DNA of 64,000 nucleotides from Nautilus pompilius (taxonomy: Eukaryota > Mollusca > Cephalopoda > Nautilida > Nautilidae): contig JACATO010000095.1 in assembly GCA_018389105.1 (NCBI GenBank), forward strand, positions 1 through 64,000, written 5' to 3'. A model generated the notes under the pieces. It ran no database searches, had not been told where the DNA came from, and saw only the letters and a list, made by a program, of their open reading frames with translations. Shown here in pieces: positions 1 to 64,000 of the stretch. Position 1 is the stretch's first letter; each line of letters begins with the position of its first letter. A program made the translations under genes and the position numbers.

Positions 1-404
1 TATTATTACTTCCGATTAGAAAAATGAAAATACCACTAATATTTAAAAAAAGGGCAGTTTCTATTAATATTGCTTAATATTTATCAAATAACAACATATA
101 CAATGGGACGACTCAAACCGTCGTATACAAAAATCAGTTGAGTCTTTATCATTCACTTCTAATTTAACAGGAAAACCATTGATTCGATAATTGGCATAAC
201 CAGAAGGTTAATAAGAGGTTCAATGGAATCCGATATACAACTAAAGTTGATAAGTATTGGTTTATAAGGTGGATAATCAAAGACGCCCGGAGCCGTTGAA
301 TTTAAGTTAAGAGATATAGGTTTCAATCATTAAATTGGATAAAAAATTGTTTCTTACCTAGTCCGTACCGCCATCATAATCCGCCGCCATATCCATACCC
401 CATC
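1..404 (-). repeat. Partial microexon superunit 8 at the window edge
   Basis: Only the GY-L end is present. A recognisable exon at about 358-404 keeps the GTAAGAA donor. Its acceptor AG is altered and it contains indels. The array clearly continues to the left of position 1. Confidence 0.6.
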
Positions 405-3400
405 CGTCAAATACAAATTTGCATTAAAAGATATGTTGACAGGAAAAAACGATATGTTATAAGTTAACATTGGAATTCACGATCATCATAAAATTATACA
501 CGGTGTTTTTGCCGCGAAAGTAAAACAAAGAAAGCTACTACTCAAAAGGTGTAGAAAGTAATGGAAAAGGAAGGCGACAATAGAAACTTGATAAAGTAAT
601 TTAGACAATATTGTGCCTCGTTTTCATTACATTAAATCTTCGGTATTGTGGTTGTGGTCTTATAAATAGGAAGTGTATCACGTGTTTCATAAATATCGAT
701 GAAGTTCTCATCAGGAGAAAAGGAATAGAATAAGCAGTTTTATTATTAATACAAGCAACGTAAAGATATGGATATTAATTGTCGTTATGTGTGTAAGAGT
801 CATTCAGAGTTTACGAGACGGATTATTACTTTTGAGTGCAAATGCTATTCCATAATCATGGATACAATTTAGTTCTGTGAGAGAATTACGTGGAATATTA
901 CGAAATAATTTTGCAATGCAATTATATCAGGTTAAGCTGATTAACTAATATTTTCATAATTTACAATTATAGACTTAATTAGCATCACAATTAAGGATCT
1001 AGAATTTCCATTTATCATCATCAGGTAATGCCGTTAGAAAAAAAATCTTTATGAACTCCATTAGTTAAATAGTTATTTTGTGAAGTTTTCAGATATGGGA
1101 TTTAAACTTTTGACAGCATATATAATAGGAGATATTCTAATTAATTCCGGATCATAAGTTTTTCTATCGGTTCCGCAACCGCCAAGACCGCAACAACCTT
1201 ATCCCCGCAGCCTTTCCAAAATAAAATTTAACCGTAAAAATACTTTTATATACCAGGAAAGAAGGTGACGGATTTTATCCTGGCCGAGGGACGATCTTAT
1301 TCACGATTCAAAATATGTAAAATAGATTAATTTTTATGATAACAGAAAACAATCACCCGAGCAGAAGTTAACATAAGACAAACATGAATGCATGAAATCT
1401 GTCCAAATTATTTCAGCAGAATTATCGGATTTTTTCTATTTATCACTCTATCTTAAGTTTAATGTGTGTGTTTTGTGAGAGAGAAAGGAATACTCAAATA
1501 CCAATATCTGTAGTACGAACTAAAGGTCAGCTATATCAATATAGCCATGTTAAACATGAATACTTACTGATCTTCTCGTAAAATCAGGGTGTGGTTTATA
1601 CTAGTATACTATTATTACTTCCGATTAGAAAAAATGAAAATACCACTAATATTCAAAAAAGGGGCAGTTCTATTAATATTGCTTAATATTTATCAAATAA
1701 CAACATATACAATGATGACGACTCAAAACCGTTGTATTAGAAAATTAGTTGAGACTTTATCATTCTAATCTACCACCAAACAATTATTAATCGTTCGTGG
1801 ATGGGCTTCGCCAGTTGATTAATAAGAGTTAAAAGGAACGTGCACAACTACAGTCGATAAGTATTTCTTTATAAAGTTGAAAATCAATCCTCCTTGTGCC
1901 GTTGATTGAAGTTAGAGATATGATTCAATCATTTAATTCGGATAAATCTTTTTCTTACCTAGTCCGTAGCCTCCATATCCCGCCATTCCGCCATATCCGC
2001 CATAATCCGCCAATATATCCATTCCGCATCCTTTCAAAATACAAAATTTTTCGTTAAAAATTACGGTTATAGTAAACAAAGATATATTATAAGTTAACAT
2101 CTACAGAGTTTGAATTCACGATGAATATAAATTATACTTGTTCTTTTATGAGACAGTGAAAACAAAGAAATCTACTTCTCAAAAGGTATAGAAAATAATG
2201 GAAACCTTAGGCGATCATATGAACTACGTTAAAGTAATTTAGACAATATATTTGCCTCGTTTACTTTAACAATAAAACTTCGGTATTGTGTGCATGTTCA
2301 GGTAAATAGGAAGGGTATCACGTGTGTGATGTGTATCGATGAAGTTCTCATGAGTAGGAAACAATAGAACAAGCAGTTTTATTAATACAGCAACGTAAAG
2401 ATAAGGATATTATCGACGTTGTGTGTATAAAAGTCATTCTGATTTTTCGAGACAGATTATTATTAGTTTTCAATTACGAAAGCTATCCCATCATCATTGA
2501 TACAATTTATTGGATTTTTTTTTTTTACAACATATATAAAATGATGAAGTTTTAGTTACTCTTCCGGATCATAAGTTATCTTACCGGTTCCGGAACCGCC
2601 AAGACCGCAACAACCGTATCCGCAGCCTTTCCAAAATAAAATTTAACCGTAAAAAATACTTTTATACCAGGAGAGAAGGTGACGGATTTTATCCTCCTGG
2701 CCGAGGGACGATCTTATTCACGATTCAAAATATGTAATAGATTAATTTTTATGATAACAGAAAACAATCACCGAGCAGAAGTTAACATAAGACAAACATG
2801 AATGCATGAAATCTGTCCAAATTATTTCAGCAGAATTATCGGATTTTTCTATTTATCACTCTATCTTAGTTTAATGTGTGTGTTTGTGAGAGAGAAAGGA
2901 ATACTCAAATACCAATATCTGTAGTACGAACTAAAGGTCAGCTATATCAATATAGCCATGTTAAACATGAATACTTACTGATCTTCTTCGTAAAATCAGG
3001 TGTGATTGTATACTATTATTACTTCCGATTAGAAAAAATGAAAATACCACTAATATTCAAAAAAGGGGCAGTTCTATTAATATTGCTTAATATTTTATCA
3101 AATAACAACATATACAATGATGACGACTCAAAACCGTCGTATTACAAAAATCAGTTGAGTCTTTATCATTCAACTTCTAATTTACATTTACAAAACCATT
3201 GATTCGATAATTGGCATAACCAGAAGGTTAATAAGAGTTCAATGGAATCCTATACAACTAAAGTTGATAAGTATTGGTTTATAAGGTTGATAATCAATAC
3301 TCCTTGATCCGTTGATTTAAGTTAAGAGATATATGTTTCATCATCATTAAATTTGGATAAAATTGTTCTTACCTAGTCCGTAACCGCCATCATATCCGCC

Positions 3401-6400
3401 ATATCCATACCCCATCCTACTTTCAAATACAAATTTGACATATAAAAGATATGTTTACAGGAATTCAATCACCGATATGTGTCCTTTGCCGCGAAAGTAA
3501 AACAAAGAAATCTACTACTCAAAAGGTGTAGAAAGTAATGGAAAAGGAAGGCGACCATAGAAACTTCGATAAAGTAATTTAGACAATATTTGTGCCTCGT
3601 TTTCATTACATTAAATCTTCGGTATTGTGTTCATGTGCTTGTAAATAGGAAGTGTATCACGTGTTTCATAAATATCGATGAAGTTCTCATCAGGAGAAAA
3701 GGAATAGAATAAGCAGTTTTATTAATACAGCAACGTAAAGATAAGGATATTAATTGTCGTTATGTGTGTAAGAGTCATTCAGAGTTTTCGAGAAGGATTA
3801 TTACTTTTTGAGTGCGAATGCTATTCCATAATCATGGATACAATTTAGTTCTGTGAGAGAATTACGGAGAATTTACGAAATAATATTTGCAATGCAATTA
3901 TATCAGGTTAAGCTGATTAACTAATATTTTCATAATTTACAATTATAGACTTAATTAGCATCACAATTAAGGATCTAGAATTTCCATTTATCATCAGGTT
4001 AATGCCGTTAGAAAAATAAATCTTTATGAACTCCATTAGGTAAATAGTTTTTTTGTGAAGTTTTCAGATATGGATTTAAACTTTGACAGCATATATAATA
4101 GGATGATATTCTAATTAATTCCGGATCATAAGTTTTCTTACCGGTTCCGGAACCGCCAAGACCGCAACAACCGTATCCGCAGCCTTTCCAAAATAAAATT
4201 TAACCGTAAAAATACTTTTATACCAGGAAAGAAGGTGACGGATTTTATCCTGGCCGAGGGACGATCTTATTCACGATTAAAATATGTAATAGATTAATTT
4301 TTATGATAACAGAAAACAATCACCGAGCAGAAGTTAACATAAGACAAACATGAATGCATGAAATCTGTCCAAATTATTTCAGCAGAATTATCGGATTTTT
4401 CTATTTATCACTCTATCTTAAGTTTAATGTGTGTGTTTGTGAGAGAGAAAGGAATACTCAAATACCAATATCTGTAGTACGAACTAAAGGTCAGCTATAT
4501 CAATATAGCCATGTTAAACATGAATACTTACTGACCTTCTTCGTAAAATCAGCGTGTGGTTGTATACTATTATTACTTCCGATTAGAAAAAATGAAAAAC
4601 CACTAATATTCAAAAAAGGGCAGTTCTATTAATATTGCTTAATATTTATCAAATAACAACATATACAATGATGACGACTCAAAACCGTTGTATTAGAAAA
4701 TTAGTTGAGACTTTATCATTCTAATTTACAACAAAACAATATTTTCGTGGATGGGCTTCGCCAGTTGATTAATAAGAGTTAAAAGGAACGTGCACAACTA
4801 CAGTCGATAAGTATTTCTTATAAAGTTGAAAATCAATCCTCCTTGTGCCGTTGATTGAAGTTAGAGATATATGTCAATCATTTAATTCGGATGAAATCTT
4901 TTCTTACCTGTCCGTAGCCGCCATATCCGCCATATCCGCCATATCCGATCCGCCATAGCCATATCCGCATCCTTTCAAAATACAAAATTTTTCGTTAAAA
5001 ATTACGGTTATAGTAAAACAAAGATATATTATAAGTAACATCTACAGAGTTTGAATTCACGATGAATATAAAATTATACATTGTTCTTTTATGAGACAGA
5101 GAAAACAAAGAAATCTACTTCTCAAAAGGTATAGAAAATAATGGAAACCTTAGGCGATCATATGAACTACGTTAAAGTAATTTAGACAATATATTTGGCT
5201 CGTTTACTTTAACAATAAAACTTCGGTATTGTGTGCGTGTTCAGGTAAATACGAAGGGTATCACGTGTGTGATGTGTATCGATGAAGTTCTCATGAGTAG
5301 GAAACAATAGAACAAGCAGTTTTATTAATACAGCAACGTAAAGATAAGGATATTAATCGACGTTGTGTGTATAAAAGTCATTCTGATTTTTCGAGACAGA
5401 TTATTATTAGTTTTCAATTACGAAAGCTATGCCATCATCATTGATACAATTTATTGGATTTCTTATTTTTACAACATATAAAATGATGAAGTTTAGTTAC
5501 TGTTACTTCGGATCATAAGTTATCTTACCGGTTCCGGAACCGCCAAGACCGCAACAACCGTATCTGCAGCCTTTCCAAAATAAAATTTAACCGTAAAAAA
5601 TACTTTTATACCAGGAGAGAAGGTGACGGATTTTATCCTGGCCGAGGGACGATCTTATTCACGATTCAAAATATGTAATAGATTAATTTTTATGATAACA
5701 GAAAACAATCACCGAGCAGAAGTTAACATAAGACAAACATGAATGCATGAAATCTGTCCAAATTATTTCAGCAGAATTATCGGGATTTTTCTATTTATCA
5801 CTCTATCTAAGTTTAATGTGTGTGTTTGTGAGAGAGAAAGGAATACTCAAATACCAATATCTGTAGTACGAACTAAAGGTCAGCTATATCAATATAGCCA
5901 TGTTAAACATGAATACTTACTGATCTTCTTCGTAAAATCAGGTGTGTGATTGTATACTATTATTACTTCCGATTAGAAAAAAATGAAATACCACTAATAT
6001 TCAAAAAGGGGCAGTTCTATTAATATTGCTTAATATTTATCAAATAACAACATATACAATGATGACGACTCAAAACCGTCGTATTACAAAAATCAGTTGA
6101 GTCTTATCATTCAACTTCTAATTTACAGGAAAACATTGATTCGATAATTGGCATAACCAGAAGGTAATAAGAGTTCAATGGAATCCTATACAACTAAAGT
6201 TGATAAGTATTGGTTTATAAGGTTGATAATCAATACTCCTTGATCCGTTGATTTAAGTTAAGAGATATATGTTTCAATCATTAAATTTGGATAAAAATTG
6301 TTCTTACCTAGTCCGTAACCGCATCATATCCGCCATATCCATCACCATCCTTTCAAATACAAAATTGGCATTAAATTACAGTTATAAGTTGTTTACAGAT

Positions 6401-9400
6401 GATCAAATGGAAAATTAAAAAATTGTTTAAAGGAAATCAACGATATGTTAAAGTTAACATGGAATTCACGATCATCATAAATTATACACGTGTCGCCGCG
6501 AAGTAAAAACAACAAATCTACTACTCAAAAGGTGTAGAAAGTAATGGAAAAGGAAGGCGACCATAGAAACTTCGATACAGTAATTTAGACAATATTTGTG
6601 TTTCGTTTTCATTAGCATTAAATCTTCGGTATTGTGTTCGTGTTCTTTAAATAGGAAGGTGTATCACGTGTTTCATAAATATCGATGAAGTTCTCATCAG
6701 GAGAAAAGGAATAGAATAAGCAGTTTTATTAATACAGCAACGTAAAGATAAGGATATTAATTGTCGTTATGTGTGTAAGAGTCATTCAGAGTTTACGAGA
6801 CGGATTATTACTTTTTGACTGCAATGCTATTCCATAATCATGGATACAATTTACTTCTGTGAGAGAATTACGTGGAATATTACGAAATAATATTTGCAAT
6901 GCAATTATATCAGGTTAATCTGATTAACTAATATTTTCATAATTTACAATTATAGACTTAATTAGCATCACAATTAAGGATCTAGAATTTCCATTTATCA
7001 TCAGGTTAATGCCGTTAGAAAAATAAATCTTTATGAACTCCATTAGGTAAATAGTTATTTTGTGAAGTTTTCAGATATGGGATTTAAACTTTTGACAGCA
7101 TATATAATAGGATGATATTCTAATTAATTCCGGATCATAAGTTTTCTTACCGGTTCCGGAACCGCCAAGACCGCAACAACCGTATCCGCAGCCTTTCCAA
7201 AATAAAATTTAACCGTAAAAAATACTTTTATACCAGGAAAGAAGGTGACGGATTTTATCCTGGCCGAGGGACGATCTTATTCACGATTTAAAATATGTAA
7301 TAGATTAATTTTTATGATAACAGAAAACAATCACCGAGCAGAAGTTAACATAAGACAAACATGAATGCATGAAATCTGTCCAAATTATTTCAGCAGAATT
7401 ATCGGATTTTTCTATTTATCACTCTATCTTAAGTTTAATGTGTGTGTTTGTGAGAGAGAAAGGAATACTCAAATACCAATATCTGTAGTACGAACTAAAG
7501 GTCAGCTATATCAATATAGCCATGTTAAACATGAATACTTACTGACCTTCTTCGTAAAATCAGCGTGTGGTTGTATACTATTATTACTTCCGATTAGAAA
7601 AAATGATAATACCACTAATATTCAAAAAAGGGGCAGTTCTATTAATATTGCCTAATATTTATCAAATAACAACATATACAATGATGACGGCTCAAAACCG
7701 TCGTATTAGAAAATTAGTTGAGACTTTATCATTCTAATTTACAACAAAACAATTATTTCGTGGATGGCTTCGCCAGTTGATTAATAAGAGTTAAAAGGAA
7801 CGTGCACAACTACAGTCGATAAGTATTTCTTTATAAAGTTGAAAATCAATCCTCCTTGTGCCGTTGATTGAACTTAGAGATATGATTCAATCATTTAATT
7901 CGGATAAAATCTTTTCTTACCTGGTCCCGTAGCCGCCATATCCGCCATATCCGCATCCTTTCAAAATACAAAATTTTTCGTTAAAAATTACGGTTATAGT
8001 AAAAACAAAGATATATTATAAGTTAACATCTACAGAGTTTGAATTCACGATGAATATAAAATTACATTGTTCTTTTATGAGACAGAGAAAACAAAGAAAT
8101 CTACTTCTCAAAAGGTATAGAAAATAATGGAAACCTTAGGCGATCATATGAACACTACGTTAAAGTAATTTAGACAATATTTTTGCCTCGTTTACTTTAA
8201 CAATAAAACTTCGGTATTGTGTGCATGTTCTTGTAAATAGGAAGGTATCACGTGTGTGATGTGTATCGATGAAGTTCTCATGAGTAGGAAACAATAGAAC
8301 AAGCAGTTTTATTAATACAGCAACGTAAAGATAAGGATATTAATCGACGTTGTGTGTATAAAAGTCATTCTGATTTTTCGAGACAGATTATTATTAGTTT
8401 TACTTACAAAGCATCCCATCATCATTGATACAATTTATTGGATTTGTTATTTTTACAACATATATAAAATGATGAAGTTTAGTTAGTTACTTCCGGATCA
8501 TAAGTTATCTTACCGGTTCCGGAACCGCCAAGACCGCAACAACCGTATCCGCAGCCTTTCCAAAATAAAATTTAACCGTAAAAAATACTTTTATACCAGG
8601 AGAGAAGGTGACGGATTTTATCCTGGCCGAGGGACGATCTTATTCACGATTCAAAATATGTAATAGATTAATTTTTATGATAACAGAAAACAATCACCGA
8701 GCAGAAGTTAACATAAGACAAACATGAATGCATGAAATCTGTCCAAATTATTTCAGCAGAATTATCGGATTTTTCTATTTATCACTCTATCTTAAGTTTA
8801 ATGTGTGTGTTTGTGAGAGAGAAAGGAATACTCAAATACCAATATCTGTAGTACGAACTAAAGGTCAGCTATATCAATATAGCCATGTTAAACATGAATA
8901 CTTACTGATCTTCTTCGTAAAATCAGGGTGTGATTGTATACTATTATTACTTCCGATTAGAAAAAATGAAAATACCACTAATATTCAAAAAAGGGGCAGT
9001 TCTATTAATATTGCTTAATATTTATCAAATAACAACATATACAATGATGACGACTCAAAACCGTCGTATTACAAAAATCAGTTGAGTCTTTATCATTCAA
9101 CTTCTAATTTACAGGAAAACCATTGATTCGATAATTGGCATAACCAGAAGGTTAATAAGAGTTCAATGGAATCCTATACAACTAAAGTTGATAAGTATTG
9201 GTTTATAAGGTTGATAATCAATACTCCTTGATCCGTTGATTTAAGTTAAGAGATATATGTTTCAATCATTAAATTTGGATAAAAATTGTTCTTACCTAGT
9301 CCGTAACCGCCATCATATCCGCCATATCCATACCCCATCCTTTCAAATACAAAATTTGCATTAAAATATGTTTACAGGAAATCAACGATATGTTATATGT

Positions 9401-12400
9401 TAACATTGGAATTCACGATCATCATAAAATTATACACGGTGTCTTTGCCGCGAAAGTAAAACAAAGAAATCTACTACTCAAAAGGTGTAGAAAGTAATGG
9501 AAAAGGAAGGCGACCATAGAAACTTCGATACAGTAATTTAGACAATATTTGTGTTTCGTTTTCATTAGCATTAAATCTTCGGTATTGTGTTCGTGTTCTT
9601 TTAAATAGGAAGTGTATCACGTGTTTCATAAATATCGATGAAGTTCTCATCAGGAGAAAAGGAATAGAATAAGCAGTTTTATTAATACAGCAACGTAAAG
9701 ATATGGATATTATTGTCGTTATGTGTGTAAGAGTCATTCAGAGTTTACGAGACGGATTATTACTTTTTGACTGCAAATGCTATTCCATAATCATGGATAC
9801 AATTTACTTCTGTGAGAGAATTACGTGGAATATTACGAAATAATATTTGCAATGCAATTATATCAGGTTAATCTGATTAACTAATATTTTCATAATTTAC
9901 AATTATAGACTTAATTAGCATCACAATTAAGGATCTAGAATTTCCATTTATCATCAGGTTAATGCCGTTAGAAAAATAAATCTTTATGAACTCCATTAGG
10001 TAAATAGTTATTTTGTGAAGTTTTCAGATATGGGATTTAAACTTTTGACAGCATATATAATAGGATGATATTCTAATTAATTCCGGATCATAAGTTTTCT
10101 TACCGGTTCCGGAACCGCCAAGACCGCAACAACCGTATCCGCAGCCTTTCCAAAATAAAATTTAACCGTAAAAATACTTTTATACCAGGAAAGAAGGTGA
10201 CGGATTTTATCCTGGCCGAGGGACGATCTTATTCACGATTTAAAATATGTAATAGATTAATTTTTATGATAACAGAAAACAATCACCGAGCAGAAGTTAA
10301 CATAAGACAAACATGAATGCATGAAATCTGTCCAAATTATTTCAGCAGAATTATCGGATTTTTCTATTTATCACTCTATCTTAAGTTTAATGTGTGTGTT
10401 TGTGAGAGAGAAAGAAATACTCAAATACCAATATCTGTAGTCCGAACTAAAGGTCAGCTATATCAATATAGCCATGTTAAACATGAATACTTACTGACCT
10501 TCTTCGTAAAATCAGCGTGTGGTTGTATACTATTATTACTTCCCGATTAGAAAAAATGATAATACCACTAATATTCAAAAAAGGGGCAGTTCTATTAATA
10601 TTGCCTAATATTTATCAAATAACAACATATACAATGATGACGGCTCAAAACCGTCGTATTAGAAAATTAGTTGAGACTTTATCATTCTAATTTACAACAA
10701 AACAATTATTTCGTGGATGGCTTCGCCAGTTGATTAATAAGAGTTAAAAGGAACGTGCACAACTACAGTCGATAAGTATTTCTTTATAAAGTTGAAAATC
10801 AATCCTCCTTGTGCCGTTGATTGAACTTAGAGATATGATTCAATCATTTAATTCGGATAAATCTTTTCTTACCTGGTCCGTAGCCGCCATATATCCGCCC
10901 ATATCCGCATCCTTTCAAAATACAAAATTTTTCGTTAAAAATTACGGTTATAGTAAAAACAAAGATATATATAAGTTAACATCTACAGAGTTTGAATTCA
11001 CGATGAATATAAATTATACATAGTTCTTTTATGAGACAGAGAAAACAAAGAAATCTACTTCTCAAAAGTATAGAAAATAATGGAAACCTTAGGCGATCAT
11101 ATGAACTACGTTAAAGTAATTTAGACAATATTTTGCCTCGTTTACTTTAACAATAAAACTTCGGTATTGTGTGCATGTTCTTGTAAATAGGACAGGTATC
11201 ACGTGTGTGATGTGTATCGATGAAGTTCTCATGAGTAGGAAACAATAGAACAAGCAGTTTTATTAATACAGCAACGTAAAGATAAGGATATTAATCGACG
11301 TTGTGTGTATAAAAGTCATTCTGATTTTTCGAGACAGATTATTATTAGTTTTCAATTACGAAAGCTATCCCATCATCATTGATACAATTTATTGGATTTG
11401 TTATTTTTACAACATATATAAAATGATGAAGTTTTAGTTACTTCCGGATCATAAGTTATCTTACCGGTTCCGGAACCGCCAAGACCGCAACAACCGTATC
11501 TGCAGCCTTTCCAAAATAAAATTTAACCGTAAAAAATTTTTATACCAGGAGAGAAGGTGACGGATTTTATCCTGGCCGAGGGACGATCTTATTCACGATT
11601 CAAAATATGTAATAGATTAATTTTTATGATAACAGAAAACAATCACCGAGCAGAAGTTAACATAAGACAAACATGAATGCATGAAATCTGTCCAAATTAT
11701 TTCAGCAGAATTATCGGATTTTTCTATTTATCACTCTATCTTAAGTTTAATGTGTGTGTTTGTGAGAGAGAAAGGAATACTCAAATACCAATATCTGTAG
11801 TACGAACTAAAGGTCAGCTATATCAATATAGCCATGTTAAACATGAATACTTACTGATCTTCTTCGTAAAATCAGGGTGTGATTGTATACTATTATTACT
11901 TCTTCCGATTAGAAAAAATGAAAAACCACTAATATTCAAAAAAGGGGCAGTTCTATTAATATTGCTTAATATTTATCAAATAACAACATATACAATGATG
12001 ACGACTCAAAACCTTCGTATTACAAAAATCAGTTGAGTCTTTATCATTCAACTTCTAATTTACAGGAAAACCATTGATTCGATAATTGGCATAACCAGAA
12101 GGTTAATAAGAGTTCAATGGAATCCTATACAACTAAAGTTGATAAGTATTGGTTTATAAGGTTGATAATCAATACTCCTTGATCCGTTGATTTAAGTTAA
12201 GAGATATATGTTTCAATCATTAAATTTGGATAAAAATTGTTCTTACCTAGTCCGTAACCGCCATCATATCCGCCATATCCATATCCCCATCCTTTCAAAT
12301 ACAAAATTTGCATTAAAAGATATGTTTACAGGAAATCAACGATATGTTATATGTTAACATTGGAATTCACGATCATCATAAAATTATACACGGTGTCTTT

Positions 12401-15400
12401 GCCGCGAAAGTAAAACAAAGAAATCTACTACTCAAAAGGTGTAGAAAGTAATGGAAAAGGAAGGCGACCATAGAAACTTCGATACAGTAATTTAGACAAT
12501 ATTTGTGTTTCGTTTTCATTAGCATTAAATCTTCGGTATTGTGTTCGTGTTCTTTTAAATAGGAAGTGTATCACGTGTTTCATAAATATCGATGAAGTTC
12601 TCATCAGGAGAAAAGGAATAGAATAAGCAGTTTTATTAATACAGCAACGTAAAGATATGGATATTTTGTCGTTATGTGTGTAAGAGTCATTCAGAGTTTA
12701 CGAGACGGATTATTACTTTTTGACTGCAAATGCTATTCCATAATCATGGATACAATTTACTTCTGTGAGAGAATTACGTGGAATATTACGAAATAATATT
12801 TGCAATGCAATTATATCAGGTTAATCTGATTAACTAATATTTTCATAATTTACAATTATAGACTTAATTAGCATCACAAATAAGGATCTAGAATTTCCAT
12901 TTATCATCAGGTTAATGCCGTTAGAAAAATAAATCTTTATGAACTCCATTAGGTAAATAGTTATTTTGTGAAGTTTTCAGATATGGGATTTAAACTTTTG
13001 ACAGCATATATAATAGGATGATATTCTAATTAATTCCGGATCATAAGTTTTCTTACCGGTTCCGGAACCGCCAAGACCGCAACAACCGTATCCGCAGCCT
13101 TTCCAAAATAAAATTTAACCGTAAAAAATACTTTTATACCAGGAAAGAAGGTGACGGATTTTATCCTGGCCGAGGGACGATCTTATTCACGATTTAAAAA
13201 ATGTAATAGATTAATTTTTATGATAACAGAAAACAATCACCGAGCAGAAGTTAACATAAGACAAACATGAATGCATGAAATCTGTCCAAATTATTTCAGC
13301 AGAATTATCGGATTTTTCTATTTATCACTCTATCTTAAGTTTAATGTGCGTGTTTGTGAGAGAGAAAGAAATACTCAAATACCAATATCTGTAGTCCGAA
13401 CTAAAGGTCAGCTATATCAATATAGCCATGTTAAACATGAATACTTACTGACCTTCTTCGTAAAATCAGCGTGTGGTTGTATACTATTATTACTTCCGAT
13501 TAGAAAAAATGATAATACCACTAATATTCAAAAAAGGGGCAGTTCTATTAATATTGCCTAATATTTATCAAATAACAACATATACATGATGGGCTCAAAA
13601 CCGTCGTATTAAAAATTAGTTGAGACTTATCATCTATTCTATTACTTTACAACAAACATATATTCGTGGATGGCTTCGCCAGTTGGATTAATAAGAGTTA
13701 AAAGGAACGTGCACAACTACAGTCGATAAGTATTTCTTTATAAAGTTGAAAATCAATCCTCCTTGTGCGTTGATTGAACTAGATGATATGATCTAAATTC
13801 AATTTAATTCGGATTATTAATCTTATCTTTTCTCCTGTCGTAGCCGCCATCCATATCCGCCATATATCCGCATCCTTTCAAAATACAAATTTTTCGTTAA
13901 AAATTACGGTTATAGTAAAACAAGATATACTATATAAGTTAACATCTACAGAGTTTGAATTCACGATGAATATAAAATTATACATTGTTCTTTTATGAGA
14001 CAGAGAAAACAAAGAAATCTACTTCTCAAAAGGTATAGAAAATAATGGAAACCTTAGGCGATCATATGAACTACGTTAAAGTAATTTAGACAATATATTT
14101 GCCTCGTTTACTTTAACAATAAAACTTCGGTATTTGTGCATGTTCTTGTAAATAGGACAGGTATCACGTGTGTGATGTGTATCGATGAAGTTCTCATGAG
14201 TAGGAAACAATAGAACAAGCAGTTTTATTATACAGCAACGTAAAGATAAGGATATTAATCGACGTTGTGTGTATAAAAGTCATTCTGATTTTTCGAGACA
14301 GATTATTATTAGTTTTCAATTACGAAAGCTATCCCATCATCATTGATACAATTTATTGGATTTGTTATTTTTACAACATATATAAAATGATGAAGTTTTA
14401 GTTACTTCCGGATCATAAGTTATCTTACCGGTTCCGGAACCGCCAAGACCGCAACAACCGTATCCGCAGCCTTTCCAAAATAAAATTTAACCGTAAAAAA
14501 TACTTTTATACCAGGAGAGAAGGTGACGGATTTTATCCTGGCCGAGGGACGATCTTATTCACGATTCAAAATATGTAATAGATTAATTTTTATGATAACA
14601 GAAAACAATCACCGAGCAGAAGTTAACATAAGACAAACATGAATGCATGAAATCTGTCCAAATTATTTCAGCAGAATTATCGGATTTTTCTATTTATCAC
14701 TCTATCTTAAGTTTAATGTGTGTGTTGTGAGAGAGAAAGGAATACTCAAATACCAATATCTGTAGTACGAACTAAAGGTCAGCTATATCAATATAGCCAT
14801 GTTAAACATGAATACTACTGATCTTCTTCGTAAAATCAGGGGTGTGATGTGTATACTATTATTACTTCCGATTAGAAAAAATGAAAATACCACTAATATT
14901 CAAAAAAGGGGCAGTTCTATTAATATTGCTTAATATTTATCAAATAACAACATATACAATGATGACGACTCAAAACCGTCGTATTACAAAAATCAGTTGA
15001 GTCTTTATCATTCAACTTCTAATTTACAGGAAAACCATTGATTCGATAATTGGCATAACCAGAAGGTTAATAAGAGTTCAATGGAATCCTATACAACTAA
15101 AGTTGATAAGTATTGGTTTATAAGGTTGATAATCAATACTCCTTGATCCGTTGATTTAAGTTAAGAGATATATGTTTCAATCATTAAATTTGGATAAAAA
15201 TTGTTCTTACCTAGTCCGTAACCGCCATCATATCCGCCATATCCATATCCCCATCCTTTCAAATACAAAATTTGCATTAAAAGATATGTTTACAGGAAAT
15301 CAACGATATGTTATATGTTAACATTGGAATTCACGATCATCATAAAATTATACACGGTGTCTTTGCCGCGAAAGTAAAACAAAGAAATCTACTACTCAAA

Positions 15401-18400
15401 AGGTGTAGAAAGTAATGGAAAAGGAAGGCGACCATAGAAACTTCGATACAGTAATTTAGACAATATTTGTGTTTCGTTTTCATTAGCATTAAATCTTCGG
15501 TATTGTGTTCGTGTTCTTTTAAATAGGAAGTGTATCACGTGTTTCATAAATATCGATGAAGTTCTCATCAGGAGAAAAGGAATAGAATAAGCAGTTTTAT
15601 TAATACAGCAACGTAAAGATATGGATATTATTTGTCGTTATGTGTGTAAGAGTCATTCAGAGTTTACGAGACGGATTATTACTTTTTGACTGCAATGCTA
15701 TTATTCCATAATCATGGATACAATTTACTTCTGTGAGAGAATTACGTGGAATATTACGAAATAATATTTGCAATGCAATTATATCAGGTTAATCTGATTA
15801 ACTAATATTTTCATAATTTACAATTATAGACTTAATTAGCATCACAATTAAGGATCTAGAATTCCATTTCATCAGGTTAATGCCGTTAGAAAAATAAATC
15901 TTTATGAACTCCATTAGGTAAATAGTTATTTTGTGAAGTTTTCAGATATGGGATTTAAACTTTTGACAGCATATATAATAGGATGATATTCTAATTAATT
16001 CCGGATCATAAGTTTTCTTACCGGTTCCGGAACCGCCAAGACCGCAACAACCGTATCCGCAGCCTTTCCAAAATAAAATTTAACCGTCAAAAAATACTTT
16101 TATACCAGGAAAGAAGGTGACGGATTTTATCCTGGCCGAGGGACGATCTTATTCACGATTTAAAATATGTAATAGATTAATTTTTATGATAACAGAAAAC
16201 AATCACCGAGCAGAAGTTAACATAAGACAAACATGAATGCATGAAATCTGTCCAAATTATTTCAGCAGAATTATCGGATTTTTCTATTTATCACTCTATC
16301 TTAAGTTTAATGTGCGTGTTTGTGAGAGAGAAAGAAATACTCAAATACCAATATCTGTAGTCCGAACTAAAGGTCAGCTATATCAATATAGCCATGTTAA
16401 ACATGAATACTTACTGACCTTCTTCGTAAAATCAGCGTGTGGTTGTATACTATTATTACTTCCGATTAGAAAAAATGATAATACCACTAATATTCAAAAA
16501 AGGGGCAGTTCTATTAATATTGCCTAATATTTATCAAATAACAACATATACAATGATGACGGCTCAAAACCGTCGTATTAGAAAATTAGTTGAGACTTTA
16601 TCATTCTAATTTACAACAAAACAATTATTTCGTGGATGGGCTTCGCCAGTTGATTAATAAGAGTTAAAAGGAACGTGCACAACTACAGTCGATAAGTATT
16701 TCTTTATAAAGTTGAAAATCAATCCTCCTTGTGCCGTTGATTGAACTTAGAGATATGATTCAATCATTTAATTCGGATAAAATCTTTTCTTACCTGGTCC
16801 GTAGCCGCCATATCCGCCATATCCGCATCCTTTCAAAATACAAAATTTTTCGTTAAAAATTACGGTTATAGTAAAAACAAAGATATATTATAAGTTAACA
16901 TCTACAGAGTTTGAATTCACGATGAATATAAAATTATACATTGTTCTTTTATGAGACAGAGAAAACAAAGAAATCTACTTCTCAAAACGTATAGAAAATA
17001 ATGGAAACCTTAGGCGATCATATGAACTACGTTAAAGTAATTTAGACAATATATTTGCCTCGTTTTCTTTAACAATAAAACTTCGGTATTTTGTGCATGT
17101 TCTTGTAAATAGGACAGGTATCACGTGTGTGATGTGTATCGATGAAGTTCTCATGAGTAGGAAACAATAGAACAAGCAGTTTTTTTATTACGTACAGCAA
17201 CGTAAAGATAAGGATATTTTCGTTGTGTGTATAAAAGTCATTCTGATTTTTCGAGACAGATTATTATTAGTTTTCAATTACGAAAGCTATCCCATCATCA
17301 TTGATACAATTTATTGGATTTGTTATTTTTACAACATATATAAAATGATGAAGTTTTAGTTACTTCCGGATCATAAGTTATCTTACCGGTTCCGGAACCG
17401 CCAAGACCGCAACAACCGTATCTGCAGCCTTTCCAAAATAAAATTTAACCGTAAAAAATACTTTTATACCAGGAGAGAAGGTGACGGATTTTATCCTGGC
17501 CGAGGGACGATCTTATTCACGATTCAAAATATGTAATAGATTAATTTTTATGATAACAGAAAACAATCACCGAGCAGAAGTTAACATAAGACAAACATGA
17601 ATGCATGAAATCTGTCCAAATTATTTCAGCAGAATTATCGGATTTTTCTATTTATCACTCTATCTTAAGTTTAATGTGCGTGTTTGTGAGAGAGAAAGAA
17701 ATACTCAAATACCAATATCTGTAGTACGAACTAAAGGTCAGCTATATCAATATAGCCATGTTAAACATGAATACTTACTGACCTTCTTCGTAAAATCAGG
17801 GTGTGATTGTATACTATTATTACTTCCGATTAGAAAAAATGAAAATACCACTAATATTCAAAAAAGGGGCAGTTCTATTAATATTGCTTAATATTTATCA
17901 AATAACAACATATACAATGATGACGACTCAAAACCGTCGTATTACAAAAATCAGTTGAGTCTTTATCATTCAACTTCTAATTTACAGGAAAACCATTGAT
18001 TCGATAATTGGCATAACCAGAAGGTTAATAAGAGTTCAATGGAATCCTATACAACTAAAGTTGATAAGTATTGGTTTATAAGGTTGATAATCAATACTCC
18101 TTGATCCGTTGATTTAAGTTAAGAGATATATGTTTCAATCATTAAATTTGGATAAAAATTGTTCTTACCTAGTCCGTAACCGCCATCATATCCGCCATAT
18201 CCATATCCCCATCCTTTCAAATACAAAATTTGCATTAAAAGATATGTTTACAGGAAATCAACGATATGTGTCTTTGCCGCGAAAGTAAAACAAAGAAATC
18301 TACTACTCAAAAGGTGTAGAAAGTAATGGAAAAGGAAGGCGACCATAGAAACTTCGATAAAGTAATTTAGACAATATTTGTGTCTCGTTTTCATTAGCAT

Positions 18401-21400
18401 TAAATCTTCGGTATTGTGTTCATGTGCTTGTAAATAGGAAGTGTATCACGTGTTTCATAAATATCGACGAAGTTCTCATCAGGAGGAAAGGAATAGAATA
18501 AGCAGTTTTATTAATACAGCAACGTAAAGATAAGGATATTAATTGTCGTTATGTGTGTAAGAGTTATTCAGAGTTTTCGAGAAGGATTATTACTTTTTTA
18601 TTGCGAATGCTATTCCATAATCATGGATACAATTTACTTCTGTGAGAGAATTACGTGGAGTTTTACGATATAAAATTTGCAATGCAATTATATCAGGTTA
18701 AGCTGATTAACTAATATTTTCATAATTTACAATTATAGACTTAATTAGCATCACAATTAAGGATCTAGAATTTCCATTTATCATCAGGTTAATGCCGTTA
18801 GAAAAATAAATCTTTATGAACTCCATTAGGTAAATAGTTATTTTGTGAAGTTTTCAGATATGTGATTTAAACTTTTGACAGCATATATAATAGGATGATA
18901 TTCTAATTAATTCCGGATCATAAGTTATCTTACCGGTTCCGGAACCGCCGAGACCGCAACAACCGTATCCGCAGCCTTTCCAAAATAAAATTTAACCGTA
19001 AAAAATACTTTTATACCAGGAAAGAAGGTGACGGATTTTATCCTGGCCGAGGGACGATCTTATTCACGATTTAAAATATGTAATAGATTAATTTTTATGA
19101 TAACAGAAAACAATCACCGAGCAGAAGTTAACATAAGACAAACGTGAATGCATGAAATCTGTCTAAATTATTTCAGCAGAATTATCGGATTTTTCTATTT
19201 ATCACTCTATCTTAAGTTTAATGTGTGTGTTTGTGAGAGAGAAAGAAATACTCAAATACCAATATCTGTAGTATGAACTAAAGGTCAGCTATATCAATAT
19301 AGCCAGGTTAAACATGAATACTTACTGACCTTCTTCGTAAAATCAGGGTGTGATTGTATACTATTATTACTTCCGATTAGAAAAATGAAAATACCACTAA
19401 TATTCAAAAAGGGGCAGTTCTATTAATATTGCTTTATATTTATCAAATAACAACATATACAATGATGACGACTCAAAACCGTCGTATTACAAAAATCAGT
19501 TGAGTCTTATCATTCAACTTCTAATTTACAGGAAAACCATTGATTCGATAATTGGCATCGCCAGTTGTTAATAAGAGTTCAAAGGAATCGTATACAACTA
19601 CAGTTGATAAGTATTTGCTTTATAAGGTTGAAAATCAACTCCTTGATCCGTTGATTTAAGTTAAGAGATATATGTTTCAATCATTTAATTCGGATAAAAT
19701 CTTTTCTTACCTGGTCCGTAGCCTCCATATCCGCCATATCCGCCATATCCATATCCGCATCCTTTCAAAATACAAAATATTTTGTTAAAAGTTACGGTTA
19801 TAGTAAAACAAAGATATATTATAAGTTAACATCTACAGAGTTTGAATTCACGATGAATATAAAATTATACTTAGTTCTTTTATGAGACAGTGGAAACAAA
19901 GAAATCTACTTCTCAAAAGGTATAGAAAATAATGCAAACCTTAGGCGATCATATGAACTACGTTAAAGTAATTTAGACAATATTTTTGCCTCGTTTTCTT
20001 TAACAATAAAACTTCGGTATTTTGTGCATGTTCTTGTAAATAGGACAGGTATCACGTGTGTGATGTGTATCGATGAAGTTCTCATGAGTAGGAAACAATA
20101 GAACAAGCAGTTTTATTAATACAGCAACGTAAAGATAAGGATATTAATCGACGTTGTGTGTATAAAAGTCATTCTGATTTTTTTCGAGACAGATTATTAT
20201 TAGTTTTCAATTACGAAAGCTATCCCATCATCATTGATACAATTTATTGGATTTGTTATTTTTACAACATATATAAAATGATGAAGCTTTAGTTACTTAC
20301 TTCCGGATCATAAGTTTTCTTACCGGTTCCGCAACCGCCAAGACCGCAACAACCGTATCTGCAGCCTTTCCAAAATAAAATTTAACCGTAAAAATACTTT
20401 TATACCAGGAAAGAAGGTGACGGATTTATCCTGGCCGAGGGACGATCTTATTCACGATTCAAAATATGTAATAGATTAATTTTTATGATAACAGAAAAAC
20501 ATCACCGAGCAGAAGTTAACATAAGACAAACATAAATGCGTGAAATCTGTCCAAATTATTTCAGCAGAATTATCGGTATCGGATTTTCTATTTATCACTC
20601 TATCTTAAGTTTAATGTGTGTGTTTGTGAGAGAGAAAGGAATACTCAAATACCAATATCTGTAATCCGAACTAAAGGTCAGCTATATCAATATAGCCATG
20701 TTAAACATGAATACTTACTGATCTTCTTCGTAAAATCAGGGTGTGATTGTATACTATTATTACTTCCGATTAGAAAAAATGATAATACCACTAATATTCA
20801 AACAAAAGTTAAATCTATTAATATTGCTTTATATTTATCAAATAACAACATATACAATGATGACGACTCAAAACCGTCGTATTACAAAAATCAGTTGAGT
20901 CTTTATTATTCAACTTCTAATTTACAGGAAAACCATTGATTCGATAATTGCCATAACCAGAAGGTTATTATACGTTCAAAGGAATCCTATACAACTACAG
21001 TTGATAAGTATTGGTTTATAAGGTTGATAATCAATACTCCTTGATCCGTTGATTTAAGTTAAGAGATATATGTTTCAATCATTAAATTCGGATAAAAAGT
21101 GTTCTTACCTAGTCCGTAGCCTCCATATCCGCCATATCCATATATGCCTCCTTTCAAATACAAAATTTGCATTAAAATATATGTTTACAGGAAATCAATG
21201 ATATGTTATAAGTTAACATTGGAATTCACGATCATCATAAAATTATACACGGTGTCTTTGCCGCGAAAGTAAAACAAAGAAATCTACTACTCAAAAGGTG
21301 TAGAAAGTAATGGAAAAGGAAGGCGACAATAGAAACTTTGATAAAGTAATTTAAACAATATTTGTGTTTCGTTTTCATTAGCATTAAATCTTCGGTATTG

Positions 21401-24400
21401 TGTTCATGTTCTTTTAAATAGGAAGTGTATCACGTGTTTCATAAATATCGATGAAGTTCTCATCAGGACGAACGGAATAGAATAAGCAGTTTTAATAAAA
21501 CAGCAAGCTAAAGATAAGGATATTATTTGTCGTTATGTGTGCAAAATTCATTCTGAGTTTTCGAGAGAAATTATTACTTTTCAATTACGAAAGTTGTTCC
21601 ATAATCATTGATATAATTTTGATAGGTGAGAGAATTACGTGCAATATTACGAAATAACAGTATTTACAATGCACTGAAATCTGGTTAAGCTGATTAACTA
21701 ATGTATTCATAATTTACAATTATAGACTTAATTTGCATCACTATGAAGGGTGTATATGTTTCCCCCGCGCCATAAAGAATCTTCGAAATTGAACAATACC
21801 TGGATAATATCCGTAGTATTTCCTATTTCCGCGTGCAAGACCTTTAAAACGTAAATAGATAGAAATGAATGATAATGTTCTGCTTTTAAAGATTTATGGT
21901 AATAAAGATTTACAATGCTTTACTAAATCTCTCATTTGTAATTAATAACAATATATTCGATGTTTACTTACCTTTTCTGATTCTGCAACTTAAGCAATTG
22001 CAGCGTTTCTGGCGAGTCCCTTAAAAATGGAAGCAACAGTGTTACCCATAAAAATATGCAGGAAAAGGAAAATTAAGTAGAAAGAAAAACAGCATCTAAA
22101 ATCAATAAAAACAGACGAACATACTTTGAATTTTGTGCAAGTTCAGTTAAATATGTTAAAAGTGGTTAAAAAGTGTAGTAGATATAACAAAATGAGTATT
22201 GGAAAAAAGAGGAAAATATGCAATTAAATTTAAAAGAAACTATTGGGAATAGTTTTCATTAATGATTACTTCAAAAATATTCTTACTTGCTACTTTGCTT
22301 TCCTTGGAGTTTTCTTTCTCAAGAGCTTTAAAAAGAAAAATATATATACAGTATTTGTTGCTGAATAACGCCAGTAGGCTTTCAAATAAAAAGATTAAGA
22401 ACATTAAAATAAACACATCCATTTGTTTATATATCAGTGACGCTTTTGTATATTTCAGACATAAAATTACTTCGTTGCTCAAAAGCATTTAGGGTTCCCC
22501 GGGTTACCATAAAATAAGGAAATGCTAAAAATACTTATCCGATAACCGTTTAAAAAATTGGAAAATATATATATATATATATATAAATGGAGAGCAATCA
22601 ATCAGTTAGTAGGGGGACACGTAGTCGTCCAGTGATAGACTGATAAATTTGACGGACCGAGTTCGAACCTCTGTCGGGTCGGTTCGACCTGGAATATATC
22701 TGCGGAACTGTTTATTCTACCTCTCTTTCTCATCAGCCAGCTGCGTGATGCGCGGGTTTTATCAAGACTAAAGAGTTCTAGTAGAACCTTCCGGGTACGT
22801 GTAGCGTGGATTTCACGGGCAATTATTAAACTGGCTACCGCTCAAGAGCCCCAGCCAGCCACACACAGGTAACCGCTAACTTGGTCGCTAAGGCTCATAT
22901 TTCACCGCTGTGTGATGCAATTAAAACCCGACCATCAGGACAGAGGTTCGACAACAAAATGTCAGCAATGTAGAAATATGATCAAGACTCTTTTGACGTT
23001 CCCACTGTTATATTGGTAAAAGATTTCCTAAATACTACAAGGAAGCATTAACCCTACGTTACTGTTGCCGTTAAGTTTATTTCAAAGTGATATTGATTTC
23101 AGAAACAATAGACATTAAATAAATGTCAGTGAATCATTTGAATTTACCCACTAATCAGAAGTCTATTAAAATGTATATGTGCATTCGATGTCAGCATTTG
23201 GTCATGACATCATATTTATACAAATTGCGAACTGCTCGATGGCTAAGAAGGGCGCCTGCATTTGCAATTTATGCAAAATTGGGTCACGTTAATGGAAGGA
23301 AATATAGAAACTGCAGGTGTTTAGTCAGTATTACATCATTGCAGTGCTATCACTCACGGAAGAGCGCGAAACTTAACAGAGGCAAAGCTTGGTGTACTGC
23401 AGTCAGTAGTTCGCGTTTATGGAAAAGTTACCAGTAAACTTTGCGCTAAGAGAATCTTTGCCGCGGTGACCGCGTAAGAGCGACATCTGTCTGTCAAGAC
23501 CTACAACTTTGGTGGTGCATGATCGCAGACTGGATACGTCAGGGCTTCAAGGATAGCTGAGACAGCCAGTTGTGTCGGTCCACTAGTAAACACGATTAGA
23601 AATCATCTCCATGCTTTTCCAATCACCTTACCCTGGACAGCCACTGACATCCGTTCAAACAACTCTGGCAGTGTTGTTCGGGCCTGTGAAGACTGAAGCC
23701 GGACTTTCCTTGGTGACCCTGCCGAATCGCGGTGACATCGAGGAGTCAATACCTAGTAATACAGGCAGGTAACTACTCATGGCCAGAAGTTGACGTGTGC
23801 GATATACCTCTCCCTTGTTTACTTGTTGGAGGTAACAAATAAACCATTAGCATGCTGTTTTGTAATCAATATCACTGATTTTTAAAGTGCTATATTATTT
23901 CTGTTGTTTTTTTTTTATTTTACTAATGTTGAGTGGTCTGTTCATTAAAAGCCGTCGCCCATAACGTTCTGTTTCTCATTCATCCAGAGTTGAAGAATCT
24001 CAAAAGTTTTACCTGTTTCTTCTGAAGGAAGAGCCAGGGACAGCAACAACACTGCAGCCACCAATGCAAAAAGGAGCTTCCTGAAAGTATCAGAAGAAAA
24101 TAATAAAACCTGATTAAGTGAACCTGACAGGAAATTCCTGAACACCGAATCAACTGTCTGAGAATATTATTCTTCTAAAAGCATATTTCTTCGGTCCACA
24201 AAGCACATATTACACGAAAAACTCTGGATAAAATTCTCTTTCTTCTAATATGAACATATTTTTTTTAAGAAAAATCAGTTGTCACATACAAATAACTGAA
24301 GCCACCGTCAAAGAGCTTCTACCTACTTTTTAAATATCTTTTTATAAGAAAAAGAAGACCGGTACATTCGAACATCGAAATCAATCTAGAGGGTAGATGT

Positions 24401-25979
24401 ATTTACCATGATTTTCAACAATTACAATGCTTTTAACAATCTGGATAGGTTCTATAACTAATATCTAAAAATCAGATTCGCTCATTTGTAAGAATTCAGA
24501 CAAAATATTTTTAATTTTTGTTGATTTGATGCTATTCCGACGACACGATGTTTTGTTTTCTCTGAGATAGTGCTGTTAGAATTTTTACAGAGTTAATTAC
24601 ATCAATTGTACTCTTTCTATATAAGTATAGAATTTCTACGATCGCTTAATTTGCCATTTTTTTCTTAAATGCATAGACAAAGTACTTGAAAAGATTGTTA
24701 ATGAAGAACGGGTTAACCCTGAAAATAAAAGTTACATCACCATTTTTTTTTAAAGTTTAATTTGTAAAATATTTTAAACCAAATACATTCTTTATTAAAT
24801 ATTACTATTTATTGTACTTCGAGTTTTAAATAACCTTTTAAATTCAGAAAAAGTGACCACTCCTTGGGTTAAATGCAAGGTATTGTTCCAAATGGTAGCA
24901 TACGTCCAGAAAATGGCCAGATACAGAAAATAAGGATTTTTCAAACACCTATCAGGAACTTTAGGCCAGTGTGTTTTTAACTTGGAGTTTCATGACCTAA
25001 TCGGCACTGATTTTAAATCTGAAATAAGAGTCCTTTTATTGTCCTTCTACAATCTATCTGTTGTTTCTTAGCTCTCTTATCGTTTATTTCTTTTAATATG
25101 AAAAAGTAATAATGTCTTTTGTTACTATAAATACACGCTACGTGAGCATTTTCATGTACAATGAAACTCTTTGAATTTTCATATGATTATGTCTTAGAGT
25201 AGAATTTGTTTGAAGAAACTTCGATAAATGTATTATTTATTATTTATTATTTATTTATTTATTTATTTATTTTTGGTTATTCTCTCGTTTCTTATATCAG
25301 ACATTATTTTCAAATTATGCTTTCGCTGCAACCGAAATATTCTTTAACCATTTATAAGATTCGTATTTGCTTCCAGGCGTCAAAATTCATGAAGAACCAC
25401 TTTTTCCTTCAGTTAAGTTGGCAGGTTGGTTCCGTTCTAGATTATAGAGTGCCCGCCCAGACGTTTCCTAGTCAGGGATCAGGAGGGTAAACGAGGAAAT
25501 GGATTTCCGTGCATCATAAAGATCAAGGAAACGTGGAACAGAGAATCAGAATTTGTAGTTTAAGCTGTTAACGGAGATATAATTTTCCCTTCTACAAGAG
25601 CAGTCATTTTGACGCGGGTCAACATGTAAAACTACATGAATGAGGACTTAGATTATGTTCTGGTTTGAATTCTCTTATTTTAAATTCTTATCGGTTTATC
25701 TTCCATTAATGTTACTATAAAATAATAATTCTTTTTTTAACAACAAAACTAGTGTACATAGAAATGAAAGCGGACAGAAATGACTCCAAAGTTATGTTTC
25801 CTAAAGTTTTCTTTAAAAAAGTTCATTTTTGCATGCCATTAAATACCACACATTCAAGCAATTTTTTCTTAAAATTTCAATTTTAAATATTTATTTTTAT
25901 TATTCCTTTTAAATTGTGTCACTGTTTTAAAGTATTAAGTATTTTTCACGCATTATAAAGTGACAAAAAATACTTACAT
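1..25979 (-). CDS. Giant tandem-microexon gene for a secreted Gly/Tyr/Cys-rich repeat protein (5' part; 3' end outside window)
   Basis: The model is built from splice sites: leader exon 25978-26019, then coding exons 24013-24080, 22287-22325, 21972-22019, 21800-21841, followed by 29 tandem microexons from 21109-21150 leftward. Each clean coding exon after the signal-peptide exon begins after AG, ends before a GT donor, is a multiple of three and is phase 1 on both sides. Joining them keeps one open frame from the start codon through at least the tenth array microexon (14429-14470). The product has a signal peptide (residues 1 to about 18-20), a charged propeptide, an R-Q-K-R site ending at residue 42, a Cys-rich stretch, then alternating Gly-Tyr and Gly-Cys modules. 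No terminal exon or poly-A signal is visible, so the gene runs off the left edge. I recognise no named family. Gly-Tyr repeats suggest an extracellular structural protein, by analogy with cuticle, silk or adhesive proteins. Alternatively, some left-hand copies may be skipped or dead. Confidence 0.82.
405..3416 (-). repeat. Microexon superunit 7, degraded
   Basis: GY-L 3373-3416 is 44 nt, with an inserted dinucleotide that makes a new TAG acceptor. B 2585-2626 is intact. GY-S 1959-2030 is enlarged to 72 nt but is still open in phase 1. The last B copy, about 1168-1211, has lost its GT donor and gained two bases. Introns here also hold many small indels. Confidence 0.65.
3417..6349 (-). repeat. 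Microexon superunit 6, damaged GY exons
   Basis: B exons 5529-5570 (Arg variant) and 4142-4183 are intact at 42 nt. GY-L 6308-6349 is 42 nt but reads an in-frame TGA at its third codon. GY-S 4908-4971 is expanded to 64 nt, with extra GGY-type units and a broken frame. The GY exons vary by slippage of their internal six-base Gly-Tyr codon pairs, while the B exons do not. Confidence 0.72.
6350..9339 (-). repeat. Microexon superunit 5, two frame-shifted GY exons
   Basis: Both B exons (8514-8555 and 7151-7192) are intact at 42 nt. GY-L 9296-9339 is 44 nt: one base is missing in the C-run near its start, which would put a TAG at its end. GY-S 7921-7957 is 37 nt, with one extra C beside the donor. 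Splice signals look normal, so these are either real frame-breaking alleles, skipped exons, or homopolymer errors in the assembly. Confidence 0.75.
9340..12291 (-). repeat. Microexon superunit 4
   Basis: GY-L 12247-12291 (45 nt), B 11465-11506 (42 nt, Arg variant) and B 10104-10145 (42 nt) are intact. GY-S 10873-10911 is 39 nt: two separate small insertions (two bases and one base) relative to the 36-nt form restore the frame, giving CGYGRIYGGYGP. Splice sites are retained, so all four exons remain usable. Confidence 0.78.
12292..15255 (-). repeat. Microexon superunit 3, one damaged GY exon
   Basis: GY-L 15211-15255 (45 nt), B 14429-14470 (42 nt) and B 13067-13108 (42 nt) are intact. The GY-S copy near 13835-13874 has lost its GTAAG donor and carries small indels. 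The flanking intron from about 13585 to 13875 also has scattered one- to several-base differences not seen in the other copies. A local burst of indels like this may be consensus error in an unresolved repeat rather than biology. Confidence 0.75.
15256..18213 (-). repeat. Microexon superunit 2
   Basis: This superunit has four intact phase 1-1 microexons: GY-L 18169-18213 (45 nt, WGYGYGGYDGGYGL), B 17387-17428 (42 nt, Arg variant CRYGCC), GY-S 16794-16829 (36 nt, CGYGGYGGYGP) and B 16022-16063 (42 nt, CGYGCCGLGGSGT). The reading frame stays open throughout. It is the best reference copy of the ~2.95-kb higher-order unit. Confidence 0.85.
18214..21150 (-). repeat. Microexon superunit 1 (first transcribed)
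   Basis: There are four intact microexons: GY-L 21109-21150 (42 nt, GIYGYGGYGGYGL), B 20324-20365 (42 nt, CRYGCCGLGGCGT), GY-S 19711-19761 (51 nt, CGYGYGGYGGYGGYGP) and B 18934-18975 (42 nt). All are phase 1-1 with GTAAG donors and GAAAG acceptors. This superunit diverges most from the others: the first GY exon has Gly-Ile-Tyr instead of Trp-Gly-Tyr, and its first B exon has two changes (Gly to Arg, Ser to Cys), as expected at the edge of an array. It spans about 2.94 kb. Confidence 0.82.
21800..21841 (-). CDS. Giant gene exon 5: Tyr-rich linker before the repeat array
   Basis: A 42-nt phase 1-1 exon encodes (G)LARGNRKYYGYYP. The acceptor is TTTTAAAG. The donor GTATTG is weaker than others in the gene. 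It is basic at the start, then Tyr-rich, and forms the transition to the Gly-Tyr modules. It is the last single-copy exon before the tandem array on the transcribed strand. Confidence 0.68.
21972..22019 (-). CDS. Giant gene exon 4: R-Q-K-R processing site and Cys motif
   Basis: A 48-nt phase 1-1 exon lies between acceptor TTTTTAAG and near-consensus donor GTAAGTAA. It encodes (R)TRQKRCNCLSCRIRK. R-Q-K-R matches the R-x-K/R-R consensus for furin-type proprotein convertases, placed right after the hydrophilic propeptide and before the first Cys of the predicted mature chain. Cleavage itself is inferred. Confidence 0.75.
22287..22325 (-). CDS. Giant gene exon 3: charged propeptide
   Basis: A 39-nt phase 1-1 exon sits between acceptor TTTAAAG and strong donor GTAAGAAT. 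Residues are (A)LEKENSKESKVA(R), very hydrophilic with alternating acidic and basic residues. It is the same length and phase as exon 3 of the related gene (35182-35220), which also follows the signal-peptide exon and is also Glu-rich. This suggests a shared propeptide exon. Confidence 0.75.
22600..22700 (+). repeat. tRNA-like SINE fragment
   Basis: An A-box-like stretch (GTAGTCGTCCAGTGATAGAC, from 22621) is followed by a B-box-like GAGTTCGAACCTC (22659-22671). An AT microsatellite lies just upstream at 22565-22585. This is in the intron-length gap next to exon 3 of the giant gene, transcribed from the other strand. Confidence 0.4.
24013..24080 (-). CDS. Giant gene exon 2: signal peptide
   Basis: A 68-nt exon lies between acceptor ...CTTTCAG and donor GTAAAAC. 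Its first G completes AT|G from exon 1. It then encodes KLLFALVAAVLLLSLALPSE and ET, a textbook signal peptide with a basic residue, a long Leu/Val/Ala core and an A-L-P-S turn, ending phase 1. The same strand could read further upstream through the acceptor, but that sequence has intron-like composition and the split-ATG model is duplicated in the neighbouring gene. Confidence 0.85.
24081..25977 (-). other. Intron 1 of the giant gene
   Basis: This is a ~1.9-kb AT-rich intron between the AT-ending leader and the G-starting signal exon. It holds a TTTA microsatellite (about 25231-25274). I see no other gene in it. Confidence 0.55.
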
Positions 25980-26049
25980 CTTTGTTACTCTGATACCGTC
26001 CAAAAATTGGGAAGGTTCTGATATTAGTTTTTTTCCTGGAGTATTTATA
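25978..26049 (-). promoter_or_regulatory. Core promoter and non-coding leader exon 1 of the giant gene
   Basis: On the minus strand TATAAATA lies at 26049-26042. About 30 bases downstream is an initiator-like TCAGAA with A at 26019. The short leader exon then ends with ...AAAGAT followed by the strong donor GTAAGTAT (25977-25970). The final AT is the first two bases of the start codon; the G is supplied by exon 2 at 24080. The spacing TATA to initiator to donor matches the related gene at 36.4 kb, which supports the model. The start site is inferred from spacing, not measured. Confidence 0.72.
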
Positions 26050-28210
26050 TGTTTTGGATGCAGTGAACGACATCGTTATTTAAAAGACGTAACCACGCGT
26101 TCTATGCACACAGTAGCAGCTGACATGCATTTTATGGTTGTGCACTTGTTTTGAGAAAATAAATTTTATGGTATAAAAAACACGTCTGAATTCGGTAACT
26201 TTCAAATGTCAAACAGCTCATTAAACTGACACTAATGGTATTTATGATAGCTGACTTGTTTCTTCGTTTAAATATTTTAGTAATAAAATTTTTATGAAAA
26301 AATTTTTTTTCAATATTTGAATTATCATTTTAGAAATTAACTATTTTCTTATTGAAAAGGCAAACATAAGGTTAAATTTATTAATTTCTTTAAAAATGAT
26401 TAAACTGATTTAAATCTAAAAGGTACAGTTGTGCACTACTTACAACCAATGTATATTATTTAGGAAATGAATCGTTGTATTTATAGTTTTCAATCTACGT
26501 TGAACAACTTTTTAAAATTTCCTATTTTCTAACATATTTTCAGTCGTTTAGTTTAAATAATATTTTTCAAAAAGTAAAACATTTACGTTGAGTAAAATCA
26601 AGTTTTTACAGAGTCAGTATGGATTTATTTTTGTCTTTTTACTTGATATTTATGGGCATTTATTAATAATAAAGGTGATCGTGATATTTAATTGCATAAT
26701 AAAAACGTAGTTTTGTTTGGTGTTATTTAATTACAAATTTACAGTAAACTGTAGTGCTTAATCTGGAAAAGAATTTTAAATGATATAAAATTATTAAATT
26801 CTGACTGTAGAGGAAGCAGGGTAATTATTTATAAGTATTTATAAATAATACCATATTTAAAAAAAGAAAGACAAGTTTTTAAAAACCCTTCACAATTGTC
26901 CTGAAGCTAAAGAAACAAATTACGTTTGCTTCCAAATTATAAATAATTTTAAAAGGGTTAATCAATTTATAAATATGAGTTATCGTTTAGTGAAGCCTTT
27001 GTATATGATAAAAAAATTAAACTTTCAGAAATTAAACAAGTTTAAAATTTAAAAAAGAAACGGTTGATAACAAAATAATAGCGATTAGAAATTAAAATAA
27101 CTATCTATTTAAGGTAAATATATTGTTCACTAGAAAAATCATTAATGAAAAATAGGACATAGGATACTAAAACTGACAGTAATGTATTTACGTAGATATC
27201 TAAGTTTGAATATTCAGAACTAATTTAAATCTGTTTTCCGTAAGTTTTAGAACCTTTGTCCTTGTATTAAAAAAGAGTAGACTAACTATTAATTTAAGGT
27301 TTAAAAAATGCCTCTAATAAAAAGATTTAAAATACAGGAGTACATATTTGTTGTATAAAAAGAAAAGAGCTGGGATTTTGCTGGAATGCAGTACTGATCG
27401 CAAGTAATAAAGTTATAAAAGTAATAGGTTCACGATACTACAAGATTTGTACATAATCCATTTTGATAGCAGTTTAACTTTTCAAATATACTTGCATCTT
27501 TTATTGCGTAGTGTGCACAGAGAAACTAAGTACTGGAAAGGGAAGATCGTCTGTTTGTTGTCCCACTTATTTGTATACTCAAGAACACGTGGAAAATGCG
27601 AACCATTGGGTCTTACCCTAGTAGCAAATAACGTGAGGATTCCTACAAACACCGAGTCTAGGTTGTATATGGAGGATAGTGAAAAATAAGTCGTAGCTTC
27701 AAATTAGAACTTTAAAATATCCAAAATGTATCTCATATGCAAAGACAGTTTTGCATGATGGGCAGGGTTATGATGTACAAACAGCTCGTCACATAAATCG
27801 GAATAATGTAGGAAAAAAAATTAGATTATAGCAAATGTTGTGGCTTTTTTCGGCTATAATTTTCGAGATGCTCTGGGTTTGCTACATGCGTTTGTTGGCC
27901 AAACTTAGCTATCGTTCTTTCTCGCTAATCAGATCATTTCTGCGCATTATTCAAAAGTGGTATAGAGTATACAGAAGTTTCCTTTAATACAAAAGTTATT
28001 TTTTGAACAGTAGAGGCCTAACCTAAGAACGTCAGGCTGACTGCACATACAATAACAACGGGCTGAAGTCCGAGTGGTTTATATATTAATCAATAAAATT
28101 ATAAGTTTATAAGTAAAAAAAAAATGCAACTCTGTTTTTTTATTGTAAGATTATAAGATCCGTTTACTTCTACGTCAAACAACACTTAGGTCTTTCAAAT
28201 TACAACTTAC

Positions 28211-28256
28211 TACTCTTTCTTATTTTAACTCCACTTCTGTCAATCTCAGCTATCAG
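28211..28256 (-). other. Orphan exon-like segment
   Basis: A 46-nt stretch sits between a strong acceptor (pyrimidine tract then AAACAG) and donor GTAAGTTG. It is open in one phase as LIAEIDRSGVKIRKS. No partner exons were found. It lies between the two secreted-protein genes but does not match their exon lengths or phases. Confidence 0.2.
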
Positions 28257-30735
28257 CTGTTTAAAAGAAAAAAGTATTGAATAAATTTCCACGGAACAAA
28301 ATAAAATGTTGACTAATTTTTTAGAGGAATTTTCAAAAAAAATATTTCAACGAAAACTAACTACTGTATTAGTTCTTTTAGTAGAGTAACACCTAAACAG
28401 AAAAAAAATCTGATGTAACTGATAACACACTCAACAGATATGGACTTGAGGAATATTTATGTGAGTTTTCAGTATTTTTAGAAATATAAACAAACGCACA
28501 AAAAAATGAGATCTTTCTTATCTTATTTTTAGAATATCCCGGACAACCAAACACTTGAGAGTGTAAAAATACATTAAAAAACAATTTTAAAAATATTTAT
28601 TTGAAGAATTTAAGCTTCAGTCTTTGGACCACAGTTTCTTTTTTTAAAGTTTTGTTTATGAAAACCGACGTAACAAAAACTCTTGAAAGAACTTTTTTAA
28701 AACATAGGTACTAATAAATAATTGCTAAATAAAAGGAAGCAATTGAAATATGTGACCTGTTTTTTTTTTTTAAGAATTGTAAGAAATCACAGTTTTTAAA
28801 CCTTAAGACAAAAAAAAGATTTTGAAGCTCACTGATGTCAGGTTAGAGAAAAAAATTAAAACGTAACTATTATAGGAAAAAGCAAAATGAATGTGCAAGT
28901 TACTTTTGATGGTTATGATTTTGATTTAACGATAGTTTTAAGAACATCTAATTAGAAGTTGAAGAAATCTTTTTAGAGATAACAAAGAACTATAATTTTA
29001 AATTTCAATTTATATTATGTACATAATTTAAAGACATTGAATCTGTTGGGAGAGAAGTGAATGTATACTATACTGAAAAGTATATATGCGCTTTCTGTTG
29101 ACTTTAATTTAAAACACCGCTTCAACGATTTATCTTATAATGTAGAAAACAACTTATTACATTTAAAATATATTTATAACCTTTATTAATTTAGAAAAGG
29201 TTTCCATGTCAACTAAATCCCTCCATTACTTATCCGTTAAATGAATACACACATAATTCTAACACGTTTATGTAACTCCTAATTACGACCAGTTTCTAGT
29301 TTTTTTTATTTATCTTCTTTTTAAAAAAAAAAAACAACTTTTGATGGGACCTTTAACAGATATATTACCATTTTTTACAGTTTTAGCTAAACTTCTATCA
29401 ATTTTCGTCGTTGTTATTAAACCAAGATTTTGAATATTGTTAAGATTATGAATTAAGTTTATATCAGTTTTTTTTTTGCTTCGTAGATAAGCAAAGCTGC
29501 TTGCTGAATCACCATCTTTATGTCTTAAATTATATTTATAGCGCACTCGATCAACTTTATTACAGGTTTTTCATTTTGTTTTTGGCGAATTATCTGGGTT
29601 TCTCTTTTATCAGGATATTTAAGCAATAGAAAATCAGGAAGTTTTCTTAAAGATAACTGTATAAACACTTTTAATCATGAGACAAAAAACGATTTTCCAC
29701 AAATCTGATATGTTTCTCTTAACATTACTTGGTTATTCTTATTAATAACTGCTCTTCACTTCTTGTATTAGTTTTAGTTTTACTCTTTAATCAATAAGTT
29801 TTAGTTAGTTTTATATATAAATGAGTGTAAATAGAATCAGAAGTCATTTTACAGATTTCGCTTTGAGGTTATTAAAAGATTTTATTGATAGTTCCGTAGG
29901 GAACTTTGCTGGTTTTTTGTTGATAGTAAAAGTGGTAATCAGAAGTTTCTTCCGACAGTTTTGAGTTTATAAAACAAATTGAATGTGAAGCTGAGTCTTG
30001 ACCTATGTATGCGTTCTCAGAGTAATTTGACATCTCATCGAGCATATTGTCTCACATAGCTTTGAGCGCAACGAGAGAGAAAGAAGAAAAGTCAAAGCAT
30101 GGAGCTTGTTTACTTCCACTTGATAAAATATTTTCCTTTTACTTCTGTTTCAAATCAGAGCGATTGACATTTCTGTAAACACCTTGGCCGAGGTGAAATA
30201 ACCGCTAGGCTCCACAATGGAACAACTTTTGGATAGTATCGACTGCTCCAACTTCAAAATTCAAAGTCAGCTACTAAATGACGTTGGTGCAGAAGAGGCA
30301 GCTTATTAGACAACAGTATATAAACAAAAGTATCTTATCGGAGAGCAATGTTTACAAAAGGAGAAATACTTTGCGACATTTTCGCACGGGTACCGTCACC
30401 TTTTGTTTATCGGCTCAAGCTTTTCTGAAGTACACCTGATGCGCCGCGTCCTCAGTCGTAAATATTTCGGCGTGGTGATGAAACGATACCCTTGAGGTTC
30501 CGACGTACGGTTCGCGAACACCCTCATCTCTAATCGGTCCAGTTTTAATAGCTCCCAGACTTTTACTAATTATATTCTTTCTTCTTCTGGTAAATGATCG
30601 TCACCGTCAATACGTTGATTAACCAAAATAGTTTCCACCAGTTAATAAATGAAAAATTTATCTTAGAAAATAAAAAATATATGTATCGTGGTGCAGAACA
30701 AATAGCGCTCTCTAGATAATTGGCATCTCTAATCT

Positions 30736-30757
30736 GCTCTCTCTCTCTCTCTCTACT

Positions 30758-30807
<50 letters not shown>
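30736..30807. repeat. CT/AG microsatellite
   Basis: About 70 bases of nearly pure CT dinucleotide, interrupted by two CTACT steps. Confidence 0.95.
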
Positions 30808-30810
<3 letters not shown>

Positions 30811-33485
30811 CATTGAACGGCAGCCTTCGTTCTAGCGCCTCTTATTTTGAACCTGGTTTTCTTCGTCGTGTTGGCAGAAGCATTTAGGGATGATGACCAC
30901 GGGATTTATAATTTTATTTATAACGTCTTACGAAGCTTCAAGACCTAGACCAAGAAAACTAATGCAATTTGTGGCCTTTTCGCCGTCAATTGAGCGTTCG
31001 TCGCCTATATACGTTTGAGGACATTCACCTCTTTATGGTCGATCAGTAAGTCGTTTTGGCTCCTTCCAGATTATGCTACACTCAAGAGTTGATACTGTGC
31101 AGGTTAGACATGTTCTACCATCGATAGCACTGCTCTCAAACCTGTGGACAAGTTACGCCACGTCGACAACACGTTGTCAAAGAATGCATTGATCGATGAC
31201 CACATCTCTGTCTTGTCTAAGGAGAGCAAGTGTGACCATCAGGAAATTGACCTGTCTTTGAGACGGCCATAGAATACGGTTGAACTGAAGTGAGCATCTA
31301 CCATGCGGTTTTTCCCTCACTCTCTTGTACGTTTGCAAGACCTGAACAGTCTATCAACACCATATCAAGATACTGGACCGCCTTCATCTGTGCTCCCTAT
31401 GGACGATCCTTAATGTCTCTAGAAAAGAAAAAAATCTCTGCTTCCGAAGTCCTCCAAAGGCGCAGAGTGTCGGCAATGAATCCTTAATTCTAACAGTCAG
31501 GTCAGCTGGTTGAAATAAGCTATCTTCTATTGGAGGGGCTGAAGACGGTATCGGACACCTGGAGGACAATTAAGACGCTATAAAGATAATCTGAAAGACA
31601 GTTTGAAGGCTCCAAAACCATTCAGAAAAACTGTAGTTCATGACGGCAGTAGGCAGTAGGTGAGGTGAGGTGGCACTCCAGGAAGGAAAGGACAAACGTC
31701 AGCAGAGGGGGCGTGTTGGCCCCTGGTACTTTCCTCATTTTGGCTCCTGTGGCCAAACTGTGATGACTAACTGCACAATAACAACCGGCAAACTCCGCGT
31801 CAACGGATCACTCTAACAATTATGAATAATATGACCGACATTTTCACGCCTAAGTCGGGACCCATGTTTTGTTTCATGTGTCCGATCAGGTTAGCCTTAA
31901 CTTTAAAAATGACTGGGCGCTTTTCGAGGAAGAATTTTGCATTTACCCCTGTAAAACACGCATAAACTAGAGCGTCTCTAAATGATTAATTACAGAGGTA
32001 TCGGCTGAATTATAAGTGACGACGAGATAAGACTCTTTCCTTTTCTTTTTTTGATTTTCTGAATTTTAATTTTCTCAATATTTATTCTCAAACAAGACAA
32101 ATAAATTTTGGAAATTATATATTTCCGTTTACATTTAATCGAACGCAGTTTTTATTGTACACACACGTTTATCTTCGATTAGTTTGAAGAAAATCTCTTA
32201 TTGTTTCCTTCTGGACAACATTTTCTTATGTCAGCACATTCATCCTTGTAGGTGCTCATGATCTTACAGTGTGACAACTTATAGCTTGTAAGGAAAGATC
32301 GGCAGTTTAGCACACACATTACTCCTGTTCATCAACAGATCTTGTTTACTAGTTGATTATAAAGCTGGCCACACCTGGACATTTCTTTTCTTGCTGGTCT
32401 TCTCTCAACATTTCCAGCGCCTCATTAACCAACCGATCGCCTATCTGACAAATTATCCGCCATCTTAATTAGTTGCTTTACCGCTGCATGTCGGCGTTCT
32501 GTTTTGTAACGATAGTAAGGTCGAGTCCCCCTCCCCCGTTGACCACAATTCCTGGATAAGTGTATTCCAATAAAGCGGAACCTTTTGTCGAACACGATGC
32601 CACTTCCTGATTCACCAGTCAGCCAGAATCGTTGGGCTTCCAGCACCTGATCGACTAATAGCTGACTAACTGAAACGAACTACGAGCGTTTCCAGCTACC
32701 GTCAGCCACTGAGGAAAAAAAATTATTTAAATGTTTCCCGAAATTGTAATTCAAAATTCTACATTTCCTCTTATTAACAAGCATGTAGCAAGAAATGAGA
32801 AGACCGCCAGTACTGTTCTGTACCGCAATAACCAGTCATTTCTGTCAGCAACAACAACAAAGATGTAGACCGCGAACAGCGAACCACGCCCACGGGGTTC
32901 TGTTCCAGCCTGTACCGACGGGTTGCTGTAAATCTCTTGAGGTGTTTTTCTACGATGCTGATCTTTACAAGTTATTCTGAATCCGAAAACATCAGCGGTA
33001 CTTTTTTTTCTTCATTCTTCATTACATCCATTTTTTTGTCTAAATTCTTAGCTGGCCACACTGTTTTTAATTTAAAAAATCGAACTTACATAAAATTTCA
33101 CGTTACACATGGAAATTTTCGTATCAGAAAAGCATTTAAATTGGCCGACGTGGGCAGCGGTAGGACGGCTGACATAGATAGCATCGTGATGAAGAGACGA
33201 CAATGACTTTTGCGTTAGTCTTCAGTTGACGGCTGGATTCACTGATAGAAATTCCTAGAGTCAGCAAAAATCTCTTACCAATTTAATAAATGAAAGCAAA
33301 ACCGCATAGCATTTACATTTTTTAAAAAAAAATTTACTATACCTTTAGACAACTTTGTTATACGATGGAATTTATTCCGAAATTTTAATAGATTTAGTTA
33401 CTGACTCTGTATCAAATGGGTAGCCTAACCAAGGCAATAATATATATACACACATAAAAACGCATCACATTTGCTAAAGATACTC

Positions 33486-33491
33486 TTTATT
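33486..33491 (-). terminator. Poly-A signal of the 162-residue gene
   Basis: AATAAA on the minus strand lies about 260 bases after the TAG stop, with a T/A-rich 3' UTR between. It is the first canonical hexamer downstream and a likely site of cleavage 10-30 bases further left. Confidence 0.55.
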
Positions 33492-33750
33492 TTTTTAAAC
33501 ATTCCACAAGCTACAGAAAAATACAGAAATAATCATATTTTTGTAGTATTTCCATTTCAGAAGCTCGGATTTTCTAAACACCAGAACTCAGTTTGGGTTA
33601 AGTTTTCCTGTCGATAGGAGAGCGATCAAGTTAAAAGACAGGAAGTTTATTAACTGTTCACAAAAAGGTTTGCCGAGGCAGAGTTCAAAAGTATTAGTAA
33701 TGATTCGGTGTTCACCACAATTTTGTGACAAACGTGAGAGTCGTGTCGGA

Positions 33751-36390
33751 CTAATGATAGCAGGATCTGTAGCAGCAAGGGTAACAACAGTAACCAGGGT
33801 AACAGCCATAGCCGTGACCGTAGCCTCCATAACCACCATAGCCTCCATATCCACCATAGCCTCCATATCCACCATAGCCACCTCCATAGCCACCTCCGTA
33901 GCCACCTCCATAGCCACCTCCGTAGCCACCATAGTATGGGTAGTAATAACAAGGCCTTTTCCAGCTTGCGTAACAGTAATGCTTCTTGCCGCTGTCGTAA
34001 TGAGAGTGGTAATGGCGTCGATGCTTGATCAAAGTCTGGTGGCAGACGTCTGTCCGTCCATGGCAGCGACGGTACCCAGCGTGGTGTGCAGCGCCTCCTT
34101 TACGGCAGTGGACCGCCGCGTGGCATCCTAAAATACAAAAAAAAAAAAATATGGGTAAACAGTGGTCACGAATTAAAATTAATACTTAAAGCAGAACAAT
34201 TTTTTTTAATTTAAAAAATCCGAAACAAACCGCTTCTTACTTTGAATAAGATGTTTCTTATTTGTTGTTGTTGTTTTGTTTTTTTTTACAAACAGCCTAC
34301 TGATTTCGGGTGAGCATTTCCCGACAATTACGTCAGCGAACTTTATGACAATTAATGGCTATAGATTCCTGTTAAGCTTCTGAAGACATTACGAGACGTT
34401 ACTGGGAATAAATTTTAAAAAAATAAGGAAACAGTTTCGGGGAAACGTTTTAAACAAGTTAGAAAATAGCTTATCAATACGTACGTTTGCAGATCTCATG
34501 GCTGTTGGCTTCTGCCTCTATGGAAAACAGACAAATACATAGATATATGTGAGTGCGCGTGTTTCTGTCAAAGTTTCCTCAAATACTGTTATTCACAAAC
34601 TACAGCGGTCCGTATAATACATTTGTATGCAGACGGAAGGCAGCCTTTTAAAAAGGTTATTTAAAGCCAAAATCTCTATGGCGGAATATTTGTAGCAAAC
34701 CATCTAGAAATGTTGTTGTAAACCAGATATTTTACATTCATTTCTCTAACCCGACCGCTGGACAGAAAATGCAGCCTTAAAATGTTTTTCTAGTTAAATA
34801 TCTTGGTTCTTCAATTAAAAAAAGAAAAAAATGTAAAGCTTAATATGTTTTGAGGGGCTGTGATGATTTAATAGTGATAACCCGAGCTTTTTTATTGAGT
34901 TAAGATTCTAAATTTTTACGAACGCGATGACAGTTTTTTTCTGGTAAAATCTCCAGCGTGGAGAATCTTCCTTAAGGATACTTCGAAAAGTCAATTAATA
35001 AACAAAATTAATTATATCTGTTGATATAATAACCTTCTGCGTAAGCGAGATTTCAGAAAAAAACGCTTTAGAAAGTTTGGGGGGGTAGTATTGTCCAGGA
35101 AACTTAGATTCACTTTCCTTCTTGTAAAATGTGTAAAGGTCGCGAAGGGCTAGAACTCTAAACCCCTTTGCAAAATCTTACCTGCTGCAGCAGGTTCTTC
35201 TACTGCATTGGCTCCTTCGGCTGGAAAAGATATAAAAACTTCATTTTAGCTGTTCTTGCAACAGAAAATCGTACAGATGTCACGTATGTTTCCTCATACA
35301 CGAATTCTCTCTCTCTCTCTCTCTCTGCTGTATTAAAGAGCGCATACAGCAGCTATTTAAGTCCTTGGAAAACCAATTCGTAGCTAAAGCGTTTAATTTT
35401 CATCTTTAGAGCGCACGGTCTTTCATTATTAGTTTTCCTTTGCTTTGAAAGATGTTTGCTGTGTTCTCCGATTCTGCGGTATCCCTCTGTCTGGTGACAG
35501 TTTTAAAGCTGACGCGCTATTACCTTCATTTTACGGCACTTTCTCAGTCAGTCAGGAAAAGTTACACCTCTGCACTCGTAGAACGACAACACTGAGTTGA
35601 TAATGAGAAGGAAAAAAAGGGGGGCTAACTATTACGAGTAATGAGAATTTCATTTTCAAATCATTGCTGAATATTTTAAAACTACGTAGTTGCAAAAAGA
35701 TAGAAGTGAAACACATTTACCTTCGCTTTCTCCTGAAGTGACAGAAAGGAAGAGAAGGGATGAGAACAGAGTGATGAGGATAATCTTGTTCCTAAAAAAA
35801 AAAACAGAAATAGAAATGTTTTGAAGCACACATTTACTTCAGCTAAATATCTTTTTTTTTTTAAGAAAAAAAAACGTTAGAAATTCTACTACAACGTAAA
35901 TAATCTGATCTAAGCAAGAAAAAAAAATTATAATTTACCAGACTTTTTCTTTTCTCACGATAAATTATTGGTACAAAGAAGATAACAGCGAGTTTCAGCC
36001 CAGCCAAATAAAGTAAATTGAACGGTTAAACATTCCGCTTTTTTAAAAAAAAAAGGACCTACTCGCGTAAAGTGAGGATTTTAGATGTATATACGTATTA
36101 TTTCGGAAGTTTCGTTCATAAACCAAATTCTAGGTGACGAACAACTCGCTGATTATCCGCAGTTGCGGCTGATAAACGATGTCTAGCTCTACTTCGGACA
36201 GCAAACGGTCGGCGGCGTCCTGTTTTAATTCCGGACTTACGGTTGTTGTCCAAGTTATAGCTGTCACAGTTTCGAAACTTTCCTGGGAAAACTTAAACAA
36301 AAAAACTAAAAAGTTGGCCTAAGACAACAAACTGCTGAAGTCTACAAAGAAACCGTCCGGCTTAACGAACTAGTTGGGGCGTACTCACAT
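33751..36390 (-). CDS. Secreted Gly-Tyr-rich protein with His/Cys region, complete four-exon gene
   Basis: Exons: 1, ending at 36389 (only AT of the start codon is coding); 2, 35721-35791 (71 nt); 3, 35182-35220 (39 nt); 4, 33751-34127 (377 nt, stop TAG). The coding sum is 489 nt, giving 162 residues. Introns are GT-AG (donors GTGAGTAC, GTAAAT, GTAAG; acceptors with strong pyrimidine tracts). Residues 1-19 or so form a signal peptide starting MNKIILITLFSSLLFLSV. Residues 20-37 are Glu/Ala-rich (propeptide-like, but with no RxKR site). From residue 39 comes a region rich in Cys, His and Arg (CHAAVHC; CHGRTDVCH; HRRHYHSHY), then a YYYPYY motif, about ten GGY/GGGY units, and a Cys-Tyr tail (CYPGYCCYPCCYRSCYH). 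It shares leader, start-codon split, exon lengths and phases with the giant gene, so the two are paralogues. A structural extracellular role with Tyr or Cys cross-linking is inference. Confidence 0.88.
34128..35181 (-). other. Intron 3 of the 162-residue gene
   Basis: This ~1.05-kb intron has donor GTAAG at 35181 and acceptor TTTTAG at 34128-34129, with a long T-tract before the acceptor. Nothing else is seen. Confidence 0.6.
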
Positions 36391-36462
36391 GTCGCTGCTG
36401 GTTGTAGAATCCGCAGTTGTCTGGGACGATACGGCGCAACTGGCTCGTCCGGCCTATTTATA
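36389..36462 (-). promoter_or_regulatory. TATA promoter and leader exon of the 162-residue secreted Gly-Tyr gene
   Basis: TATAAATA lies on the minus strand at 36462-36455. The leader runs to 36389 and ends ...CAGCGACAT before donor GTGAGTAC. The start site is probably between 36432 and 36420. The design equals that at 26.05 kb: the same TATAAATA octamer, a short leader, and a start codon split AT|G over a phase-2 intron. Confidence 0.7.
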
Positions 36463-36469
36463 CAGTCGG

Positions 36470-37970
36470 ACAACAAAGACGACCACGCAAAACGTACACT
36501 TTATGTTTGCAAAAGACAAAAGTTTAACCATCTGGTGCTGTGCCTATCATTACTTTATTTCTTCGTTTTTGCGTGGTCGACATTAAAATGTCAACGGGGT
36601 CTTTTATTGTACCGAATACTGTGCTCAGTACACGCGCTGAAACAGCAAGGGCTCCAGACAGACACAGACAGACAGACAGACACCGTACGCAAATAGCTTA
36701 GACTTTATATCCAAAAGAATTTCGTTTTTTCGAATGACAGGAACATTTCAAAGCTAATTTTAAATTAGAATGCAAATAATTCTTTTTTAAAAAAAAATAC
36801 ATATTGCCTGAAGACAATTATCTTTCTAATTTCACTTTATAAAAGTTATATTTAATTCAATAAAGTGTCTGGAAAAGTTATTCACTAACTTTCTATTAAC
36901 ATTGTGGTGGCTGTCTTCAAGGTGTGTAATGTTTCCAACAATTAAAATAAAACTGTAAACTTTTGCACTAAAAAGACATTCAAGTTTTTTTTCTTATTAC
37001 ATTAGACTTCAGTTCTGTTATTTATTTTTAAAATGAACTGTTATTCTATATAACAGCTTGGAAACATAAAAACTAACCGGACTTTAAATTTAAATAACTA
37101 ATTAAAGTACTTTTCAAAACCTTCTAATAAAAAATACTGAGTAAAGTCATTATTTATAGCAAACTTTGTAAAGAAATGTTGAGTTAATAATAATAATTTA
37201 ATGTCTTAATAACAATATTTTTGCCGTCTACACGACTCATCTCTTGTTATTTATTTTTTCCGTTTACTTTCATTGTTCTAAGCTTAGAATTCTGATAATT
37301 ACCATGAAAAATACGGGAAAGAGAATCTCCAAGGGATCAAAGCTGTTTACTTGATTTTGATTGTTTAATAATATTACATTCTAATAAAAATATGAGCACA
37401 ACAGCAGCTAGATATTAGGAAAGAAAGAACAAAATATCCACGCAGATGACAATCAGAAACTGTGATTTGCTTGATATGTTCTTCTTGCTTTCTGAAAAGT
37501 ATATAAAGACACTTGTTTGTTGAGCAGTATCCACGTTTATACATCAGTCATAACCATTTCTTTTGTCACCAAACTTTGTAGTTCAGATATTCAATTTATT
37601 ACTTTTTTTAAAAAGACAAAAAACACTTTTCTTTAGAAAACTCGGGAGATTACGTCATTTGAAGACAGGTTAGTTTTTATCGGACACTAAGGAAAGATTA
37701 ACGAATATGGAGGAAATTTTTTGAAATCACCTCACTCTGTTTCTTTCTCCTGAAGGTGTGTTGTCAGCGCTCCACCCGCCGACGTCTCGTTTTAGGGGAC
37801 AGAGCCTCAATTGTATCCGTTCTATCAAGATTTTTTCTTAAAAAATGTCACCTTTAATCATTTTTTATTAGAAATATTTTTTTAATGTTTTATTTATTTT
37901 TACCCGACTTTTGTACACCTGCATAAAGTATCGGAAATACGTTAGAAGGTGGTTAAATCCGTTTAATAAT
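36470..37970. other. Intergenic, with an isolated TATA-like site
   Basis: There is a GACA microsatellite at 36656-36683. TATATAAAG on the plus strand at 37500-37508, followed 18 bases later by GCAGTATCC, looks like a promoter, but no leader exon ending in AT or coding exon follows before the Tc1 element at 37974. I see no gene. Confidence 0.3.
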
Positions 37971-37973
37971 TTA

Positions 37974-39541
37974 CAGTGCCTGACAAAAGAGATGGTACAC
38001 TTGCTGTGAAATTGATATTTGAGCTCCTTCGTTTCAACAAACGCATTTAAATACCAACCACATTGTTTATTATATGCACAAAACATGCCCTCACAATGTA
38101 TAAAAGCAACGCGTGCTATATGTTTACATATTCTCTGGAAAAAATATTTGAATCGACAATGTCCGATTTGTACCGCAACAAAAGAGTTGGGACTGTGAGC
38201 AAAACCATAAATATTTTTCAACATTCCAAATTACAATCGAACAAATGCATGGAAATGATCAATTGACTAGTAGTGGTTGGCGTATCTGTCATTTTCGATC
38301 ACTTCTCGACAACGACGGGGCATGGATTCGACCAAACGAAGGCAGTCTGAATTGGCCATTTCCTGACAGTTTTTTCTCAATGGCCTGCCAGAATTGGTCT
38401 TGGTTGAGATTCTTGTGTTTGGCCATCTTGGCCTTCAGCTGCTTCCAGGTATTTTCGATTGGGTTGAGATCCGGACTTTGGGGCGGCCAGCGCATGACAT
38501 CCATTCATAGTTGGTTGGTGATGGAAGTGACGACTCTGGCGGTGGGGATCGGGGCAATGTCGTGCTGGAAGATGGCGGTGACTTGCTCTGTCCCTGATCA
38601 ACTTGAAAGGGCCTGGTCCCGCCGCGCTCACACACCCCAAGACCATCAATGATCCTCCTCCGGCCTGTACCGTCGGTCGGATGCACTTTATATTGCATTT
38701 TTTGCCATGGTAATGTCGAACATATAGTAAACCAGCACTGTGAATGCGCATGATCATCATTTCGTCGGAAAAGAGAACTCTAGCCCATTGAACTTTGGTC
38801 CAGTTTTTGTGCACTTTAGCCCATGCTATGTGGATGCACCTGTTCTTGTTGCTGATCAATGGCTTTTTCTGGGTGATTCGTCCAAAGAGATTCTCCTCAC
38901 ATAGACGACGTTGAATAGTGCGACTGGAGACATTCACTCCACTCAGGGAGGCTTGAATGGCTGTCGATGTCAGGAAACGATTGGCCCTGGATTTGTGACA
39001 AATGAGTCGATCCATTTTGTTGTCACATTTTTGCGGTCTTCCGATTCGCATTTTTGGTTTCGTGTTTCCGGTTTCCTTGTACTGCTTCAGAATGCGGTTT
39101 ACAGTGCTTTTCGGGCAACTGACTTGATCGGCTATCTCTCGACACGACAGATTTTCTTGGTGGTGCTCAACTATCAAGTCTCTGATTTCAGACGATGTTG
39201 TCTTGCTAGACATGGTGCAAAAATGATCTTAGATGGTCTTAGATGATGTTATTCTATTCATTTGAACCTTTGAAAATGAATATATTGAGGGGAATAAATG
39301 TAAGCACAGATTTTGTTCACTGTCCCAACTCTTTTGTCGCAGCACAAATCTGACTATGCTAATTCAAATATTTTTTCCAGACAATAAATACACATATGAC
39401 ATTCATTGTTTTTACACATCGTAAAGGCATGTTTTATACAACTTATGGACAATACGATGGCTATTTGTATGCAAATGTAAAAACAAGAGAGCTCAAATAT
39501 CAATTTCCCAGCAAGTGTCCCAACTCTTTTGTCCGGCACTG
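37974..39541 (-). mobile_element. Tc1-like DNA transposon with long IR/DR terminal repeats
   Basis: The 1568-bp element is flanked by TA on both sides (37972-37973, 39542-39543). Termini start CAGTGCCTGACAAAAGAG (left) and CAGTGCCGGACAAAAGAG (right, reverse complement). The inverted repeats are about 220 bp. Each carries a second, inner copy of the ACAAAAGAGTTGGGAC motif (about 38178 on the left, 39323 on the right), the IR/DR layout known from Sleeping Beauty-type Tc1 elements. The transposase gene lies inside on the minus strand. The first ~60 bases of the two ends differ at only a few positions, so the insertion is fairly young. Confidence 0.92.
38289..39213 (-). pseudogene. Tc1-family transposase, frameshifted
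   Basis: The ATG is at 39213. The N-terminal paired-like helix-turn-helix is visible (CREIADQVSCPKSTVNRILK), followed by a GRP-type linker and the first catalytic Asp in LFSDEM. The frame shifts near 38600; the second Asp (QHDIAP, where most relatives have QHDNAP) and the final SPDLNPIEN are in another frame, with an in-frame TGA between them. Asp-to-Glu spacing is 34, the DD34E class. With a frameshift and a stop it cannot encode active transposase, though its ends could be mobilised in trans. Confidence 0.88.
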
Positions 39542-39544
39542 TAA

Positions 39545-41895
39545 ATATTTTTTAAAAAATATGTATCGTTAATTAATATTATCTTTTATTTTATATTTGG
39601 TTAGAATTAGATTTGATTCAGTTTTTCTGTGTATTTAAATAAACTAGCTATCAGGCGGAAGAGTAAACAAACTTAAAGATCGGAATTACAAAGAAATAAA
39701 AGCCATGAATGTAAAAAATATATATATTTGGATTCTAATTTTTCCAGATATTTATATATTTTCAAAAATGTAAAAGTCAAAATATTCGCATGAACGCAAA
39801 GAGATGAGAAGTAAATAAATCGAAACATTAATGGGATCAGGGACTCCTTTTATATGTATTTAAATTTTGGGTAACTTCTTTTTTGCAGTTTTGGACTCAT
39901 TAATATTTTCCCATTAGGACATCAGTTTTTGCTACTAATGTAATCTTCAAACCACAATAAAACTCTGTTTGTTTTGTGTTTTTTTTTTACATAACTCACG
40001 GTTGCCATCCAAGTTTAAAGATTAAGTGTTATACTGAGAGAATTTTAACAGCTATTTCACTATTACAGAGAAAAGCAAATGTTTCCCAGATTAGAACGGA
40101 GAGAGATTTTTGTTGGTGCTGTCGTAGTGGGTGACTTAGTTAGGGGATCCCCGATCACCTGTTTAGTAATAATACAACTAACTAATAATGGCCTTTTCTT
40201 GTGTATATGACATTTTCAATTACTAAGCGTTAGCTTTAAAAGTGTTAAATTATTTTAAGAAATGGAATTCGGATACATAATTTCTTATCAAAAAATAATT
40301 TTCAGTGGATGGTTAAAAGCCGTCTGGGTGAGATGTGAGGCTTTCGCCCATTTCTAGTTATATGCCAAAAGTAGATTATATCTAAGCTACTTCATTTCGT
40401 CCAAAAGAAGTTTTCAGATGTTGATGAAACCTGATTTAATTAGTTTTTTCATTACAACTTAGTTTACAGTGACAGTCCTAACTGCGGTTTTAAAACAAAA
40501 GCGAAACCGAAGAGCTGTTGGAGTGACCACTAAATGGTGTTACAGGGATCAGAACCCCACGGACTTGTTTCGATGCATTTTGACCAGTTTTAATAGAACA
40601 TGGTTAATCGATACTCACTGTCCATTATCTGTTATTGCTTTATCATATTTATAAAACTTGAGTTTTAACGTTTTGAAGGCCTTGTTTATTATTATTATTT
40701 TATTAACCTTACGTTTCTCGCTTCTATACCATTTGATTATTCATATAATTCATCTTATATGCAGCATTTTCTTTTTATTGCAAGAAAATAGTCAGGGAAG
40801 CAGTACTGTAGAAAGTTTATTTAGTTCTAAAGAGATGCTTGATGAATATCAGTTGTTTTAAGCTGTCTGGATAATGTCCGCATAATACTCACCTTCAACA
40901 CTTCTCGGATATTTCAAAAATAAATATGAAGAGACATGTACGTTTTAATTTTTGGATGTCGTAAAATGCTGATGTTTGTGTGCCAAAGTTAAGTTATCTT
41001 CGTAGGCACAGCTATCAAAAAGAGTGGAGGTCTCACAATTTCTATCAAACCTAATATAATAATTGCTCAACTTAAACCACCTTATTTTTACATTATAGCC
41101 CACTTTTTTACGGCAGATTGTGTCAGTTAAGTTATATTTTGTAAATACTGCATTTTAGACATACCTAACAATAAAGGAACAAACATTGTATATAATTTCT
41201 TTGTAAAAACTCTCTTATCTAAGAACATTGAAAAACAAAGAAACATTTACTTTAAGACTGTTGTAAAATGTTTTATAACTACTATTACGTAGTATAACTA
41301 ATATTACACAGTAATTTGTGTTTATTTTGTTTGTTTTTTTTTGGTAAGGAGCAATGATAAATGAAAAGAGCTAAGAATATCTAGTTATGTGTACAAGCCT
41401 TTTGGGATAATAAAGTTTCTGTTTTTTTTATTTGTGATTATTCATCATGACTCGTTTTATTTTTTTATTGTAATTCACCTAAAACAATTTTTTTTCTGCT
41501 TCTTTCGTATTTATACCAAAGAGTTGCCCTTGACAGCATGCATTACGAACTACAGATGATCTCGAATATAAACTATTTTTCCACAAAGACCGTCTTCAAA
41601 TAATTGTTTCTTTTCAATCATTTTTAGAATTTCACCAAGCAGGCCAAAAGCATCTTGTCGTAAAGTATGCACGAAAGAAATAAACAATATCAATATATAA
41701 CATTTATAAATTTATATTTGTTGTATTACTAAAAGATAAAAACATATTACGTAAATAGAAACGCCACTATCATAAATATTTAAGGTTGCTGTTGCTTTAT
41801 CTTAAATAAAACGTGCAATATGATTTTTTTCTTGAGATATTACACAAAACGAGCGCTATTTAATGAAACATCTTAAATACACATTTATGAAATAC
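39545..41895. other. Intergenic, no supported gene
   Basis: AT-rich sequence in which no exon pair, promoter or repeat structure stands out. The short open frame at 40658 is hydrophobic but has no plausible splice context. Confidence 0.4.
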
Positions 41896-41898
41896 ATT

Positions 41899-41969
41899 TA
41901 CTATGGCCAGGATTCGAACCCGAGTTGTCTTGGCTATATGAAAAGTCTTCACCACTAGGCTACCAATGA
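41899..41969 (-). repeat. tRNA-derived SINE head or tRNA pseudogene
   Basis: The minus strand has a near-consensus A box (TAGCCTAGTGG, 41962-41952) and a perfect B box (GGTTCGAATCC, 41920-41910), with tRNA-like spacing and a T-arm that can pair with two wobbles. The acceptor stem pairs at only four of seven positions, so this is not a sound tRNA gene. A polymerase III promoter with a failed acceptor stem is typical of a SINE. Confidence 0.6.
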
Positions 41970-42318
41970 AATAGCTCATGATGGTAGGGACTTTCACAAA
42001 ACATCCGAGATAAAACGAAACTATTTATTAATACGGATTTTATTTGGTTTCTGCGGATGACCTGGTTTATTTCCCTTGTAAAAATTGCTCACGTAATAAC
42101 GAAAAAAATGCATTAAACATTAATTACTTTATAGTTTCAGTTTTATTTTCAGGTTACTTATATTTTTGCTTTTTTTAAAACTTTTTTATCACTCTGAAGG
42201 TTTTTATATCATCTTACGTTTAATTTATTCGCAGAAGCGTAATGTTCTGCTTCAACTCTTAGTAAGTAAGAAAGAACATTTGGAGTCTGTGCTTACAGGT
42301 GCTATGTTCTTGTTGTTT

Positions 42319-42545
42319 CTTTTGTACCAATAAGCATTACTACAAGGTATTTTTTGCCGTTTCGTTTGTACCAATAAGCATTACTACAAGGTATTTTTTG
42401 CCGTTTCGTTTGTACCTATAAGCATTACTACAAGGTATTTTCCAAGTTTTAGTGCCTTACAGGTGCTATGTTCTTGTTGTTTCTTTTGTACCTATAAGCA
42501 TTACTACAAGGTATTTTCCAAGTTTTAGTGCATTACAGGTGCTTT
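42319..42545 (+). repeat. 44-bp / 76-bp nested minisatellite
   Basis: Units beginning TTTGTACC start at 42321, 42365, 42409 and 42485. The first two intervals are 44 bp and end in TTTTTTGCCGTTTCG. The last is 76 bp, because it carries TTTTCCAAGTTTTAGTGC and TTACAGGTGCTATGTTC instead. The repeat core ATAAGCATTACTACAAGG is constant, so two overlapping tandem repeats share one core. Confidence 0.85.
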
Positions 42546-43062
42546 CTTTAAAATTAGCATTAAATTTTAGTTTTTAAATAACACAAAAATAAAACTACAC
42601 GCATATTCGAAAAAAATAAATATGAGACGAACACCGAGCAATAGTCCAACTAAACATAACAGTAAATAATTGAACCAATTCTGATCAGTGATGGATATAA
42701 ATAAATTCGTGCAAAAATAGCTCACGAAACATTTTCTGGCGTAGAAACAAATGAGTTCCATTGTTAATGTTTGATCGTTTTTTAACTTTTCTATAATCAA
42801 ATTTCCAACCAAACATCATCAATCAGTTTTTCTTCTGCCTGCCACCGGCCATGTTTTTAGTGTCGGTGTTTTATGGTTTAAAATTTATGACGACATAAAA
42901 AAACTGGTGACATTAGAATTTTGATTGTAATGTCATTTAGTTGACTGCTGAATTCTACCTGTTAAAAATTGCTTGACTTTTGCCAACATCTGGCTTCGGG
43001 TCATTTTAAAGTTTGCGTGGTGGTGTACTGAAGAACCTGTTCCCACTGTCCATTACCTGGAC

Positions 43063-43116
43063 TATAAAACTCCAAGACTGGTGAAATGGCCGAAACTCAC
43101 TGGAGACGGACAAGAT
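43063..43116 (+). promoter_or_regulatory. Orphan promoter plus leader exon of the same design (possible third family member)
   Basis: TATAAAA at 43063-43069 is followed ~30 bases on by a start-site region (A at 43093-43099) and a leader ending ...GGACAAGAT directly before GTAAGTATT at 43117. This repeats the layout of the two minus-strand genes: a TATA box, a 20-45 nt leader, and a final AT that would begin a start codon. I found no matching signal-peptide exon downstream on this strand. The gene may be dead, may have a long first intron, or the match may be chance. Confidence 0.4.
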
Positions 43117-43119
43117 GTA

Positions 43120-44580
43120 AGTATTCCGTGTTTGTGTTGATTAAAATGTTACAAGATCAGACTATTTGCTTTTACTGTAATATATTTCTTGGTTTTGTTT
43201 TTGAGAAAAGTTGTAAAATGCAATAAAAGCCCTCAGGGTTTACCCGATACAACAGTGGATGTATTGCTACACACTACAAGCTTGGGTACACTCCAGAGTT
43301 ACTTCGAGTTTGGAAATCCATTTTGAAGTACGAATGCTAATTCCGTTAGCTTAACATGACAAAAGGACACGGTATACATACAAAAGCTTTTCTGGAGGAT
43401 GCTCACCTGTCGTCGAGGGTTAGGGTTAATCAAGAGGTGAGAAGTCGCCCTGATTGCTCTCATAAGTAAACTATTTAAGGAAGCGAGAGAGGAGAACGAG
43501 GAGCAGTAATAGGAGTTGAGGCAGCATCTTGGCGAGACTTTCCGATGGCTGCTTGGTAAACGCAGTCTAAAGAAGTTTCAGAATATTTAAGAGCGTGAAG
43601 AATGGCTTTGTGGTTAATGGCGCTGATTAGAGGCAGGTCAGTAATTACGGTTGAAAACAGCAACGTTATTATTTCCACCTACCCTGGTCGCCTTTTCTTA
43701 TTCAGAAGATAGCTTCTGGTGACCTCCACAACGAACATAAATGCTTCCTATCGATGGCGCTTCTCCGCGAAAAATGGCGGCCATCACGAACAAAAGAACA
43801 TGGAAACAGGCGTAGGAAAATATTCTTATGTGAACGTGATGTGGAGAAATAAGAAACGCTCAAAGATAACGGCCTGGTGTCCTTGGGGGCTAGAACAGCC
43901 ATAGAAAAATACCCTAATCATCACTTTTCTTAAAGTCTCGTAATCTTTTTTTTTTTCATGAACTTTGTGAGCAGTGAAGAAACAAACACAACAGCTTGCT
44001 TTCCAACTACTACTTCGATTAGCATCCCCTCACGAGTGTTCACCGCCAGCGAACGACACCCAACCGCAATCTCCAGCTGCTTTGTTGTCTTTCCCTTTTT
44101 ATTATTTTTCTAATTATTTCCTCTGTTGTTTCAAATCGCTTTTTTTACAACAAGGTTGAGCCATTAATTGGGCGGCCGGCGACCTCGTGATTAGGCTTAT
44201 GGATAGCTGAAATTATGATTTCGACTGGCTCGGCTACCGAGCAAAGTTTCTTCCGGATACATCGATTACTTTCCGTATCTAAAAATGGAGAGTTCCAGTG
44301 CATAATGATTTTCATTCCGAAGTCAACGGTGCCGGGCTCAGAATAGGCAACACTCTCTAATGGATGACCGTAGCACTGCGCTCTATCGCTAACATAGTCT
44401 CTCTTGTAGGCACTGGAAAGATGTAAATTATTGGATGACCTAAAATCAACATCGTTACCTTTGAATTAAGAATTTAAACTAGATTCTTTATCATGTAGAC
44501 ATCGCGAAGCCTAACTTACTTGGACATTTGCGCTGTCGTATCTTTCTCTCTCTCTCTCTCACTCCCAGACACACAGACAG

Positions 44581-44633
<53 letters not shown>

Positions 44634-45795
44634 AAAGTGAAATTGATATTTAATATTTTCCGGTCGGTATGTTTATTATTCCATTTACGATACTTTGAAT
44701 GAAAAACAACGAGGTCACTAATAGTTTTACCTTTTCAATGTTAATTCTGGCTACAGATTCACAAGAAATACCGAAGTCTTTCGTAAACTTCCGGAATTCT
44801 GATTGCACTTTCAGCAGCTTACAGATTGACTTCGAATAAACGGAAATCTGTCGCAAGATCCGCTTGTTTTCCACATGATGATAGTGAACAGTGGTTATAT
44901 ACTCACTTAAATGAATACATTACCACACCTTAAAAATATGTAAATTTTCATCAGATTCATTGATTTATTGAAGAGAATTATGATGGCAGGGCACCAGGTG
45001 AAACCACTTTTGAAAACAGGGAAAAATCAATTTTCTTTCTTGCCTACGTGCCTTTATACAATTGTGGCAGATAGAGACTATCGAGGTAGATGTCGCTGCT
45101 GTAGAAAAAGCTGAAATATTTCAGCAGGGACGTCACATGACCTCTTGCTGATATCGTCCAATAAACAAAAATGCTTTGAAAAACTGTCCAGTGTCGTCAT
45201 TACTGACTTGGATACAATGTAGATGTAGCGTGTAAGAAACCCATTCTGTGCAATAAAAATAAAACATTTTGGAAAATGTGGTCAGAGAACTTGTCTGGAA
45301 AGTATTGAAGTAGTTGATCTGTAGCTCCAGACTTCAGTAATTCTTGTCTGAAGGTCACATTTGCGTTTGCAGGAGGCTGGTAGAGGGCTTAAACTTAGAG
45401 TCTTCAGCCTGCAGTCAAGTATGAAAGCGGTGGTACCATGTGGGTTGCAGTCTGGCCTGGTGAAAAGCTGCGCCCGATTGGTGTTTGTGATCAGATGCTT
45501 ATGTTCCTCACAAAAATAAGTAACACGCATCGCTTGCTCACCTGTGGTACTTGCACATTACGTTCATGCGCTGATATTTTGGCTGAAGAGAACCTGTATC
45601 CTGATCTAAACTCTCCATAAAAGAAACCTCGCCAGTGGAAGGTGAGATGAAAACAAAAGCGACTGCCTGTAATGAGCGTGCAAAATTGTAACGATACCTG
45701 TCTAAAAATGGTCGAAGACTAATTGACATTTGGCAGAAAAGGCTGTTTTACCACGAATGACCGCAACACAGGCCTTAGATATCGACCAAATCAAA
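43120..45795. other. Intergenic, mixed repeats
   Basis: It contains CT and AG microsatellites (44541-44560; 44584-44632) and a GC-rich tRNA-like patch near 44165-44230 too degenerate to call. No signal-peptide exon was found after the orphan leader at 43116. Confidence 0.35.
44584..44632. repeat. AG microsatellite
   Basis: About 49 bases of AG dinucleotide, preceded by a TC tract (44541-44560) that could pair with it as a hairpin. Confidence 0.95.
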
Positions 45796-45799
45796 CAAA

Positions 45800-46340
45800 C
45801 TAGCTGATCAAGAAATTGTGGGCGGGCTCGGCAACTAAAAACACCGCTCAACAGGATAAATCAGATTTAGTCAGAAGATCGTGCAGGCCGCACCATGTGA
45901 GTGATGATGTGGACCTGAAGTACAGCAGTATTAGCATATACACATTGAAGACGGTCGTTGACATGCATAAAGGTGAAGCTGGGCCAGAGCGATCATTACA
46001 GACGTAATGATGCCATTCCCGTATCTGACACCGGTCATGGTACCGCTCGTAATGGTGACTAGGTCGGTTCTTCGGCAATCAATCCCGCTGGCAGAGGGCG
46101 CACCTGGCCATCCACTGGTTCCCCAGCTCGTCTCCAGACTCGAGCCCGTTCGTTCATCGATGATGCTTAGACAGAATCTAGACTCGTCGGTGATAAGACG
46201 ATGGCACCAACGGCTCAACCCGCAGCTGCGAAGCTGTCAATGGCGCCGATCTTCCGAAAATGGGGACAAGATGACGATCGTCACGTGGGGAGGGGACCCT
46301 AAACCTGACAGTCTGACGGTACCCCGTTAGAACCCTAGAA
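45800..46340 (-). pseudogene. Decayed Tc1-like transposase remnant
   Basis: Translating the minus strand in shifting frames gives Tc1 landmarks in the right order. First comes a VPSPRDDRHLVPIFGRSAPL-like linker region near 46.26 kb, then RLITDESRFCLS (first catalytic Asp, about 46.19 kb), then RTDLVTI and GTMTGVRYGNGIITSV, then VRPARSSD close to the third catalytic block near 45.87 kb. There are several frameshifts and stops and I see no terminal repeats. It is older than the 38-kb element and of a different Tc1 lineage. Confidence 0.6.
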
Positions 46341-46864
46341 ATGGCACTTCCGTGAACACTGTACCGGAAAGCACCGGCTGCTATACCCCCCGCCCCTCAC
46401 AACCACCTCATTCGGTGTTAACCGACACCTGGGCCTTCCCAGGCTGACTTCTGGCCAAGTTATGGAGGCAATGGTGATGGGTCACGTGCGAAGATGTACG
46501 CAGATTGGGTGGGACTCTCCAGGGTCGCTCACTTCCGGAGAAGACAACTGTGACGTTACGTGCTGCACTTTCAATGCACTGTTTTGGGTTTTTCTTCTAT
46601 ATGTAGAACTTCAAACAGATCATGAAAATGTATCACTGCGGGCTCGGAGACAGACGCTTCTTATTTATTAGGCGGAGGGGTTTGTTTTTTTTCTTTTGTA
46701 TATCGATGCTTACAAGGGGCATAATTAAGGCGAGTGCCGCGGCGTCCGTTAGGGAGCGCCCCGTGGAGCTTGGGACTTCTCACTAAGACTTATTTTAAAG
46801 GTGCAAGAATAAACCGGAATGCGCGGAATAAACCGACGCGCCCGGCTGGCGTAGAAGAATCCAT

Positions 46865-46985
46865 GATAAGGAGATATGTCCAACCGACCCGGCTTCGACC
46901 GAGATTTGAAATTGTACTCCCCAGTCCCCACCCTCAATCTCAGCAGCTCAGAAGTTCTCCCACCGAGCTACCGCGCCGTCCAGCT
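46865..46985 (-). repeat. tRNA-like SINE fragment
   Basis: On the minus strand, GCGGTAGCTCGGTGGGAGAA (46974-46955) closely resembles a tRNA A box with D-loop. A degenerate B box CGGTCGAAGCCGG lies about 55 bases on (46901-46889). The region is GC-rich compared with its surroundings. Confidence 0.45.
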
Positions 46986-46989
46986 GGGC

Positions 46990-49900
46990 CATCTCCATTT
47001 GGACGCTTTTCGGTTTTAAATAACTGCAAGATTTAATTTTAAAAAATTTTATACATTTTCCTCCATGTCTCAGGTGGTCATTCCAGAAACATCTGAAAAT
47101 CTTTATTCATCTGTCCGTAAGATTAGTAAACACCGATAGTTTTACCTGTTCAATAACAGTCGACAAATTGATCTTAAAACTTACAGAATTTGTGATCGAT
47201 GACTGTTTACGTGAAGAAGAACTAAACAGGCGGGAATTTTGGGATTGTATCAAGGAGAAATCGAATAGATAGTTATCCTTTCTGGGTATGTATCAGGAGA
47301 GACTTGGACACAAAAGCATTGATGTTAGCCCTAGCTAAAATAATAGCTGTTTGGACAATTCGGTTAATTTTTTAAGTTAACTGCATTATTTCCCCACACC
47401 TCTGCGATAAAACCAGACTCTGTTTGTTTGTTTAATCAGGTTTATAACTTCACATTAGCCGGCCGCCCACCCATACCTAATAACGGGATGTGCGACCTTT
47501 CACCCGGATAACAGCCGGCCGTGACCCGTATGGCCACGAGGTGTTGGCAGGACCACTGGGGCACACACACAAAGCAGCAGCGCCGCCTGCTGAGCTTAGT
47601 TAGCAGCCGTCTCTGCTTCTGGCCTGCAGCGCAGACAAACTAGTTTTACTAACCAAACGGATTTACATTGTATGTTATCACTGTTACTATTACAAACAAC
47701 CAACATGCATATAACTTGCTGCTATTTACGATGCAAGATTTAAATAATAGTAATATGATAAAAATGAGAATTAAAAATAAAAAGAAAATCACCAGGGTTA
47801 AGCGAACCTTTTATGACGGCATCTGACTTTAGTTGTCGAGACGTATCCGACATAATGTCACTTAGACCAGACGTTGTCTGTCGTCTACTTCTCCCCACTT
47901 TAGTCAGATGCCGTCATACCTGTGTAGCCGTAATCAAGTATACCTTTAAAATAAACTTTTAAGAAAGATTTTTTTTTTGTTTTGTTTTTAACTATTAAAA
48001 ATTGCCTAGGAGTGATTTACTGGAATCCCTCGCTGTAAAAGTCCCTTGTTCTTAACCAGCTCATCCGACTTATTCAATAGCCAGGTAGCCCAGCAGGTTC
48101 TGTGGTATTTCAGATTGCTTTGCACTGGGAGAAGATGAGAAACAGCAGCTCCCCCTGGCTGGGAGGTTTGCTCGACAAGATCATCAGTAAGCACCCGTAG
48201 ATTATAATCACCCAGCCCCTACGCACTGTAGAGAAACACATCCCGTTGCCCCCGAGAGAAAGCTGTAACCAAGCACAACAGGTTTCAGCGGCTATTTTCT
48301 CACAACTATCGCTGCTTCAAGAATTTGCAATTTAAAACACTTTTATATTTAGTAGATCCGTGAGTTACAGTTCCTTTCAGAAAGGAAAAAATTGACATGA
48401 TGTTGAAAGCAAGTTTAAAAAATACCCTTAGTCACGTGTTGTGACGTAATAAACGAAGCTGCTTGAAAATTAATTTTTTTAGCGCATGGAATCAGGGGAA
48501 ATGAGAGGAATTTTGAGAAACGGAGAAAATTATCTAATGCTGCAGTGGAATTGCAGCACACATCAGTGAAATGCATTATTAAATCGAGCTAAATTCAAAT
48601 GTTTACCAACAGAAAACTAAAGAAACCTTAGCTGTGACACTATACGATATTCTTGTCGTATTTATCGTTTGATGATTCTATTGTCTCTTACAAATGAGTT
48701 GCGTCTATATTTATTAATAAAAAACATCATACTTCCCTTTTATTTGCTTTGATATTATTTAATGTTAATATTAAAAATACAGTGTCAAAATTATTATTTT
48801 TAATTTTAAAAATAGGCATTCTGGCCTTACGTTGAAGAGTCTTCACAGTAATGTTACCTGTTGCCATAGAATTACAGCCGTTCTCCGCGTTTTCATTGTT
48901 CTATAAACATAAACATATAACAGTCACGACTCTAAGGATTAGATTATCTACTTTTAGCTCGGAATATTCCGAAGTGTTTAAATATTTTATTAAAGAATGT
49001 TTCGGAATGTTCTTAATTTAAAATATTCCAGATTTACTTACGTTAAATGTTCCATGTTCTGGATTTTTTTAGTCCAATGTGTTCCAGATTACTTAAATTT
49101 GAAGTGTTGTAGATTTGCTTCTTTACTTTGTGCAAGATCTGCAGACCGTAGTCATTAAGGGACAGTTAGATACTTAGGTTCAGCGTTGATTTTTTTATCC
49201 TCCGTATACTACGTCAGTTCTTATCTCCCTTATACCACCAGAATTTGTCTGCAACTGGCCGTGTATTTAGTTTAAACTCTTGTAATGCGAGAGTGATATA
49301 GATTTGTTCTTTACACGAGGGTATATTAACGAGGTAAATACTGTGTACCATAGCTTCTGCGGTACAGATTCGAATGGTGTGCAAATGCATTCCAGATGGC
49401 ATATTATTGAATATCCAAAAAAATTACAAAGATTCCACTTACCTGCACTGGCTTCCAAAAGTTAAGCAACGAACAAAACATTTTAAAAATAGTTAACGTT
49501 GTATTATCAAAGAATCAATATAATTTAAACTTCTCTGCGGGTAACGCAACTTTTATGAAATAAATATGTAAATTTTAAATAAACGTTAAGGTTGTACAGA
49601 AAAAGAACAAAGACCAAATAGAAAAAAACAAGAAAGAATTCTAATCGCCCTGACGGGAATAGATGACTCACATGGCGCCTATAACTCTGTCACCGAGATC
49701 AGTGGGCAATAAATTCCATTTTATAGCAAAGAAGATTTCGGTTCTTGAAAGCAGCTGACACGTTTTCTGAAGAATCCTAAACATTCTCAATAGGAAACGC
49801 GCTAGACACATCCAGAGTATATTAACTGGTTGAGGTACTTAGCAGGCAGCATGCTGCCAAGCACAGTTTTCGGGCATGATGATTGTTTTTTCTATACTAT

Positions 49901-50150
49901 TTTTTACTATAAACTGTTTATTTAATTTATTCGATGCTCTTATGGTTTCTATATTTCTACTTTGTTCGTTTCTCTTTCTAAGATGCACTACCTAGACGTG
50001 TGTGTGTAGTGGGGCAAATTCGAAAAATCGTTTGAAAGAAGCGGGAGTTTTCAGTCACACTCCACTTCTCAGCATCCAGGCGAAGTCTGTTTTGAGGAGG
50101 GTCAAACGAATTTTATTTGACTTTTGCCGGAAGTTGACTCAAAACGGAAA
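46990..50150. other. Intergenic, with GC-rich patch and fold-back
   Basis: A GC-rich stretch (about 47455-47640) with CCGGCC-type repeats precedes the fold-back at 47812. A strong minus-strand donor (CAG|GTAAGTGG, 49440-49433) follows a short open start MFCSLLNFWKPVQ, but no other exon supports it. Otherwise I see nothing. Confidence 0.35.
47812..47918. repeat. Short fold-back (hairpin) element
   Basis: The arm TATGACGGCATCTGACT at 47812-47828 is inverted at about 47900-47918 (TAGTCAGATGCCGTCATA). The arms are about 19 bp and the centre about 70 bp, with further internal complementarity. Size and form fit a MITE or a remnant of one. Confidence 0.6.
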
Positions 50151-50159
50151 TACAAGAAT

Positions 50160-52330
50160 AACACATTCTATATGAGCGACAGTGATGATGAATATAAAAA
50201 TAGTACAAGCGGATCCGAGTCAGCCGCAGCTTCAAATCTATTTTTTACTGTTTTCATTTGACAAAGATCTCAGCTTCAGGATGATTCGTTTTGGGGAGCC
50301 ATTTAAACTACCCTATTTCTCTCTAATGAGAGAACCCCTGTCTTTTTCAAATGCAGCATCTTCTTGACAAATTAATGATACACAAAGTTATCCTGCCAGA
50401 AAACACCAGAGAAACAGTCTGATTTCCAAGCTTTATTCTTCACTCCAGATTTTTCTGCAGCTTCAGTATCAAAAGACACAGACAAAGAGGATCAGATGCA
50501 GCGTCTTTATGTTAGTTGTATTAAAGATATTTAACGATTGTTGAAAGATGTCTTCAAAGCTGATACAACCATTTCGAAAATTTTTGGTAAATGTTTTAAA
50601 TCATCATCATCATCATCCAACGCAAAACCAAATAGTTTTCAAACTTACAGAAATAGACTATGTCAAGTTGCTACAAAAAAGCACATGTTCTTTTCTTTTG
50701 TAAAGGAAGGTCACCGGTTTGGTTCACTCGCTTTTATATTTCTGTTACCCCAAACTCTCATTTCGTTTATTTGAAAACTTAGTTTTCGGTTTGCTCTTTA
50801 AAAGAGTGATATTGGACAAGTAAACAACTCTCATTTTCATCCAAAAAGTAGTGCAACCTCCTTTTGAACAATCAATGCGAGTTTCTAACCTTTTGAGACA
50901 AAAGAACGTTCAAGCTTAGGTTACATAGCTGACATTAATTCGCATACTTTCTCTCAGAAATAATCTTTTTGAAAATGTCTTTGTAGGACACCCTGAAGTA
51001 TTTTCTAACAAGGTCGACGACTAATTCAATTCTTCTTATTGATTGCCGTATGTGAGGAATTGAACTTGACTGAACCAGATCTTCGCCAAGTCACTACTTG
51101 AGAAGGTTCTGACGGGCAGTATATCAAGTTGAACGTCCGTGACCTTTTTGCAGCTAAACTTAGATTGAGCAAAGAATTCATGCAGGATGCTATTACTTGG
51201 GACAGTCTATCTTCTTGGATTGGCAGCTGATGATTCCAAGGTAGTCGCCTAATTTTTCAGCGTATCATGATCAAATTTAGGATGAGCAAAATTCATACTC
51301 ATCTAAGAAACATTCCATAAAAAAACATGAAAGTGAATTTTTGAGACACTCAAATTATCGAATATGCTCATCAAACTGATAACCAGGGAGAAAAACCAAC
51401 AGGGTGTAGCTGCTGAAGAGACTCTAGATGAGGTCGATGATCTAGAACGTGTGGAGAAACTTCCTGTGCAGGCTGTCTTGAATGGTTTTATCATACAGGA
51501 AGTTGGTTAACTGTTGGTGCGCTGCTCTAAGGTTTCAGCGATTTGACACATACTCCTCTCTTTTCATGCTTTCAAGTGCTAGAGGAAACTCTAAACACAA
51601 CTGCCTAGAGCAAAACTGACATCTGTAAATGGTGTCCTTATTCCATCCTCGATGAATGCGACCGCTTAAAGTCTGACTTGTGAAAATTTGCACCGACACC
51701 AAACCCGACAAACAGACCTTCAGAAATGTCAAGATCCCTTTTCCAAATAAAGAGGCTTCGTCACCAAAAGTGGTGTTGCTGCGATAAGGACAGTTGCGTT
51801 GATGCTGTCAAAGACTCTCTCAAACCATATTCTTCCTCTCTCATTTCTCTGATTAAGTTTCTAGAAAAAAGTTTGAGCCATGGCCTCATTGAGTTCGAAT
51901 TTAGCTTGACTGTTTTGATTTTGATAAAGATTTAACTAAATTTGAGCTCTTTTGATGACCTCATGAGGAAACCATTCGGCCTTGAGTATATCACAATGCT
52001 CGTCAATTCAATGTTGATAAAAAAAAACAATTTGAAAAGGGGTGGCAAAGATAATCCGAAGATATACACACAAGAGCAAGTCTAGTATGAGCTCCTCACT
52101 GATAGACATTATTTTAAATACTCACTTAAATTCATCGACTTTGCCGTTAGATTTTTGTTTTAAACAGTGTACTGTTGAAAGTCAGATATCAACGGTTAAA
52201 TCCATCGAAACTCCCTAGAGAATCTGCTGCATCAAATGGCCCTCATCCATTGATCAGTATGTATAAAGTTGAAGATGCTCTTGATGCACACTTTGGAAAG
52301 GACTAATACTTTTGCATAACTGACTCAAAA
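50160..52330 (+). pseudogene. Decayed coding-like region, unrecognised
   Basis: The plus strand has protein-like fragments in shifting frames: an acidic N-terminus-like piece from ATG 50172 (MSDSDDEYKNSTSGSESAAA), a Ser-run piece near 50.55-50.7 kb, EETLDEVDDLERVEKLPVQA near 51.4 kb, and a Cys-rich frame from 51726 with KWCCCDKDSCVDAVKDSL. Stops and frame changes separate them. It could be an old transposon or processed pseudogene. I do not recognise a family. Confidence 0.3.
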
Positions 52331-52489
52331 TGATGTGTTTCTAAACCTGTAGATCGCCATTTTCAAAAAAGGGAAAGAATTACCGACTTTACCTGGATAG
52401 TTTTCACGGTTCCACGATACTTTGAATAATACATTTTTTCTATCTTTGTAAACTTAATATAGAGTAACCTTGAAAATCTATTGCTAGGA

Positions 52490-52900
52490 AGCAAAATGTT
52501 TTTAAACGCCCCGCGTATACTATATTGGCAATGATTAACCTTAGAAATATTGTTCGATTACACGTGCCCTATATGGACGAGCGTTATCGTTCACTAAAGT
52601 AAAGTTACCACCATTTGCACCTGTGATGAGACTCAGAATCTTATTCCTGTTCCTCGTTGCAGTTAGGGCACCTTTTTAAAATATGCAGATCTGTACGCCC
52701 ACTCAAACAACTCTCTACCACTACACTGATCCCTTCCCATGATGCTTATAGAGTGGTTGTGTTCCACGTACCCTACAGATGCATCAATAAAGAGAACATG
52801 GCTCCAGTCGTGTGGTGGCCAAGCAACATGTTCACGGCCTCGGTTCAGCCGCTGCCGTATATGGCGGCGAAATATACTCGCACCTGCTTTACGTAATTTC
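52490..52900 (-). pseudogene. Second decayed Tc1-like transposase remnant
   Basis: The minus strand encodes HVAWPPHDWSHVLFIDAS near 52.8 kb, which aligns with the Tc1 W-S-x-V-L-F-T-D-E block. Further on is NDNARPYRARVIEQYF at about 52.55-52.6 kb, the D-N-A-R-P-H block with the second catalytic Asp. The C-terminal SPDLNP block is not seen. The frame is broken between and after these blocks. Confidence 0.6.
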
Positions 52901-53194
52901 GTTCTTTATCGAAATTTCGAGAAAAGTCAAGTCTAGAATTTACTGGGACAGTAACGCAATCCGGGGACAGAAAGGGGACTACGAAACTAACCATACAAGC
53001 AATAGTAATAAAAAATACACTCAAAAGAAATAATTCGGACACAAGACAATTACAAACAGAGATGTGCGAATATGAGAAAGATATTTCAGCGTAAAAAATT
53101 TTAATTAAAAAATCGAAACGTAAAAATTAAAAAAAAATCACATCCAAGCTTGAACGTCTTGTAAGATGACTGAAAGTAAGGTGTGTGTGTGTTA

Positions 53195-53525
53195 GATTGT
53201 GAAGCTGGTGATCTCATGAAATTCTTGAAATATTCAGTAAATTCGCGAAATCACTGGTTTCAGTCACGGACTTCAGGAATTTACTAAAATCCCTGAATTG
53301 GAGTGCCAGGGATTTCAGAAAATTACAATAATATTTTATCCTTATAAAAGCATAATGATCTCTTAATATTTTATTAATAAAACATAATGATCTCTTAGTA
53401 TTTTATTAATAAGACCAAACAGTGTTCAATTATAGTGCAGGTGATAAGTTCCTGAGTGAAACCAGAGATTTCGTAAATTTACTGAATATTTGAGGAATTT
53501 CATGAAATCACTAGTTTCACAATTT
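53195..53525. repeat. Fold-back element with ~65-bp inverted arms and an internal 32-bp tandem duplication
   Basis: The reverse complement of 53205-53275 resembles 53455-53522 over most of its length; shared blocks include TTTACTGAATATTT and GAATTTCATGA. Between the arms, a 32-bp unit containing CATAATGATCTCTTA is repeated at 53351 and 53383. It could be a non-autonomous inverted-repeat transposon; I see no clear target duplication. Confidence 0.6.
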
Positions 53526-55924
53526 TACTGTAACCTCGTATATATATGCCTTCATGTCTGCCATTTGTAAAGGTCTTGGCTTTGTTCGTTTTGATTCATT
53601 TTCGTTTTTATTAAATAACAAAATGGTATTATGATAAATATTTTTGTGGGGCAACAAGACGGATAATTACTGTAGCGCCATTAATCTGCGAGTAGCTTGA
53701 ACAACTCTTGGAAGTTTAGAAGACAGCACTTGGTTCATTTTCATTTTAAAAGACTGGTGGCATGAACTGAGCACGGATATACCTGCAGAATTTTTTAAAA
53801 AATTTAACTAAAACTGGCTTGCAATCTGTAGAAATATCATTACTAAAATTGAAAAAAGATGTTCAACTGCCACATTCCTACGTCCAATAGAACATGTAAC
53901 AAAGAATTGTTTAATGTTAATGATTGTTAAAACATTCAGCAAAATGTTGTATTTACTATTCTGGAAGAATGTTGTCAGTGTTTCGCAATTTATGACAATA
54001 TTTAAAAGACTCATGACATTTGAATGCTGACTTTAATGTACAAACTGAATAAGTAATTTATTGTTTTTTGTGTAAATGGAAATAAAGTACTTGGCTACTA
54101 TCACCATATGGTATTTTGTAAGATCGATTTTTTTAGCCTACGTTGTCCTCATTATCATTCGTCCTCACCACAATAACAGGGTATTATAAACCCTAACCTC
54201 ACATCACTGAAAATAATCAAGATGTGTGAGTATTCTACTTTAGTGCGTGCCAAAGTATGCTAGCTCTTGCTGCTTGCTTATCAGAATCCAGTGAAAAGGT
54301 GTCTTGTTTAAATGTTCAATAAAATCTGGAGATGAGAGGCCTCACTTCTGTAGCAAGTACACCTACTCATATTTCCAAGGTGACAAATAAACTCAGAAAT
54401 CTGTATCTGGCCATAGATGTTGGCAGATTTTAAAATGTCCCTTTAAAGACTGCATGATATTGGGTTCTTTAAACAATAAATATACTTGACTTTATGTGTA
54501 TAAAATTAAACAAAAAGTAAAAATTCACTTTTTAACAAATTATTACTTTATTATTATTATTATTATCGTATAGCTTATTTTTACTTGAAAAAATGCATCG
54601 ACAGCAAGTCCGCCATGTCAGTGACCAACCAATTGGTACACAGGATGCTAGCTGTAAATGTCTGACATTCTTAAAAATATACCCAAGTACGTTATAAATG
54701 CACCGATCCGATATTGAACTCGTTTGGCGCATGCAGTACATTTGTTGTCACCGATAAAGTGACACCGCTTCGAATGTTCAGAAGTGGTGTGAACGGGAAA
54801 ACGTATTTAAGCGAAATCTTGGCAGACATCGTTGTCTCTTGGGACCTTACCGAAAACTTCACAGGGCAGAGGAAAATACAGGATTTCAGTTAGAACTGTA
54901 TAGGAGCGACAAGGCAACAATGCGTGACGGGTATGGTGACTGCGGGGAAAATCTACCCGCTACCGTATTTCTGAAATGACCTTCTACTTCAGTATATATA
55001 TATATCAGTCGCTGAATGACTGTTACACAACCTGCGTTATAAGCTAATGTAGTGTATGAAATAAATCACAATTAAAGTTCAAAGTTTTCAGTTTGCACTA
55101 TATATATATTTTAATTATAATTTTTGTTGAATCTCATAACTTAAGAATAGTTTTCATATTAAAAGTTAATTTATTAGCGAAGATGTATTTATAAACTTAC
55201 TTCAATGACTATTTTATTTCAAATTATTAATTATTAATATAAAAGCTGGTGCTTTCGCAAAATGCGTCATTCCACTACGGTTGCCGTTCCAGTCAGTGAC
55301 AAACGTTTTACCCAGAATACTTCGGTCAGTATGGCAGCCGGATGTCCAGAAAGGCCCATAATTGAAAGAAATGCCGCTGAATGCTAATGTAGTATAATCC
55401 AAATTGTAATATTCTTATTCCGCGTACCTTGTCTACAAATACCTGAAGCGTCTGTGTAATGCAATGGTTACTGCTAACTGGCGTGTCGTTCCTCTACCTC
55501 GCGGAGTCTGGAACTTGAGCAGGAAAGTTGCTTTTATCCCCTACTAAATTTTCCACGTTGTAAAGACAAGATGTCTTATAGTCACAGTTAACCCATTAAA
55601 GATGGTGACTGTAACATAAATTCCGTGCGACCTTCCTGCAGGCCAATCACCTGAATAAAGTCATGTAGCGATTACTTTTGTACTTCACACACAGGTTTAT
55701 AATCTGCTGTTTCTCTACATCTAAACGTATATAGCAGTCGCTGCACACATTAAATATGAAAAACCATTTAGATGGTGTAAGAAAACATCGCTCTTTGGAA
55801 TTAAAAAAAAAATTAATGTCCCATAAATTAGACAATTGCACAAAATTACTAACGTTCACACGATACTACAATATTTTGCTCTCTCACACACATACACACG
55901 CTCTCTTATTATTATTATTATTAT

Positions 55925-55980
55925 GAAGGGCAGTGGCCTAAGTGGTTAGTATACTTAATGTCGGCTACATTGTATCCATA
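55925..55980 (+). repeat. tRNA-like A-box sequence (SINE fragment)
   Basis: GTGGCCTAAGTGGTTAG (from about 55933) matches the tRNA A-box/D-loop pattern. No clear B box follows, so only the head of a SINE or a decayed copy remains. An ATT microsatellite lies directly before it. Confidence 0.35.
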
Positions 55981-56949
55981 TTTTAAAACCTATAAACGAA
56001 GATGCATTTCGAAATAAACGCGTCAAGGGATACTTTAGACCGAGGGGAAGTTTTAGCCGTCCAAGTTTACATCTCGCTCACTCGTATCTCTGTGCCCAGT
56101 ATAGATAAAAGCTAACTTTCTGGCTCTCATTCTTCGTAGTTCAAACTGGTCACCACGCATGCGAACCTGTAAATTCACAAAGTAGCGATTTTAACTTCTC
56201 GTCCACTCCATGACGCCGTCGATAAAACTGGGGGGGGAACTATCTACTGATACTCTTGGACTTGTGCCGTTCCCTTCTTCTGAGTCTTAGAAGTCTAAGT
56301 CTTTGTTAGAATCAATAGACGCAGAACTTTGCATAATTCTCACTCTTGTGACACAAGATGATTCCATCCCTTATAGTGCCAGATTTGTACAAAGGCACAG
56401 TCTGTGAACCATAGTTATGAAGTTCATGTGCTGAGAGATACTCTTCTTCCCTTCATTCACTTCAATTCTTTATCTAAAAACCTAAATCAACGAAATAGTG
56501 AGAAGCAGCGTTTTGTCTGAAACACTGGAGATAAATCCTGAATTAAGGGGAAGCTTGGCGTCACAAAGGCGAGTCTGCATCTGCTTCAAAAAATTCGCCA
56601 ACGATATTCTCTGTTTTCAAGAACTGACTTCAGCAGAAGGACAAAGAAAAACATTTACAGCTTTTTGATTAACTGAACGATACATTCCTCAAGATCAAGT
56701 TTCAGATATGGACTGCGATATGAAATAGTCCAAAATTAAATAAAATAATCGATCGTCGATTACATATATTGTTGCGGGGCGATAGTCGGAGATATCGTAT
56801 GCAGTTCACAGAAAATAACCAAACTATTACTATTATTATTATTATTACAAGATTACACTGTGAAATTATGGTACAGATATGGCCAGTACGTTAACGCTTA
56901 TACCAGAAACAGTAATGCCGTGCTTCTTGTTTATAATGGCCCTGAATGA

Positions 56950-57015
56950 TGGCAGTGGTCAGGTAGCTCAAGTTGGCAGACGAGAGGTTTTGACGGAAGT
57001 CGAGTTCTTCAGGAG
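56950..57015 (+). repeat. tRNA-like SINE fragment
   Basis: GGTAGCTCAAGTTGGCAGAC (about 56962-56981) fits the A box and D-loop. GTCGAGTTCTTC (56999-57010) is a degenerate B box at tRNA-like distance. Confidence 0.45.
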
Positions 57016-59159
57016 GGGTAGGTGAATGGTTATCGATCTTCGGTCCTAGCGTGAGCGGGGGTCGGACCCGAAGGCTGGTGGTGGATTGCTCTCTATGCAG
57101 TCTCAAGTCTCCCTCTGTAAGACCAAGGCGGTCTCATAGATACAAGATCAGTGTTGCCTCTACCTCCAGTGTAATTAACCCCCCCCCTCCCGCTGGGTCA
57201 TTGAAACCTGTCCGAACGATTGTAAGTATGAAATCTAATGGCTTAGTACGAGCGAGCCAATGATAATCGGTTGGCCACCACTTACTAATGTACCAACAAA
57301 TCAGATAGTCTTACGACCATTCGCTTCTTCTCTATATGTTCAGTTATTTTTAAAATGACGGGTGAACAGCGATCAATTACTTCCGGTTCCGTTAACTGAT
57401 GTTCCGCGTTTTTTTAAATGTCATCTGAGGTCTTAGGATCACTAGCAGGATGTAAATTCGGTAGCAATTAATTACATTTTATATATTTAGATCATAATGA
57501 CTTACAGTAATTCGGCTAAAATGATCAGTTTTCTATTTCGTTTTATCCAACCCCCACCAAAAAATGGCTTGGAATATTATGCTTAAAAACTGTCAGAATA
57601 ATTTTATTTACTTATTATATATTTCAATATAATTTGTAAACATTCAAAATCCTTGTATAACCCGCACCCAACCAGCAAGGCCAATCTAGAGCGACTGGGG
57701 AATATTAGTGGTCAACACGGCTAAACTAGTAGCGACCATCTTGATCAAAGTGAAGCTGGTTAGTTGTGACCTTTAAGTCTAAAATTACTACTTGGATTAT
57801 ATTTTTCCAGTCTGTGCCGGTGGTGATGGACTTAGCGACGCAGCAGCTGACTGGGATGATGGTTGGCTCTGTGATAGTGGCAGGATGCTGATACGCAGTT
57901 ACATCTTCTATATACAGACGAGTTATTCGATACACCTTGGCCAGCCAGCGAAAGACTAGTCGGCTTCAGGCCTTAATAAAAAATCATCAATCAACTCAGT
58001 TTTAGAAAACTGTTTAAATGATAATGGTACAGATTTGTATGGAAAACAACCAGCTTTCATTATATTCCCTGAGGTTAAGACGACTTTTCAATTTGTTGCA
58101 CGGTGTCTAACACCAATTCTAGGAGAGCTTAATGGCCGCTGAGCGACCTCGCAGCTGTTGACATAAAGACTTCAATTATCGACATTGTTTCATCGCGCGT
58201 CCTCCTTTCATTTTCTCCTTCCTGATATAACTGGGAAACAGGGCAGGTGTCCATCACAACTGAATTTGGAAGAAAACATTCTCGTGGTTCTTAGCAGCAT
58301 ATGTAGCTACGACATTTCAAAAAAGTTCAGTATAGTATGTGAATGTTTCACAATCACAACACGGATTCCAGCTTCCATATTTACGCTGCTGCATTCCTTC
58401 TCGTGAAGACTAGCAATGAGCGATATATAATCAGAATGCAGATTCTTCTTATCACCGAGTCGTGCGCCGCGCACCTCTGGCATAAATGTTGCTATCGTGT
58501 CACTTTAAAAATCTGTACATGAAGACATCTAAAATTTTAGCTAAAAAAACATAAAAACATCATTTGGGGGAAATATCGAACTGTTCTTACGTCAAGAGAA
58601 CAATGGCGCTGGCTGGACCCCACCCGGCACCACTCGAGTAGTTCCGCAGAATGGGTGACGTAGCCAAAGTCTCTAGTATAACTCTTCATTTTTAGCGGGT
58701 CCCCACCTCGCATCAATCCAGTGGACTACCGCACCGCCCTCAAGCTCCTCAACATCCCCTTCTAGGGGTCGTGCAATGTGCTAGTGTCTTTCCGGTTTCA
58801 TTTAATATCCAGAAAAGAATAACAGTCGACATTTCGAGAAAACGTTTCTTTGTCGTCGTCATCAGGGAAATCCATAACAGTTTAAAAGGCTGGTTTCTAC
58901 TTTAGAGATGTAGTTTGCTCAAATAGTTTTAAGATAGATTACCGGTTTTTAAACTTTTCTAAAAGAAAACTTACAAATAATGAAATGAAATAAAATAGAC
59001 TGCTTAAAGTGTGATACCGATGGGGAAAACAGTGTACCATTCCGAAACCTAACAACTCAGTCGGTGATTACTAGAGTTTTTGTCTCGGGTATTTTACGTG
59101 AAATATTAACAATGGAAGTAGGTCGTTAAAAAGTGGTAAGTGCTTCACAGAGTGGCTAC

Positions 59160-59245
59160 TGAAGTAGCTCAGGCGAAGCGGTAGCATCCGAATTATGATG
59201 CGGAGAGAGCTGTGGATTCCGAGTGTGCCAGTTCAGCTTCTTCGC
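59160..59245 (+). repeat. tRNA-like SINE fragment
   Basis: GTAGCTCAGGCGAAGCGGTA (about 59164-59183), followed by GCATCC, reads as a tRNA A box plus D-arm with a short insertion. The downstream B box is only weakly recognisable. Confidence 0.35.
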
Positions 59246-61561
59246 CCGCCGGCACCACCGGGTCTCGTTCTTCCTTAAATTTGCAAGTTTTCTGGCTCGT
59301 CCAATAGAGCAGCTGTCACGGTATTGCCGCCTTGTTTTGGTGTGCATGAGTTTTCGAAGCTAGGGCACCAACCAGTAATGAACTCTCTCTCTCTCTTCTC
59401 AGCTCATCGAGGCAATTGTTGCAAATAAGGGCCATTTAAAAAATTCTCTTATTCAACCGTAAAGATTTTGCGGAAAATGTAAGCAGATTACCAAGAATAC
59501 AATTAATTAAGCTAGACAATAGATATCCAGTGAGTAGTAAAATCGTAAGTGCCCTATTAAAGGCAATTATGCACTTCCTCATTGGCCGGCACACATTGAT
59601 CACTGAACATTGAGAGAGACAAAGCTGCATCCACCTGATAACGTGAAAAGCCGTCTTCTCGTGGTTGGTAGGGCAGTGTAGCATCAAGACTAGGTGGTGT
59701 TATTACATAAAGATAACTCAGTCAAAGCATCCACGGCTAGCAACCTAAGGTAAGTGAGTTTCAACCCCCCCTTTTTATTTTATTATTATATTATTATTAT
59801 TATTATTATTATTATAAGGCGACGTGGTTTATTCTTTTCTAAGTGTTTTCACGTTAACTGTTTCAAATTAAATAAGTCTGATAAATTGTTTTAAGTATCT
59901 TCAATTTCCATGGCGATGAAGTCGCTCGGTCAGTTGCGATTATCTCCCCCTCGATCAATGTTTCTTTCTGACTAGTTCTATCCGTCTCTCTACGAGCGCC
60001 GCGGGTAAAGAATTTAGCGCTACACGACTCTTTGTGGTGACGATCTCTATTCGTCCAAGACGGCCACACGGCTGTACTTCCTCGTCCGTCACCTCTAAAT
60101 CACGCGGCAATTAGGTGACTGGAAAATGACAAGCAAATGTAAAAAAAAAAAAAAAAAAAAAAAACCTCGAATTTGAGATACTACTAAATTAAATTAGGAA
60201 AATATAGCAGCTTTGCTCTACGGATTAACGCCATGAAGCTTTCAGTGGGGGGCGGTCGGGCGAAACCCAACCGGATAATGCTCACAAAGAGGCTGTTACT
60301 TGGACGTTCAGTTCCCGGTTCTTTAATGATCTAGGGGAAATAATTCTAATTTTGCCTTTCCTTATAAAAGGGGAGAGCTTTTCTATTTTAAGGTTAGAAA
60401 AGCGTTTTTTTTTTTTTTTTCCCTTTCTTTACTAAATTGAATCAAGAAAAAACACTTAATGAAAATGTAGCTGATTCACTTTCGGTCACCCATCCTATTA
60501 CCATTCTTGGTTTCGATGTAGAACCACTATTCTTTTTTTAATTTTCTTTTAACTATCGTAATGTTTGGAAATGTCCTCTTATTTTTAAATCTATTGTGTT
60601 GTTTTCTTATTTTTGCTTAAGTATAAATATTTTAAATTTAAATTCAAATGCAACTTTAAAGCAAATAAATTGTAATAATTAATATGACAATAGCCACCTC
60701 CCAAAAATCTTAATTATTATCTACAAAACATGAAAAAGGAAAACATTTTTAACATATACAGCAAGTATTTTCTCAACAATTCCACATATCTGGTATCAGT
60801 AATCCAAAACATATTTATGGACATTTTAACTTTCCCACTGACATTCTAATAAGTGACTAATGGTATTATCCACTTCATTTAAAGTTACACACACAAAAAT
60901 CCTTTTATGAAGTAATGGAATATTAGGTTTTTCCTAGTCACATCTTCCTAACTATTACTCCCCACTACTACACAGCTGCATGTATACACTGCAACAAACA
61001 CAGCTTCTGCAATTCTACTTATTTAACCTAACACCCACACATTGCTATCATCATTTGAACATTTCCAAAATAGGAAGTTCATCCAGGATTTGCTTACTCA
61101 CTGCTACAAAAAGGGCTGCTGAAGTAGTCAGACAACCGCTTTTCCTAATAATGTTGATGTCAAATGCACACGACAATCATGAGTAAGTGAAGTAATCACA
61201 TAAAAATAGAGGGTTTGTAAATTTTCCAATCACTTTATTAGTAGTAACAGAAGGAAGTAGTAAAGCTGATGGACTAAAGAATTAGTCACAAATTACATCA
61301 AAATTTAGCAGCTAAAAAAGGTTGTGGGCTTAAGACCAATTCAAGTACTTGCATGATTTTTAAAAAATAGAAACTCCTACCGAAAATTAACATCAGTGAA
61401 CTCCAAAAGTCTTTCTCAAAGTTTATTATAGCAAAACGAAAAGATTCTGAGACATAGTTCATTAGTTAGTTCAATTTCCACTAATAAGGTGATGAAAAAT
61501 GCCCAAACTAATCTTCTACTTTCTGTAAATAAAATATCCACGGTACTTTTCTATTCTTTTC

Positions 61562-61819
61562 AAGGTAATGATACTATTATGCCTTTTGGTCCAGAAATGG
61601 TATTCTGAATGTTACTACCCTCCATACCATATAATCTCATACCAAAACATACTGTGGTACATAATTTGCAAACAGATAACATTAATATTTTCTTACCTGA
61701 TTTTGGATTTATCAAGCATATCTGGGATGGAATAAATCTAGAACTTCTACTACCCAGAAGTTTTCCACAAGTTATCACTTGATTATTTTGCACACTGCCA
61801 TACACCAGCAAAAACACTT
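61562..61819 (-). CDS. Possible exon of an unrecognised protein
   Basis: On the minus strand an open frame starts after a CACAG acceptor at 61820 and ends at TGA (61562-61564). It encodes about 85 residues, including LLVYGSVQNNQVITCGK and RSSRFIPSQICLINPKSG. Its composition is less Lys/Asn/Ile/Phe-skewed than random AT-rich frames here. A CAG|GTAAGA donor (61696) and CACAG acceptor (61652) would remove 45 nt in frame, so the piece could be one exon or two; a 45-nt intron is unusually short for an animal. I do not recognise the product, and it may be chance. Confidence 0.25.
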
Positions 61820-62060
61820 CTGTGCAATTAATATCTTTTCTTATTAAAAAACATCCATGAAATAGATACGCTTAACTGTTCTGCATAAAATATCTATGAT
61901 AAACTACCAAAAATTTTTGTTGAATTCAAATTTTGACACAATGGCAAACTTAGAATCTGATTACTACTGCCAGATTGATAAATATTGTATTATCTATTTT
62001 ATTTTTTAATATAATTGAAATTTTAAAAAAATTAATCTTTCACTTTAATTTTTTTTTCAG

Positions 62061-63393
62061 TTGTTTCAAAATATTGATTAAAACAACAATGAATGAAATT
62101 AAAGGTAAATGTGTATGTACCACTGCATGACTAATTATTTCAATTTTTTTATTTCAATCATATTCCTGATTGATTTATGATGTACTGAGTAATTTATCCT
62201 TTCATGTTATATATCAGTTTTAAATTTTACAGAAATTTTTCTTCTTTAAAATCAATTTTAGTGTGTTCAACTGATTAAGTCATCTACTGTCAAATCCAAA
62301 AGTTGTAGATTATCTCCATAAAATATCTATGCTTGTTATTTTTCTTCATGGATTTACTGTTGTGAATTATTTTGTGGAAAGGTAAATCATTTAGTTAAAA
62401 TCTATCTGTGCCTCCCTTATTATGTACTAGTACAAAATACACTAACACTACAGTTAACCTAACTGTGTGTTTTATCTATGAAATCCATTTTTTGTTGACT
62501 TTCTAAGGAAGAATCAACTGTATAATGTTACAATGTTACATTTAAATTAGCTAACTATTGCACTGAATTGATAAACTTGACTTTAAATCATTTTGAATAT
62601 GCAACTTAGAAAAAATTGGCATAATATTTCACAACATTAAAAAATTTTCCATATACACAAACCACTTGACAACCAAAGCTTATTGTACATCAAAAAATGT
62701 AGAAAATCTTATAATATATTTATATAAAAATAATTTTTTTATTAATTCTAGACAATTCAGTATAAAGGACTAAGAATTACAGATACATTTTTTTTTAAAT
62801 CTGATATGAATCAATTTAAACTTCATTAATTCTAGGCTAAATATATAATAGTAAATCTTCAAATGAATAAACTGTCGTGTATTTAAAACATATTTGTAAG
62901 TTTATTATTTGTATTGACTTAGAACTGTTTAAAAGTTTCAACATGTTGTAATAGTTCTAAAATGTTAGAGCTATTTGAAAAACCTAAGTTGTCAAGTAAT
63001 TGTTACAACCATAGAAGAAAAAATTTCAAGGATAAAATTAAAAATTATACAAATTTTAAAAAAAAGCTTCTGCTGTTTTAGTTTGTTAAACAAGCAAAGA
63101 TCCTTTGCAGACTAAAAGTTTGAGCTAGTTTAGTAAAGGAATAATATGGGAAAACAAGAGGTATGTTAAGTGTTACAGCCATGTAGGTGCATTTATGACA
63201 TTAAACATGTTGAATATGTCAGATAAATTCACTTAAAAGCATATTTCCTAGAATAATATGTGAAATAATTCATAAAAAATACTGAATTCTATTATATGAT
63301 AATATTTTTTTATCTTTCAGGTAATTTAATTGCTGAAATATTTCTTTGCACATGTATCATTTGTCTTCTGTTTTTCTTCTGTGCCAGTGCCAG
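62061..63393 (+). CDS. 5' exons of a gene for an N-terminally membrane-anchored protein (continues past window)
   Basis: Exon 62061-62104 follows a strong acceptor (TTTTTTTTTCAG), carries a short 5' UTR and ATG at 62089 in a good context (AACAATGA), and ends phase 1 before GTAAAT. Exon 63321-63393 (73 nt) lies between TTATCTTTCAG and CAG|GTGAGA and continues the frame: MNEIKG, NLIAE, then a hydrophobic run IFLCTCIICLLFFFCASA ending before an Arg. That gives 29 residues with one predicted membrane segment close to the N terminus, typical of a signal anchor (type II) or uncleaved signal. An upstream non-coding exon must exist. The family cannot be told from this fragment. Confidence 0.6.
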
Positions 63394-64000
63394 GTGAGAG
63401 ATTTTATAGCATTCAGAATCTTTAAAGATATATATGTATTATGTATGGTGTGAACTGCAAAACTTATTACTTTTTACAGGTAAGATATTTGCAGCTTTCC
63501 CTTTAAGGATTGTATACACTAAGTGGTTCACTTTTTGGTTAGTATCTATTATGAATCAACATCAAGGGTGCTTATAAATGCTTGACTATTGAATATTTAA
63601 TAGATATTCCAAACTGTGGGTGTACTTGTGTGTATGTGTTTGTATTTTGATGGAGTCAGAGTTTCAGTAGGTGGGTAAGGACAAGCCGGGGTGAAGTACA
63701 TGACTAAAAAATTGGAATCTCATTTCCGGCTACCTGGCACCTTCTAATAACTGTGGTACTCAGTGAGAAGCTGATAGCTGAACATCAAGATTTTCACTTT
63801 TTGATAAATTAGTTTTTGAAACTGTGATTTATCAACAGCATTAAATTGAACATAGCATTTTAAATTTCTTTTATAAAATTTTTTCTGAATAAATGGAGCC
63901 AGTATATTCAAAATTAGTTTTTGTGAATAATCAAGTAATAGCTCTATGTTGAGAGGAAAAGAAGTGCCATGTTGTCGTCTGCCATGTGTGTGTGTGTATA

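Follow-up and report, generated by a model that had tools for sequence, protein, structure and literature searches.

A minus-strand array of alternating symmetric microexons at a contig edge in Nautilus pompilius and the probable gene to which it belongs

The beginning of one Nautilus pompilius contig raises the question of whether a long run of near-identical repeats is satellite DNA or the body of a gene built from very small exons. The stretch analyzed here (the window; 64,000 nt) is the start of contig C95 (JACATO010000095.1; 3.39 Mb in a 728 Mb genome), so the array is cut by the assembly. On the minus strand, from 21150 to 358, 15 copies of a Gly-Tyr module (GY) and 14 copies of a module with three Cys (B; GCGYGCCGLGGSGT) alternate strictly, which bears out the 29 ordered copies counted in an earlier, sequence-only reading of this DNA. 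Each repeat comprises 12-25 residues and occupies one symmetric phase 1-1 microexon. In the flanks, several open reading frames of at least 95 aa are transposon-like by eye. The minus-strand assignment of the earlier reading also stood: a plus-strand reading was rejected because that strand has no AG or GT at the boundaries, reading CTTAC before and CTTTC after them. We regard it as quite probable that the array belongs to a real minus-strand spliced gene whose product would be a secreted, furin-type processed and cross-linkable structural protein, possibly matrix-, cement-, cuticle- or capsule-like, with cross-links that may be disulfide or dityrosine.

The case for a gene begins at its 5' end, where all features lie on the minus strand. 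A motif search evaluated against Markov sequences identified a TATA box (TATAAATA) at 26042..26049. The combination of a TATA box with a short leader ending in AT before GTRAGT occurred 5 times in 104 kb, as compared to a mean of 1.43 (range 0-6) in 30 Markov sequences. The putative transcription start belongs to a leader exon at 25978..26020 (upstream end approximate) that ends in AAAGAT before GTAAGT, such that the start codon is split, AT and G, between the leader and the signal-peptide exon. The latter (24013..24080; 68 nt; MKLLFALVAAVLLLSLALPSEET; phase 2 in and 1 out) contains a hydrophobic leader, MKLLFALVAAVLLLSLALPS, which a hydrophobicity scan predicts to be an N-terminal signal peptide. 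Next come a 39-nt propeptide exon (22287..22325; ALEKENSKESKVA), a 48-nt exon with a furin-like RQKR followed by a Cys-rich start (21972..22019; RTRQKRCNCLSCRIRK), and a 42-nt exon at the array border (21800..21841; GLARGNRKYYGYYP), all phase 1-1. These four exons lie exactly where they had been proposed. In the genome search, the propeptide exon had no match of its own and the other three matched C95 only. Starting at the split start codon, the reading frame stays open across 14 coding exons, up to and including the fifth B module, and the first ten array microexons (GY1-B5; 14429..21150) are all in frame with the exons upstream.

A neighboring, non-repeated gene on the same strand (33751..36462) has the same front architecture according to sequence, motif and hydrophobicity scans, which argues for the gene reading. 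It has a TATA box at 36462, a leader ending in AT before GTGAGT at 36389, a signal exon (35791-35721), a 39-nt exon (35220-35182) and a 33-nt exon (34517-34485). Its last exon (34127-33751) is Cys/His/Tyr-rich, continues into a GGY repeat and ends in CCYRSCYH and a stop.

The proposal that a single minus-strand gene leaves the window at its left edge gained support from a genome search, in which the array resumed on contigs C422 and C300. Together, C95, C422 and C300 gave 32 GY and 32 B matches, and an additional B copy with an intact donor was present at C300:296332 (the 33rd B). A unique exon of phase 1-1, GSLLGSYGGPGSYGL, lies directly behind the array at C300:282002. The flanks beyond the array, 212.8 kb counting both strands, yielded 55 open candidate exons of that phase, of which this was the only one with at least 40% Gly+Tyr. 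A candidate exon at C300:276756-276671 carries an in-frame stop and AATAAA, and is likely the terminal exon. We therefore read C95, C422 and C300 as parts of what would be one gene of approximately 50-66 modules. We rejected, though without proof, the notion that C422 is simply an allele of C300: long matches between the two contigs show 96.0-96.9% identity, and C300 shifted by one unit against itself is at least as close (96.9%). It is unlikely, albeit compatible with the rest of our explanation, that C95 and C300 represent separate loci with two array genes. The array is internal to C300, a 1.6 Mb contig, and passes at 298.7 kb into GA-rich satellite and other sequence, as separate loci would have it. 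However, this junction lies in the middle of an intron, inside a simple repeat, as would be expected of a misjoin. Moreover, 5' exons were detected on no contig other than C95, C95 starts mid-array, and the unit at C300:297159 is 99.7% like one C95 unit.

The introns are nearly identical and recur in a four-step cycle of approximately 740, 556, 730 and 765 nt, making them roughly 7-20 times the length of the exons. Eleven units of 2.95 kb share 94.9-99.7% identity, with the lowest value belonging to the unit at the 5' edge, and greatest divergence at that edge is what unequal crossing-over predicts. Most repeat stretches show 92-99.7% identity (falling to 87% at the start of C422), with introns and exons similarly alike, as is the case in satellites. 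A pure tandem repeat, with open stretches arising by chance and no gene, would account for this uniformity, but it is hard to reconcile with phase-matched unique exons on both sides of the array, the one behind it also matching in composition. Nor would it provide the TATA box, predicted signal peptide and polyadenylation signal, or the same architecture in the neighbor. We consider that explanation very improbable.

The splice signals and module lengths described earlier held for most copies. In the window, 13 of 14 B copies are 42 nt long and in frame, with a GAAAG acceptor and GTAAG donor. The exception, B14 (1168..1211), is 44 nt long, has lost its donor GT, reads TAA in place of TAC and is out of frame through a 2-nt insertion. 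We rejected mere sequencing error as its origin because both its donor loss and its TAA are seen again on C300. GAAAG precedes 13 of 15 GY copies (the exceptions being GY13, whose acceptor is ambiguous, and GY15 as placed here) and GTAAG follows 14 of 15. The 36-51 nt range given for intact copies was correct for the window, but GY copies on C422 and C300 reach 75 nt. While GY copies are symmetric phase 1-1 microexons as claimed, only six of 15 are clean (GY1-5 and GY7; 36, 42, 45 and 51 nt). Three have lengths divisible by three yet are internally shifted (GY8, GY13 and GY14), and six are broken as assembled, owing to the lack of a GT donor (GY6), frameshifts (GY9, GY10, GY12 and GY15) or stops (GY11). 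GY6 (13835..13874) is in an error-rich patch, its adjoining intron having 27 private substitutions and 8 private indels. Beyond it, the stretch from B6 to B14 with GY7-GY14 (1168..13098) combines partly broken GY copies with B copies intact save B14, and GY15 (358..404) is the final copy before the contig start.

Could the front be coding, now or formerly, and the array be mainly a satellite-like repeat with many dead GY exons? Across the three contigs, a broken frame or a stop in the assembled sequence led to the exclusion of 10 of 32 GY copies, and internal shifts affect several of the remaining 22. Some breaks are common to several copies (9339, 3420 and 404; 7957 and C300:295776) and so do not all look like random error, and 6 of 33 B copies have no donor. 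We also looked for purifying selection by comparing exon and intron divergence among copies and found no sign of it. B exons had indels in 3 of 32 copies versus an intron-window mean of 5.4, with 27.5% of 345 windows equally low, and had more substitutions than introns (29 versus a window mean of 15.1), 22 of the 29 stemming from three variants that are each common to 4-10 copies. This absence of excess constraint is evidence against the coding-gene reading, and selection could be masked if the copies are too recent and too homogenized. On the other hand, stop-free copies with a GT donor and a length that is a multiple of three make up 25 of 32 for B and 22 of 32 for GY (a few garbled inside). 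Modules one to ten are clean, as are the unique exons flanking the array. TAA is present in four of the six donor-less B copies and in none of the 27 donor-intact ones, probably reflecting a single event that was copied later. A gene in decay thus seems improbable to us.

Under the preferred reading of a functional gene, the repeat protein would grow by copying exon plus intron, each GY or B repeat being its own symmetric microexon. The long homology provided by nearly identical introns would let unequal crossing-over add or remove units of 1.47 kb, 2.95 kb or perhaps 5.9 kb, and with exons of phase 1-1 the frame would survive whatever the number of copies and whichever exons were lost. Growth by exon and intron duplication had been suggested previously and the sequence supports it, but GY length also varies by internal 9-bp units, and slippage of GGATATGGC-like units may alter GY length within exons. 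Our judgment is evenly balanced on a broader proposal: that this is a structural-protein gene of a metazoan, with a repeat region made up solely of cassette exons (36-75 nt) that form a satellite-like higher-order array (levels of 9 bp, 1.47 kb, 2.95 kb and perhaps 5.9 kb). Such a gene would evolve like alpha satellite, with a homogenized center, aging edges and dead exons skipped without loss of frame, and unequal crossing-over and donor-site decay would determine how many modules a biomaterial has and its ratio of GY to B.

Searching with the joined modules, which had been expected to show whether a family is known, returned no convincing homologue. Protein searches, with scoring confined to the 8000 candidates having the most words in common, found three proteins at E≤10 for a 209 aa version of the microexon protein (best 2.2e-3, Gly/Trp-rich) and one at E≤1 (0.19) for a 639 aa version. 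The neighbor's protein had 46 matches at E≤10 (best 1.3e-3), none convincing, which looked composition-driven, including many DnaJ-domain proteins and one cuticle protein. Spidroins have conserved domains at both termini; the N-terminus and first modules here matched no Pfam family at E≤1, hence no N-terminal spidroin domain was found, and the neighbor's protein had one sub-threshold keratin-head match. There were no PDB matches at E≤1 and no Rfam matches at gathering score.

Several known systems resemble parts of this gene. Tropoelastin, a Gly-rich extracellular protein, alternates small in-phase cassette exons, Lys-containing with hydrophobic, but it cross-links through Lys, has no such Cys/Tyr modules and its introns are not homogenized. 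Lys cross-linking exons are absent here, with Lys making up 0.5% of the predicted mature protein. The layout was previously likened to schistosome micro-exon genes (MEGs), and the comparison is well supported as a likeness, not as membership. MEGs belong to trematode genomes, and their microexons are alternatively spliced. As described in PMC10526429 and PMC5825161, MEGs encode secreted proteins through short exons, mostly divisible by three, with long introns, and are difficult to annotate automatically; the title of Davis 1988, cited in PMC3723592 for Ag10.3/MEG-4.1, refers to tandemly repeated 81-base exons. As in MEGs, including SmMEG-4.1 (Ag10.3), such exons form most of the coding region here and a signal peptide is predicted at the N-terminus. 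MEG proteins are described as having a hydrophobic/aromatic motif closed by a basic residue directly after the signal peptide, whereas here the leader is followed by SEETALEKENSKESKVARTRQKR, in which comparison by eye showed no such motif. The microexon protein also differs in being Gly/Tyr/Cys-rich, with far more copies and a higher-order repeat.

Argiope MaSp2 and flagelliform spidroin genes, which encode secreted repeat proteins as well, likewise have nearly identical repeated introns, of two alternating types in some MaSp2 genes (PMC9779670). The authors call those introns small, unlike the long four-step introns here, and the N-terminus and first modules of the microexon protein matched no Pfam family. 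The human LPA kringle IV type 2 unit likewise pairs two exons with two introns differing in length and is present in 1 to more than 40 copies, but its exons (160 and 182 bp) are not individually symmetric and encode folded kringle domains (PMC4378929). High glycine-tyrosine KRTAPs and lamprey KRTAP-like proteins share the Gly/Tyr/Cys-rich composition of a structural protein but have a single coding exon and two exons, respectively (PMC12101200), as opposed to dozens of exons and a predicted signal peptide. In its workings, the microexon gene may resemble the MEGs of schistosomes, the silk genes of Argiope and the LPA kringle array.

Given that growth by exon and intron duplication is already known from LPA and Argiope silk, its occurrence here is a smaller surprise. 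The Argiope authors stated that they knew of no other eukaryotic gene in which two homogenized intron types alternate (PMC9779670), although LPA is arguably one. The microexon gene would be another independent case with far smaller exons. It would offer a direct test of splicing across dozens of near-identical 36-75 nt exons, and of whether homogenized introns drive repeat growth. Standard annotation could easily miss such a gene, which bears on how many have been overlooked, and its product may be a new Gly/Tyr/Cys biomaterial.

On the minus strand of window positions 1-21150, microexons encoding Gly-Tyr modules (GY1-GY15) strictly alternate with microexons encoding B modules (B1-B14), which usually hold three cysteines. 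This bears out the 29 ordered copies (15 GY, 14 B) of the sequence-only reading, with numbering 5' to 3' along the minus strand. The uniform splice sites that it described hold with few exceptions: GAAAG acceptors precede all 14 B exons and 13 of 15 GY exons (not GY13 and GY15), and GTAAG donors follow 13 of 14 B exons and 14 of 15 GY exons (not B14 and GY6). Within the window, 13 of the 14 B exons are in frame at 42 nt; of the 15 GY exons, 6 are clean, 3 have a length divisible by three but are shifted internally, and 6 are broken. The 28 introns (range 553-801 nt) follow a four-step cycle of approximately 740, 556, 730, and 765 nt, which gives a basic unit of one GY plus one B over 1.47 kb and, by pairing of these, a larger unit of 2.95 kb. 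A 5.9 kb repeat level is hinted at by the odd-numbered B copies, which from B3 onward switch back and forth between CRYG and CGYG. Judging from its sequence, the array most likely belongs to a genuine giant gene of microexons.

The front of the gene lies on the same strand. A TATA box, TATAAATA, at 26049 precedes a short leader ending at 25978 in AAAGAT|GTAAGT, which implies a start codon split as AT|G. The next exon is the signal exon (24080-24013), encoding MKLLFALVAAVLLLSLALPSEET, followed by three minus-strand phase 1-1 exons (39, 48, and 42 nt) encoding ALEKENSKESKVA, RTRQKRCNCLSCRIRK, and GLARGNRKYYGYYP, respectively. The reading frame is unbroken from these front exons through GY1-B5. 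When 104 kb was searched for signal exons of the array gene's build and the candidates were ranked by hydrophobicity, this signal exon ranked first (3.2), followed by a plus-strand stretch at 42153 (2.9). Third place, at 2.7, was shared by the signal exon of a neighboring gene and an unrelated stretch of the minus strand at 87817. The ranking thus supports the array gene and does not single out the neighbor.

The window is the start of a 3.39 Mb contig (C95) in a genome of 728 Mb and 2558 contigs. Matches to a B exon with three or fewer mismatches numbered at least 30 genome-wide: at least 13 on C95, at least 10 on contig C300, and at least 7 on contig C422. The array spans all of C422 (11,869 bp) and about 282.3-298.7 kb of C300. 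An exon pattern count gave 15 GY and 14 B on C95, 8 and 8 on C422, and 9 and 10 on C300, or 32 of each; it missed one B (C300:296332) and apparently one GY near C300:285.2 kb, as suggested by a double-length gap and by TATGG motifs at 285194 and 285188. The module total is about 66 if C422 is a separate stretch, or about 50 if C422 is an alternative version of sequence that the count includes elsewhere. Of the four 5' coding exons that are unique, the signal, 48-nt, and 42-nt exons matched C95 only in the genome search, and the 39-nt exon queried alone had no match. Near C300:298.7 kb the array passes mid-intron into GA-rich satellite, a junction that is probably an assembly misjoin.

Past the last B of C300 are a GY relic without a donor (C300:282213) and a unique 45-nt phase 1-1 exon (C300:282002-281958; AAAG acceptor, GTAAGA donor) encoding GSLLGSYGGPGSYGL. 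As a control, open phase 1-1 exons of approximately 27-95 nt that have a GTRAG donor and a pyrimidine tract were listed over 212.8 kb of flank outside the array, a length that counts both strands; the 45-nt exon was the only one of 55 with at least 40% Gly+Tyr. A likely terminal exon found by eye 5 kb beyond it (C300:276756-276671) encodes GNAYGKRNLICWLLKILQHLLGCHCCYS plus a stop and is accompanied by AATAAA at C300:276618; this assignment is less certain than that of the 45-nt exon. The proposed last intron contains a ~115-bp tandem repeat at about C300:281.1-281.7 kb.

Eleven 2.95 kb units were compared out of 12 intervals, leaving out a 4.36 kb interval on C422. Identity ranged from 94.9% to 99.7%, with the 5'-edge unit sharing 94.9-96.3% with all others and interior units reaching 99.7% even between C95 and C300. 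Unequal crossing-over gives this pattern. The donor GT has become AT in 6 of 33 B copies (B14 in the window; C422:11402; C300:292022, 289021, 286008, and 283008). A TAC to TAA change occurs in four of these six versus none of the 27 donor-intact copies; it is in frame in three of the four, and in B14 a 2-nt insertion precedes it. The TAA is likely a single event spread by duplication, and its confinement to donor-less copies would be expected if skipping leaves an exon to degenerate freely. Because the exons are symmetric, losing them would preserve the frame.

Across the three contigs, 10 of 32 GY copies have a broken frame or a stop, and 7 of 32 B copies were excluded (six donor-less, one frameshifted). 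Among the copies kept, internal garbling affects at least GY8, GY13, GY14, C422:3276, and the B at C422:1132. Part of this breakage resembles assembly error. Among 30 introns compared, private changes number 27 substitutions and 8 indels in the intron adjoining the GY6 patch, and introns close to the C422 and C95 starts each carry 6-10 private indels. Introns adjoining GY9 and GY10 have no private indels and certain breaks are common to several copies, so some breaks are possibly inherited. B exons showed no clear indel deficit (3 of 32 copies versus an intron mean of 5.4) and no substitution deficit, having more substitutions (29) than the mean intron window (15.1); three variants common to 8, 4, and 10 copies make up 22 of the 29. 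A pairwise comparison in the window, where B exons were not less substituted than the preceding intron, agrees with this all-copy result.

Elastin and alpha satellite are systems with which the array can be compared. Further comparisons are offered by schistosome MEGs (PMC10526429, PMC5825161), Ag10.3/MEG-4.1 (PMC3723592), LPA KIV-2 (PMC4378929), and KRTAPs (PMC12101200). Among five papers that matched at least two terms of a literature search on repeated or homogenized introns and microexons, only the one on Argiope MaSp2 dealt with homogenized introns; its authors knew of no other eukaryotic gene in which two types of homogenized intron alternate (PMC9779670). Protein homolog searches, each scoring 8000 candidates with limited query length, found no convincing relative.

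The kept modules (22 GY and 25 B) encode 735 residues (50.7% G, 16.5% Y, 12.1% C), and the predicted mature form including the ends has 802 (48.0% G, 16.1% Y, 12.0% C). This composition, together with a furin-like site preceding the Cys-rich start, tyrosines in glycine loops, and the three cysteines of a typical B module, suggests a product that may be secreted as a material and set through disulfide, perhaps also dityrosine, bonds.

The neighboring gene (33751-36462), also on the minus strand, is Gly/Tyr/Cys/His-rich and of secreted type with a split-ATG front. It comprises a TATA box, a leader ending AT|GTGAGT, a signal exon, phase 1-1 exons of 39 and 33 nt, and a single last exon in which a Cys/His/Tyr-rich part is followed by a GGY repeat and the end CCYPCCYRSCYH. 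The genome search returned one good match to it; two further matches, at other places, were weak (E 0.16 and 0.69). A TATA box and leader of the array gene's build occurred 5 times in 104 kb; 30 Markov sequences averaged 1.43 (range 0-6), so this TATA-leader part is weak evidence by itself. Given that mean, a minus-strand TATA box with a leader ending AT|GTGAGT at 49725-49672 may be chance. On the plus strand, a TATA box and short leader ending AAGAT|GTAAGT lie at 43063-43116; the signal-exon scan found no convincing signal exon of the array-gene type downstream, and a third gene here is only possible. The window also contains a minus-strand open frame (38377-39228) that by eye looks like a Tc1/mariner transposase and, at 42315-42543, overlapping tandem repeats whose periods are 44 and 76 bp. 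When gene layouts were compared, the array gene and its neighbor were alike in architecture. The pair suggests, and does not prove, a cluster of secreted structural proteins, one of which grew by exon duplication.
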